Of a stretch of DNA of 52,195 nucleotides, positions 1 through 52,195 are shown in pieces. The stretch comes from Pelagibius sp. CAU 1746 (GTDB lineage Bacteria > Pseudomonadota > Alphaproteobacteria > Kiloniellales > Kiloniellaceae): contig NZ_JBDOQT010000003.1 of assembly GCF_039839785.1 (NCBI RefSeq), forward strand, positions 63,210 to 115,404, read 5' to 3'. The translations under genes were made by a program, and so were the position numbers. The notes under the pieces are model-generated. The model was not told where the DNA came from and searched no databases. It saw nothing but the letters and a program-made list of their open reading frames with translations. The stretch's first letter is position 1, and every line of letters begins with the position of its first letter.

Positions 1-3000
1 TGGTCTTCACGGTGACCCTGACGCCGCCGGCGAACAGCGACGTGGACGTCCTGGGCACGCTGGTGAGTGACCTCTCGGTCTCGGCGACGGCGAAGGACGG
101 TGTCCTGGTGTCGGCGCCGAGCAGCCCGGTGGCCATCGACATCGACGTGGACGCGGTGGCAGATGGTGGTGTCGGCGTCACCACGGGTGGTTATGGCACC
201 TCCACGAACGGCGCGGTGGTCGATCTCGATCTGACCTTCGATGCTCAGGGCGGCAACGTGGCCAACCCGTTGGGTGACTTGTACAACGGTGGTGGTTTCG
301 ACGCCGACGGCTCCGAGAAGGTAACCGAGGTAAAGGTGACGTTGAGCGGCAGTCCGGCGATCGCCAACGATACCGACGCCAACCTGCTCTTCGACGGTGG
401 CTTCGGCGGCTCGGTTTCGCACAGCGCCGGCAGCCTGGAGTGGACCTTCACGGGGACCCAGGCTGAGCTCGACACCCTGGTGGAATCGCTGCAGGTCGAT
501 CCGCGTGATGACTACGAGGGTACGGTCTCGGTGAAAATCGACGTGACGACCACCGAGGCGGCGACGGAACTGGGCGGCGGTTCAGCGGGCCCGGCCGACG
601 TCGAGTGCGACGACAGCGATAACGAGGTGACGGAAACCTTCATTTTCGACGTCGAGGCCGAAGCGGAAGTAACGCTTCTGGGCCAGATCGTAATCAACGA
701 GGTCGGCCTGGGCGTCGGCACGTCGATCGAAAAGAGCGGCGGCAACGTCAACCCGGTGAACACGGAGCAGAACTACATCGAGATCCGCAACGTCACCGAC
801 AACGCCATCGGCACCTCCGAGGTCAAGTCGCTCGACATCGAGATCATCGGCAATGACGGGGTCACCGTCATCACCATCAACCTCAATACTGCCTCGGGCG
901 GCAGCATCGGCATTCCGGCCAAGGGCTTCCTCACCATCTACGAGGACGGCACCTGGGCGACGGCGACGCCGAACGGCAGCGTCCAGCAGACCGGCACCTA
1001 TACCACCCCGAGCGCCTATACGACGCCGGGCTCGGTCTGGGGCGTCGGCGACGACACCTCCGAGCAGATCGGCGTCAACTTGACGCAGAACAATGGCTCT
1101 GTGGACCTGCTGGTTGCCAACGGCGTCGACAAGACGCTGTTTACCGGCGGAGCCTCCGGCTGGACCGGCGCCGGCAGCGGTTCTACGAACGCCCAGTTGC
1201 TGATGGCTTCCATGCTTGGCAACGAGACCTTCTCGGGCCTGATCGGCGATCAGGACAGCTTGCTGGCCGCGATCGGCCGCTCGGACATCGCGATCGACGA
1301 CACGCCTTCGACCGACGACGAGGTCACACGGATCTTCTCCCGCGTCTTTGCGAGTGAGGATTCGGGCGGCGATCATCCGGGCGATGCCTATCCGATCGAC
1401 ACCAATCAGGAGCTCGACTGGACGACTAACAACCAGCCGACTGAGTTGGCCTACAACAATGACGACCTGCCGGCGCCGGGTGTTGACGATCTGAACCCGC
1501 AGGACGACTCAGACGATCTGAACCCCGCGCAGGGTGCGGGCACCAACGGCGAGGACGCGGGCCAGACGGTCATCGACGTCAGCGAAGGCGGTGAGGCCGA
1601 TGCCGATATCGACGAGACGTCCGACGACCTTCTGGTTGGCGGGCGCGGCCAGGACTTCCTCTTCGGCGACAACGACGCCAACACCCTGCAGGGCGGCGAC
1701 CACAACGACTTCCTCTTCGGCGACCAGGGCGATGACCGCCTGGAAGGCGAGAAGGGAGCGGATCTGCTGGTCGACGTGGATGGCGAAGACGTCCTGATCG
1801 GCGGTGCCGGCGACGATGTGCTGATCGGCGGCGAGGAGCGGCTGAGCGGCGATGTGGCGGTGGCCGATACTTCCGGCGACCTGCTGGTCGGCGACAACAT
1901 CATCGAGGGCGAGGTCCCGACCTTCAACGTGGTCTACGTCATGGACGTTTCCGGCTCCATGTCCTGGGACTTCGCCGGCAACGAGCCCGGCGATCCGGGC
2001 TTCACCCCGCCGACCCGTCTGGATCTGGCCAAGGAAGCCTTCCTGACCCTGAACCAGCAGATCATCGATGCCGGTTTTGCCGGGGTCGTGAACATCAAGG
2101 TCGTTCCCTTCAGCAGCTCGGGAGTGGATTCAACCAGCCTCGAGTTCGCCCGGGCGGACGACCCGAACCTGGCGGCGGAGATCAACGCCCTGACGGCCAA
2201 CGGCGCCACCGAGTACGAGAGCCCGCTGCAGATCGCCGCTGACTGGTTGACCGACGATATCGGCGGTGGCGTCGAGCGTCACGTCGGCTCGGAAAACTTC
2301 ATCTTCTTCCTCAGTGACGGCGGCGACAACTCCGGTTACAACCCCTCGGCCGGCCTGCAGAACGATCTCTACAACGGCGGGATCTCCAACCTCTCTATCG
2401 AAGCCTTCGGCTTCGGTGCGCCGGGCGGTTCGGATTTCGTGCCGGACGAATTGGATCGGGTGGAGACCAACTCCACTGGGCCGACCAGCGGTGCCGACTT
2501 CGCGACCATCGTCGACGATGTCAGCAAGATCCAACAGATCTTCTCCGGCATCTCCCTGACCGACGAGAACTTTGGCGAGGATGTGATCCTGGGCGGCAGC
2601 GGCGGCGACATGATCTTCGGTGATACCCTGGTGGTGGATCCGGGCTTCATGGGTACCGATGCGGCCTATGCCCAGATGGTCTTCAACGACATCGAGGGGC
2701 CGGCCCTGCGTCTGCCGCTCGACACCATCGGCCTGTCCGATTGGATCGAGGGCGGAGCCGGCAACGACAGCATCATGGGTCAGGCCGGCGACGACACGAT
2801 TGCCGGCCAGGAAGGCGACGACGTCGTCTATGGCGGCGACGGTGAGGATGTGGTGATCCACACGCTCTCCGAGGAGACGGGGCCGAACGGCAACCACTAC
2901 GACGGCGGCCGCGGCATCGACAAGCTGGTGCTGAACCTGACGGCGGCGGAGGCGGGCAACGCCACCATCGCTCAGGCGGTGCAGGATCTGGCGGCTTTCA

Positions 3001-4346
3001 TCGCGGCCAACAGCGATCCTTCCTCGATCAGCGGCAGCGGTGCCTTGGGCAGCTTTGCGGTCCTCGGCCTCGAGGTGCGTAACTTCGAGGAGCTGGAAGT
3101 CCTGGTCGACGGCGCGCCGATCCCGCCGAATGCCGACAACTTCACGCTGGTGACCAACCAGTCGACACCCTTCGACGTGGACGAGAGCTACATCGCCCAC
3201 TTCGGCGACGACGGCATCGGCGGTCCGGTGAGCCTCAACAGCGTGGCCGGCTCGGCCAGCTACAGCGCGCCGGACGTGACCGTGAACGGCGGATTCACCT
3301 ACGTGGTCGAGAACGGCAACATGACGGTGAGCGCACCGGGCACGGTGACCCTGGTCGACGACAGCAACGACAACACGTTGGAGGGCACGACCGGCCGCGA
3401 TCTGATCATCGGCAAGTCGGTCGCTCCGGCGGACAACGTCACCGTCACCGGCGCGGTTGCCGAGGGCTCGACCTTCAGCACGGGCAATGACCAGTTCAGC
3501 TTCACCCTGTCGACGGCAGTGCCGGGGCTTTCGATCACTCAGATCGTCATCGACCTGGGGAATGCGGGTGATTTCGATCCGGGCGACAAGGACTTCACCA
3601 CCGGGCCGAGCAATACCGTTGGTGGGACGAGCTCTGCGGTGACGGATGGGGACTCGACGCTGACCATCACCATTCCCGCGGGGAACTTCGCCAGCGGCAA
3701 TACCCTGACCTTCGGGATCGATACCGACGATGCGAACGCAGACCTCGACCATGGCATCGACTTCGGAGAAGAGGACATCCCGGTCACCATCACCCTCAGC
3801 GATGGCACGGTCCTCAACGGCACCTATGTGGTGGACGGCTCCGCGTCTTCCCTGACCATCACCGGGGTGGCGGAATCGACGCTCGACCATCTGGAACTCC
3901 TGGGGCTGGCCGGTGACGACGTCCTGCTGGGCGGCGATCTGGACGATACCCTGGACGGCGGCGCCGGAGACGATCTGCTGAACGGCGGTGCCGGCGACGA
4001 CGTGTTGACCGGCGGTGCCGATGCCGACACCTTCGCCTTCGTCTACGGCGGTGGTTTCGAGGTCGACACGGTCACCGACTTCAATACAGGCGACGGGGAT
4101 GTCATCGATCTCTCCAGCTTGCTGAGCGGTGTCTCCGCCAATCCGGACGGGGCCGAACTGGACAACTACCTGACCTTCAGCACTTCCGGCGGTGACACCA
4201 TCATCGATATCGAGACCGACGGTTCCGCCGGCTTCAACGACTTCCGGATCGTCCTGGAGAACGTGGATCTGACCAACGGCGGGGCGTTGGGCACGGACGA
4301 GGACGTCATCAACGCGCTGCTCAACAGCGGTAACCTGGTGGTCTGA
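1..4346 (+). CDS. RTX adhesin with VWA domain, 5' end outside window
   Basis: Partial: the frame is open from base 3, so the gene begins upstream of the window; the GTG at 12 is only the first in-frame start-like codon. Likely a large T1SS-exported surface adhesin. Modules by nucleotide: a beta-sandwich/cadherin-like repeat of the type common in LapA-like proteins (about 60-660); a lamin-tail-like domain (about 685-1440; INEVGLG, YIEIRN, IPAKGF); acidic RTX nonapeptides (about 1620-1900); a VWA domain (about 1920-2560) with MIDAS residues DVSGS and LSDGGDN; more GGxGxD repeats; two further beta-rich modules (about 3110-3850); and a C-terminal T1SS target domain (about 4020-4346) ending DEDVINALLNSGNLVV. 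The same C-terminal pattern closes the next two RTX genes, so one exporter probably serves all three. A strong terminator follows. The family call is secure; the ligand is unknown. Confidence 0.9.
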   Translation, partial: VFTVTLTPPANSDVDVLGTLVSDLSVSATAKDGVLVSAPSSPVAIDIDVDAVADGGVGVTTGGYGTSTNGAVVDLDLTFDAQGGNVANPLGDLYNGGGFDADGSEKVTEVKVTLSGSPAIANDTDANLLFDGGFGGSVSHSAGSLEWTFTGTQAELDTLVESLQVDPRDDYEGTVSVKIDVTTTEAATELGGGSAGPADVECDDSDNEVTETFIFDVEAEAEVTLLGQIVINEVGLGVGTSIEKSGGNVNPVNTEQNYIEIRNVTDNAIGTSEVKSLDIEIIGNDGVTVITINLNTASGGSIGIPAKGFLTIYEDGTWATATPNGSVQQTGTYTTPSAYTTPGSVWGVGDDTSEQIGVNLTQNNGSVDLLVANGVDKTLFTGGASGWTGAGSGSTNAQLLMASMLGNETFSGLIGDQDSLLAAIGRSDIAIDDTPSTDDEVTRIFSRVFASEDSGGDHPGDAYPIDTNQELDWTTNNQPTELAYNNDDLPAPGVDDLNPQDDSDDLNPAQGAGTNGEDAGQTVIDVSEGGEADADIDETSDDLLVGGRGQDFLFGDNDANTLQGGDHNDFLFGDQGDDRLEGEKGADLLVDVDGEDVLIGGAGDDVLIGGEERLSGDVAVADTSGDLLVGDNIIEGEVPTFNVVYVMDVSGSMSWDFAGNEPGDPGFTPPTRLDLAKEAFLTLNQQIIDAGFAGVVNIKVVPFSSSGVDSTSLEFARADDPNLAAEINALTANGATEYESPLQIAADWLTDDIGGGVERHVGSENFIFFLSDGGDNSGYNPSAGLQNDLYNGGISNLSIEAFGFGAPGGSDFVPDELDRVETNSTGPTSGADFATIVDDVSKIQQIFSGISLTDENFGEDVILGGSGGDMIFGDTLVVDPGFMGTDAAYAQMVFNDIEGPALRLPLDTIGLSDWIEGGAGNDSIMGQAGDDTIAGQEGDDVVYGGDGEDVVIHTLSEETGPNGNHYDGGRGIDKLVLNLTAAEAGNATIAQAVQDLAAFIAANSDPSSISGSGALGSFAVLGLEVRNFEELEVLVDGAPIPPNADNFTLVTNQSTPFDVDESYIAHFGDDGIGGPVSLNSVAGSASYSAPDVTVNGGFTYVVENGNMTVSAPGTVTLVDDSNDNTLEGTTGRDLIIGKSVAPADNVTVTGAVAEGSTFSTGNDQFSFTLSTAVPGLSITQIVIDLGNAGDFDPGDKDFTTGPSNTVGGTSSAVTDGDSTLTITIPAGNFASGNTLTFGIDTDDANADLDHGIDFGEEDIPVTITLSDGTVLNGTYVVDGSASSLTITGVAESTLDHLELLGLAGDDVLLGGDLDDTLDGGAGDDLLNGGAGDDVLTGGADADTFAFVYGGGFEVDTVTDFNTGDGDVIDLSSLLSGVSANPDGAELDNYLTFSTSGGDTIIDIETDGSAGFNDFRIVLENVDLTNGGALGTDEDVINALLNSGNLVV

Positions 4347-4392
4347 GGCTGATCTCAGCCCGGCGGCCCCGGCGGCCGGGAGGTAACTGCAG

Positions 4393-4424
4393 AAGGGCCC
4401 CCCTCTCTGAGGGGGGCCCTTTTC
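4393..4424 (+). terminator. Rho-independent terminator after first RTX gene
   Basis: A perfect 11-bp inverted repeat (AAGGGCCCCCC at 4393-4403 and GGGGGGCCCTT at 4411-4421) with a 7-base loop runs into a short T tract, 46 bases after the stop codon. Confidence 0.85.
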
Positions 4425-4625
4425 TCATGCGAATCCAGTGGGCCGCCCGCTGCGCTCGGTGCCCTGCCAAGTGGCCTGGGAGCCGGCGCCGTGAGCCCGG
4501 CGGCCGCGCCCCGGGACAGCGAAACCGGGCGGCAAGACTGGCGCAGCGAGATTGGACGTGAAGGCGTTCGGCCTTGGCACCCCAATCGCGTCTTTGGTTT
4601 GGGGGCCGACGGTTAACCGTGCCGA

Positions 4626-4641
4626 TTAATCCTTAATTAAC
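4626..4641 (+). promoter_or_regulatory. Candidate CtrA binding site
   Basis: TTAA (4626-4629), seven bases, then TTAAC (4637-4641) matches the alphaproteobacterial CtrA consensus TTAA-N7-TTAAC exactly. It sits in the AT-rich region upstream of the giant RTX gene, flanked by three more TTAACC half-sites. The match is seen directly; CtrA control is inference. Confidence 0.45.
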
Positions 4642-4863
4642 CGTATTCATTAAGGAGCATGAACGAAATACACGTAGATTTTTACCGAATAATTTTCAAC
4701 TAAAGAGGGTAACTTTAACCTTTGGGGGTATAAATCTTAACCCTTTTTGTGATTTTCGCCCGAATGTTTCAGGAAACTCATACATAATACAATAGGTTTT
4801 AACGGAAGTTTCCTTGCTATTACCACAGGCTTTGCACAAACTGCGCCCAATTGGATTAAGCGG

Positions 4864-4913
4864 GACCAGGGTGCCGCCCTAGCGTATTGCGCGCTTAGGC
4901 ACCCAGCCTGGTC
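4864..4913 (+). promoter_or_regulatory. Long hairpin in 5' UTR of giant RTX gene
   Basis: GACCA (4864-4868) pairs with TGGTC (4909-4913), GGGTGCC (4869-4875) with GGCACCC (4898-4904), and a further inner GC stem forms around 4880-4884 and 4892-4895. The structure ends 5 bases before the GGAGG ribosome binding site (4919-4923). It has no T tract, so it is more likely an mRNA stability or translation element than a terminator. Confidence 0.5.
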
Positions 4914-4929
4914 ATAACGGAGGAAGAAA

Positions 4930-7900
4930 ATGACGGACGATCTCACCCGCGGTTACGAGAGTCAGGACGACAACGTGACCGAGTCCGCCGAGGCGACGAT
5001 TTCTGAAACTGGTACCCAGAGCAGCGCCGCCATGGTTGGTCAGGCCGGCGAAGCCATTGTCGTGAGCCGACCGGCTCCGGGCCAGACCGTTGAGATCCAG
5101 GCTGCCGCCGGGCAGACCTATGTGCTGAACTTCGCCCCGGGCGAGGCGCAGGTCCAGGTGCAGGGCGACAACTTCATTCTCGCCTTCGACGACAACGGAG
5201 ACGGCACCCCGGACAGCCAGATCGTCTTCAACGACTTGGTGAATGTGGTCGATGCGGGTGAGGCACCGACTTTCCAGGTCGCCGGCGTCGACATCGACTC
5301 CACCGTCCTTCTGAATCAGGCTCTGGCGCTTGCGGGTGAGCAGCCGGACCTGACGGACGTGGCGGCCGGTCCGGGCGCGACCGGCGGTGGCGGGTCCACC
5401 TACGACGATAATCTGGGCGACATTCTCGATCTGTTGTCGGCGCAGGGTGTGATCCCGCCGGTCGAGCTTCAGTTCGGCCTCATCAACCTCGAGCCCGATC
5501 CCATCCTCCTGGCGCCGGACTTCCCGCCGCCGCCGCTGCTGATCAACGAGATCGGCGTGCGCGTCGCGATGAAGATTCCTGGCCTGCCGGGCGAGGCACC
5601 GGACCTCATCGATGACGACGAGCAGCAGCAGCTCTTGCTGGTCAAGGAGCGCTACGACGAGTGCGGAGAGGAAGAAGAAGAACTCGACGAATACAATTTC
5701 GTCGAGCTGCTGAACAATTCGGGCGCCGTTACGACGACCACGGATCTGGTCGTTGAGATCCTCAATCCCGACGGCACGGTCGTGACCTTCGCGGTGCCGG
5801 ACGGCATCGACATTCCGGCCAATGGCTTCATCGTTTTCTATCAGCTCTCCGACGCGCAGGACGACGGTACGCCGGGCACCGAGGACATCGTTTTCCGCGT
5901 ATTCGATTCCGCCGGCAACGTCACCGGCGGCGGTACCCTGGCCGACGAGACGTTCTGGAATCTGGGCGACGACACTACCGATCCCATCGCGGTCAACATC
6001 GTCTATCGCCCGGGTGAAGACGTGGACGGCGACCAGTCCGTCGATACCTTCGCGGCGAACCTGACCGAGGCCGAACTCGCCGGCCTGACCAACCCGGACT
6101 TCGCGGGCGCGCCGGACGACTTCGGCTCGCCGCTGCTGAACCTGAACTTCGACACTTTCAACGGTCAGTTCACCGGCAACCATCACATCTTCTCGCGCGT
6201 CAACACCACCGACACCGACAGCCAGAACGACTGGACCACGAACAACACCCCGACCGACGGTGCGCTGAACAATACCGTGATCGCCATCGACGGCGGTCTC
6301 GTGATGAATGAACACGAGGGAATCTTCATCGTCAGCACTGATGGCGAAGTTTCGGTGCTGGTCACTGCGGCTGAGATCTCTGCTCTGACGGGCACCAGCG
6401 TCGACTTCAGCAATATGGGGATCGCGGTTGGGCCGGATGGCACGGTGTACTTTACCGACGGCGATTCCGATGCGGTGCTGATGAAGACGCTGAACGGTCC
6501 TGTCGAGTTCGTTGCTGAGGAAAGCGACATCACCGCTGTCACTGGCGAAGGTTCGGCCCGGCCGGAAGCTTTGGTGCTGGCTCCCAATGGCCTGCTCTAT
6601 GTGATCGAAGAGACCAGCAACTCGATTCTTGAAATCGATCCCAGCACGGGCACTGTCTCGGTGCTGACCACCGAAGCCCAGTTCAACGCCTTGGCGGAGC
6701 TGGGCAACATTGGCGATATGGCAAGTCTGGTGGTGAGCGCCGACGGCACCACTCTATACCTGGCTTCGGAATTTTCCGGTGACGACGGCATCGTCGCCAT
6801 CGATATCGCGACGGGCACGCCGACCACGCTGGCGACATCGTCAGACGCAACTCCCGCGTGGACCGATCTCGACGTTTACATGGTCCTGGCGCCCAATGGC
6901 GACTTGATCCTGGCTGATGATGGTACCGATACGATTTTCCGGGTCACGCCGGCCGGCACCGTGAGCGTCTTCCTCAGCAGCGCGGAGCTGTCGAGCACCA
7001 CGGGCGGCTCCGTCGATCTGGAAGGCGGCTTCTGGTTCGATGCCGACGGCAATTTCTACCTTGCCGAGGAAAACAGCGACTCGATCTATAAGTTTTTCTC
7101 GACCGACCCGGCGACCGGCGCGGTCGACCCGAATGGCGTCAAGCTGGTCGACGCATTCGAGATCGCCCTTGCGTTGGGCTCGTCCAATCTGGACGGCGGT
7201 GCGGTGTCGTTCTCTCAGGTGCTTTCCTTCGTCGATGTGAACCCCTGGGATCCGCTGAACGACGATCTGAACCCGGGCCAGATCAACCCGGATCCGCTGG
7301 CCGGGCAGAACTTCCTGCAGGCTGAAGCGGGCGGCGACCTGGTCGAGGGCCGCGGCGGGCCCGACTTCCTGCTGGGCGCCGCCGGCGACGATTCGCTCTA
7401 CGGCGGTTCGCAGGCTCTCTATCAGCAGCAGCAGCAGAAGGTGCTGGACCAGGCCGAGCAGATTTTCAGCGACGGCGCCGAAGGCGGCGCGGCGTCTCTG
7501 TCGCAGCAGCCTTTCTTCAACGACCACAACGATTTCCTCTTCGGCGACGCCGGAGATGACGGAATGTACGGCGGCTCCGGCGGCGACTACATGATCGGCG
7601 GCCAGGGCGACGATTCCATGGACGGCGGCACGGGCGACGATCAGATCTATGGCGACGGCTCCGACGAAATCGGCGGCCTGCCCGGCGGCGATCCCAATCA
7701 CGCTGGCGACGATGCGATTGCCGGCGACGCGCTGAACAACGTCGATTACCGCGACGCGTACAACATCCTCAGCGGCGAGGTGCCGACTTACGTGCCGTAC
7801 TACGGCGACGCGGCGGCGATCGCCGTTCTGGGCGGCAACGACACCATCATGGCCGGCAACGGCGACGACAAGGTCGGCGGTGATGCGCTGGCCGTTGCCG

Positions 7901-10900
7901 AAGGCGGCGAAGGCGTGCTTGCCGCGGCCTATTCCGATGACAGCTACGAGCGCCCGGAAGACGGCCTTTACCGTGACGACACGGGCTTCGCCAACGACAT
8001 CATCTACGGCGAGGAAGGTAACGATTCGATCGGCGGCGACGCCGCGGCGATCTTTGACAACAGCCTCGAAGGCCGTGGCCACGCCACCAGCTACGCGGAG
8101 AACGCCGCGGTCTATGGCGATTCCGATGCGCCGGTGGGCGGCGACTACATCGAGGGCGGCACGGGTGAAGACGTGATCGCGGGCGAGGCCCTCTCCGTCA
8201 TTGGCGATGGCTATGAAGGCTATGCCCGTGCGACGTCCCGGAACTACGCCGAGGAGCATGGTCAAGGCGGCTACGAGGGCTGCGAAGGCTATCCCTTCAA
8301 TGAAGAGGCAAAAGCCGGCAACGACACCATCATCGGCGATACCAACGTCAGCGGCGGCGGCCTGCTGGGCTTCATTTCCGGCGAGAACGACATCATCGGC
8401 GGCGACGCGACAGCGGTGGCCGATGGCGCCGAAGGCGGTGCCTACGCCAACTCGGGCAACTACGGCGGCGCCCATGGTTACGGGCCCGTAGGATATGATG
8501 CCGAAGCCGGCAACGACTTCATCGTCGGCGACAAGAGCGTCGAAGGCGCGGGAACCCAGGTGCCGGAAGGTGCTGAAGGGCTTGTGGGCGAGCTGCCGCG
8601 TGGCGCCGATATGATCGGCGGCGACGCCGCTGCCGTGGCCGGCGGTTTCGACGGCTACGCTTCTGCCGTTAGCGGCAATTACGGTTGGGCCGGCGGTTAC
8701 GCTTATAACCTCGACGCCTCTGCCGGTAACGATACGATCATCGGCGACAACCTCCTCAACGGTGGCGAGGGCATCGGCATCGGCGGCAACGATACCATCG
8801 GTGGCGACGCCGCTGCTTCGGCGAATGGTGTCTCCGGCGAGGCGTATGCTCGCTCCGGCAACTATGCGTTCGCGGACGGCGGCGAAGGTTATCATTCAGC
8901 CTCGGCCGGCAACGACCTCATCTACGGCGACAGCACCGACGCCTTCTATGGCTCCGTCAATGGCGACGACCTGATCGGCGGCGACGCGGCGGCTTCTGCG
9001 ACAGGTGCGAATGGCTACGCCAGAGCCGAGGCCGTCAACGGCGCCGAAGGTTATGGCGCGTCGGCCGGCAACGACTCGATCTATGCCGATGACGGCTTCC
9101 TCGGCGAATACGGCCGGGCGGGCAACGATTCCGTGGGCGGCGATGCCGCCGCGAAGGGCGACGATGCCGATGCGACGGCCACCAACACGGCTTGGTACGG
9201 CGCTTCGGCCGGTAACGACGAAATCGAAACCGGGTTCGGCCACGATGTCGTCGCGGGCGATGCCTTGTCGATCAAGACCGGCGACGACCCGGTAAAGAAG
9301 CTGCTTGGCGGTACGGCCACGACCAACAACACCGAATACAACGGCAGCTCTGCGGGCAGCGACTCTATTGACTCGGGGCAGGGCAAGGATCTGGTCGGCG
9401 GCGATTCCGTCGAGGTGGCGAAGAATGGCTCCGCTCACGCCGAGACCTTCAACCGTTCTTACAGTTCCAGTGGGCAGGCCGGCAACGACCTGATCTACAC
9501 CCGCAGCGGAGCGGATTCCGTCGGTGGCGGATCGACCGCCTACGGCGAAACCGCGACCGCCGATACGGAGAACCATGCCCATAACGGCGGCTCGGCCGGT
9601 AATGACAGCATCCACAGCGGCGCCGGCGACGATCACTTCGCCGGTGATTCCCTGGCGATCAAGACCGGCGACCTGGTTCTGGAAGAAACGGCGACAACCC
9701 GCAATACGGTGCACAGCGGCAGCGGCACGGCGGGTGCGGACAAGATCTATGCCGGCCAGGACAACGACATCGGTGCCGGCGATTCGGCTGAATTCGCGAC
9801 GGGCGACCACGCGACGGCCAATGCCCATACCTACAACACGGCCTTGAGCGCCGGCGGCAATGCCGGCGGCGACCTGATCTATGGCGGCACCGGCAATCCG
9901 GCGCACGCTTCCGGCGACGACACCATCTCCGGCGGCTCCCTGGCGCATGGCCATCACGCCAACGCGATGACCGAGAACAAGGCCCGGCCTGACGGGTCGG
10001 CCGGCGACGACCGGATCTATGCCGACGGCGATGCGGGCGGCGACGACGTGCTGGCCGGCGATGCCATGGCGATCAGCGACGAAGGCGGCGAGGCCAGTTC
10101 GTCTGTCTTCAACGGTGAAGGGCCCCTCGGTATCTACGGGGGCTCGGCCGGCAACGACACCATCTACGGCGGCGGGTTCTCCGAGAACGGCGACCTGATC
10201 GCCGGCGAGTCCATGGCGCTGAGCGAGATGTTCGGCGGCTCCGCCGAGGCTTATGGCGACAACTTTGCCGCAATCGGCCGGTCGGGCGACGACGTGATCA
10301 CCACGGAAGATGGCAACGACACCATCTCCGGCGGCGCGCTGGCGTCCGCCTATGGTCAGGCCTTCGCCGAGCAGGTCAATGAGGCGACCCTGGGCGGCTC
10401 GGCCGGCAACGACTGGATCAGCGCCGACGAAGGCGTCTCCGGTGACTACGGCGACGACGAAGTCGCGGGCGATGCGATGGCACGCTCGGAGTCTGCCCTG
10501 GCGGATGCGGAGGCGTACAACACCGCTGGCGAATACGGCACGGGCAAGGCCGGCAGCGACACCATCACCGCGGGCGACGGCGAGAACTACTTGGCGGGTG
10601 ACGCCATGGCTGTCGGCGTGGGCGCGGCGGCGACCGCCGACGCCTATGGCAACAACCTGGCTTACAGCGGCGGCGTCGCGGGCGACGACTCGATCATCGG
10701 CGGTGCCGAAGCCGACACCATCTCCGGCGGATCGCAGGCGCGGGCCCAGGATCAGGCGGACGCCCTGCAGAAGAATACCGCAGGCGGCGGCGGCTCGGCC
10801 GGCAACGACTCCATTGCGGCCGGCGAAGGCGAGAACGTCGTTGCGGGCGATGCCCAGGCGTTGAGCTCCGCGGGCTCGGCCACGGCCACGGCGCAGAACG

Positions 10901-13900
10901 TCGCCGGCAACAGCGGCTCCAAGGCCGGTGACGACACCATCACCGCGGGCGACGCCGACGACATCATCTCCGGCGGTGCCCAGGCCCGCGCCAACGACAC
11001 GGCGACGGCGACCAACACCAACCTGGCCGGCAGCGGTGCCTCGGCGGGCAACGACGACATCACCGCCGACGGTGGTGCCAGCGGCGACGATGTGGTGGCC
11101 GGTGACGCCCAGGCGCTCGGCAATGTCGCCATTGCGACCGCCACCAATGGGAACGACACGGTCAACGGCGGTTCGATGGGCAACGACTCCATCGTGACCG
11201 GCGGCTTCCATGCGAACGGCGACCGCGCGGCGGGCGAGGCCCAGGGCATTGGCGATACCACGGCCACGGCGACCGGCAGCAACACGGCCGGCAACGGCGG
11301 CAAGAGCGGTGACGACACCATCACCTCCGGCGACGGTTGGGACAGCATCTCCGGCGGCGCGCAGGCCATTTCCGGTGGCACCGCCACGGCGACGCAGACC
11401 AACGCTGCGGCGGGCGCGAGCTCGGCCAGCGCCGGCAACGACTCGATCGATGCCGGTTCGGGCTTGAACCGCGTTGCCGGCGATGCCCAGGCGATATCCG
11501 CCGGCACGGCGACGGCCACCGGTCACAATGCGGCCACGAGCATCAATGCGGAGGCCGGCAACGACTCCATCGTGACCGGCGGCGGTTCGGACTCCGTGTC
11601 CGGCGGCGCCCAGGCGATCGTCACTTCGGGTGCCGGCACGGCCTCCGCGTCTCAGACCAACCAAGCGGTCGGCGGCGGCAAGGCCGGCAACGACTCCATT
11701 CTCGTCGGGGGAGGCCTCAACAAGGTGGCGGGCGACGCCCAGGCCATCTCCAACGGTGTGGCGACGGCGACCGGCAGCAACACCACCACGGGCTCCGGCA
11801 GCTCCGGCAACGACACCATCTGGGGTGGCATCGACGGAGATACGATCTCCGGCGGTGCCCAGGCCATCGGCCGTACGGATGCCACGGCAACCCAGACCAA
11901 CACGGTGGTGTCCGGCGGATTGTCGAGCGCCGGCAACGACCTGATCTGGGATTTCTCCGGTTCCGCCGCCAACACGGTGGCGGGCGACGCCCAGGCGATC
12001 GCAACCGGGGCCGGCGGCACGGCGACGGCCACGGCCAACAACACGACCAGCGCGAACGGCGCCATGGCCGGCAACGACTTTATCTGGATGGGCGGCGGCG
12101 CCGACTCCGTGGCCGGTGACGCCATGGCCAAGGGTGACAACACCTCGGCCACGGCCAACAACATGTCGACCCTCGGCACCGCCGGTGTCGACAACCTCCA
12201 GCTCGGCGACGGTGCCAATGTGTTCGGCGGCGACGCGCTGACCATCGAGACGGTGGGCGGTTCGACGGCTACGGCGAACAACACCGCCGTCGGCGTCGGC
12301 GCGAAAGCCGGCGATGACATCGTCAACGGGGGCATCGACGCAAACACGGGCGCCGGCGATGCGGCGGAGATTTCCGGCGGCGTGGCCAATGCCACGGTGA
12401 CCAACGACGCCGACAACGGTGGCTTGGCCGGTAACGACCAGATCACGACCATGCTCGGCAACGACGTCCTGTCGGGCGGTTCCTTGGCCGACGGCACGTC
12501 CGGCGCTATCGCATTGACCACCAACAATGCCGATACCGGCGGCCGCGCCGGCGGCGATACCATCTCCTCCGGTGACGAGGCCGGCGGCGGCGGCGACGAC
12601 GTGGCGGGCGACGCCATGGCGATGGCCGACAGCGGGACCATTTCGGCGACGGCGGCGAACACCGCGAACACCGGCGGTTCGGCCGGTGACGACAGCCTCC
12701 TGGCTGGCGGCGGCAACGACCGGGTTGCCGGCGAAGCCCTGGCCGAAGGCCAGAACGCCCTGGCCGACGTCGACAACGTGGCGACCTCGACCTCGCTTGC
12801 CGGCGCCTCTGCGGGCAGCGACACCATCATCGGCGGTGCCAACAACGATACCGTCTCCGGCGGCGCCCTTGCGGCCGGCATGGCGGCGGTGGCCGATGTG
12901 TTCAACAAGGCCGCGGCCTCTCTGGGCTTCGCCAAGGCCGGTAGCGACAGCATCAATCTGGGCACCGGCGGCGAGGAGATCGCCGCGGGCGACGCCCTGG
13001 CGACCGGCGAAGCCGGCACGGCGACGGTGATCAACGATGCCTCGGTGACCGGTGGCGGAGCCACTCAGGCCTCCGCGGGCAACGACACCATCGATGCCAC
13101 CGGCGGCAGCGTCGGCGACATCCTGGCCGGCGACGCGGCGAGCACGGACGTTCTCGGCGGCAATGCGTCGGTGACGAACAAGAGCGTCGCGGACAATGGC
13201 GGCACGGCGAGTGCCGGCAGCGACTCGATTGTTTCCGGCAGCGGCGACGATGTCATCTCCGGCGGCGCTCTGGCGGCCGGCGAAGGCGCCCTGGCGTCCG
13301 CGACCAACGATGCGAAGGCCGAAGACGGCAGCACCGCCAAGTCCGGTAACGACACCATCAGCTCCGGCAATGGCTCCGATGCGGTGGCGGGCGACGCCAT
13401 GGCGACGGGCACGGCCGGCCAGGCGAAAGCCGACAACGACGCCAGCGCGACCATCGGGACGGGCAACTTCGCGTCGGCCGGCGACGACCTCATCGATGCC
13501 GACGGGGACGCCATCGGCGACCTGCTGGCCGGCGATGCGGCCAGTGTCGCCACCGACGGCGGCGACGCCACGGTGACCAACGACGCCACGGCCGAGAATA
13601 GCGGCAACGCGGCTTCGGCGGGCAGCGACGACATCGACGCCGGCGACGGCGACGACACCATCTCCGGCGGCGCGCTGGCGGCGGGTGTCGCCGCGGCCGC
13701 GGCCATGGCGGTGACGGCGGGTGCCACGAACACCGCGTCCGCCGATCAGGCGGGGGCTGAGGCCTCTGCCGGCGACGACGATGTCGATGCCGCCGGCGGC
13801 GCCAACACGGTGGCCGGTGACGCCCTGACGACCGGCGACTACGGCATTGCCGACGCGACCAACGATGCGACGGCGACCAACGGCGGCACGGCCTCGGCGG

Positions 13901-16900
13901 GCAGCGACGATCTGTCGGCCGGCGATGGCGACGACACCATGGCGGGTGATGCTCTGGCGACGGGTGACAACGGTGTCGCCAACGCCACCAACACCTCCTC
14001 GGCCAGCTCCACCGCTTCGGCGGGCGGCGATGTCATCGACGCCGGCGAAGGCGACAACGTGGTGGCCGGTGACGCCGCTGCGACGGGTGCGGGCGGAACG
14101 ATCAGCATCCTGAACCAGGCCACGGCCGGTGAAGGTCATGCCCATTCGGGTGACGACGACATCACCACCGGCGACGGCAACGACGTGATTGCCGGTGAGG
14201 GCGGCGCCCAGGGCAACGCCTCGGCGACCAACTCGGCGGCCACCAGCGGTGCGTCGGGCACGGCCCATGCCGGCAACGACATCATCTGGGCCGGCAACGG
14301 CAACAACGTGGTGTCCGGCGGCGTGGGGAGCCTCTACGGCAACGCCACCATGACCAACGATGCCGACGTTTCCGACTACGGCGGGCAAGCCAATGCCGGC
14401 AACGACGAGGTCCGCACCGGTACCGGCGACGACGCCATTGCCGGCGACTCCCTGGTCTTCGACACCAACCTGGGCGGCGACGCCGAGGCCAACAACACCG
14501 CCACTGCGGCGGCAGGCGATCTCGGCTTCGGCCTTGCCAAGGCCGGCAACGACCTGCTGGTGGCCGACAAGGGCGATGAGCCCGGCGACTACGGCGACGA
14601 CATCGTCTCCGGCGACGCGGCGGCCGGCCCGGGTGGCGGCTACGGCACCGAGGGCAACGCCACGGCCAACAACTCGGCCGCGGCGACGCAGGGCGACGCG
14701 GGCGTCGGCATTGCCATGGCCGGCAACGACGACATCACGCTCGGCTACGGCGACGACCTCGCCGCGGGCGATGCCCTGACCATGGGCGACTACGGCACCG
14801 CAAAGGCCGACAACGACGCCACCGTCGACGCCAACGGCGACGAAGGTGCGGCCGTGGCCCTGGCCGGCAACGACATCATCGATGCCGGTGAAGGCCGCGA
14901 CGCGGTCGGCGGCGACGCCGTGGCCACGGGTGCCAACGGCAAGGCCCATGCCGACAGCGATGCCAAGGTCGGCAACGAGAACGGCGGCGCCTTCGGTGCG
15001 GCCCTGGCGGGCAACGACGTGATCCTGTCGGATGACGGCGGCGACGCCCTGGCCGGCGATGCCTTGTCCCTCGGCCGCTACGGTTCGGCCCTGGCCGAGA
15101 ACACCGCGGCTGTCATGGGCACCGCTTCCGGCGATGCCAACGTCCTGGGCCTGATCGGTGGCGAGTTCGGTGAGTTCGTCGCGGACGTGCTGAACGAGAT
15201 CCAGCCGTCCCTGGCGATGGCCGGCAACGACATCATCTACGCCAACTCCTTCGATGATGGCGACGTCATCTCCGGTGACGCCTTGGCGCTGGGCCAACTG
15301 GCCGGCGAGGCGCAGGCGGACAACGAGGCCTCGGTCACGAATGGCGAGTACGGCGTGGGCATCGCCCTGGCCGGTAACGACGTCATCCTGGCCGGTGGGG
15401 GCGACGACATCATCGTTGGCGACGCAGGCTCCGAGGCTTCCGACGCCACGGCCAACAACCTGGCCTCGGTTGTCGGCGGCGAGAGCGACTCCTACGCTTC
15501 CGTGGCTCTGGCGGGCAACGACCTGATCCTCAGCGGCGGTGACGCCGGTGAGGAAGGGGAACTGGTCTCCGGCGACGCGCTGAGCGGCGGCCACGACCAT
15601 ACCGCCTACGCCAACAACGACGCCACGGTGACCGACGGCGGCAACACCTACGTCAACGCGGCGATTGCCGGCAGCGACCTGATCGTGACCGGCGACGGCG
15701 GCGACGTCATCTCCGGCGGCTCCCTGGCCACCGGTAACGGCGCCACGGCCGACACCGACAATGACGCCGGTGTCACCGTCGATGGCGGGCTGGGTCTCGA
15801 CCTGGCCATGGCCGGCGACGACATCATCGACGCGGGTGCAGGCAACAACCTGGTGGCCGGCGACGCGCTGGCGACCGGCGACTACGGCTCGATCCCGACG
15901 GCCACGGCGGACAACACCGCGACGACCTCGTACTACTCGGCGGATGGTGGCGAAGGCGGAGCGATCTCCTCTGCCGGCGATGACGGCATCGGCTCGCCCT
16001 TCGCCGGGCTTCTTGGGCCCAACACCACCGGCCGCGGCTACGCGCTGGCCGAGGTGGCGATGGGTCTCGGGGTCAGCTATTCCGACGCGATGTTGGCGCT
16101 TGCCGGCATCTCCTACATCTCGGATGGACTGATCAACGGCGGTGGCGGCAACGACACCATCTCCGGCGACGCTCTGGTGTCTGGCGAGTTTGGCGAGGCG
16201 ACGACCACCAATTCGGCGACCACCAACGCGACCATCGAAGGCGGCGAGGACTCCGGTCCGGAGTTCGCGGTCTCCTCGGCCGGCAACGATGCCATCGATG
16301 CGGGTGGCGGCGACAACCTGATCGCCGGCGATGCGATGACGTCTAACCGGGACGGCGGCAACGCGACCGTGAGCAACACGGCAACGGCCAGCGGCCAGGC
16401 CTCCGGCATCACGCCGATGGGCATTCCGGATGCCTTCGCAGCCGCTGGCAGCGACGCTATCGAAGCCGGTAACGGCAACGACACCATCTCCGGTGGCGCC
16501 TTGGCCGCCAGCGACTACGGCATGGCGAGCGCCACCAACACGGCAACGACCACGGGCAGCCTGCTCGACGCCGATGGCCAGCTCAATATCGTCTCGATTG
16601 CGGGCAACGACTCCATCGATGCCGGCGGCGGCAACGACACCGTTGCCGGCGACGCCCTGGCCACCGGCAAGGGCGGCACCGCGGAGGCGATGAACATCTC
16701 CTCGACCAACGTGGTGGGCTTCGAGAACGAGGCCAATGGGGCCTTCTTCCACTCCGGTGCGGGCAACGACCTGATCTACGGCGGCGAGGGGATCAACATC
16801 CTGGTCGGCGATGCGGCCGCGTCGCACTACTACGGCGGCGATGCCACGGCGACCAACGACGCCACGGTCGACGGTGCCGAGGGGCTGTCGGAAGCCGGCA

Positions 16901-19900
16901 ACGACGGCATCTACGCCACGAGCGCGCAGAGTGCCTGGAACTACGTCTCCGGCGATGTCTACACCGGCGGCGAGGAAACGCTCGCCCAGGCCAACAACAC
17001 CGCCCACTCCTACGGTTACGATGGCGTGGCGAGTGCCGGCAGCGACGAGATCGAGCTGCAGGGCACGGCGAGCGACTGGGTTGCCGGCGATGCCATGGTC
17101 GCGGCCCTTAACTCGACGGCCGAGACCAACAACACGGCAATCGCCACCGGGGTGTCGACCGACGCCATCGCCGGTGACGACGAGATCGACCTTGTGACGG
17201 CTTCCTACAGCACGGTGGCTGGTGAGTCGCTGACGCGGAGCGCCGGCAGCACGGCCGACGTGGAGAACACGGCGACGGCGAGCGAGTTCAGCACAGCCTC
17301 CGCCGGCAGCGATGTGATCGAGACCGGGTTCTATGCCGACAAGGTCTCCGGCGGCGCCCTTGCCGCGGGTTCCGGGAGCGATGCGGTCATCGTCAACTCG
17401 GCGACGGCTTCCGGCAACGGCGCTGCCCATGCCGGTGGTGACGACATCACGACCGGCGAAGGTGCGGATACGGTGGCGGGCGATGCCCTGGCCATCGGCT
17501 CCAACGGCACGGCGACTTCGACCAATACGGCGTCGGCGACCGACTCCGGCTTGGCTCGCGCCGGCAACGACACCATCGCGGCGGGCCACTACGGGGATCT
17601 GATCTCCGGCGACGCCATGACGTCTCACCTGAACGGCGGCAACGCCACGGCCAACAATACGGCCACGGCGAACAGCGCCAACAGCTCGGCCCAGGCCGGC
17701 AACGACCTGATCTACGGCGGCAACGAAGGGCAGACCGAGGGTGGTTGGGGTAACGACACCATCGCCGGCGACGCCCTGACGGTGGCCGACGAGACCAATG
17801 CCGAGGCCCGGAACACGGCGGTGAACAACGTCAAGGGCGGCGAAGCCTCCGCCGGCGACGATGTCATCTTCGCGGCCGAGGGCACCCACTGGGTCGGCGG
17901 CGACGCCGTCACCCTGGGCGACTACGGTGTCTCGGAGGCCATCAACCTGGCGTCCGGCGCCGGGGCTTCCGCGGGCAACGACCTCATCCAGGTCGGCGAC
18001 AATCCGCAGAACCTCAACATCCTCGGTGAGGGCAGCGAAGGTCTCTGTGCCGGTGCGCCGGGCTCCTACATCGCCGGCGATGCGCTGGCGACCGGGGACT
18101 ACGGCGATGCCTACGCCACCAACACCGCGCTGCTGCTGGGCGGCAACGAGAACGGCGATCACAAGGCCGGCAACGACACGATCACTGCCGGTGACGGCGG
18201 TCATGTCATCGCCGGTGACGCCCTCACGACCGGCCGCGACGGCCTGGCCTCGGTCAACAACAACTCCGGCAACCTCAACGCCGCGGCTCTGGCCATCGTC
18301 GGCAGCGACTTGATCGTTTCGGGTGCCGGTGACGACCTGATCTCCGGTGACGCCCTGGCGCTCAACGGCGGGACGGCGGCCTTGACCAGCGATGGCGACT
18401 CGGCGCCCTTCGGCTCCAGTGTCAGCAACGACACGATCCAGGCCGGCGCCGGCGACGACATCATCGCCGGTGACGCCCTGGCGGTCGGTGCGGGCGGTCT
18501 GGCCGTCATCAACGGGGCCGGCGACGACTCGATCGACGGTGGGGCCGGTGACGACCTCATCGCGGGCGACGCCCTGGGCCTCTGCGGTGCGGACACGCAG
18601 GTCGATGACGACGAGGATGTCGGCAACGACACCATCCTGGGCGGCAGCGGCAACGACACCATCTTCGGCGACACCAACGATCCGGGTGAGAGCGAAGGCG
18701 GCGACGACGTGATCTACGCCGGCGACGACGATGACCTGGTCTACGGCGGCGGCGGTGACGACTACATCGACGGCGGTTCGGGTTCGGACCTGCTGTTCGG
18801 TGGCGCCGGCATCGACACGCTGGTCGGCGGCGAGGGCAGCAAGGACACCCTCTACGGTGGCGAAGACGGCGACGTGATGTATGGCGATACCTACGGTAAC
18901 GTCTATGGCGTCAACGGCGACGACGACTTCCTCTACGGCGAGGGCGGCAGCGACACCATGTACGGTGGCGGCGGCAACGACGTCCTCTACGGTGGCGAAG
19001 GCAACGACACCATGTACGGCGGTGCCGGCGACGATGCCTTCTACGTCACCGAGACCGGCGACGTGGTCTACGGCGGCGACGGCATCGACACCATCTATGC
19101 CGACCTCAGCGTCGACCTGGGCAGCCTGCAGTTCTACGACGTGGAGAACGTCATCCTGCTCGGGGCCGGCCCGGGGAACATCCTCGGCAACTCGCTGAAC
19201 AACCACCTGGTCGGCAATGCCGGTGAGAACGACATCTACGGCTTCGGCGGCGAGGATACCCTCGAAGGCCAGGGCGCGGATGACGGCCTCTACGGCGGCG
19301 ACGACAACGACACCCTCTACGGCGGCGACGGTAACGACTACCTCGACGGCGGCAACGGTGCGGACTACATGAACGGCGGCAACGACAACGACTACTACGT
19401 CGTGAACGAGGCCGGCGATCAGGTGGACGAGACCGGCGGTTCCGGCGACGACACCGTCGAATCCTCCATCGACTACGATCTGCGGGTCGATCCGGCCGGC
19501 GACGTGGTCGGCGGTGACGTCGAGAACCTGATCCTGACCGGCGGCGCCGTCTACGGGACGGGCAACGCTCTCGACAACCGGATCGTGGGCAACGCCAACA
19601 ACAACGTCTTGGACGGTTTGGCGGGGGCCGACACCATGGAGGGCGGCCTCGGCGACGATACCTACTTTGTCGACGAGATCGGCGATGTGGTGATCGAGGC
19701 CGCGGCTGAGGGTACCGACACCGTGAACTCCCTGATCACCTACGTCCTGGGCGCCAACGTCGAGAACCTGGACCTGATCGGAGCGGGTGACAAAGACGGT
19801 ACGGGCAACGGCCTCGACAACGTCATCCTGGGGAACTCCGGTGCCAACATCCTCTCGGGTCTGGCCGGCAACGACACCCTGAATGGCCACGAAGGGGACG

Positions 19901-20655
19901 ACAGCCTGCTGGGCGGTGACGGCAACGACTCGCTGATCGGCGGTATCGGCAACGATACCCTGGACGGCGGCTCCAACACCGGCGCCGGCGACACCATGGA
20001 AGGCGGTGACGGCAACGACACCTACATCGTCGACAGCTTCGCTGATGTAGTGGTCGAGGCTCCGGGTGAGGGTACGGACACGGTCCATAGCTCCGTCTCC
20101 TTCACCTTGGGTACAGATGTTGAGAACCTGACCCTGACCGGCGGCACGGCCGTGACGGGCACCGGTAACGCCGGTGGCAACATCATCACCGGTAACAACA
20201 TCAGCAACGTGCTGGATGGCCAGGGTGGTGCTGACACCATCATCGGCGGTGACGGCGACGACACCCTAAAGGGTGGCTCGGGTGACGACAGCCTGAGCGG
20301 CGGCCTGGGTGACGACACCTTCTACTTCGATACGATGGCGAACGGTGAGGCTGACGTCATTACCGACTTCGACCTCTTCCCGGGTCAGACAGATCTTCTC
20401 GATCTGCGAGATCTGCTCGCCAATGGTGGAAATGCGCCGGGTGACGAGCTTGGTTCGACGTTGGATGATTACCTCAGCTTCGACACCACGACCACGCCGG
20501 GCACCACGATCATTACGATCGATGACAACGGCAGCGCCGGCGGCGGTAATGTCTCGACGATCACCCTGCAGGGCACGGATGTCTCCGGTCTGGGTGTCTC
20601 GGATGAAGACATCATCAATGCTCTGATTACTCAGGGGAACCTGGACGCTCTCTAA
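4930..20655 (+). CDS. Giant RTX adhesin, 5241 residues
   Basis: The ATG at 4930 follows GGAGG with a 6-base gap. Order of modules: N-terminal retention-like region (1-190) with di-alanine sites AAAG (58-61) and VAAG (144-147), the latter followed by a glycine-rich stretch; lamin-tail-like domain (about 204-440; INEIG, FVELLN, IPANGF); NHL/SMP-30-like beta-propeller (about 454-727); classic RTX nonapeptides; about 76 repeats of ~47 residues (about 968-4557) with the pattern AGNDxIxxGxGxDxxAGDALAxG then Ala/Thr/Asn-rich; nonapeptides again; about four VENL-type repeats (about 4737-5110); and a T1SS target domain (about 5124-5241) ending DEDIINALITQGNLDAL. There is no Sec signal peptide, as expected for a T1SS substrate. 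It is probably a Ca2+-binding cell-surface or biofilm adhesin. Its length and dense repeats make assembly collapse a risk. Family call secure; function inferred. Confidence 0.95.
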   Translation: MTDDLTRGYESQDDNVTESAEATISETGTQSSAAMVGQAGEAIVVSRPAPGQTVEIQAAAGQTYVLNFAPGEAQVQVQGDNFILAFDDNGDGTPDSQIVFNDLVNVVDAGEAPTFQVAGVDIDSTVLLNQALALAGEQPDLTDVAAGPGATGGGGSTYDDNLGDILDLLSAQGVIPPVELQFGLINLEPDPILLAPDFPPPPLLINEIGVRVAMKIPGLPGEAPDLIDDDEQQQLLLVKERYDECGEEEEELDEYNFVELLNNSGAVTTTTDLVVEILNPDGTVVTFAVPDGIDIPANGFIVFYQLSDAQDDGTPGTEDIVFRVFDSAGNVTGGGTLADETFWNLGDDTTDPIAVNIVYRPGEDVDGDQSVDTFAANLTEAELAGLTNPDFAGAPDDFGSPLLNLNFDTFNGQFTGNHHIFSRVNTTDTDSQNDWTTNNTPTDGALNNTVIAIDGGLVMNEHEGIFIVSTDGEVSVLVTAAEISALTGTSVDFSNMGIAVGPDGTVYFTDGDSDAVLMKTLNGPVEFVAEESDITAVTGEGSARPEALVLAPNGLLYVIEETSNSILEIDPSTGTVSVLTTEAQFNALAELGNIGDMASLVVSADGTTLYLASEFSGDDGIVAIDIATGTPTTLATSSDATPAWTDLDVYMVLAPNGDLILADDGTDTIFRVTPAGTVSVFLSSAELSSTTGGSVDLEGGFWFDADGNFYLAEENSDSIYKFFSTDPATGAVDPNGVKLVDAFEIALALGSSNLDGGAVSFSQVLSFVDVNPWDPLNDDLNPGQINPDPLAGQNFLQAEAGGDLVEGRGGPDFLLGAAGDDSLYGGSQALYQQQQQKVLDQAEQIFSDGAEGGAASLSQQPFFNDHNDFLFGDAGDDGMYGGSGGDYMIGGQGDDSMDGGTGDDQIYGDGSDEIGGLPGGDPNHAGDDAIAGDALNNVDYRDAYNILSGEVPTYVPYYGDAAAIAVLGGNDTIMAGNGDDKVGGDALAVAEGGEGVLAAAYSDDSYERPEDGLYRDDTGFANDIIYGEEGNDSIGGDAAAIFDNSLEGRGHATSYAENAAVYGDSDAPVGGDYIEGGTGEDVIAGEALSVIGDGYEGYARATSRNYAEEHGQGGYEGCEGYPFNEEAKAGNDTIIGDTNVSGGGLLGFISGENDIIGGDATAVADGAEGGAYANSGNYGGAHGYGPVGYDAEAGNDFIVGDKSVEGAGTQVPEGAEGLVGELPRGADMIGGDAAAVAGGFDGYASAVSGNYGWAGGYAYNLDASAGNDTIIGDNLLNGGEGIGIGGNDTIGGDAAASANGVSGEAYARSGNYAFADGGEGYHSASAGNDLIYGDSTDAFYGSVNGDDLIGGDAAASATGANGYARAEAVNGAEGYGASAGNDSIYADDGFLGEYGRAGNDSVGGDAAAKGDDADATATNTAWYGASAGNDEIETGFGHDVVAGDALSIKTGDDPVKKLLGGTATTNNTEYNGSSAGSDSIDSGQGKDLVGGDSVEVAKNGSAHAETFNRSYSSSGQAGNDLIYTRSGADSVGGGSTAYGETATADTENHAHNGGSAGNDSIHSGAGDDHFAGDSLAIKTGDLVLEETATTRNTVHSGSGTAGADKIYAGQDNDIGAGDSAEFATGDHATANAHTYNTALSAGGNAGGDLIYGGTGNPAHASGDDTISGGSLAHGHHANAMTENKARPDGSAGDDRIYADGDAGGDDVLAGDAMAISDEGGEASSSVFNGEGPLGIYGGSAGNDTIYGGGFSENGDLIAGESMALSEMFGGSAEAYGDNFAAIGRSGDDVITTEDGNDTISGGALASAYGQAFAEQVNEATLGGSAGNDWISADEGVSGDYGDDEVAGDAMARSESALADAEAYNTAGEYGTGKAGSDTITAGDGENYLAGDAMAVGVGAAATADAYGNNLAYSGGVAGDDSIIGGAEADTISGGSQARAQDQADALQKNTAGGGGSAGNDSIAAGEGENVVAGDAQALSSAGSATATAQNVAGNSGSKAGDDTITAGDADDIISGGAQARANDTATATNTNLAGSGASAGNDDITADGGASGDDVVAGDAQALGNVAIATATNGNDTVNGGSMGNDSIVTGGFHANGDRAAGEAQGIGDTTATATGSNTAGNGGKSGDDTITSGDGWDSISGGAQAISGGTATATQTNAAAGASSASAGNDSIDAGSGLNRVAGDAQAISAGTATATGHNAATSINAEAGNDSIVTGGGSDSVSGGAQAIVTSGAGTASASQTNQAVGGGKAGNDSILVGGGLNKVAGDAQAISNGVATATGSNTTTGSGSSGNDTIWGGIDGDTISGGAQAIGRTDATATQTNTVVSGGLSSAGNDLIWDFSGSAANTVAGDAQAIATGAGGTATATANNTTSANGAMAGNDFIWMGGGADSVAGDAMAKGDNTSATANNMSTLGTAGVDNLQLGDGANVFGGDALTIETVGGSTATANNTAVGVGAKAGDDIVNGGIDANTGAGDAAEISGGVANATVTNDADNGGLAGNDQITTMLGNDVLSGGSLADGTSGAIALTTNNADTGGRAGGDTISSGDEAGGGGDDVAGDAMAMADSGTISATAANTANTGGSAGDDSLLAGGGNDRVAGEALAEGQNALADVDNVATSTSLAGASAGSDTIIGGANNDTVSGGALAAGMAAVADVFNKAAASLGFAKAGSDSINLGTGGEEIAAGDALATGEAGTATVINDASVTGGGATQASAGNDTIDATGGSVGDILAGDAASTDVLGGNASVTNKSVADNGGTASAGSDSIVSGSGDDVISGGALAAGEGALASATNDAKAEDGSTAKSGNDTISSGNGSDAVAGDAMATGTAGQAKADNDASATIGTGNFASAGDDLIDADGDAIGDLLAGDAASVATDGGDATVTNDATAENSGNAASAGSDDIDAGDGDDTISGGALAAGVAAAAAMAVTAGATNTASADQAGAEASAGDDDVDAAGGANTVAGDALTTGDYGIADATNDATATNGGTASAGSDDLSAGDGDDTMAGDALATGDNGVANATNTSSASSTASAGGDVIDAGEGDNVVAGDAAATGAGGTISILNQATAGEGHAHSGDDDITTGDGNDVIAGEGGAQGNASATNSAATSGASGTAHAGNDIIWAGNGNNVVSGGVGSLYGNATMTNDADVSDYGGQANAGNDEVRTGTGDDAIAGDSLVFDTNLGGDAEANNTATAAAGDLGFGLAKAGNDLLVADKGDEPGDYGDDIVSGDAAAGPGGGYGTEGNATANNSAAATQGDAGVGIAMAGNDDITLGYGDDLAAGDALTMGDYGTAKADNDATVDANGDEGAAVALAGNDIIDAGEGRDAVGGDAVATGANGKAHADSDAKVGNENGGAFGAALAGNDVILSDDGGDALAGDALSLGRYGSALAENTAAVMGTASGDANVLGLIGGEFGEFVADVLNEIQPSLAMAGNDIIYANSFDDGDVISGDALALGQLAGEAQADNEASVTNGEYGVGIALAGNDVILAGGGDDIIVGDAGSEASDATANNLASVVGGESDSYASVALAGNDLILSGGDAGEEGELVSGDALSGGHDHTAYANNDATVTDGGNTYVNAAIAGSDLIVTGDGGDVISGGSLATGNGATADTDNDAGVTVDGGLGLDLAMAGDDIIDAGAGNNLVAGDALATGDYGSIPTATADNTATTSYYSADGGEGGAISSAGDDGIGSPFAGLLGPNTTGRGYALAEVAMGLGVSYSDAMLALAGISYISDGLINGGGGNDTISGDALVSGEFGEATTTNSATTNATIEGGEDSGPEFAVSSAGNDAIDAGGGDNLIAGDAMTSNRDGGNATVSNTATASGQASGITPMGIPDAFAAAGSDAIEAGNGNDTISGGALAASDYGMASATNTATTTGSLLDADGQLNIVSIAGNDSIDAGGGNDTVAGDALATGKGGTAEAMNISSTNVVGFENEANGAFFHSGAGNDLIYGGEGINILVGDAAASHYYGGDATATNDATVDGAEGLSEAGNDGIYATSAQSAWNYVSGDVYTGGEETLAQANNTAHSYGYDGVASAGSDEIELQGTASDWVAGDAMVAALNSTAETNNTAIATGVSTDAIAGDDEIDLVTASYSTVAGESLTRSAGSTADVENTATASEFSTASAGSDVIETGFYADKVSGGALAAGSGSDAVIVNSATASGNGAAHAGGDDITTGEGADTVAGDALAIGSNGTATSTNTASATDSGLARAGNDTIAAGHYGDLISGDAMTSHLNGGNATANNTATANSANSSAQAGNDLIYGGNEGQTEGGWGNDTIAGDALTVADETNAEARNTAVNNVKGGEASAGDDVIFAAEGTHWVGGDAVTLGDYGVSEAINLASGAGASAGNDLIQVGDNPQNLNILGEGSEGLCAGAPGSYIAGDALATGDYGDAYATNTALLLGGNENGDHKAGNDTITAGDGGHVIAGDALTTGRDGLASVNNNSGNLNAAALAIVGSDLIVSGAGDDLISGDALALNGGTAALTSDGDSAPFGSSVSNDTIQAGAGDDIIAGDALAVGAGGLAVINGAGDDSIDGGAGDDLIAGDALGLCGADTQVDDDEDVGNDTILGGSGNDTIFGDTNDPGESEGGDDVIYAGDDDDLVYGGGGDDYIDGGSGSDLLFGGAGIDTLVGGEGSKDTLYGGEDGDVMYGDTYGNVYGVNGDDDFLYGEGGSDTMYGGGGNDVLYGGEGNDTMYGGAGDDAFYVTETGDVVYGGDGIDTIYADLSVDLGSLQFYDVENVILLGAGPGNILGNSLNNHLVGNAGENDIYGFGGEDTLEGQGADDGLYGGDDNDTLYGGDGNDYLDGGNGADYMNGGNDNDYYVVNEAGDQVDETGGSGDDTVESSIDYDLRVDPAGDVVGGDVENLILTGGAVYGTGNALDNRIVGNANNNVLDGLAGADTMEGGLGDDTYFVDEIGDVVIEAAAEGTDTVNSLITYVLGANVENLDLIGAGDKDGTGNGLDNVILGNSGANILSGLAGNDTLNGHEGDDSLLGGDGNDSLIGGIGNDTLDGGSNTGAGDTMEGGDGNDTYIVDSFADVVVEAPGEGTDTVHSSVSFTLGTDVENLTLTGGTAVTGTGNAGGNIITGNNISNVLDGQGGADTIIGGDGDDTLKGGSGDDSLSGGLGDDTFYFDTMANGEADVITDFDLFPGQTDLLDLRDLLANGGNAPGDELGSTLDDYLSFDTTTTPGTTIITIDDNGSAGGGNVSTITLQGTDVSGLGVSDEDIINALITQGNLDAL
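7831..18600 (+). repeat. About 76 coding repeats of ~141 bp
   Basis: A hand count of the GDA/GGA/GEA signature gives about 76 degenerate units. Each combines an RTX-like AGND-xI-xxG-xGxD half with a (A/S/G)G(D/G/E)A-x-A block and an A-x-A-x-N-x-A stretch. Units diverge strongly in sequence, but the acidic RTX half is kept. In the stretch around 11340-12000 units alternate between SGGAQAI and AGDAQAI, a two-unit period of about 85-90 residues. Confidence 0.85.
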
Positions 20656-20686
20656 GAGCAGCGCTTTTACGGGGTCAAGACCCTCG

Positions 20687-20717
20687 GGGCCCGGCGGAAA
20701 ACCGCCGGGCCCTTTTT
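20687..20717 (+). terminator. Rho-independent terminator after giant RTX gene
   Basis: A perfect 11-bp stem (GGGCCCGGCGG at 20687-20697, CCGCCGGGCCC at 20702-20712) with an AAAA loop is followed by five Ts. Confidence 0.9.
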
Positions 20718-20754
20718 CTTTGCGCGTCCGGTGAACGGCGTGGAGCTGGCGGCC

Positions 20755-20849
20755 CATCCTTCGAGACGGGCCTTCGGCCCTCCTCAGGATGAGGGCTCAA
20801 CTTTCGCCTCATGGTGAGGAGGCGCGGCAGCGCCGTCTCGAACCATGAG
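20755..20849 (+). repeat. Pair of inverted REP-type palindromic elements
   Basis: Two elements, 20755-20793 and 20807-20849, share the core TTCGAGACGG...CCTCCTCA...ATGAG when one is reverse-complemented. Each is an imperfect palindrome. The wording resembles the interspersed intergenic repeats common in alphaproteobacterial genomes. They sit between the second RTX terminator and the third RTX gene as a head-to-head (BIME-like) pair. Confidence 0.7.
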
Positions 20850-21103
20850 TTCTGGCGCAGGGGAACCCCCAGCCCGGCCTCGCGGCCGCGCGCGGGCCGT
20901 TGTGCCGGCGCTATGGTTAATCCCCACCAACCTTCTTTCCTCTTTTTTTGAACCCCTTCGGCCTTTCTTCCGACAGATGAGCAGATCAAGGGCTGTGGCC
21001 CCGCCGCTCCGGAAAGGGGCGGACGGGCAGGGGGCGGGTGCGCCCGTCCCTCCGCCGCGGCCCCCTTCGGCCCCTTGGGCACCATCGTTAGGGAGTACGG
21101 TTG
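20850..21103 (+). promoter_or_regulatory. Leader region of third RTX gene
   Basis: No gene is seen. A pyrimidine-rich stretch (20930-20970) and a GC-rich stretch precede the ribosome binding site AGGGAG (21090-21095). ATGGTTAA at 20913-20920 is the CtrA half-site TTAACCAT on the opposite strand. No confident -35/-10 pair was found. Confidence 0.3.
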
Positions 21104-24100
21104 ATGTCTGTTTCCTTTGGCACTGCCCCGGCGCAGCAGCTTTCCGACGCCAAGGCCCAGGTGGAGGGCGCCGCGGCTTTCGAGAACGCGTCTCAAGACG
21201 ACGCCCAGACCCAGGCGGCCCCGGCGGCCCCAGCAATCCAGGCGGACGAGGCGCGGGTGGTGACCCCGCCGGCGGCCGGTGAGACCCTGGTCATCGCGCC
21301 CCAGGCCGGCGCCACCTACCGGCTGGCCGCCGCCCCCGGCGGCGTGACGCTGCGGAGCGAGGGCGGCGACCTGAAGCTGGTGTTCGACGCCGGCGGCGAG
21401 GGCAGCAGCCAGATCGTCTTCCAGAACCTGGCCGAGCTGGCCGGGACGGGGACGGCGCCGGTCTTCCAGATCGGCGATGCCGAGGTGCCGGGAGAGCTGC
21501 TGATGCGGCAGGCGGAGCTGCTGGCCGGCGAGGCCGAGGCGCCGCTGGAGACCGCCGCCGAAGCGCCCGCGCAGAGCGGCGGCGCCACGGCCTACAGCGA
21601 CGACCTGGGCCAGGTGCTTGAGCTGCTGACCGCCCAGGGCGTCATCGACCCGACGGAGCTGCGCTTCGGCCTCATCGAGCTGGAGGACGAGACCGGCCTG
21701 CTGCGCGAAGGCGCGGCGGCGGAAGAGGAGGCCGGGGCCCTGGTGATCAACGAGATCGGCCTCGGCGTCGTGACCAGCGTCACCATCGAACTGGCCGACG
21801 GCATTCAGATCGTCGACGGCGTGATGAACTTCGTGGAGTTGTTCAACGACCGTGCGGAGGCGTTCACCACCCAGGGCATGATCCTGGAGTTCCTCAATCC
21901 CGGCGGCGCCCTGGTGACCCTGGCGGTGCCGGACGGCCTGACCATACCGGCCGGCGGCTTCCTGACGGTCCATCAGTTCGCGGACCTCATGGCCCCCACC
22001 GGCGACGTCTTCGTTCAGGTCTTCAACGCCGCCGGCGTGGTGGTGGAGGCCGTCTTCCTGGCCGCCGAGACCTATTGGGACCTGGGCGGCGACTGCAGCG
22101 AACCCCTGGCGGTGAACCTGGTGGCGGGCGGAGAAGGCCTCGACACCTTCGCCGCCAACCTGGAGCAGGCGGACCTGGCCGTGCTGACCGATGCGAGCTG
22201 GGTCCCGGGCCCGGCGGGGCCGGCGCAGTACAGCCTGCTGTTCGAGACCTTCAACGGCCAGACCTCGACGGCGCAGACCATCTTCTCGCGCGTCTTCGGC
22301 GGCGCCGCCGACGGCAAATCGGATAGTGATGGGGCGGCCGACTGGACCACCAACGGCTTCGCCACCGAGGGCGCGCTGAACGACGTGCCCGGCTTCGTGG
22401 CGCCCGGCCCGGAGGATCCCAATCCCGGCGATGCCCAGTTCGACGACCTGGACCCGCAGCAGCACAACGCCGACCCCCTGGCCGGGCAGACGGTGGTGGC
22501 GGCCGGGAACGGCGACGACCTGCTGGAAGGCTTCGGCGGGCCGGACTTTCTCTTCGGCGGGGGCGGCAACGACTCCCTCTACGGCGGCAGCCAGGCCGAC
22601 GTGGCGGCGCAGGCGGCCCTCAACGACGAGCAGCCGGGTGAGACTCCCGAGGACGGCTTCAGCGATCACAACGACCTGCTGGCCGGTGAGGAGGGGGACG
22701 ACGCCCTCTACGGCGGGGCCGGCAACGATATCCTGTTGGGCGGCTCCGGCGCCGACTCCATCGACGGCGGCAGCGGCGGCGACCTCATCCACGGCGACGA
22801 TCAGGTCAATATCGAACCGAACCTGGACGACGTACTGGCCGGCGACGGCCTCAACAACATGCTCGACGGACCGGCGGGCGTGTCGGCGCTGACCAACCTG
22901 GGCGGCGACGACTCGCTCTACGGCGGCCTGGGCGACGACGTCATGGCCGGCGAGGCCGTGGCCTATACCGTCGACGGCCTGGCGCAGGGCCTGGCGCGCA
23001 ACGACGATGCCGCCGGGGGCTTCGACCCCAACGGCAACGACAGCCTGGAAGGCGGCGACGGCCATGACCGCGCCGCGGGCGAGGCGCTGGCCCATAGCAG
23101 CAACGACGACGCTTTCGCCGGCGTGCTGAACCGCGCCCACTTCGGCGGCGCGGTCGGCAACGACACCCTGGTCGGCGGCACGGGGGACGACTCCCTGGCC
23201 GGCGAGGCCCTGGTGGTTTCCGACGGCGGCGAAGGCATGGCCGACGTCATCCTGGAGGCCCTGGCCGGGATCGTCGGCAACGACAGCATCAGCGGCGAGG
23301 AAGGCAGCGACGTCATGGGCGGCGAGGCCGTGGCCTTCGGCCAGACGTCGGTTCTCGTCTCCGTCGAGACCGGCGCCAGCGGCGTCGGGACGCAAGCGGG
23401 CGTCGACTACCTCTTCGGCGGGGCGGAGTCCGACATCGTGGCCGGCGAAGCGGTGGCGCTCTCCGATGGGGCGGTTTACGCGGAGGTGGAGAACTACGCC
23501 GAGGACGGCGCCCTGGGCGGCGGCGATTCCGTGGGCGGCGGCGGCGGGGTCGACCTGCTGGCCGGCGACCTCATCGCCCAGAGCAGCACCGGCAGCGTCC
23601 AGGCGACGGTCCTTAACCAGGCCGACAACGGCGAGGCCGGCTGCGACATCGTGGCCGGCGGCGCCGGTGCCGACGCCATGGCCGGCGACCTGCTGGCCCT
23701 TGGCGACGACGGCACGACGGCTCTGGTGGTCAACGAAGGCAGCGGCGACAACGCCAGGGCAGGTTGCGACCAGCTCATCGGCGGCGAGGATGGCGATGTC
23801 ATCGCAGGCGACGCCCTGGTGGCTCTGGGAAGCGCTACGGTGGAGAACCACCTGCTGGCGGGCCTGCCCTCTGTGGGTCAGGACACCATCCATGGCCTGG
23901 AGGGCAACGACCTGATCTCCGGCGACGTGCTGGCCAGCGCCGGCGGTTCGGCCGTCATGAACACCCTTGGGTTTTTTGCACAGCCGCCGGCGGGCGACAG
24001 CATCGAGGGCGGCGACGGGGCCGACACCATTGCCGGCGACGCCCTGGCGGTGAACGGCACCGCCGGCGTCGGGACAGGCGGCAGCGACACGATCCTGGGT

Positions 24101-24904
24101 GGCGCGGGCGACGACGTGATCTCCGGCGACGCCCTGGTGGTCGGCGTCGGCCTGGCCGAAGTCACCGAGCTCGGCGGCTTCGACAGCATCGACGGCGGCG
24201 ACGGCAACGACCTGATCTATGGCGACGCCAACACCGGCGGCGGCGAGAGCCACGGCGGCGAGGACACGCTGATGGGCGGTGCGGGCAACGACACCATCTT
24301 CGGCAACGGCGGCGACGACACCCTGGGCGGTGGCGCCGACGACGACACCCTGATCGGCGGCAGCGGCGACGACCTCATGTTGGGTGAGGACGGCAACGAC
24401 TACCTGGACGGCGAGTTGGGCAACGATACCCTGCTGGGCGGCCTGGGCGACGACTTCCTGAGCGGCGGCCTGGATCAGGACTTCCTCTTCGGCGGGGGCG
24501 GCGAGGACTTCCTCTTCGGTGGCAGCCACAGCGACACTCTGAACGGGGGCGCCGGCGGAGACACGCTGACCGGCGGCATGGCCGCCGATACCTTCGCCTT
24601 CTCCAACGGCAACTTCGGCGAAATCGACAACGTCACCGACTTCACCATGGGTGACGGCGACATCCTCGACTTCGGCGACCTGCTGCTGGGCGTCGGCGCC
24701 GACGACGGCGCGACCCTGGACGACTATCTGGAGGTCACCTGGGACGGCGTGAACTCGACCATCGGCGTCGACCTCAACGGCGATGCCAGCGGCTTCACGG
24801 ACCACTACGTCGTGATCGAAGGGCAGGACCTGACCAGCCTGGGCGCGACGCAGGATCAGATCCTCCAGGCCATGATCGACGGCGGCAATCTGACCGGGAT
24901 GTAG
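21104..24904 (+). CDS. RTX adhesin paralogue, 1266 residues
   Basis: I chose the ATG at 21104 (MSVSFGTAP), with AGGGAG 8 bases upstream, over the TTG one codon earlier. It has the same plan as the giant gene in short form: N-terminal retention-like region with PAAG (56-59) and TAAE (150-153), the latter aligning with VAAG of the giant protein; a lamin-tail-like domain (about 210-425; INEIGLG, FVELFN, IPAGGF); then directly the NADPLAGQ/GGPDFLFGG junction without the beta-propeller; about 11 AGND/GDA repeats (nt about 22901-24180); canonical GGxGxDxL repeats; and a T1SS target domain ending at a Met after GNL. It probably arose by duplication of the same ancestral gene and is likely exported by the same T1SS. 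Surface adhesin role inferred. Confidence 0.93.
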   Translation: MSVSFGTAPAQQLSDAKAQVEGAAAFENASQDDAQTQAAPAAPAIQADEARVVTPPAAGETLVIAPQAGATYRLAAAPGGVTLRSEGGDLKLVFDAGGEGSSQIVFQNLAELAGTGTAPVFQIGDAEVPGELLMRQAELLAGEAEAPLETAAEAPAQSGGATAYSDDLGQVLELLTAQGVIDPTELRFGLIELEDETGLLREGAAAEEEAGALVINEIGLGVVTSVTIELADGIQIVDGVMNFVELFNDRAEAFTTQGMILEFLNPGGALVTLAVPDGLTIPAGGFLTVHQFADLMAPTGDVFVQVFNAAGVVVEAVFLAAETYWDLGGDCSEPLAVNLVAGGEGLDTFAANLEQADLAVLTDASWVPGPAGPAQYSLLFETFNGQTSTAQTIFSRVFGGAADGKSDSDGAADWTTNGFATEGALNDVPGFVAPGPEDPNPGDAQFDDLDPQQHNADPLAGQTVVAAGNGDDLLEGFGGPDFLFGGGGNDSLYGGSQADVAAQAALNDEQPGETPEDGFSDHNDLLAGEEGDDALYGGAGNDILLGGSGADSIDGGSGGDLIHGDDQVNIEPNLDDVLAGDGLNNMLDGPAGVSALTNLGGDDSLYGGLGDDVMAGEAVAYTVDGLAQGLARNDDAAGGFDPNGNDSLEGGDGHDRAAGEALAHSSNDDAFAGVLNRAHFGGAVGNDTLVGGTGDDSLAGEALVVSDGGEGMADVILEALAGIVGNDSISGEEGSDVMGGEAVAFGQTSVLVSVETGASGVGTQAGVDYLFGGAESDIVAGEAVALSDGAVYAEVENYAEDGALGGGDSVGGGGGVDLLAGDLIAQSSTGSVQATVLNQADNGEAGCDIVAGGAGADAMAGDLLALGDDGTTALVVNEGSGDNARAGCDQLIGGEDGDVIAGDALVALGSATVENHLLAGLPSVGQDTIHGLEGNDLISGDVLASAGGSAVMNTLGFFAQPPAGDSIEGGDGADTIAGDALAVNGTAGVGTGGSDTILGGAGDDVISGDALVVGVGLAEVTELGGFDSIDGGDGNDLIYGDANTGGGESHGGEDTLMGGAGNDTIFGNGGDDTLGGGADDDTLIGGSGDDLMLGEDGNDYLDGELGNDTLLGGLGDDFLSGGLDQDFLFGGGGEDFLFGGSHSDTLNGGAGGDTLTGGMAADTFAFSNGNFGEIDNVTDFTMGDGDILDFGDLLLGVGADDGATLDDYLEVTWDGVNSTIGVDLNGDASGFTDHYVVIEGQDLTSLGATQDQILQAMIDGGNLTGM
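22901..24180 (+). repeat. About 11 coding repeats of the AGND/GDA type
   Basis: By hand count about 11 units carry the same GND-xI...AG(D/E)A-x-A...N-x-A signature as the giant gene, here more often as AGEA. This shows the repeat is a reusable module rather than a peculiarity of one protein. Confidence 0.75.
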
Positions 24905-24930
24905 CCCGGCCCTTGTCCTGCCGAAAGCGT

Positions 24931-24961
24931 AGAGCGGCGGCCCCGGAGCCGCCGCTCTTTT
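24931..24961 (+). terminator. Rho-independent terminator after third RTX gene
   Basis: An 11-bp perfect stem (AGAGCGGCGGC at 24931-24941, GCCGCCGCTCT at 24948-24958) with a 6-base loop runs into TTTT. It lies between convergent genes. On the minus strand no T run follows the stem, so it mainly serves the RTX gene. Confidence 0.85.
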
Positions 24962-24991
24962 GCTGTGCTTCTGTTAAACTGTTGAGATTAT

Positions 24992-26200
24992 TTATTTTTC
25001 TTGGCGGTCTTCGAGCACGCGCAGGCAGGTGTCGAGGATCGTCTCTACGGTCTTCTGTGTCCCGCGGGTCTCGATCTCGCGGGCGCGCGCCACGGCGCGC
25101 TCGGCCATGGCGGCGTCGGCGGCGGTCTGCTCCAGAATCTCGGGCAGCTTGTCGCCTTCCAGGTCGCCGGAGAGCAGCAGCCGCCCGAGCTTCAATCGGA
25201 CCAATGCATCGGCGCTGAGGCGGGCCTCCATATGTGTCGGCAGCAGGACCTGAGGCCGCCCGCCGCTTAAGGCCGCGCAGCAGGTGCCGTTGCCGCCGTG
25301 ATGGATGATCAGGCTGGAGCGGGCGATCACCTCCTGCATCGGCTGCGGTTCGCGGTGCACGACCAGGCCGGGCCGCGCCAGGGACTTGGCGACCTTGTCG
25401 TTCATGCCGCGCGCGAAGATCTCACCGCTCAAGCCGCAGGCCTTCAGGCCTTTCAGGAAAGGCCGGGTCTTCTCGTGCTCGAGGCTGAGGTAGGCGAAGA
25501 AGTGCGGCCTCCCCCCATTTACCGAGGAGGCGGGCAGCGGCTGGGGCGCCTGCAAGCCCTCGACCGGTCCGATCACCGGATCGCGGCGCAGCGGCGCATA
25601 GGGGTCCAGTTCCGGCAGGGTGCAGACCAGGCGCCCGGCGGTGCGGAAGGGCTCGGTCACCGTTTGGGGCTGTGGGCGGCGGTGGTGCTTCTGCACGTCC
25701 CGCATGACGCGCAGCACATGCGCCGGAGGGATCATCGCCTTGCGGCCCTGGCGGTAGGTCGGGAACTCATCGGCCTCCGCCGGCGGCAGGGTGAACCCGT
25801 CGGCCACCTGCACGACGGGGACCTGCTTGAAACAGGCGAGCAGCAGGGCCGGGCTGTGGTCGGCGACCACCAGATCGGGCTTGGCCTGGTCCAGCAGCGT
25901 GCGCCACGCCAGGAGGCCGGCATGAAGGGTCTGCCGCCGAAAGAATCCGGAATGAGCCATGATGTCGGAATAGGTGGCGATCGGCGCCGGGGTGGGGGCG
26001 CCGGGGATGCGCTCGACCAGATCCGGCACCGCCAGGATGGCCCGCCGCTCGCGCGCCAGCAGGACGGCGTTTTCCTTTATGTTGCGCAGGAAGAAGGTGA
26101 CTCTATGGCCGCGCGCCTCCAGGGCCCGCACCACCGGCAGCAGGCGGTGCATATGGCCGTGACCCGCCCCCAATTCATAGCCGACGAGCACATGCGCCAT
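24992..26200 (-). CDS. UGT/GT1-like glycosyltransferase A
   Basis: 402 residues. Two-domain GT-B fold glycosyltransferase of the MGT/UGT type. The N-terminus MAHVLVGYELGAGHGH has the glycine-rich loop for the acceptor side, and the C-terminal donor-binding signature IHHGGNGT...GGRPQVLLPTHME (about residues 305-345) matches the nucleotide-sugar site of the family. No signal peptide, so cytoplasmic. It starts 30 bases after the stop of the next paralogue, with which it is clearly homologous (shared RLVCTL-LDPY and GPVEGLQ/GPTEGLQ blocks), so the pair is a tandem duplication in one operon. Sugar and acceptor cannot be read from sequence; the adjacent adhesins or a surface polysaccharide are possible acceptors. 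Confidence 0.85.
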   Translation of the reverse strand: MAHVLVGYELGAGHGHMHRLLPVVRALEARGHRVTFFLRNIKENAVLLARERRAILAVPDLVERIPGAPTPAPIATYSDIMAHSGFFRRQTLHAGLLAWRTLLDQAKPDLVVADHSPALLLACFKQVPVVQVADGFTLPPAEADEFPTYRQGRKAMIPPAHVLRVMRDVQKHHRRPQPQTVTEPFRTAGRLVCTLPELDPYAPLRRDPVIGPVEGLQAPQPLPASSVNGGRPHFFAYLSLEHEKTRPFLKGLKACGLSGEIFARGMNDKVAKSLARPGLVVHREPQPMQEVIARSSLIIHHGGNGTCCAALSGGRPQVLLPTHMEARLSADALVRLKLGRLLLSGDLEGDKLPEILEQTAADAAMAERAVARAREIETRGTQKTVETILDTCLRVLEDRQEK

Positions 26201-26230
26201 GGTCTTCGCTTCCTCTTCCGACGGGTTCGA

Positions 26231-27409
26231 TCAGGCGTTGCCGAGCGAGGCCCGGCAGGCTTGCAGGATGTGGTCCATGGGCCGGAAGGGGCCGGCGTCG
26301 ACGATTTCCCGGGCGATGATGGCGGCCCGTTCGCGCCGCTGGGGACTGGCTTCGAACTCGCTGAGGGTCTCGGCGCCGGCGCTCTCCAATTCCTTTGCCG
26401 ACATCATGCGGCCGACGCCGACGCGGGCGAGAGCCTGGCTGTTCAGAAGGGTCTCTTCGTGGATCGGCAGCGCGAGCTGCGGGCGCCCGGCGCTGCAGCA
26501 GGCGAGGCTCATGCCGCTGCCGCCGTGATGGATCGCCAGGGTCGCGCGCGACAGAACCTGGTCGATGGGCTGCGGCGACTTATAGAAGGTGAGGCCGGGG
26601 CGGATGTACTTGCTGGCCGTCGCCTCGGTCATGCCGCGGACGTAGGCCTCCACCGGCAGCTCCGACGCCTTCAGCAGCGCCAGCATCTTCGGCGTGATGC
26701 GATGTTCGATGCCCAGATAGGCGAAGACCGCCGGTTTGTCGGGCAGGGGCAAGGGCGGCTGCAGGCCCTCGGTCGGTCCCACCACCGGATCCTCCCGCTG
26801 GTCCTTGTAGGGGTCGAGGCCCTTCAGGGTGCAGACGAGACGCCCGGTGGTGCGCAGCGGCGCGGTGACGCTCGGCACCCTGGGGCCGCCGAGGCGGCGC
26901 TGCACTTCGTTCATCACCGCGACGATCTCCTCCGGCGCGACCGTGGCCGTCTTGCCGGGCTGGAAGCCGGGGAAGGCCGCCGCCTGGGCCGGTGGGATGG
27001 TGAAGCCCGAGCCGACCTGGATCACCGGAATGCGGCCGTAGGCGGCAAAGCAGATGACCGGACTATGGTCGCAGACGATGAGGTCCGGGCGCACCTGGTC
27101 GAAGATGGTCCGCCAGGCGAGGGTCGCGGGGAACAGGGTCTCGATCTTGCCGAAACCGCAGTAGACCATGATGTCGCTGTAGGACCCCATCTTCTTCGGG
27201 CCGCGCTCGGCCGGGTTCGGCGGTACCAGGTCGGGGCTCTGGATGAAGGGCAGGGGGTTCGCGGTCAACTGCGAGCGGCAGTCGTAGGGATTGCGCAGGA
27301 AGAAGGTGACCTGATGCCCCTCGGCGGCCAGGGCCTCGGCGACCGGCGCCAAGCGGCGGTAGTGGCCGAGGTTGTCTCCCCGTTCATACCCAACCAGAAT
27401 TTTCGCCAC
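26231..27409 (-). CDS. UGT/GT1-like glycosyltransferase B
   Basis: I place the start at the GTG at 27409 (VAKILVGYERGDNLGH) because AAGGGA lies 8 bases upstream and the product then aligns with its paralogue; a longer frame to 27511 adds an Arg-rich stretch unlike the family. 392 residues. GT-B glycosyltransferase with donor-site signature IHHGGSGM...AGRPQLALPIHEE. It differs from paralogue A in the catalytic-side loop (GDNLGH versus GAGHGH), suggesting a different acceptor. Cytoplasmic, first of the tandem pair. A 203-base gap separates it from the next upstream glycosyltransferase, so a separate promoter is possible, though I see no convincing one. Confidence 0.82.
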   Translation of the reverse strand: MAKILVGYERGDNLGHYRRLAPVAEALAAEGHQVTFFLRNPYDCRSQLTANPLPFIQSPDLVPPNPAERGPKKMGSYSDIMVYCGFGKIETLFPATLAWRTIFDQVRPDLIVCDHSPVICFAAYGRIPVIQVGSGFTIPPAQAAAFPGFQPGKTATVAPEEIVAVMNEVQRRLGGPRVPSVTAPLRTTGRLVCTLKGLDPYKDQREDPVVGPTEGLQPPLPLPDKPAVFAYLGIEHRITPKMLALLKASELPVEAYVRGMTEATASKYIRPGLTFYKSPQPIDQVLSRATLAIHHGGSGMSLACCSAGRPQLALPIHEETLLNSQALARVGVGRMMSAKELESAGAETLSEFEASPQRRERAAIIAREIVDAGPFRPMDHILQACRASLGNA

Positions 27410-27612
27410 GTCGAATCCCTTCGTCCGGACCGGGCCGGTGTAAGCGATCCGGCCCGCCTTCTTGATCCCACGATTTGGTTGATAATTAGTTCTTCTGCGC
27501 CGCCGCAACAAGAAAATAGGGGGCTTGGGGCGCCGGCTATACTTATGATTCTCAAAGCAATAGCAGGATTATCCCGGAACCTCTCGCGCCGTTCTTGAGA
27601 CCGTCATCGAAC

Positions 27613-28713
27613 TCAGCGGGGCCGGGTCACTCTATCGGCCAGAATCCCGGCTGCGCGCTCGGCGCCGTTTTGAAAGTTCAGCTTGGCGCGGTCCTCCTTC
27701 ATCGCGCTCAGCCGCGCTGGCGTGTCCATCGCCGCGAAGGCCGAGGCCAGCGCCTCGCTGTCCATGGCGGACACGATGAAGCCTCCGTTTTGTCCAAGTA
27801 TCCGCCGGGCTTTCTGCAGGTGGTCTTCGATCTGCTGCGGGCTGGTGCTCGGAACCAGGATCGAGGGGACGCCCATGTGAGCCAGCTCATAGGCGCTGCT
27901 GCCCGTCGAGGAGATCGCGGTATCGAAGGCGGCGTAGCACTCGGCCATGGGAAAATAAGCGAAGTGGCTGACGTTGCCGGGCCCCGGCGGCCTCTGCGCC
28001 TGCCGCAGCAAGGGAGGCCTTGTGAAGGCGAAGTGCCAATGGGGGAAGCCGGCGGCAAGCGCCAGCACCCACTGTTCCAGGCGATCGTAATGCGGATTGC
28101 CTCCACCGCCGAAACTAACGAGGCAGACGGGCCCGTCTTGCGGCAACCCCAGTCGCTGCCGCGCTTCGGCACGCGGCAGCAGATCGTTCTTCGTGCGGAC
28201 CAGGACCGGCCCGACCCAGTGAAGCGGGAGGCCGCGCGGGATCGGCAGGTCGATCTCCGCTTCGCCATAGGGCGCGAGAAGAGCGTGAAAGTGGCTCAGG
28301 GATTCCTGGTATTCCCAATGCGGCAGCGTTCGGCTGACTTCTCTCGCGATGAGAAACCGGTAGCACGGCAGCCGCAGCGCCATGGCCAGTTCGCCGTGCA
28401 GGCCGATGGGGAAGGTGTCCAGAACGACGGCCTGCGGACGAAAGTTGGTCAGCACCGTATGAGCGAGAGCCGCCGCCAGCCACTGTCGGGATTCTTCATC
28501 CAGGTAGCGCTGCTCGGCGGGCAAGTGAGGCTGCGATGCCGGGATTTTGATGCTGGCGAAACCTTCGGCCGCGATGAGATGGGTCGCCTCGGAGTAGGTG
28601 AGGATAAGATGCTCGTCGTTGGGCCGTAGACGCCGCAGCTCGCGCGCCAACCCGAGCTGGCGCGAGACATGGCCCAGCCCCCATCCGTCTTGTGCCACGA
28701 AAAGCCAGCGCAT
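27613..28713 (-). CDS. MurG/GT28-like glycosyltransferase
   Basis: 366 residues. The N-terminus LFVAQDGWGLGHVSR resembles the glycine-rich loop of the MurG/SpsG-like GT-B group, and the C-terminal half has SFGGGGNP and the donor-site stretch STGSSAYELAHMGVPSILVP with a following QQIEDH. This pattern is typical of predicted glycosyltransferases and nucleotide-sugar hydrolases of the MurG/PseG superfamily, so a hydrolase role cannot be excluded. The start is preceded by GAGGA close to the ATG. It lies 42 bases downstream of the GT4 gene on the same strand, indicating co-transcription. No signal peptide or membrane segment. Confidence 0.75.
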   Translation of the reverse strand: MRWLFVAQDGWGLGHVSRQLGLARELRRLRPNDEHLILTYSEATHLIAAEGFASIKIPASQPHLPAEQRYLDEESRQWLAAALAHTVLTNFRPQAVVLDTFPIGLHGELAMALRLPCYRFLIAREVSRTLPHWEYQESLSHFHALLAPYGEAEIDLPIPRGLPLHWVGPVLVRTKNDLLPRAEARQRLGLPQDGPVCLVSFGGGGNPHYDRLEQWVLALAAGFPHWHFAFTRPPLLRQAQRPPGPGNVSHFAYFPMAECYAAFDTAISSTGSSAYELAHMGVPSILVPSTSPQQIEDHLQKARRILGQNGGFIVSAMDSEALASAFAAMDTPARLSAMKEDRAKLNFQNGAERAAGILADRVTRPR

Positions 28714-28755
28714 GAGTCCTCAGCTGTCCCGATGCCGTGGTGAGGGTGCCTGTAG

Positions 28756-30183
28756 CTACGACCTGGCCTTGGCGCGCGTCTTGGCGGGCTTGGAGCGGCC
28801 GGCCTTCTTCGCTCCGGCCTTCTTCGCGGTAGTCTTCTTCGACGACGCCTTTTTCGAAGCGGCTTTCTTCGCGGTTCCGGCGCCCGCCGCCTTCTTGGCG
28901 TTTGCGCCCTTCGGCAGGCGATAGCTCGGCACGCCGGCTTTGCCGCCCGCGGCGGGCCGCTTGCCGCCGATCAGGTTTTCGATCAGCTTGAACTGTTCGG
29001 CCAGGCATCTTTCCAGTTCGTAGTTCTGCTCGACTGTTTGGCGCGCTTTCTTGCGCATCGCCGCCATGCGGTCCTTATGGTCGAGCACCTCGTCGACACG
29101 GTCGGCGATCGCGGTGTGATCGAAGAAGTCGAACAGCAGGCCGTTGACCCCATCCTTGATGACCTCGGTGACCGGCGGCGTGCTGGAGGCAACCAAGGCG
29201 CAGCCCGCCGACATGGCTTCCAGCATCGACCAGGAGAGGACGAAGGGGAAGGTCAGGTAGACGTGCACGCCCGAAACCTTGATGACATTCAGGTAGGTGC
29301 TGTACGGCACGCGCCCGAGGAAGAAGATGCGGCTGGTGTCGAGGTCGACCTCAGCCATCATCTGCTTGCGGTAAGTCTGCCCCTCGGGCAGGGCGCGTCC
29401 GTAGCTGACGTCGTCGCCGCCGATGACGATGATTTTGGCATTGGGGCGGCGCTTGAGAATGATCTCCGCCGCGCGCATGAACTGCGGGAAGCCGCGGTAG
29501 GGCTCCAGGTTGCGCACCACGAAGGTGACGATCTCGTCACCCTGCTTCAGGGCGCTGGTCACGCCCTCTGCCGTCTTGATCTCGATGGAGGCGTCCGGGT
29601 CCGGCGCGCAGACGGTGGTGTCGATGCCGTCGTGGATCACGGAAATCTTGTAGCGGTATTCCTCGGGATACTGCTGGAACTGCCAGTAGGTCGGCGACAT
29701 GCCGGCGTCTGCGGACTCCAGGCCCATGAACTGCACGATGTTCTTGGTGCGGATGCGGCAGTGCGTATCGAGGGTGGTCTGGCTTTCCGGGTCGAAGCCC
29801 ACGTCGGCGCCGACGGCGTGGTAGTAGAACTCGAAGAAGTTCAGCAGCGGCGTATCGGGGAAGACGTCCTTCAGGTAGAGGGTCTCGCCCCAGCCGGGGT
29901 GGCCGATGACGATATCGGGCACGAATCCCTGGGCCTTCAGGGCCATGGCCTTGCGGGCCACTTCCTGGGCATGGAGGATGCCGCGCTCGGCGTCCCGGAT
30001 GTAGCGATGGGTGGACTCCGCCGGCTCGCGATGCGGCTTGTAGAGCACCTTCTTCACACCCGGCAGTTCGATGCCTTCGCGCTTGGTGATGAAGACGACG
30101 GTGTTGTCCTTGTCGGCGGCGAGACGCTGGCAGATGTGCTTGTACTGCCCCGGCATATTCTGGTGAACGAATAGATATTTCAT
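28756..30183 (-). CDS. GT4 glycosyltransferase with histone H1-like tail
   Basis: 475 residues. Residues 1-405 form a glycosyltransferase group 1 (GT4) enzyme: MKYLFVHQNMPGQYKH at the N-terminus, IGHPGWGETLYLKD in the acceptor half, then the EX7E-like donor site SWSMLEAMSAGCALVASSTPPVTEVI and DGVNGLLFDFFD. The last ~70 residues (406-475) are a low-complexity Lys/Ala/Ser/Thr tail (AKKAASKKASSKKTTAKK type) like bacterial histone H1-like proteins. The tail is in frame and ends at the stop codon, with no sign of frameshift. It could bind nucleic acid, polyphosphate, or acidic proteins such as the RTX adhesins. First gene of the glycosyltransferase group. Confidence 0.85.
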   Translation of the reverse strand: MKYLFVHQNMPGQYKHICQRLAADKDNTVVFITKREGIELPGVKKVLYKPHREPAESTHRYIRDAERGILHAQEVARKAMALKAQGFVPDIVIGHPGWGETLYLKDVFPDTPLLNFFEFYYHAVGADVGFDPESQTTLDTHCRIRTKNIVQFMGLESADAGMSPTYWQFQQYPEEYRYKISVIHDGIDTTVCAPDPDASIEIKTAEGVTSALKQGDEIVTFVVRNLEPYRGFPQFMRAAEIILKRRPNAKIIVIGGDDVSYGRALPEGQTYRKQMMAEVDLDTSRIFFLGRVPYSTYLNVIKVSGVHVYLTFPFVLSWSMLEAMSAGCALVASSTPPVTEVIKDGVNGLLFDFFDHTAIADRVDEVLDHKDRMAAMRKKARQTVEQNYELERCLAEQFKLIENLIGGKRPAAGGKAGVPSYRLPKGANAKKAAGAGTAKKAASKKASSKKTTAKKAGAKKAGRSKPAKTRAKARS

Positions 30184-30345
30184 GAGTCCTGGCCCGGATT
30201 GACGGCCGATTACTTGGCGAAATGATGGCTGGAGATTACAGCTTTATTGCCAGATTCGGCGAATTTACTCAAATTTCGGTAAAGCACGCGAAAGAGGTAG
30301 CCTTGCGCGGCCCCCCGGCCCCTGGCGGGCGGAGGCGAGGCGGCT

Positions 30346-30621
30346 TTAGAGGTTGGAGAGGGCTTCGTCGAGTTCGTCGCCCTTCTTGGCCTCGGAATCG
30401 AGACGGTCCTTCTCGGCCGTGCGCTCCTGCAGTTGCTCCAGAGCCTTGGCCAGCTGCAGCGTCAGGTTCTTCAAGGAGCCCGTCGGCATCATGAGCGTGC
30501 CGGCCTGCTGGGCGGTAAGCTCGCTCTTGCCGTTCTTACGGCGCAGCTGCATCAGCTCGATGCGCACCACGCCGTTGGTAACGACGATGGAGCCGACCCC
30601 GTCTGCGAAGATCTCCGTCAT
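30346..30621 (-). CDS. Small conserved-looking protein, 91 residues
   Basis: I take the ATG at 30621 (MTEIFADGVGSIVVTNGVVRIEL); the much longer open frame through it to 31668 is an antisense shadow of the protease gene in its upstream part. The first ~35 residues look like a beta-strand-rich domain, followed by a Lys/Glu-rich predicted helix (LKNLTLQLAKALEQLQERTAEKDRLDSEAKKG). No signal peptide or membrane segment. It is the last gene of the lapG-like group, 146 bases after the protease stop. I do not recognise a named family; a link to T1SS or adhesin regulation is only suggested by position. Confidence 0.7.
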   Translation of the reverse strand: MTEIFADGVGSIVVTNGVVRIELMQLRRKNGKSELTAQQAGTLMMPTGSLKNLTLQLAKALEQLQERTAEKDRLDSEAKKGDELDEALSNL

Positions 30622-30767
30622 AAAATGCGTCCTTCCATCAATCTTTTTAATCAATCGCCAGCGGCCTCGGGCGCCGCCGTCACTTTCCCGATCACGCGGC
30701 CGGTCCTGGATATCAGTCCTGTTGAGGATAATCCAGGGCGACAGGGAGAAGGGAGTCCGCTGCCGCG

Positions 30768-31862
30768 TTACGGCGACGTGGCATGCAGCAACTGCCCCAT
30801 CGTTTCCAGAGAAGGTTGGGCCGAAGCGGCCAGGCCGTTGTCCGCCTTGAAGCGCCTGAGGGCCTCGGCCCGGGCCTCTCCGGAGGCATCCTCGTCGCCA
30901 ACCTGAAGGTAGCCGAGCTTGACCAGCAGGTTGTCGATGGTCGCAAGCGGTACCCTGGCGGCTTCGCTGGCCTCGCCGGGCAGGCGGCCGGGGGCCCAGC
31001 GCGCGGAGGTGGCCGCCAGCGCCTGCACCGCGGCGCGGCGGCCCCGCTGGGGCTGGAAGGCGCTGAGGGAAAGCACGCCGGCCAGATGCTTCTCGTCTCC
31101 GGACATCAGGTCTATCGAATGCAGTCCGGCCGCGTAAAAGGTTCCGTCCGCGTAGAGCAGCAAAGGAGAGCCGGAATCGCCCTGGATGACGTCGCAGTCG
31201 TGCACCACCACGCGGCCTTTCTCTGCGATGCCGGCGATGTTGCAGGCCCAGCCGGCGGTCATCACGTGCGCCAGGTCGCGACGGTAGCCGGCCTGGAGCA
31301 GCAACGCGTCGCCGGCGCTGATCCGCGACATCATCAGGCTGTCGATCGCGCGCAGGCCGAGCCAGCCGGCCTTGCGCCCGAGCGGCTCGGCCAGGGTCAG
31401 GATGGCCCAGTCGGTCGCCGCCACCTCCAGGCTCGGCTGCGATACGTAAGTGAAGTCGTCCGCATGGGTGTAGCTGGCGACCTTGGAATGCAGGATGAAA
31501 CGGTCGCGCTGGTATCCTGCGATGAAGTGCAGCTCGATGGCGCCGCGCCACCGCCCGACGACGGGATCGTAGAGGCAATGCGCGGCGGTGAGCACGTGGC
31601 GCTCGCTGATCAGGAAACCGGTGCAATGACCGCGTCCGCCGGCATTGACGCGGCCGATGGCGCTCCAAGGGTATTCCATCGCGTTGACGGCGACGCGCCG
31701 CTCGGGCGCCTTCACCCGCAACTCGACGGCCGCGGCCACGGGCGGCGGCGGTGCGGCGAGGAGGAGGGCGGACAGACTGAGGGCGGAAGCCAGGCGAAGC
31801 AGCGCCCTGGCGTGGTTCAGGACCGGATCAACCGGTCGCAATGCTGGCAATAAGTTTTTCAC
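30768..31862 (-). CDS. Secreted trypsin-like serine protease
   Basis: Likely GTG start at 31862, overlapping the end of the HD-GYP gene by 35 bases; downstream starts are possible because no good ribosome binding site decides it. A Sec signal peptide is evident (LLRLASALSLSALLLAA, cleavage near AAA-V). Chymotrypsin/trypsin-fold protease with complete triad: His95 in LTAAHC, Asp151 in ATDWAILTL, Ser230 in QGDSGSPLL (numbers from the GTG). The C-terminal ~60 residues (LVKLGYL...EALRRFKADNGL...LETMGQLL) resemble a peptidoglycan_binding_1 domain, so it is probably a periplasmic or wall-tethered protease. Its translational coupling to the HD-GYP/LapG pair suggests a role in processing the same surface proteins. 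Confidence 0.83.
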   Translation of the reverse strand: MKNLLPALRPVDPVLNHARALLRLASALSLSALLLAAPPPPVAAAVELRVKAPERRVAVNAMEYPWSAIGRVNAGGRGHCTGFLISERHVLTAAHCLYDPVVGRWRGAIELHFIAGYQRDRFILHSKVASYTHADDFTYVSQPSLEVAATDWAILTLAEPLGRKAGWLGLRAIDSLMMSRISAGDALLLQAGYRRDLAHVMTAGWACNIAGIAEKGRVVVHDCDVIQGDSGSPLLLYADGTFYAAGLHSIDLMSGDEKHLAGVLSLSAFQPQRGRRAAVQALAATSARWAPGRLPGEASEAARVPLATIDNLLVKLGYLQVGDEDASGEARAEALRRFKADNGLAASAQPSLETMGQLLHATSP

Positions 31863-33921
31863 CGGGAATCGTCGCTACAACCTGTTTCAGGGCCTCGATC
31901 ACCTTGGGATCATAGCGCGTCAGGTTCTCTTGGAGAATATCCAGGACGGCATCGGGCGCAAGTCCGGCGCGGTAGGATCGGGGCTCCAGGCGCGCACAGA
32001 AAACGTCGCAGGCACCGAGTATCCGTCCCGTGAGGGAGATTTCCTCTCCCTTCACTCCTTTGGGGTATCCGCCGCCGTCGAGGCGTTCGTGCATCTGCGC
32101 GATGGTCTCGACCACGGGCAGTTCGAAGTCGATGCCGCGCAGGAACTCGACGGCATGGCCGACGTGGGCTTCCATCTCCTTGATCTCGTCCGGCGTGAGG
32201 CGCGCCGGCTTGGTCAGCAGCTCCTTACGCACGGAAAGCTTGCCGATTTGAGAGAGATTGGCGGCCAGTTCCAAGGTCGCGAGTTCTTCCTCGCTGCAGC
32301 CGAGCTGCTTGCCGACCGCGGCGGCGAACTCCGCTACCCGGCGGGAATGGCCGGCCAGGTAGGGGTCGCGCAGCTCGATGGCGCGCACCAGGGCGGCGAC
32401 CATCTGCTGGATGGCGTGCTCCTTTTTGCGCTGCTGCTCGACCAGTTCCGTCACGTCGCGGGTGACCGAGACGATGCCGCTGGCCTCGCCGGTCGCGGCG
32501 AAGAAGGGGACCTTGGAAATTTGGAGGTAGCGCAGCGCGCCGTCGAGATAGACTTCCTCGTCGGTGGTTACGCTTTCGCTGCTGTTGAGCACGCGCCGAT
32601 CGCTCAAGGCGAGGCGCTTGGCCGTGCCCTGGCCGAAGATCGCGGCGTCGTCGAGGCCGACCATGGAGTCGGGCCTGCGGGAGACCGCCTTGGCGAAGGC
32701 CGCGTTGGCATAGCGGTAGGTGCCGTCCGGCGCCTTCAGGCCGATGAATTCCGGAATCGCGCCGTTGATGCTGTCCAGCAACTGCTTCTGGGCCTGGATG
32801 CGGTCGGCCAGACTGCGGTACTGCTCCGCCAGGGCACGGTCGTGGACGCTGGCGAGGCGCCACCAGAAGGCGCCGAAGGCGACGGCGACGGCGAGCACCA
32901 CCAGCACGGAAACGATGATGGCTGCGGTCGTGTAGGTCGCCAAGGGACGTTCGGCCGCGGCGACCGTGATTTCTTCCAGCACCCACCAGGTCGGGCCGGA
33001 GACCATGGTGCCGGCGGAATAGACCGCGCCCAGCCCGGCCAGGGAGGGCCGCTGGGCGAAGGGAATCTCGCCGGCTGCCAGATCGAAGCCGTCGATGCTG
33101 ACCGGGGCGATGGGCGTTGCCGCGCCGGGCTGGATGCGGCCGAGTTGGCCGCCGTCGAACTGTACCAGCACTCGTTCCGTTCCGGGGCTGGCGAGAGGAT
33201 CCTTTGAGAGGATTTCCGCCAGGCCGCTGGCCAGCGGCGTCACCAGGATGAAGACGGCGACGGGCTTGCTCTGGCCCGGATTGACCTGCGCGGCGTAGAT
33301 CGGCACCGCCATGTCGAGGACCAGGCCGGCGGGCGCACTGCGCGCCGGACCGTAAACCGTCTGGGAGCGCTCGAAGCTGTCCTCCGCCAGCCGGCGCTGA
33401 TCGACCGAGAGCGGCACCGCGCCGCTGGAGGTGACGAAGGCGACCCCGTTGCGTCCCACCAGGTAGCCGGCCAGGAAGTCGGCGTTGGCGGCGAAGTCGG
33501 TAATGATACGCTCGATAAAAGGAACCTGTTCGACCAGCGGGACGCCCAGGCCGTTCTCGTCGGTTTGCGGCGCGACCATACGCGACATGTCGCCGCCGGC
33601 CAGATCCATCTCGGTGGAGAAGAGACGCAGCAGCTCGCTTTCGACCACCGGGTCGGCGAGGCGGCGGTTGCCCTGCAGCCAAGTGGAGATGACCCCGGCC
33701 TGGCCGCTGGCGGTGAGCTGCAGGCGCTCGGCGACCTGCTCGGTGAGCTGGGCCTTCTTGGTCCCGATGGTGAGGCTCGGCACCAACACCGCTGCCAATG
33801 CGATCACGGCCAGCACGGCGGCACCCCAGACGAGCAGGCGTCCGCGCTGGCGCTGTTCCGGCGCATCGCTCAGCGTGGAGAAATCCAGCATGTCGACGGT
33901 CTGGTCACCTTGATGGCTCAT
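31828..33921 (-). CDS. Membrane PAS/degenerate HD-GYP receptor
   Basis: 697 residues. TM1 about 27-50, a ~275-residue periplasmic sensor region (about 53-326), TM2 about 328-352, a PAS domain (about 379-485), then an HD-GYP domain (about 510-670). HD-GYP proteins normally hydrolyse c-di-GMP, but metal-binding positions are altered here: the hallmark HD is Ser557-Gln558 (LSQIGK instead of LHDIGK) and the HH pair is Met610-His611 (MHERLDGGGYP). His525, His586 and the GYP remain. I infer loss of phosphodiesterase activity with possible retained c-di-GMP binding. The gene starts 35 bases after the lapG-like gene, so the two are co-expressed; the architecture (two TMs, large periplasmic domain, cytoplasmic c-di-GMP-type module) parallels LapD, although no GGDEF-EAL is present. 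Confidence 0.88.
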   Translation of the reverse strand: MSHQGDQTVDMLDFSTLSDAPEQRQRGRLLVWGAAVLAVIALAAVLVPSLTIGTKKAQLTEQVAERLQLTASGQAGVISTWLQGNRRLADPVVESELLRLFSTEMDLAGGDMSRMVAPQTDENGLGVPLVEQVPFIERIITDFAANADFLAGYLVGRNGVAFVTSSGAVPLSVDQRRLAEDSFERSQTVYGPARSAPAGLVLDMAVPIYAAQVNPGQSKPVAVFILVTPLASGLAEILSKDPLASPGTERVLVQFDGGQLGRIQPGAATPIAPVSIDGFDLAAGEIPFAQRPSLAGLGAVYSAGTMVSGPTWWVLEEITVAAAERPLATYTTAAIIVSVLVVLAVAVAFGAFWWRLASVHDRALAEQYRSLADRIQAQKQLLDSINGAIPEFIGLKAPDGTYRYANAAFAKAVSRRPDSMVGLDDAAIFGQGTAKRLALSDRRVLNSSESVTTDEEVYLDGALRYLQISKVPFFAATGEASGIVSVTRDVTELVEQQRKKEHAIQQMVAALVRAIELRDPYLAGHSRRVAEFAAAVGKQLGCSEEELATLELAANLSQIGKLSVRKELLTKPARLTPDEIKEMEAHVGHAVEFLRGIDFELPVVETIAQMHERLDGGGYPKGVKGEEISLTGRILGACDVFCARLEPRSYRAGLAPDAVLDILQENLTRYDPKVIEALKQVVATIPGEKLIASIATG

Positions 33922-33956
33922 TGCGAACTTATCCCACAGAAGGAATTAACGATCAT

Positions 33957-34685
33957 TTACAAAGATGCCGTGCGATTCTTACCGTAAAAATGCGCCCAGC
34001 GGGTAGTTTCATTCATCGAATACTGCGGCACATAGTGTTTATACTTCTTGTGCGAGAAAATCAGGTCCGTGAGGCTGTCGAGGATCAGGATGTCGCCCAG
34101 GGCGTAAACCGCCAGGACCGCGTGGCCCAGGCGGCGGATCCGGTCCATGAGGATCACCACCCTCAGGTCTTCATTCGCCATGCCGAGGTCGCGCAGCGCG
34201 AAGAACTTGGCGATCGAATAGTCCTCGCAGTCGCCCGAGCGCTTCATGAACTCCGTGGGCGTGGCCCAGAATTCGCTGACGCCGTAGAGCTCGCGGTCGA
34301 TTTTGTAGGGCCAGCGATTGAAGTAGCGATTGACCACCTTCAGCATTTCCAGCTGCGGCTTGCCCTTGGCCTCGGTGGCGACTTCCCGCCATGACCGGAG
34401 GCCCGCCGTGGTGCAAGCGGCGGGGTTGTTCAAACAGGCGTGGAACAGCTTGCGCTCGGACTTCATCTTCGCCAGGACGCGCGCCCACTGAGGTAGGGCC
34501 TTCAGGTTGGCCGCCGAAACTTCGGTGGAGCCGAACAGCGCCGTGCCGGCGGCTGGGGCCGTTTTCATCAGGTCCTGCAGGCTCTGGGCGGCCGCGTCAT
34601 TGCGCCGGGCATCGACGAGCAGGCCACAGGCGGTGGCCCCCGCGAAAGCGGCGGAACAACGGAGGAAGGCGCGGCGGTCCAACAA
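33957..34685 (-). CDS. lapG: LapG-type periplasmic cysteine protease
   Basis: Bacterial transglutaminase-like cysteine proteinase (LapG/DUF920 family), which in pseudomonads cleaves LapA-type adhesins after a di-alanine in their N-terminus and so releases them from the cell. The catalytic triad is visible: Cys in SGDCEDYSIAKF, His in RLGHAVLAVY, Asp in ILDSLTD, at residues 153, 188 and 203 from the chosen start, with spacing like LapG. I choose the TTG at 34685 because GGAG lies 5 bases upstream; the frame is open to a TTG at 34703. The N-terminus has a DRRAFLR motif before a hydrophobic stretch, fitting a twin-arginine or Sec signal. It heads the group with the HD-GYP receptor and the trypsin-like protease. 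Substrates are probably the RTX adhesins in this window. Confidence 0.87.
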   Translation of the reverse strand: MLDRRAFLRCSAAFAGATACGLLVDARRNDAAAQSLQDLMKTAPAAGTALFGSTEVSAANLKALPQWARVLAKMKSERKLFHACLNNPAACTTAGLRSWREVATEAKGKPQLEMLKVVNRYFNRWPYKIDRELYGVSEFWATPTEFMKRSGDCEDYSIAKFFALRDLGMANEDLRVVILMDRIRRLGHAVLAVYALGDILILDSLTDLIFSHKKYKHYVPQYSMNETTRWAHFYGKNRTASL

Positions 34686-34870
34686 GACGGCTCCAGGAAA
34701 CAAGACCGAAAGCCCGGCTTTTGAAACTCATGCCGGGCTTCCTAGAGGATCGCCGTTTTGCCTTAATGGAGTTTTGCCAAAAGTGGTTTACGCAGCGGCT
34801 TTGGCTGTCGTCGAAAGTGCCAGAAAATCAAGGGCTTCCGCCGCTTCAAGCGGTTAACGGCCGGAAACGG

Positions 34871-34903
34871 AAAGGGCCCGCCGGCAATGTCGCCGGCGGG
34901 CCC
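34871..34903 (-). terminator. Terminator of the secretion operon
   Basis: A perfect 12-bp inverted repeat (GGGCCCGCCGGC at 34874-34885, GCCGGCGGGCCC at 34892-34903) with a 6-base loop. On the minus strand it is followed by TTT and further pyrimidines. It ends the ABC transporter/HlyD unit upstream of the lapG-like gene. Confidence 0.8.
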
Positions 34904-34941
34904 TCGGACTTCAACTCAAGCCGGCCGGAGTCGCGACGGGA

Positions 34942-36276
34942 TCAGCGCTCCCGCAAGGCCGAATCCTTCGCCTTGAGGATAGGCTTCAGAAGGTAGTCGA
35001 GCACCGATTTCTCGCCGGTCAGAATCTCGGCCGTGACGGTCATGCCGGGAATGATCGGCAGTGTCTCGCCGCGGTGGTACAGCGAGTTTTCCTCGGTGCG
35101 CAGGTAGACGTGATAGAAGCTCTCGCCCTGTTCGTCCTTGATGGTGTCGGCCGAGATGCGCTCCAGCTTCGCGGTCAGGCCGCCGTAGATGGAGAAGTCA
35201 TAGGCCGACACCTTGATGACCGCCTTCTGGTTGGGGCGCAGGTAGGCGATGTCGGCCGGCCGGACACGAGCCTCGACGATCAGGCTGTCGTCCAAGGGGA
35301 CGATTTCCATGATGTCCTGGCCCGGCTGGATGACGCCGCCGACGGTGTTGATCTTCATGTCCTTGACGGTGCCGCGCACCGGGGAGGCGACCGCGGTGCG
35401 GGTCACCCGGTCCTGGCCGGCGAAGAGCGATTGCGAAATCGATTTCAGTTCGGCGCGGGTCTTGTTCAACTCGTCTGAAGACTCCGTCTGCACCGTCAGC
35501 TGCATTTCCTCAATGCGCTGGGCGGCCTCGTTCTGGGCTGCCTTCAGGCGCGGGATCGAGGCCTGGATGGTGCGGATCTCGCCCTCCAGGTCGGCGACTT
35601 GGCGCTCGATGCGGATCAGCTCGATGCGCGGCATGACACCCTTCTGCACCAGCGGCGAGGTGATCGCCAGCTCGTCGCGGGCCAGGCTCAGGCTCTGTTC
35701 CAGCTGGCGGCGCCGGCTGGCCATTTCGGCCACTTCCTGCTTGCGCTGCTGGGCCTGCGACTTGAGGACGGAGATCTGGGCGTCGAGCTGGCGCTTGCGC
35801 GCGTTGAAGAGGCGCTGCTGGTCGGCCGCTACGGTCGGCGCCTCATTCTCGACGGCGGACGGAAAGGTGATCTCATCCTTGCCGTCGATCTCCGCCACCA
35901 GGCGGGCTTCCGTCGCCAGCAAGGTGAGGTACTGCGAACGGGCGTCCTCCAGGTTGGCCTGGGCCAAGGTGTTCTCGATGCGCACCAGGACGTCGCCGGC
36001 TTCGACGATGTCGCCCTCATGGACCAGGATCTCGGCCAAGATGCCGCCTTCCAGGTTCTGGATCACCTGGGTGCGGGAGGAGGGGATGATGGTGCCCTCG
36101 CCGCGGGTCACCTCGTCCAGGATGGCATAGTGCGCCCAGACGCCCATGACGCCGAAGAAGCTGACCGAGAGGACGGTCAGGATGTAGGCGAAGCGTCGGC
36201 CGCGATGCCGGGTCGCGGCATGCACATCCGGCATGAAGTCCAGATCGTCGCGATCGAAAACGCCGTGTGCACTCAT
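34942..36276 (-). CDS. T1SS membrane fusion protein, HlyD family
   Basis: 444 residues. Periplasmic adaptor that links the inner-membrane ABC transporter to the TolC-type channel. A cytoplasmic N-terminus of ~30 residues is followed by one TM segment (about 30-52, YILTVLSVSFFGVMGVWAHYA), a biotinyl-lipoyl-like half-motif (GGILAEILVHEGDIVEAGD), a long coiled coil (about 110-275), the second lipoyl half (ASPVRGTVKDMKINTVGGVIQPGQDI), and a beta-barrel end (PGMTVTAEILTGEKSVLDYLLKPI) characteristic of the type I secretion HlyD family. It begins 59 bases after the ABC transporter gene and is co-transcribed with it. LapC-like by context. Confidence 0.93.
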   Translation of the reverse strand: MSAHGVFDRDDLDFMPDVHAATRHRGRRFAYILTVLSVSFFGVMGVWAHYAILDEVTRGEGTIIPSSRTQVIQNLEGGILAEILVHEGDIVEAGDVLVRIENTLAQANLEDARSQYLTLLATEARLVAEIDGKDEITFPSAVENEAPTVAADQQRLFNARKRQLDAQISVLKSQAQQRKQEVAEMASRRRQLEQSLSLARDELAITSPLVQKGVMPRIELIRIERQVADLEGEIRTIQASIPRLKAAQNEAAQRIEEMQLTVQTESSDELNKTRAELKSISQSLFAGQDRVTRTAVASPVRGTVKDMKINTVGGVIQPGQDIMEIVPLDDSLIVEARVRPADIAYLRPNQKAVIKVSAYDFSIYGGLTAKLERISADTIKDEQGESFYHVYLRTEENSLYHRGETLPIIPGMTVTAEILTGEKSVLDYLLKPILKAKDSALRER

Positions 36277-36335
36277 GTCTATCTGATCCTCGTCAAACCT
36301 GGGTTCGCCATGCCGGCCGCACCGGGGATGGGCTG

Positions 36336-38741
36336 CTATCCGTTGCTGGCGCGAATTTGGCCTTGGCGGAGCGCCTTCAGCACGTCGTCCTTGGGGCCGT
36401 CGGCCACGATCTTGCCGTTGTCGATGATGAGCAAGCGGTCGACCATGGACAGCAGCGAACTACGGTGCGTCACCAGGAACAGCGTCTTACCCTTCAAGGT
36501 GCCTTCGAGACGCCGCTTGAAGGCTGCTTCCGACGAATTATCCATGTGGCTGGTCGGCTCGTCCAGCAGGATAATCGGCGGGTCGAGCAGCAGGGAGCGG
36601 GCGATCGCCACCGACTGTCGCTGACCGCCGGACAGGCCCATGCCGCGTTCGCCGACCTGCAGGTCGAAGCCATGCGGGTGGGTACGCAGGAAGTCGCTGA
36701 CGCCGGCCACCTCGGCGGCGCGCAGGATGCTTTCGTCGTCCACGTGGGGCGCGCCGAAGCAGATGTTGTCGCGCACCGAACCGAAGAAGAGATAGTTGTC
36801 CTGGGACACATAGCCGACGTTGCGGCGCAGGTCGGCGGGATCGACCTGGCGGATATCGGTGCCGTCGACCAGGACCGCCCCCTCCATCGGCTCGTAGAGG
36901 CCGACCATCATGCGGGCCACGGTGCTCTTGCCGGAGCCGATGCGCCCCAGCATTCCGACCCGCTCGCCGGGATTGATCTTGAAGGACAGGCCGTCCAGCG
37001 CCTTGGTCTCCTGTCCCGGATAGCTGAATGTGACCTGCTTGAATTCAATCTGGCCGCTGAGCCGCGGGCGGTGCAGGAACTGCTTGTTCTGGGCCCGCTC
37101 GACCGGGGCCTTCATCAGGTTGTCGAGCGACTTGAGGGCGACGCGCGACTGCTGCAGGCGGGTCAGCATGGCCGCCACCGCGCCCAGCGGCGCCAGGGCG
37201 CGGCCGGTGAGGATCGTGGCCGCGATCAGCGCGCCCATCGTGATATTGCCTTCGGCGATCTGATAGACGCCGTAGACGATGACGATCACCGTCGACATCT
37301 GGATGGCGATCTGGGCGAAGGTGGTGGCCAGGCCGGCGATGAAACGCGCGCGCCCCGAAGAGGCGGCGGACATGCCGACGAAGCGCTCCCAAGACTTCTG
37401 GACCCTACCTTCGGCGGCGGTCGCCTTGATGGTTTCCAGGCCGTCGATGGTCTCGATCAGCAAGGCGTGCTTCTGGCTGGCCTCGCGCTGGCTTTTCTCG
37501 ACCAGCGAGCGCAGCGGATACTGCAGGAAGAGGCCGGCGAGGATGACCAGCGGCACCATGGCCAGGGGCACGAAGGCGACCGGTCCGGCGACGATATAGA
37601 TGACGCCGATGAAAAGGAAGATGAAGGGCAGGTCGACCAGCGCCACGAGGGTGCCGGAGGTGAAGAACTCGCGCAGCGATTCGAATTCGCGCAGATTGTT
37701 CGCCATGGCGCCGGTAGAGGCCGGCTTGGAGTCCAGCCGCGTCGACATCAACTGCTCCAGCAGGCGGCTGGCGATGATGACGTCGGCGTTCTTGCCGGCG
37801 ACGTCGACGAAGTACGTGCGCAGGTTGCGCATCACGAATTCGAAGCCGAAGACCGTGATAACGCCGACCGCCAGCACCCAGAGGGTCTCGATCGCCTGGT
37901 TCGGCACCACGCGGTCGTAGACGTTCATGATGAACAGCGGGCTGGCGATGGCGAAGCAGTTGATCAGGATCGAGGCCAGCAGAACGTGGCTGTAGATCGG
38001 CCAGAATTGCCACAGTGTGCCCCAGAACCAGGCGCGCGGCTCGGCCAGCTTGGTTTCCGGCGCGCGCTCGTCGAAGCGCGCCTCGGTGCGGGCGAAGATG
38101 GCGTAGCCGGTATGCTGCTCCTGCAAGCTTTGCACGTCGACGGTCTTGGAGGTGCCGCCCGCCTCGGGCAGCAGCACGTCGGCCTGGCCCCGGCTGATGT
38201 TCTGCAGCACGCAGCAGCTGCCGCCCTTGAGCAGCAGAATGCAGGGCAGGGTGACCGGCAGAACGCGGTTCAGATGGGGGCGGCGCACGACGCGGGCCGA
38301 CAGCCCGGCGCGCTCGGCCGCGCGCACGGCCAGTTCCGGCGTGAAGGGTTCGTTGGCATGGGGCAGGCCCGCTTTCAGCGCCTCGGTGGAAATGGGCCGC
38401 TGCATCAGGCCGGCCAGCATCGACAGGCAGCGCACCAGCGGGTCTTCGAAGTCGACGGTGCCGGGGGCCACGTCCCAGCCCTTTTCGGGCTCTGCCGCCG
38501 CGATCAGGTCCTTGGCCTTAAGAACGGCGCTGGGGCGCTTCGCATCGGGGATCGTGTCCCCGGTCTCTTCGTCCCCGTTCTCGGCTTCCGCCAGATTGGC
38601 GGACATGGATGCCTCTTCGGCGGCGGCGCCCGGGCTCTTCAGGTCCGGGTCGGTCCAGGTATCCGCCTTGCCGTCCTTGGCTTTGCTCTTGCCTTTTGCG
38701 GACTTGTCTTTGAAGGCGGTGCTATCGTCGCGGGCAGCCAT
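36336..38741 (-). CDS. T1SS ABC transporter/permease, LapB type
   Basis: 801 residues. Exports RTX substrates. It has an acidic/lysine-rich N-terminal extension of ~105 residues; a C39-like domain (about 106-235) of the LapB kind (DPLVRCLSMLAGLMQRPIS...AGLSARVVRR), which normally binds substrate rather than cleaving a leader; six-TM exporter core (about 255-545); and an ATPase with Walker A GRIGSGKST, signature LSGGQRQ, Walker B IILLDEPTS. The start ATG at 38741 has TAGGAT upstream. It is transcribed as a unit with hlyD, divergent from the tolC-like gene about 1 kb away. Probably the exporter for all three RTX proteins, since no other ABC exporter is in the window. Confidence 0.94.
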   Translation of the reverse strand: MAARDDSTAFKDKSAKGKSKAKDGKADTWTDPDLKSPGAAAEEASMSANLAEAENGDEETGDTIPDAKRPSAVLKAKDLIAAAEPEKGWDVAPGTVDFEDPLVRCLSMLAGLMQRPISTEALKAGLPHANEPFTPELAVRAAERAGLSARVVRRPHLNRVLPVTLPCILLLKGGSCCVLQNISRGQADVLLPEAGGTSKTVDVQSLQEQHTGYAIFARTEARFDERAPETKLAEPRAWFWGTLWQFWPIYSHVLLASILINCFAIASPLFIMNVYDRVVPNQAIETLWVLAVGVITVFGFEFVMRNLRTYFVDVAGKNADVIIASRLLEQLMSTRLDSKPASTGAMANNLREFESLREFFTSGTLVALVDLPFIFLFIGVIYIVAGPVAFVPLAMVPLVILAGLFLQYPLRSLVEKSQREASQKHALLIETIDGLETIKATAAEGRVQKSWERFVGMSAASSGRARFIAGLATTFAQIAIQMSTVIVIVYGVYQIAEGNITMGALIAATILTGRALAPLGAVAAMLTRLQQSRVALKSLDNLMKAPVERAQNKQFLHRPRLSGQIEFKQVTFSYPGQETKALDGLSFKINPGERVGMLGRIGSGKSTVARMMVGLYEPMEGAVLVDGTDIRQVDPADLRRNVGYVSQDNYLFFGSVRDNICFGAPHVDDESILRAAEVAGVSDFLRTHPHGFDLQVGERGMGLSGGQRQSVAIARSLLLDPPIILLDEPTSHMDNSSEAAFKRRLEGTLKGKTLFLVTHRSSLLSMVDRLLIIDNGKIVADGPKDDVLKALRQGQIRASNG

Positions 38742-39232
38742 ACTATCCTATGCCTTTACAAACGTGTCTGTTGTGCCGGTCGTCCGGGAGGACCACCGGG
38801 CGGCGGCGTGCCTTGGAAGGCGCCCCCGCATGACGGGAGCGGCCTTGCCGTTTCGACCAAAGAGTTCCCGTGTCCAAAACTTCATGAGAATTGTTACGAA
38901 TTCGCAAAAAGAACGAGGCGTCAAATACTCTGATCAGCCCCGGAAAAACTAGCGATGCATCATTCGAAAAGCGTTAATAACACACTTTGACCTTGGGGCC
39001 AGGGCTTTCCAGAACGATGCGGAAGCTCTTTTCGCGGTGCAGTTTCCCCTCCGTCACCTTATTGATTTCCAAGGGGCTTGCGCGGCGCCGGGGCCAGCAT
39101 CTCCGGGGGCCTTTCCGGCCCCGCCGGAGCTGGGGTCCGGGCTTCGATCCCCACTCGGCAATGTCCGCCGGACAAGCTCCCGTCGGACGCCTTGGTTCAG
39201 GCCAAGCTAGGGGGCGTAAGCGCCTATGGCTG

Positions 39233-39246
39233 TGTGATTTATCACA
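39233..39246. promoter_or_regulatory. Perfect palindrome, possible operator
   Basis: TGTGATTTATCACA is a perfect 14-base palindrome with CRP/FNR-like half-sites. Its spacing (TGTGA-N4-TCACA) fits neither CRP (N6) nor FNR (TTGAT-N4-ATCAA) exactly. A looser relative, GTGA-N8-TCAC, is at 39589-39604 nearer to the tolC-like gene. Confidence 0.35.
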
Positions 39247-39664
39247 TCTTTCCGGGGAGGGCATGAGGCGAAATGAACATGGCCGCGCCGGTGCGGTGGA
39301 GTTCAAGGCGGGAGGGGATTCCTTCCCTATCGCCGGACCTATCGCCGGACTGGCGGCCGGATTTGTCTGTATCGAATTAACCAAGTGGAACCCGTCGGAG
39401 CTACCTGGCCGTCTAGGCCCGCCGCTCAAGGCCGGTTGACAGAATCGGCAGAGGAGCCTAGGCAGGCGGTGTGCGCGACGGTTTCGCGATCTGGTTCGGT
39501 TTCCGGCGGGCTTTGGTCCGCAAAGAAGTAGCCAAAGTAGTTGAGATGGGTCGATTTCAACCCATGGGCATTCTAAACACGGGTAGTTGTGACTAATTTA
39601 TCACGGTGTGACATGTCAGTTTGCGCTACCCCAAATTAACTCTGTTTTGCCTTTGGGGGCCGCG

Positions 39665-39694
39665 TTGACAGCCAAACTAGAAACGGGTTACAAG
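39665..39694 (+). promoter_or_regulatory. Candidate sigma-70 promoter for tolC-like gene
   Basis: A perfect -35 TTGACA (39665-39670) is followed 18 bases later by TACAAG (39689-39694), a fair -10. Transcription would start near 39700, about 100 bases before the chosen start codon. This also argues against a translation start near 39608. Confidence 0.45.
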
Positions 39695-39805
39695 TCACGC
39701 ATATTTCTAGATTTGTTTGCCTTATCGTCCGGTCATCAGGGACGCTACAGGTCCGACACGGGGGAGAGGTATTGGATGCAAGGTTTTATGTCGGGGGAAG
39801 CTAGC

Positions 39806-41182
39806 ATGCGCTGGTCTCGCAGGACGAGTTTGAACAACTTTAAGGCGGCTCTTCTTGGGGGCGCCTTGGTATTTCCACTGGCGGTGTCGGCAAATGCGAT
39901 GACGCTGCAAGAGGCGGTCCAACAGGCGATCGCCACCAACCCGGACATCGGTATCGTGGCCAGCAACCGTGAAGCGGTTGACCAGGAACTGCGTCAGGCC
40001 CGCGGCCTTTACTTGCCGCAGATCGACGTGGCGGCCGGTATCGGTATCGAAAATTTCAACGACTCTACGTCTCGCGCCAACAACAACGGCGGCACGGAGA
40101 CCACCAATCGCCGTGAGTCCTCGATCACGCTGCAGCAGCGTTTGTTCGACGGTTTCGAGGCGGGGGCGACGGTCGAGCGTGAAATGGCGCGCGTTGAGTC
40201 GGCTGCCAGCCGTGTTCTCGAGAATTCCGAAGTTCTGGCGCTGGATGCCATCGGCGCCTACCTGGAAGTACTGCGTCAGCGCGACCTGGTTCGTCTGGCG
40301 GAAGACAACGTGGCCTATCATCAGCAGGTGCTGGATGCGCAGCGCGCACGCCTGCAGGGCGGCGGCGGCAGTCAGGCCGACGTCGACCAGACGGAGGCCC
40401 GCTTCTCGCGTGCCAAGAACACCCTGGTCACCACCTTGCAGGACCTGCGGGTTTCCGAGGCCGTCTACACCCGCATCGTCGGTTCCTTCCCGGGCAACGA
40501 CCTGAGCTATCCGGAGTTCCCGGCCGGCTCGCTGCCGTCTGATCTGGATGGCGCCGTGCAGTTGGCCGTGCGCAACAATCCGACCACCAAGATCTTCGAA
40601 GCCGACGTCCGTACGGCGGAGGCCGAGATTGAACTGGCGGAGGTGCCGCTTTATCCGGCGATCACCCTGGAAGCCCAGTCCGAGTACAACGACGGGACCT
40701 CGGCGCTCGACACCTATGAGTTCAATAATCAGCTCATGGTGCGGGTGCGGTGGAACATCTTCCGCGGCGGCATCGATCGCGCGGCGCGTCAGGAAGCGCT
40801 GTTCCGCCTGACGGAGAGCAAGAACCGGCGTTATCGCTCCGTGCTGGAGTCCCAGCAGGAAATGCGCCGGTCCTGGTTCGAGCTCGAGGCGGCTCGCGAC
40901 AGTATTGAAGCGCTGGAAGATGCCCGAGACTTCAACCGGTCAACCCTGGGCGCTTATGAGCAGCAGTTCGAAGTCGCACAGCGGACCCTGCTGGACGTCC
41001 TCGACGCGGAGAACGAACTCTTCACCTCCGAGGGTCAGCTGATCACGGCTCAGACCAATGAGCAGCTTGCCTCCTACCGCATTCTCGGGGTCGGCGGCGT
41101 GCTGCTGGAGACCCTGGGCGTCAGCGCGCCGGAGCAGGCAGTCGTCGAGCACAAGTCGTGGATCGACGGTCTGGCCGACTGA
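39806..41182 (+). CDS. TolC-family T1SS outer-membrane protein
   Basis: 458 residues from the ATG at 39806, which has GGGGGAAG 5 bases upstream and gives a clean Sec signal peptide (MRWSRRTSLNNFKAALLGG...VSANA). An ATG at 39776 with GAGAGG upstream is an alternative that adds 10 residues. The mature protein starts MTLQEAVQQAIATNPDI and shows the two TolC-type halves of paired coiled coils and beta strands (AGLYLP-like block ARGLYLPQIDVAAG; second half EIELAEVPLYPAITLEAQSEYN). It forms the outer-membrane duct for type I export with the divergent HlyD/ABC pair; LapE-like by context. A terminator follows. Confidence 0.93.
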   Translation: MRWSRRTSLNNFKAALLGGALVFPLAVSANAMTLQEAVQQAIATNPDIGIVASNREAVDQELRQARGLYLPQIDVAAGIGIENFNDSTSRANNNGGTETTNRRESSITLQQRLFDGFEAGATVEREMARVESAASRVLENSEVLALDAIGAYLEVLRQRDLVRLAEDNVAYHQQVLDAQRARLQGGGGSQADVDQTEARFSRAKNTLVTTLQDLRVSEAVYTRIVGSFPGNDLSYPEFPAGSLPSDLDGAVQLAVRNNPTTKIFEADVRTAEAEIELAEVPLYPAITLEAQSEYNDGTSALDTYEFNNQLMVRVRWNIFRGGIDRAARQEALFRLTESKNRRYRSVLESQQEMRRSWFELEAARDSIEALEDARDFNRSTLGAYEQQFEVAQRTLLDVLDAENELFTSEGQLITAQTNEQLASYRILGVGGVLLETLGVSAPEQAVVEHKSWIDGLAD

Positions 41183-41220
41183 GACCTGAGGGGCCGCTAG
41201 GGCGGTTCCCGAGCGTTAAA

Positions 41221-41254
41221 AGCGGCGCTTCCCGGAGACGGGGGGCGCCGTTTT
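41221..41254 (+). terminator. Rho-independent terminator after tolC-like gene
   Basis: The stem CGGCGCTTCCC/GGGGGGCGCCG (41223-41233 and 41240-41250, with two G-T pairs) has a 6-base loop and is followed by TTTT (41251-41254). Confidence 0.7.
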
Positions 41255-41475
41255 CCTTTCTGGCCGCATCACTTTCGGCGTGAGCGGGACAGGGAGGCGG
41301 CAAGCGCCTGCGGCGGAGAGAAGACGCCTTGTCGTGGCGATTTCCGTGGTTTTAGGAAAAAAAGCGGATAATTTGAGAGCCTCCGTCCCAGAACAGTTGT
41401 TCTTTTCCGGGCGACGTTCTATCTTGATTCCAAGAGTGTTACCTTTGTGGCCATTTAGATTGGCCGAGTTTCGAC

Positions 41476-41880
41476 ATGAACGACGATAAGACGGTTATCG
41501 ATTTGCCCCAGGCTCCGGTCAGCGCGGACGCGCCGAGCGAGGAGAGCCTGAATCTGCATGTCGATATGGAAAAACTGCCGCTGATCATCGTCGAGCCTGG
41601 CGCGCCGTCGCCGGCCGACGACCTGAGCGCCGATTCCGTCGTTCTGGAGCTTGGCGATCTCCTGCCGGATTCCTCCGGCGAGGTGGTGCTGTTCATGGGC
41701 GAGGACGTCTCGGTGAATATCCTCACCCACGAGACCATCACCGGCTTCGGCATCGCCGACCCGCACGTCACCGCGTCGGGGGTGGACGTGACGGGGCTGC
41801 ATTTCTACAGCTTCGAAGGCGGCCTGACCGTCTACAGCGCAAGCGACATCCTGATCATCAACGATCCCAACGCGGCCTGA
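41476..41880 (+). CDS. Small acidic hypothetical protein, 134 residues
   Basis: Not a family I recognise. The protein is extremely acidic, with two lysines, no arginine and no cysteine. It begins with a disordered-looking stretch (PQAPVSADAPSEE) and continues as predicted beta strands (VVLFMGEDVSVNIL; GLHFYSFEGGLTVYSASDILII). No Sec signal peptide or membrane segment. The amino-acid bias (no Cys, low Lys/Arg, rich in Asp/Glu/Val) is like that of T1SS substrates and of the N-terminal region of the RTX proteins here. It lies just downstream of the tolC-like gene, though beyond a terminator, so it could be a small secreted partner or a cytoplasmic accessory. The ribosome binding site is weak. 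Confidence 0.65.
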   Translation: MNDDKTVIDLPQAPVSADAPSEESLNLHVDMEKLPLIIVEPGAPSPADDLSADSVVLELGDLLPDSSGEVVLFMGEDVSVNILTHETITGFGIADPHVTASGVDVTGLHFYSFEGGLTVYSASDILIINDPNAA

Positions 41881-41940
41881 ACGCCCTCTCTGTCGTGCGG
41901 CCGCGGGTCCCTGGACCCTTGCGGTCCGGACTTGCGCTGG

Positions 41941-42603
41941 TCAGCCGGGAAGCGGCGGCGGCGGCAAGTTGCTGCCGCTGGGGCCGGCGCGCCGGGCCTG
42001 GGGAGACAGCCACATCACCGCATAGAACTCCTGGTAGGCCTGGGATCGTAGGGCCAGAATGGTGGCCTGGGCGGCATTGACGCGTCCGGGGGCAACGTAG
42101 AGCAGCTTGGCGTCGGCCTTGCTCTCACGGCCTTCCACCAGATCCTGCCAGACATCGCTCAGGGAGCGCCGGGTCCGGACCTGGACCAGGGTCGTCAGCT
42201 CGGCCCCGACCACGGCGACGTCAGCCGGGCCCAGCCATTCGCCGAAGGAATTGTTGTAGGCGATGACCGTGCGGTAGCGCGACAGGATCAGGCCCGGGTT
42301 GGGGCAGTTGGTGACCACGTCCAGCAGGCCGTGGTGGGTCGGCCCCAGGATCTCGCGCGCCAGGGCCTGCTCGCCTTCCAGCATGCAAAAGACGCGCAGG
42401 TAGGAGGAAAAGTTCGGCCCTTCGTAGTTCTCCGCCAGTTCGGCCACGAAGTGGCCCAGCCGCATGCGCTTGCGGTCGGCCAGGACTTCCAGCGTTTGCC
42501 AATAGATCGGCTCCAGCCGCACCGAGTAGCGCTTGTTGCGGTACTGGACAATCCGCGGCTTAGGTGCCTGATTGAGTAGAGCGGGGGGCGCTGCGACTTG
42601 CAT
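41941..42603 (-). CDS. Ribbon-helix-helix protein with PAS-like domain
   Basis: 220 residues. The N-terminal part (about 17-62, KRYSVRLEPIYWQTLEVLADRKRMRLGHFVAELA) fits the RHH_4-type ribbon-helix-helix domain found in alphaproteobacteria. The middle and C-terminal part (about 95-200, NCPNPGLILSRYRTVIAYNNSFGEWLG) resembles a PAS sensory fold. It may be a ligand- or redox-sensing DNA-binding regulator. The C-terminal tail is Pro-rich and probably unstructured. It is convergent with the small acidic gene and 101 bases downstream of the next minus-strand gene. Targets unknown. Confidence 0.75.
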   Translation of the reverse strand: MQVAAPPALLNQAPKPRIVQYRNKRYSVRLEPIYWQTLEVLADRKRMRLGHFVAELAENYEGPNFSSYLRVFCMLEGEQALAREILGPTHHGLLDVVTNCPNPGLILSRYRTVIAYNNSFGEWLGPADVAVVGAELTTLVQVRTRRSLSDVWQDLVEGRESKADAKLLYVAPGRVNAAQATILALRSQAYQEFYAVMWLSPQARRAGPSGSNLPPPPLPG

Positions 42604-42704
42604 GGCGGCAGTTCTCTCGGCGCGCGGGGGCGAAGAGGCTACTCATACATAATTATTGGCTTTCTCGCAAGGACCCTGCGGCGACCGGCTGTAGCACGCG
42701 CTGC

Positions 42705-43049
42705 TCAGGGCAGCATGATGTCCTCGTGATCGGCGATGATGCTGCCGAGGTCGGAGAGCTTGCTGCGCAGGTTATAGCGCCGGGCCAGCTTCTCCTGGGC
42801 GGCTGCCGGCAGGTCCGTCAGCATGAACACCCGTTTGTCGATCAGGACGGTGATGACGTCCTCGATAACGCGGATGAACTCGAGATCCGAGGCTTCGAGC
42901 TCCGCCTGGATTTCCTCTTCCCCGAGGCCGTTGTGGAGATAGGACACCAGTTCGGGATCGTCGAGCGCGACCTGCTCGTAGGCCGCTTCGGTCTCGCGTT
43001 CCTGGACATCGATGATGTGTCCTTGATCGTCTCTGGCCACATAGGGCAT
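42705..43049 (-). CDS. Conserved small protein (trp synthase beta-like annotation)
   Basis: 114 residues. The pattern MPYVARDDQGHI...DDPEL...SDLEFIRVIEDVITVLIDKRVFMLTDLPAAAQEKLARR matches a widespread proteobacterial small protein usually annotated, without evidence, as tryptophan synthase subunit beta-like. It has none of the PLP-binding features of real TrpB and is far too short. The helical, acidic sequence suggests a protein-protein interaction role. The ATG at 43049 has AGGAG 8 bases upstream. Function unknown. Confidence 0.75.
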   Translation of the reverse strand: MPYVARDDQGHIIDVQERETEAAYEQVALDDPELVSYLHNGLGEEEIQAELEASDLEFIRVIEDVITVLIDKRVFMLTDLPAAAQEKLARRYNLRSKLSDLGSIIADHEDIMLP

Positions 43050-43245
43050 AGCTTCGCTCCTTTCTAGGGATTGGCCCTAGAGGGCTCAAGCTAGGTGCCA
43101 GTGGTTAAATTTGGGTAAGCAATTGGGACTCTACGCCTTTTGAGGCGCAACGGCGCCGTTCCGGCGGCATGGTGGATTTTGCTTGCTGCCATCGTCTGCC
43201 TGTCCAAACTAGCTATGTCCTCTCCGCTGCCGATTCGCCGATTTT

Positions 43246-44853
43246 ATGCCGCTGATTTCCAGCAAAGCCAGTCCCCGCGATCCGGAATTCGCCGAAAACC
43301 GGCGGGTTAACCAGGCGCTGGTCGACGATCTGCGTTCCAAGGTCGCCAAGGTGAAGGAGGGGGGCGGGCCGGCGGCCCGCGACCGCCATGTGGGGCGGGG
43401 CAAGCTGCTGCCGCGCGAGAGAATCCGCAGTCTGCTCGACAGCGGCTCCCCCTTTCTGGAGCTTTCCCAACTGGCGGCCGACGGGCTCTACGGCGGCGAG
43501 GTGCCGGCGGCCGGCCTGATCACCGGCATTGGGCGGGTCTCCGGAAGGGAATGCGTCATCGTCGTCAACGATGCGACGGTAAAGGGCGGAACATACTATC
43601 CCATCACTGTGAAGAAGCACCTGCGCGCCCAGGAAATCGCCGAGCAGAACCACCTGCCTTGCATCTATCTGGTGGATTCCGGCGGCGCTAACTTGCCGAA
43701 CCAGGACGAAGTCTTTCCGGACCGCGACCACTTCGGGCGCATCTTCTTCAACCAGGCCAACCTCTCGGCCAAGGGCATCCCGCAGATCGCGGTGGTGATG
43801 GGGTCTTGCACCGCCGGCGGCGCCTATGTGCCGGCCATGGCCGACGAGAGCATCATCGTCAAGGAGCAGGGCACCATCTTCCTGGGCGGTCCGCCGCTGG
43901 TGAAGGCGGCGACGGGCGAGGTGGTCAGCGCCGAGGATCTGGGCGGGGCAGAGGTTCACACCCGCATCTCCGGCGTCGCCGACCATTACGCCGAGAACGA
44001 CACCCACGCCCTGGCCATCGCGCGGCGCATCGTCGCCAACCTGAACCATCGCAAGCCTGCGGGCCTGGACGCCGCTGTACCCTGTGAGCCGCACTACGAT
44101 CCGGCCGAGCTTTACGGTCTCGTCCCGCGCGACCTGCGCAAGCCCTACGACGTGCGCGAGGTGATCGCACGCCTTGTCGACGGCAGCGAGATGGACGAAT
44201 TCAAGGCGCTCTACGGGCAGACCCTGGTCTGCGGTTTCGCGCGGATCTGGGGCTATCCGGTCGGCATCCTCGCCAACAACGGCATTCTCTTCTCCGAGTC
44301 CGCGTTGAAAGGTGCGCACTTCATCGAACTTTGCGCCCAGCGCGGCATTCCCCTGGTCTTCCTGCAGAACATCACCGGCTTCATGGTGGGCCGCAAGTAC
44401 GAGGCCGGCGGCATCGCCAAGGACGGCGCCAAGCTGGTCACGGCGGTGGCCTGCGCCCGCGTGCCGAAGTTTACGGTGATCCTGGGCGGCAGTTTCGGCG
44501 CCGGCAACTACGGCATGTGCGGGCGCGCCTACAGTCCACGCTTCCTGTGGATGTGGCCCAATGCGCGCATTTCTGTGATGGGGGGAGAGCAGGCGGCGAA
44601 CGTGCTGGCGACGATCCGGCGCGACAGCCTGGCAGCAAAGGGGGAGGACTGGCCCGAAGCGGAGGAGGAGCGGTTCAAGGCGCCGATCCGCGAGCAGTAC
44701 GAGGCGCAGGGGCACCCCTACTATGCGACGGCGCGGCTGTGGGACGATGGTATCATCGATCCTCTGGACACGCGCATGACCCTCGGCCTGGGACTCTCCG
44801 CGGCCCTGAACGCACCGCTGGAGCCGACCCGTTTTGGAATTTTCCGGATGTAG
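43246..44853 (+). CDS. mccB: Methylcrotonyl-CoA carboxylase beta subunit
   Basis: 535 residues, normal length. Carboxyltransferase subunit that, with the biotin-carrying alpha subunit, converts 3-methylcrotonyl-CoA to 3-methylglutaconyl-CoA in leucine breakdown. Typical family stretches: [108 protein letters not shown]. The [12 protein letters not shown] segment is characteristic of MCC-beta rather than propionyl-CoA carboxylase. The ATG at 43246 has no clear ribosome binding site but fits family N-termini. First gene of the operon; the hydratase gene begins 3 bases after the stop. Confidence 0.93.
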
Positions 44854-44856
44854 CGT

Positions 44857-45648
44857 ATGACCTATCCGCTGTTCGTGCAGGAGATCGACAAGCGCGGCGT
44901 CGCCCGCATCACCTTGACCCGCGCCGAGGTGCACAACGCCTTCAACGAGGTGTTGATCGCCGAGCTGACCGCGGCTCTGGACGGTGTGGGCCAAGACCCG
45001 CGGGTGCGGGTGGTGGTCTTGGCCGCCCAGGGGCGTAGTTTCTCCGCCGGAGCGGACCTCAACTGGATGAAGGCCATGGCCGGCTACTCGCGGGCCGAGA
45101 ACATGGAAGATGCGCGCCGCCTCGCCCGTCTGATGCGCACCCTCAACGCATTGCCGAAGCCGACGGTCGCCTTGGTGCAGGGCGCGGCTTACGGCGGCGG
45201 GATCGGGCTGGTCGCCTGCTGCGATATCGCCGTTGCGGTGGAGGAAGCGAAATTCTGTCTTTCAGAGGTCAAGCTCGGGCTCATCCCTGCCGTCATCAGC
45301 CCCTATGTCGCGGCGAAGATCGGCGAGAGTGCCGCGCGCCGCTATTTTCTCGGTGCGGAAACCTTTTCCGCCTGGCAGGCCGAGCGCCTGGGCTTGGTCC
45401 ACGAGGTCGTCGACCGGAACGGTCTTGAGGCGAAGGGACGGCAGATCGTCGATGCCTTGTTGGGTGGCGGCCCGGCGGCCCAGCGGGCCGCGAAGGACCT
45501 GGTCTTTGCGGTCGCCGGAAAGGCGGTGGACGAAACCCTGATCGAGGAAACCGCCAAACGCATCGCCGACCTGCGTGCTTCGGACGAAGGCCGCGAAGGT
45601 ATCGCCGCCTTTCTGGAGAAGCGCAGGCCCCACTGGCAGGGAGACTAA
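44857..45648 (+). CDS. liuC: Methylglutaconyl-CoA hydratase
   Basis: 263 residues, crotonase superfamily. Oxyanion-hole segments SAGADLNWMK and GAAYGGGIGL, with the catalytic Glu region LSEVKLGLIPAVISPYV. The ADLNWM wording is typical of 3-methylglutaconyl-CoA hydratases of leucine catabolism, and its position between mccB and mccA agrees. It converts 3-methylglutaconyl-CoA to HMG-CoA. The start is 3 bases after the mccB stop, so the two are translationally coupled. Confidence 0.9.
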   Translation: MTYPLFVQEIDKRGVARITLTRAEVHNAFNEVLIAELTAALDGVGQDPRVRVVVLAAQGRSFSAGADLNWMKAMAGYSRAENMEDARRLARLMRTLNALPKPTVALVQGAAYGGGIGLVACCDIAVAVEEAKFCLSEVKLGLIPAVISPYVAAKIGESAARRYFLGAETFSAWQAERLGLVHEVVDRNGLEAKGRQIVDALLGGGPAAQRAAKDLVFAVAGKAVDETLIEETAKRIADLRASDEGREGIAAFLEKRRPHWQGD

Positions 45649-45654
45649 CGCACC

Positions 45655-46587
45655 ATGGCGAGGCCCGACCGCTACTGGCTGCGCGGCCTCATGCTGACGT
45701 TGGGGGTCTATGTCCTGGTGTCGGTTGCAGTTACCGACACCTACGGGCTTTTCTTCTTCGTCATGCTGGCGGCCTTGGCTTTTAGCGTAACCTTGTTCTA
45801 CTGGCTCTTTCCAGGCAGCCATTTTACCACGATTGCCCTGGCGAATTTCCTTTCCATCTACGCCTGCCTCTTCACCTTCTTTGTGGAGACCAACTTCGAC
45901 ACGGCAAGCGACTGGGCGATACGGATATCCTTCGTGTTGCCGGTCGCATCCTACATCGCCGCCGTGTCCCTGCGGCGCCAGGAGATCAATCGTCTCGTGC
46001 GGCACGAAGCCGACAGCCGCGTGCGCTACGAGCCGCGGCTTTTTCTCTGGCTGCTGCCGGTCTTCGCCGTCGGCCTGGCGACCTTTATACTGCCGCACCG
46101 GGACTATCAGCCGGCCACGATCAGCGCCTTCCTGCTGTTGAGCATGGGGCTCATCGCCGTGCTGGTTGCCGTGGTCAGCCGCGACGTCACGGCCTTCCTG
46201 CTGGAAACCGGGCTGCTGTTCGAGGAATTCTTCGATCAGGCGGTGGCCCTGCTGGCGCCGACGCTCGCGTTCTTCACCTACTATACTTTCGTAGTCGTCG
46301 TCTTCGGGTGTTTCTACAGGATCATCGACTCGGTGATTCCCGGCCCACATTTCATGGTCGTCGGGGTGGTGCGCGAAATCACCTTTCTCGAGAGCATGTA
46401 TTTCTCGATCATCACTCTCAGTACCGTCGGCTATGGCGATCTGGTGCCGGCCAGCCAATTGGTGCGGGCGGTGGCGTCGCTGCAGATCGTGATCGGCGTG
46501 TGGCTGATCATCTTCGGCTTCTCGGAAGTTCTGCGCTACGCGCGCGAACGCGACTGGCGCGATCAGCGCCGGCATGGCCGGCACTAG
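45655..46587 (+). CDS. Potassium channel protein, no RCK domain
   Basis: 310 residues. An unusually long membrane N-terminus with several hydrophobic segments (about 10-30, 32-52, 58-80, 85-110, 125-170) precedes a pore module: TM (YYTFVVVVFGCFYRII), pore helix, selectivity filter TVGYGD at 257-262, and TM (LQIVIGVWLIIFGFSEVL). It ends soon after in a short basic tail without a regulatory RCK domain. Ion_trans_2 family inner-membrane K+ channel. It lies 6 bases after the hydratase stop and 11 bases before the antiporter start, inside the leucine operon, an odd position for a channel. Confidence 0.88.
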   Translation: MARPDRYWLRGLMLTLGVYVLVSVAVTDTYGLFFFVMLAALAFSVTLFYWLFPGSHFTTIALANFLSIYACLFTFFVETNFDTASDWAIRISFVLPVASYIAAVSLRRQEINRLVRHEADSRVRYEPRLFLWLLPVFAVGLATFILPHRDYQPATISAFLLLSMGLIAVLVAVVSRDVTAFLLETGLLFEEFFDQAVALLAPTLAFFTYYTFVVVVFGCFYRIIDSVIPGPHFMVVGVVREITFLESMYFSIITLSTVGYGDLVPASQLVRAVASLQIVIGVWLIIFGFSEVLRYARERDWRDQRRHGRH

Positions 46588-46598
46588 GGAGGCGCGGC

Positions 46599-48323
46599 AT
46601 GCACGGACCTGCTCACCTGGAAGAGGTGCTCGTCTTTCTTATCGCGGCGGTCTGTATCGTGCCGTTATTCCGCTGGTTCAAGTCCAGCTCGGTATTGGGT
46701 TACTTGGCTGCCGGCGTGTTGGTCGGCCCGCATGCGCTCGGCCTGATTCAGGATGCCGACAGCGTCCTGCTGCTCGCCGACTTAGGCGTCATCTTCCTGC
46801 TGTTCACAATCGGTTTGGAGCTCTCCATAGAGCGGCTGAAGCTGATGCGGCGCTACGTTTTCGGTCTGGGCGCTCTGCAGGTCGTGGTGACGGCGACGCT
46901 GATTGGGGCTGTGGCCGTGGCCCTGGGGCAACCGGTGGAGGTTGCACTTGTTATCGGCAGCGGCCTGGCTCTGTCGTCGACGGCTTTCGTCATCCAAATG
47001 CTGGTGGAGCGCGGCGAGATGATCACGCGCTATGGCCGTGTTTCTTTCTCGGTGCTGCTGTTCCAGGACCTCGCCATCGTGCCGCTTCTGGCGCTGCTGC
47101 CGCTGCTCGGCGCGCCGGATTCGTCGCTCCTGGAGGCGGTCGCCATCGCGGCGGTCAAGGCGGTGGCGGTCGTGGCCGCGGCGGTGCTCATCGGCCGGCG
47201 CGTCCTGCGTCCGCTCTATCGCATCATCGCCGCGGCGCGGCTGCAGGAGCTTTTCGTCGCTGTCACCCTGCTGGTGGTGCTGGGCGCCGGCTGGCTGATG
47301 TCCCAGGCCGGCATCTCCATGGCGCTGGGGGCCTTCCTCGCGGGGCTGCTGCTCGCGGAGACGGAGTATCGGCACCAGGTCGAGGCCGATATTCGGCCCT
47401 TCAAGGGGCTCTTGCTCGGCTTGTTCTTCATGGCCATCGGCATGGTGATCGATCTGCCTCTGGTGGCGCGCGAAGCGCCGGTCCTGGTGGCCGGTCTGCT
47501 GGCGCTCCTGCTTGCCAAGAGCCTGCTTATCGCCGGCCTTTGCCTGCTGTTCCGCCTGCCCGGCGACGTGGCGCTGCGCGTCGGCCCGTTGTTGTCGCAG
47601 GGCGGTGAGTTCGGTTTCGTGCTGATCGGCGGTGCCATGTTGATCGGCATGATGGAAGCGGAAGTGGGGCAGCTTCTCTTGGCGCTGATCGCACTTTCCA
47701 TGGCCGCGACACCGGCAATGGATTGGTTCGGCGGCCGGCTGTCGCGCCTTGCGGCGCCGAAGCCGACCCATCGCGTCGAAGCCCTGCAGGAAGAGGCGGG
47801 GGAGATTGAAGAGCATGTTATCATTGCCGGCTTCGGGCGGGTCGGCCAAACGGTGGCCCGGGTGCTGGCGGCCTGTGGCGTCCCCTATGTCGCCCTCGAT
47901 CTCGACCATGCCCGGGTTGCCCGGGGGCGCGCCGACGGATTGCCGCTCTACTATGGCGATGCGAGCCGCGTCGACGTTCTCGAAGCCGCGGGGATCGAGC
48001 GGGCCAAGGCCGCCGTGATCACCATCGACCGCGCCCGGGAGGCCAGCAAGGCGGTGGCGGCGCTGCATCAGCGCATGCCAGGCCTGCCGATTTTCGTGCG
48101 CTCGCACGATATGAGTCATGCCCACGAATTGGAGCGTGGCGGGGCCGCGGCGGTGGTGCCGGAAACCGTAGAGGCCAGCCTGCAGATCGGTGGAATTCTC
48201 TTGTCGGCGGTCGGGGTCAGTACAGACGATATTACCCGCGTCATGAACGAATTCCGCGACGACAACTATGCCCGGCTGGAAGCCGTGAACGAGACCTCGA
48301 CGGCTGGTGAAGCGAAGAAGTAG
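46599..48323 (+). CDS. Kef-type K+/H+ antiporter with RCK domain
   Basis: 574 residues from the ATG at 46599, preceded by AGGGAGG; a longer frame to 46308 runs through the channel gene and is not real. Monovalent cation:proton antiporter-2 family: ~12 membrane segments (about 5-385) with the family stretches LLADLGVIFLLFTIGLELS, ALSSTAFVIQMLVERGE and SFSVLLFQDLAIVPLLAL; then an RCK/TrkA-N NAD-binding domain from about residue 406 (VIIAGFGRVGQTVARVL; YYGDASRVDVLEAAGI). Probably K+ efflux gated by nucleotide or redox state. It is adjacent to the channel, suggesting a joint role in K+ balance. Confidence 0.9.
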   Translation: MHGPAHLEEVLVFLIAAVCIVPLFRWFKSSSVLGYLAAGVLVGPHALGLIQDADSVLLLADLGVIFLLFTIGLELSIERLKLMRRYVFGLGALQVVVTATLIGAVAVALGQPVEVALVIGSGLALSSTAFVIQMLVERGEMITRYGRVSFSVLLFQDLAIVPLLALLPLLGAPDSSLLEAVAIAAVKAVAVVAAAVLIGRRVLRPLYRIIAAARLQELFVAVTLLVVLGAGWLMSQAGISMALGAFLAGLLLAETEYRHQVEADIRPFKGLLLGLFFMAIGMVIDLPLVAREAPVLVAGLLALLLAKSLLIAGLCLLFRLPGDVALRVGPLLSQGGEFGFVLIGGAMLIGMMEAEVGQLLLALIALSMAATPAMDWFGGRLSRLAAPKPTHRVEALQEEAGEIEEHVIIAGFGRVGQTVARVLAACGVPYVALDLDHARVARGRADGLPLYYGDASRVDVLEAAGIERAKAAVITIDRAREASKAVAALHQRMPGLPIFVRSHDMSHAHELERGGAAAVVPETVEASLQIGGILLSAVGVSTDDITRVMNEFRDDNYARLEAVNETSTAGEAKK

Positions 48324-48333
48324 GAGGGCGTCT

Positions 48334-50328
48334 TTGTTCGATACGGTTCTGATCGCCAACCGCGGGGAAATCGCCCGCCGTGTGATCCGCACGGCAAGGC
48401 GCCTCGGACTGCGCTGCGTGGCGGTCTATTCCGAGGCCGATAGCGCCGCCGCTCACGTTGCCGAGGCCGACGCCGCTTTCTGTATCGGCCCGGCGCCGGC
48501 CGCCGAAAGCTACCTGCGCGCGGAGGCGATCCTCGAGGCCGCACGGGCCGCCGGCGCCGCCGCGGTTCATCCCGGCTACGGCTTTCTTTCGGAGAACGCG
48601 GCCTTTGCCGAGGCCTGCGCGGGGGCTGGCATCGTCTTTGTCGGGCCGCCTGCCGCGGCGATTCGGGCTATGGGCTCCAAGAGCGAGGCCAAAGCCTTGA
48701 TGGAAGCGGCGGGCGTGCCGCTGGTGCCCGGATATCACGGCAGCGCCCAGGAGCCCGAAGTGCTGGCCGCCGAGGCCCGCAAGGTCGGCTACCCCTTGAT
48801 GATCAAAGCTTCCGCCGGCGGCGGCGGCAAGGGCATGCGCGTGGTGCGGCAGGCCGGCGAATTCGCCGAGGCCCTGCAGGCTGCACGGCGCGAGGCCATG
48901 GCGTCCTTCGGCGATGAACATGTGCTGCTGGAACGCTACCTGCCGTCACCGCGCCATATCGAATTGCAGGTCTTTCGTGACGACCATGGCAATGCGGTGC
49001 ATCTCTTCGAGCGCGACTGCTCCTCGCAACGCCGGCACCAGAAGGTGGTCGAGGAAGCGCCGGCGCCGGGTCTGAGCGAGGGCCTGCGCGCAGCTATGGG
49101 AGAGGCGGCCCTGAGAGCGGCGGTGGCCATCGATTACCGCGGCGCCGGTACCGTCGAGTTCCTGGTCGACGGTGACGACTTTTACTTCATGGAAATGAAC
49201 ACCCGCCTCCAAGTCGAACACCCGGTGACCGAGATGATCACCGGCTACGACCTGGTGGAGTGGCAGCTGCGCGTTGCCGCGGGCGAACCGCTGCCGGCGA
49301 CGCAGGCCGATATTTCAGCGAACGGACATGCCATAGAGGCCCGGCTCTACGCGGAAGACCCGGCCAGCGGCTTTCTGCCGTCGACCGGCGAGTTGCTGCA
49401 TCTGGCCTTCCCTGAAGGGGAGGAGGGCATCCGCGTCGACAGCGGCGTGCGCGCCGGCGACAAGGTGACGGTGCACTACGATCCCATGATCGCCAAGGTC
49501 ATTGCCTGGGGCGAGGAGCGCGCGGTGGCCCTGCGGCGCCTGCGGCGTGCCCTGGCGCGGACGGAGATCGCCGGAGTGGTCACCAACGCCGGCTTTCTGC
49601 AGGCCATCCTCGGCCATACCCGCTTCGCCGCCGGCGTGGTCGATACCGCTTTTATCGATCAGCAGCGCGAGGCTCTGCTGCCGGACGGCGCCGCCTTGCC
49701 GGAGAGCGCGCTGGCGGCCGCGGCTTTGGCCGAGATGACCTGGCGGCGCCGCGTCGCCCAGGCGGCTGCCGCCGACTCCGGCGATCCTCATTCGCCCTGG
49801 CAGTTGACCAACGGCTGGCGCCTCAATTCCGAAACTCACCGCGACTTCACGTTTCACTACGGGGAGCAGAGTCTGGCGGTGCGTGTGATCTTCGGCTGGG
49901 AGGGGTTGCGCCTGGGTCTGCCCGGCGGCGAGGTCTCGGCGGCGGTCGCCGAGACGGAGGACGGGGCCCTCGCTCTGCGCCTCGGCGACGGCAGCTTTGT
50001 CGCCCGGGTGCTGCGCCGCGGCCTGCGGCGCTGGGTCCTTCTGGAGGGGCAGAGCTTCGTGCTGACGCTGCAGGACGACATACAGGGGCTGGGCGGGGAG
50101 GCCGGGGCCAGCGGCCGTGTGGTGGCCCCCATGCCCGGGAAGGTGACGGCGGTGCTGGTCCAGGCCGGCGACACCGTCAGCGAGGGCGCGCCGCTGCTGC
50201 GTCTGGAAGCCATGAAGATGGAGCACACCCTGACCGCGCCCCACGATGGCCCGGTCGAGGCACTGAACTGTGCGGCCGGAGATCTGGTCGAGGAAGGCGT
50301 CGAACTGGCGGTGGTGGGGAAGGCCTGA
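48334..50328 (+). CDS. mccA: Methylcrotonyl-CoA carboxylase alpha subunit
   Basis: I place the start at TTG 48334 (FDTVLIANRGEIARR), with AGGAGG 6 bases upstream (48322-48327) overlapping the antiporter stop; the GTG at 48307 would add an Arg-rich stretch. 664 residues. Biotin carboxylase N-domain (ANRGEIA), ATP-grasp (SAGGGGKGMR; MEMNTRLQVEHPVTE), C-domain, an MCC-type middle region, and a C-terminal biotinyl domain with EAMKMEH (Lys628 biotinylated). It carboxylates biotin and passes CO2 to mccB. It is separated from mccB by three genes, two of which are K+ transport genes. Confidence 0.93.
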   Translation: MFDTVLIANRGEIARRVIRTARRLGLRCVAVYSEADSAAAHVAEADAAFCIGPAPAAESYLRAEAILEAARAAGAAAVHPGYGFLSENAAFAEACAGAGIVFVGPPAAAIRAMGSKSEAKALMEAAGVPLVPGYHGSAQEPEVLAAEARKVGYPLMIKASAGGGGKGMRVVRQAGEFAEALQAARREAMASFGDEHVLLERYLPSPRHIELQVFRDDHGNAVHLFERDCSSQRRHQKVVEEAPAPGLSEGLRAAMGEAALRAAVAIDYRGAGTVEFLVDGDDFYFMEMNTRLQVEHPVTEMITGYDLVEWQLRVAAGEPLPATQADISANGHAIEARLYAEDPASGFLPSTGELLHLAFPEGEEGIRVDSGVRAGDKVTVHYDPMIAKVIAWGEERAVALRRLRRALARTEIAGVVTNAGFLQAILGHTRFAAGVVDTAFIDQQREALLPDGAALPESALAAAALAEMTWRRRVAQAAAADSGDPHSPWQLTNGWRLNSETHRDFTFHYGEQSLAVRVIFGWEGLRLGLPGGEVSAAVAETEDGALALRLGDGSFVARVLRRGLRRWVLLEGQSFVLTLQDDIQGLGGEAGASGRVVAPMPGKVTAVLVQAGDTVSEGAPLLRLEAMKMEHTLTAPHDGPVEALNCAAGDLVEEGVELAVVGKA

Positions 50329-50428
50329 GGCGCCCGCGCGGCGGCGCCGCTCTTGAGGCGGAGCGGTCCAGGTCCTAGCCTAGGGCCCAGGCGAGCGAAG
50401 CGAATGAGAGAAGGGGCTGCCGGTCACA

Positions 50429-51334
50429 ATGGCACTGCCGAAGTCTGTCGAACTGGTAGAGGTGGGGCCGCGCGACGGCCTGCAGAACGAGCCGCGCAGC
50501 CTGCCGGCGGCGGTGAAGGTGGAACTCATCGAGCGGCTCACCGGGGCCGGCTGCAAGGTGGTCGAGGCTGGTGCCTTCGTGTCGCCCAGGTGGGTGCCGC
50601 AGATGGCCGACACCGCTGAGGTGCTGGCCGCCTTGAAGCGCCGTCCCGGCGTGCGCTATCCGGTGCTGGTGCCCAACCTGAAGGGACTGGAGCGGGCGCT
50701 GGCGGCGGGCGTGGAAGAGATCGCGGTCTTCGGTGCGGCTTCCGAAACCTTCACCCAGCGCAATATCAACTGCTCCATCGCCGAGAGCCTGGAACGCTTC
50801 CGGCCGGTCTGCGCTGAGGCCAGGGCCGCGGGGCTGCGCGTCCGCGGCTATGTCTCCTGCGTGCTCGGCTGTCCCTACGAGGGCGAGGTGCCCCTGGCAC
50901 AGGTGGTGGAGGTGGCTGCGGCGCTGGATGCGATGGGCTGTGCCGAAGTCTCGCTGGGCGACACCATCGGCATCGGCACGCCGTTGAAGGCCCGCGCCAT
51001 GGTCGAGGCGGTGGCCGCGGCGGTGCCCCTGGAACGGCTGGCCGTGCATTTCCACGACACCTACGGTCAGGCTCTGGCCAACATCCTGGCCTGCCTGGAG
51101 CTGGGTGTGGCGACGGTCGACACCGCCGTCGCCGGGCTGGGCGGCTGCCCCTACGCCAAGGGCGCCTCGGGCAACGTGGCCAGCGAGGATGTGGTCTACC
51201 TGCTGAACGGGCTGGGCATCGAGACGGGCATCGATCTGGAGCGCCTGGCCGCGGCCGGGGCTTTCATCTGCCGGGCGCTGGACCGGCCGCCGTCTTCCAA
51301 GGTGGCCCTTGCGCTGGCCGGGCGGGCAGCCTAG
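50429..51334 (+). CDS. Hydroxymethylglutaryl-CoA lyase
   Basis: 301 residues, typical length. Cleaves HMG-CoA to acetyl-CoA and acetoacetate, the last step of leucine degradation. TIM-barrel DRE-TIM family: [10 protein letters not shown] near the N-terminus (catalytic Arg-Asp), SLGDTIGIG, the metal-site [12 protein letters not shown], and the lyase signature [14 protein letters not shown] (about 236-249) with its conserved Cys. Start ATG at 50429 after AGAAGGGG; the 100-base gap from mccA holds no obvious terminator, so it is probably co-transcribed. Confidence 0.94.
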
Positions 51335-51375
51335 GCCTTATCGCCGATCGGCAAGAGCGGAAGAAGAGAGATCTC

Positions 51376-51795
51376 ATGGCGCTGCATCTGCGCAAACTCT
51401 GTGTGGGAGTGGAGAGTGTCGAGCAGTTGGAGCAGTCTCAGGCGCGCCGCCGGAGGCGGGGCGAGAAGCTGCGCCACGACACCCGCATGATGCCCAAGCG
51501 CCGGGACGAGATCCTGGACGGCGGTTCCCTCTATTGGGTCATCAAAGGGCTCATCCAGGTGCGCCAAGGGATCGTCGACATTACCCCCGAGGTCGACGCG
51601 GAGGGGCGCGGCTTTGCCCGCTTGCACCTCGCTCCGGAACTGGTTCGGGTGGTGCCCAGGGGGCATCGGCCCTTCCAGGGTTGGCGCTATCTGGAGGCCG
51701 CCGACGCCCCCGCCGACCTGGACGAGAGCGGCGCCGGAGGGGAGGGGCTGCCCGCGGAAATGCAGGCTGAATTGCGGTCTCTGGGGATACTTTGA
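51376..51795 (+). CDS. DUF1489 family protein
   Basis: 139 residues, full length for this alphaproteobacterial family of unknown function. Diagnostic segments: LRKLCVGVESVEQL, TRMMPKRRDEILDGGSLYWVIKG, and FQGWRYLEAADAPADL. Soluble, no signal peptide. It lies 41 bases after the HMG-CoA lyase gene on the same strand and is probably the end of the operon. No reaction can be assigned. Confidence 0.88.
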   Translation: MALHLRKLCVGVESVEQLEQSQARRRRRGEKLRHDTRMMPKRRDEILDGGSLYWVIKGLIQVRQGIVDITPEVDAEGRGFARLHLAPELVRVVPRGHRPFQGWRYLEAADAPADLDESGAGGEGLPAEMQAELRSLGIL

Positions 51796-51846
51796 AAGTA
51801 AAGCCGAAAAAGACCGAAAAATTTGTGCACTGCGTGACTTTCGGTG

Positions 51847-51875
51847 TTTACAGCCCTGCGGAGACCCCCTATATA
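51847..51875 (+). promoter_or_regulatory. rRNA operon promoter P1
   Basis: TTTACA (51847-51852), 17 bases, then TATATA (51870-51875), followed by a C-rich discriminator, the form usual for growth-rate and stringently controlled rRNA promoters. Confidence 0.7.
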
Positions 51876-51960
51876 CCCCCTCGCCGACGCAGAAACCGGG
51901 GGCTCCAAACCTCGGCCAGGCGGCGGTTTCCAAAGAACCGGTTTTCCACAGCCTAAGGCG

Positions 51961-51989
51961 TTGAAAGCCCGGTTCCTAATCAGTATAGT
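51961..51989 (+). promoter_or_regulatory. rRNA operon promoter P2
   Basis: TTGAAA (51961-51966), 17 bases, then TATAGT (51984-51989), followed by GCTTGCCC as discriminator. Second of two tandem promoters about 114 bases apart. Confidence 0.65.
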
Positions 51990-51995
51990 GCTTGC

Positions 51996-52195
51996 CCTGA
52001 TTTCTGCTTCTTCTTAAGTGGTGAGGCGGGCAAATTGCTCGGCAAATCGCCTTGCGCGGTTTTGATACGAGCCTGCTGTTTGACATTGTAGATTTGGAAG
52101 GGATACGCGGGCGGCGGATTGTGTCGTTTGGCATGATCCGGGGGTTTCCGGTTAGGCACTGGGGCCTTTTGGTTGACCGCGTATTTAGACGGATC
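51996..52195 (+). other. rRNA operon leader, cut by window edge
   Basis: No protein gene. A boxA-like antitermination element TGCTGTTTGACATT (52074-52087; enterobacterial boxA is TGCTCTTTAACA) is followed by AAGGGATACGCGGGCGGCG, wording close to the leaders of alphaproteobacterial 16S genes. ATACGCGG (52103-52110) pairs perfectly with CCGCGTAT (52177-52184), a likely RNase III-type processing stem. The 16S rRNA gene should begin shortly beyond 52195, but none of it is in view. Confidence 0.65.

Follow-up and report, generated by a model that had tools for sequence, protein, structure and literature searches.

A probable alphaproteobacterial Dvh-type adhesin-release switch with an inactive HD-GYP receptor in Pelagibius sp. 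CAU 1746

The window, a 52,195-nucleotide stretch of the Pelagibius sp. CAU 1746 genome (4.66 Mb, 98.59% completeness, five contigs, of which the window occupies part of C3), contains a gene pair that very probably represents an alphaproteobacterial Dvh (LapDG-like) adhesin-release switch, in which a catalytically dead HD-GYP domain senses c-di-GMP and its receptor restrains a LapG-type protease. The observations are the gene pair itself, homology of the receptor to DvhD in all domains, the loss of the metal ligands, retention of part of the c-di-GMP contacts, the nearby adhesins, synteny with T1SS genes, and a genome in which no LapD was detected. By analogy with DvhD, the receptor would bind c-di-GMP, restrain the protease and switch in the same direction. 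The sequence-only reading had already proposed a dead HD-GYP protein that does the job of LapD. This proposal is very probably right, given the DvhD homology and the shared SQ, but it is not new, because such a receptor has been published for Desulfovibrio (PMC13090378).

In the proposed mechanism, the HD-GYP domain would bind c-di-GMP but not cut it. When c-di-GMP is high, the receptor would undergo a conformational change across the membrane, such that its dCache domain restrains the LapG-like protease and the N-terminal retention domain of the giant adhesins keeps them anchored in the TolC-like pore. A fall in c-di-GMP would free the protease to cut the adhesins at [T/V]AAG, behind the retention domain, and the adhesins would leave the surface. 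The features involved are listed in Table 1.

Table 1. Features of the Pelagibius locus, in window coordinates
Feature	Coordinates	Strand	Basis or remark
First adhesin, C-terminal part, with RTX repeats and vWA domain	3..4346	+	N-terminus outside window, at about C3 58763, carries VAAG
RTX-like giant repeat protein (5241 aa), putative adhesin	4930..20655	+	N-terminal beta-rich domain, helix, then VAAG
VAAG, residues 144-147, candidate LapG/DvhG cleavage site	5359..5370	+	low-confidence stretch after folded N-terminal domain
Third adhesin, same N-terminal domain (match 21188-21781)	21101..24904	+	site reads TAAE
Small protein, about 91 aa, often after trypsin-like gene	30346..30621	-	13/18 loci
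Trypsin-like serine protease, GDSGSP	30768..31862	-	putative signal peptide by eye; GTG start assumed
DvhD-type receptor, TM-dCache-TM-PAS-inactive HD-GYP	31828..33921	-	697 aa; Pfam, PDB sequence and fold matches
Met610-His611 replacing metal-binding HH	32089..32094	-	translation, alignment
Ser557-Gln558 replacing metal-binding HD	32248..32253	-	translation, alignment
Periplasmic dCache domain, residues about 55-325	32947..33759	-	AF2 model; 9rc2 match
LapG/DvhG-type periplasmic cysteine protease (BTLCP, Peptidase_C93)	33957..34703	-	Pfam; LapG structures 4u65, 4fgo; triad
HlyD/LapC-type membrane fusion protein	34942..36276	-	HlyD_3 E 5e-21; synteny
LapB-type ABC transporter	36336..38741	-	N-terminal C39-like stretch; synteny
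TolC/LapE-type outer membrane factor, divergent	39608..41182	+	OEP E 9.6e-51; synteny

The receptor is homologous to DvhD in every domain (dCache-TM-PAS-HD-GYP). Three windows of its hydropathy profile rise above the cut used (residues 26-55, 220-239 and 325-359). The outer two are read as TM segments that enclose roughly 270 periplasmic residues, and residues 220-239 are taken as part of the dCache fold, because the AF2 model places a strand and a short helix there. PAS_4 (389-494) and HD_5 (511-674) match above their Pfam cut-offs, and together with the hydropathy they agree with the initial description of a two-TM protein with a periplasmic domain of about 275 residues, a PAS domain and an HD-GYP domain. 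The best matches among PDB sequences are the PAS/HD-GYP (9rc0, E 2.9e-82) and HD-GYP (9rbz, E 2.3e-54) constructs of DvhD. The DvhD dCache construct 9rc2 is the sole match to the periplasmic part, fourth of six overall (E 9.2e-32), and is again the only match when residues 55-323 are searched alone (E 1.7e-32). A profile of 36 receptor sequences finds 9rc0 at 8.4e-122 and 9rc2 at 2.9e-51, and a Foldseek search with the AF2 model (mean pLDDT 83, pTM 0.45) returns DvhD chains at all of ranks 1-6. The best named match is in Pelagibius marinus (92% identity), a genus assigned to Rhodovibrionaceae (Rhodospirillales, Alphaproteobacteria), and plasmid records contain no match to the receptor at E 1e-40. 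Assignment of the receptor as a LapD was rejected, as it has no LapD_MoxY_N, GGDEF or EAL domain. The most conserved 15-residue stretch of the periplasmic part is residues 92-106 (VVESELLRLFSTEMD), which overlaps a predicted helix at 96-107. An AF3 model puts helix alpha1' at the DvhD-DvhG interface (PMC13090378), and we infer that the conserved stretch and helix correspond to it.

In Desulfovibrio vulgaris, the LapG-like DvhG is under the control of DvhD, whose effective Kd for c-di-GMP is 99 nM (PMC13090378); the window receptor would, by this analogy, also bind c-di-GMP. DvhD residue n is n-2 in the window receptor, according to a gapless alignment of the HD-GYP construct. PMC13090378 names eight contacts of the canonical site. 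In DvhD numbering, five of them (Y523, L577, Y621, R650 and Y652) are identical in the window receptor and three are changed (K582 to I, M646 to R and E668 to N), so the canonical site is partly kept; R653 is identical as well. Among 36 aligned receptors (29 of the SQ/AQ/AG type, including that of the window, and seven of the MN type), R650, R653 and L577 occur in every sequence and Y652 in 33. The bridging site differs at all three of its residues (K520 to R, P567 to R and R569 to E); position 567 is P in 29 of the 36 sequences and R in three, namely the window receptor and two others. The second c-di-GMP site may therefore be missing in the window receptor. PMC13090378 leaves unclear whether the bridging site is an innovation of DvhD, and for this reason the site is not counted here as defining a DvhD receptor.

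Perhaps the receptor works chiefly as an outside-in sensor, such that a periplasmic ligand of the dCache domain, and not c-di-GMP, sets LapG activity, and the HD-GYP domain is a relic used for dimerisation. dCache domains are usually ligand sensors, and the unkept bridging site also fits this explanation. However, conservation across the 36 aligned sequences is highest in the HD-GYP domain (a mean of 2.85 bits, versus 2.18 for the periplasmic part), where R650, R653 and L577 are invariant, and the homologous DvhD does bind c-di-GMP (PMC13090378). We therefore consider a receptor governed from the periplasm to be unlikely, and favor the c-di-GMP-sensing switch.

The altered residues described in the sequence-only reading, SQ for HD and MH for HH, are confirmed by translation as S557-Q558 and M610-H611. 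The metal ligands of active phosphodiesterases are thus absent from the window receptor, and its GYP motif is present. The HD pair is substituted in all 36 aligned receptors, and the first position of HH is never His. DvhD likewise has SQ for HD, has Met-Asn for HH, and failed to hydrolyse c-di-GMP (PMC13090378). Full-length homology to DvhD, together with the same SQ, supports the mechanism of a catalytically dead receptor by homology. An HD-GYP domain that is still an active phosphodiesterase, lowering c-di-GMP locally and acting on another LapD, would suit the HD-GYP fold and the retained GYP motif, but these substitutions, the failure of the SQ-bearing DvhD to hydrolyse its ligand and the search for LapD described next make this very improbable.

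The LapD N-terminal family (PF16448) has no matches in the Pelagibius genome at E values up to 10, in a search that had no positive control (0 of 14 control genomes scored above the cut-off). The genome has matches to BTLCP (four), HD_5 (HD-GYP; three), GGDEF (seven) and EAL (four, of which one scores under the family cut-off). Visual inspection of the four EAL proteins revealed no LapD-like layout, in which two TM segments flank a sizeable periplasmic domain; one of the four has two N-terminal hydrophobic stretches with no sizeable domain in between. The sequence-only reading depends on there being no canonical LapD elsewhere in the genome, and none was found in these searches. The LapD N-terminal family is present in 10 of 385 genomes of the class (nine above the cut-off, in matched frames of 442-879 aa), and none of these 10 is among the 21 class genomes that carry the receptor.

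The LapG-like ORF comprises 248 aa when counted from the first TTG; position 34685 corresponds to a later TTG, and the start codon is uncertain. The protein matches Peptidase_C93 above the cut-off (E 1.2e-17), and the catalytic triad that had been read from its sequence is found as C159, H194 and D209, located within GDCED, GHAVL and LDS, respectively, with the DCE motif present. Its N-terminus includes a twin-arginine-like DRRAFLRC and, by eye, resembles an export signal. Both ORFs of the pair are confirmed, as is the previously noted gap of 35 bases (33922-33956) that places the protease gene upstream of the receptor gene.

Receptor homologues are found in 25 of 41 related genomes (E 1e-40), 21 of 385 class genomes (1e-60; at most three candidates scored per genome) and seven of 398 phylum genomes (1e-45; at most two scored per genome), with the Pelagibius genome included in each count. 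A BTLCP gene lies within 600 bases in 52 of the 56 distinct receptor rows, so the pair is kept in relatives, on which the initial proposal also depended. The four receptors lacking a BTLCP gene are two at contig ends (L017, which has a LapG fragment at the edge, and L066) and L041 and L042, which have none even in the surrounding 18.7-20 kb. L039, a shorter row excluded from the 56 because of its length, has none either. Within the Pelagibius genome, two of the four BTLCP genes adjoin two of the three HD_5 genes, for which the chance is about 1e-5 in a rough estimate that assumes 4300 genes. The second pair is located at C2:646396-649073 (L067 18127 to L068 1083), and no match to the T1SS proteins of the window occurs within the 40 kb around it. 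Its neighbors on the other strand are, by eye, a CHASE2/cyclase-like gene and a gene for a 2232-aa FecR-like RTX protein. That the window genes are chance neighbors, an unrelated BTLCP beside an HD-GYP gene that serves something else, can practically be dismissed, because, although the other two BTLCP genes of the genome (on C1) have no HD-GYP neighbor, the protease adjoins 52 of 56 receptor homologues and the protease and receptor trees separate the same MN-type group.

Beyond the published work consulted, the alphaproteobacterial pairs fall into two co-inherited forms, an SQ-type with both genes on the same strand and an MN-type with the genes on opposite strands. Among 40 rows with SQ/AQ/AG receptors, the protease is on the same strand in 37 and lacking in three. 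Of the 16 rows with MN/LN/MS receptors (L040, L041, L043-L047, L095, L099-L101, L103 and L105-L108), 15 have the protease on the other strand, 14 of them head-to-head and one tail-to-tail, and one has no protease. Two of the MN-type rows (L099 and L103) come from genomes of another class of the phylum. MN-type sequences group together in both the receptor tree (SH-aLRT 100, 16 rows) and the protease tree (SH-aLRT 100, 15 rows), which are quick trees without bootstrap. Because four genomes of family f48 carry both forms side by side, the SQ-type and the MN-type each behave as a unit. All 29 SQ/AQ/AG rows of the alignment retain the GYP tyrosine, versus one of seven MN rows. Distances among receptors and among proteases have a correlation of 0.94 over 1378 pairs, which is not taken as proof because the pairs are not independent.

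The PAS/HD-GYP part of the MN-type matches DvhD (4.8e-73), and its periplasmic part (profile A3, nine rows) has no match to the DvhD dCache domain at E 0.01. In a quick tree, DvhD clusters with the MN-type rows (SH-aLRT 94), with a warning of long branches meeting, and no direction of transfer is therefore claimed. A description of the MN-type form was not found among the matches listed from the open-licence literature; the class-level figure of PMC13090378 may include such genes.

Also beyond the published work consulted is a lineage of SQ-type LapG proteins that do not have the catalytic cysteine. In all four f48 genomes (genus g59, L032-L035), the SQ-type protease has Ser in its place, within GGDSEDF in three cases and GGGSRDF in L032, and the protease of L036 has Asp. 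The His and Asp of the triad remain in all five, and the Cys is intact in the MN-type proteases that these f48 genomes also encode (L105-L108). Judged by these replacements, the Ser-bearing proteases have presumably lost activity, although Ser could in principle still act. No LapG without this Cys was found in the titles and abstract openings of the literature among the matches listed.

A broader reading is that the DvhD-type receptor is a common alphaproteobacterial substitute for LapD that exists as two separately inherited receptor-protease units, the MN-type having largely lost the GYP tyrosine, and that in one genus the SQ-type has become non-proteolytic, as a dead phosphodiesterase with a dead protease, beside an intact MN-type protease. 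We offer this generalization tentatively, as a possibility that we somewhat doubt. If true, the two pseudo-enzymes would form a signalling pair next to a secretion system.

The minus-strand gene order in the window is ABC transporter, membrane fusion protein, LapG-type protease, receptor and trypsin-like protease. The Peptidase_C39 match of the ABC transporter scores 20.7 bits, under its cut-off of 22. T1SS genes, a giant adhesin with a retention-type N-terminus and a di-alanine-type site are all present in the window. The interval from the adhesins to the secretion operon holds four glycosyltransferase-like ORFs (24992-30183, minus strand), of which three recur downstream in L049-L055 and the fourth (27613-28713) is matched only in L053. 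A 3730-aa minus-strand ORF (8896-20088) was rejected upon comparison of its translation with the adhesin at 4930-20655 on the opposite strand, in high-G+C DNA. Pelagibius is not named among the listed literature matches on biofilm and c-di-GMP.

The N-terminal 230 residues of the 5241-aa adhesin have matches in 27 of 41 genomes, counting that of Pelagibius itself. Five copies occur in the Pelagibius genome (C1:1282263, C1:2523257, C3:58763, and window positions 4930 and 21188), and one related genome (G018) has eleven matches. The AF2 model of this region (overall mean pLDDT 63) has strands and a short helix at residues 43-123, which form a well-scored domain, followed by a helix at 124-134 and an unstructured stretch with VAAG at 144-147. 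The model suggests that the VAAG-bearing stretch is probably disordered. DvhA has the same layout of N-terminal domain, helix and unstructured stretch with the site (PMC13090378). The site reads TAAG in 19, VAAG in five and TAAA in two of 26 aligned adhesin N-termini. In the Pelagibius genome it was read in four of the five adhesins, as VAAG in three (two at C3 and one at C1:1282263) and TAAE in one; the adhesins of the window region thus have VAAG, VAAG and TAAE, none of which is exactly [T/A/P]AAG. The N-terminus has no Pfam match, and its profile has one match to PDB sequences up to E 1, at 0.97. A PDB fold search returned no match at E 0.001 (the best is 3.1e-3, and the top rows are mostly RTX and clostridial repeat domains), so a known fold is not claimed.

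Provided that its GTG start is right, the trypsin-like gene shares 35 bases with the end of the receptor gene. Its link to the receptor goes beyond the published work consulted: of 18 related loci (L049-L066), 16 have the gene in the vicinity of the receptor, although 2-6 kb away in two of the 16. The two exceptions are L061, where the sequence stops 1.6 kb beyond the receptor, and L064, which is the second P. marinus pair. Among 20 wider loci, the gene is on the other strand in four from f48 (L078-L081). To our knowledge, a trypsin-like gene is present in no known Lap or Dvh operon. The protein is probably exported and has a weak peptidoglycan-binding-like C-terminus, below the cut-off. As speculation, it may trim the adhesins or regulate the LapG-type protease.

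If the Pelagibius pair works as proposed, LapG control by a DvhD-type receptor is not confined to sulfate reducers, and the absence of LapD does not imply the absence of c-di-GMP-controlled adhesin release. The original reconstitution paper is reportedly that of Karbelkar et al. According to the discussion in PMC13090378, sulfate reducers may have repurposed an HD-GYP enzyme. An older origin, or transfer, becomes testable through the diversity of the alphaproteobacterial pairs. Figure 9b of that paper gives the class-level distribution of DvhDG, and the word alphaproteobacteria does not appear in its main text. The passages of PMC3032545 and PMC4694147 that concern HD-GYP or BTLCP proteins tie no HD-GYP protein to LapG.

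The Pelagibius receptor shares the HD-GYP fold with the active phosphodiesterases PmGH (4mcw) and V-cGAP3 (5z7c), but its metal ligands are missing and it is a TM receptor tied to lapG. The Lap system of Pseudomonas fluorescens (LapD, LapG and LapA) resembles the Pelagibius locus in its BTLCP protease, its LapB/C/E-type secretion genes and a cleavage site close to [T/A/P]AAG. In contrast, the Pelagibius receptor is not LapD, as it is without LapD_MoxY_N and the HAMP-GGDEF-EAL arrangement.

The closest likeness is to the Dvh (Bfs) system of D. vulgaris. Both have a dCache-PAS-HD-GYP receptor with SQ and with M as the first HH residue, a LapG-like protease encoded directly upstream, and more than one giant adhesin with an N-terminal retention-type domain, a helix and a di-alanine site. 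The order of ABC transporter, membrane fusion protein, G and D is also that of DVU1017, DVU1018, DVU1019 and DVU1020 (PMC11784015). The receptors are 38-45% identical in the cytoplasmic part and 26% in the dCache domain (Foldseek rows). They differ in that HH is Met-His in Pelagibius and Met-Asn in DvhD, and in that Pelagibius does not keep the bridging c-di-GMP site. The Pelagibius protease has an N-terminus that looks, by eye, like an export signal, whereas the D. vulgaris protease is TM-anchored. Finally, unlike the Dvh system, the Pelagibius genome has two G-D pairs, five adhesin N-termini and the additional trypsin-like gene.
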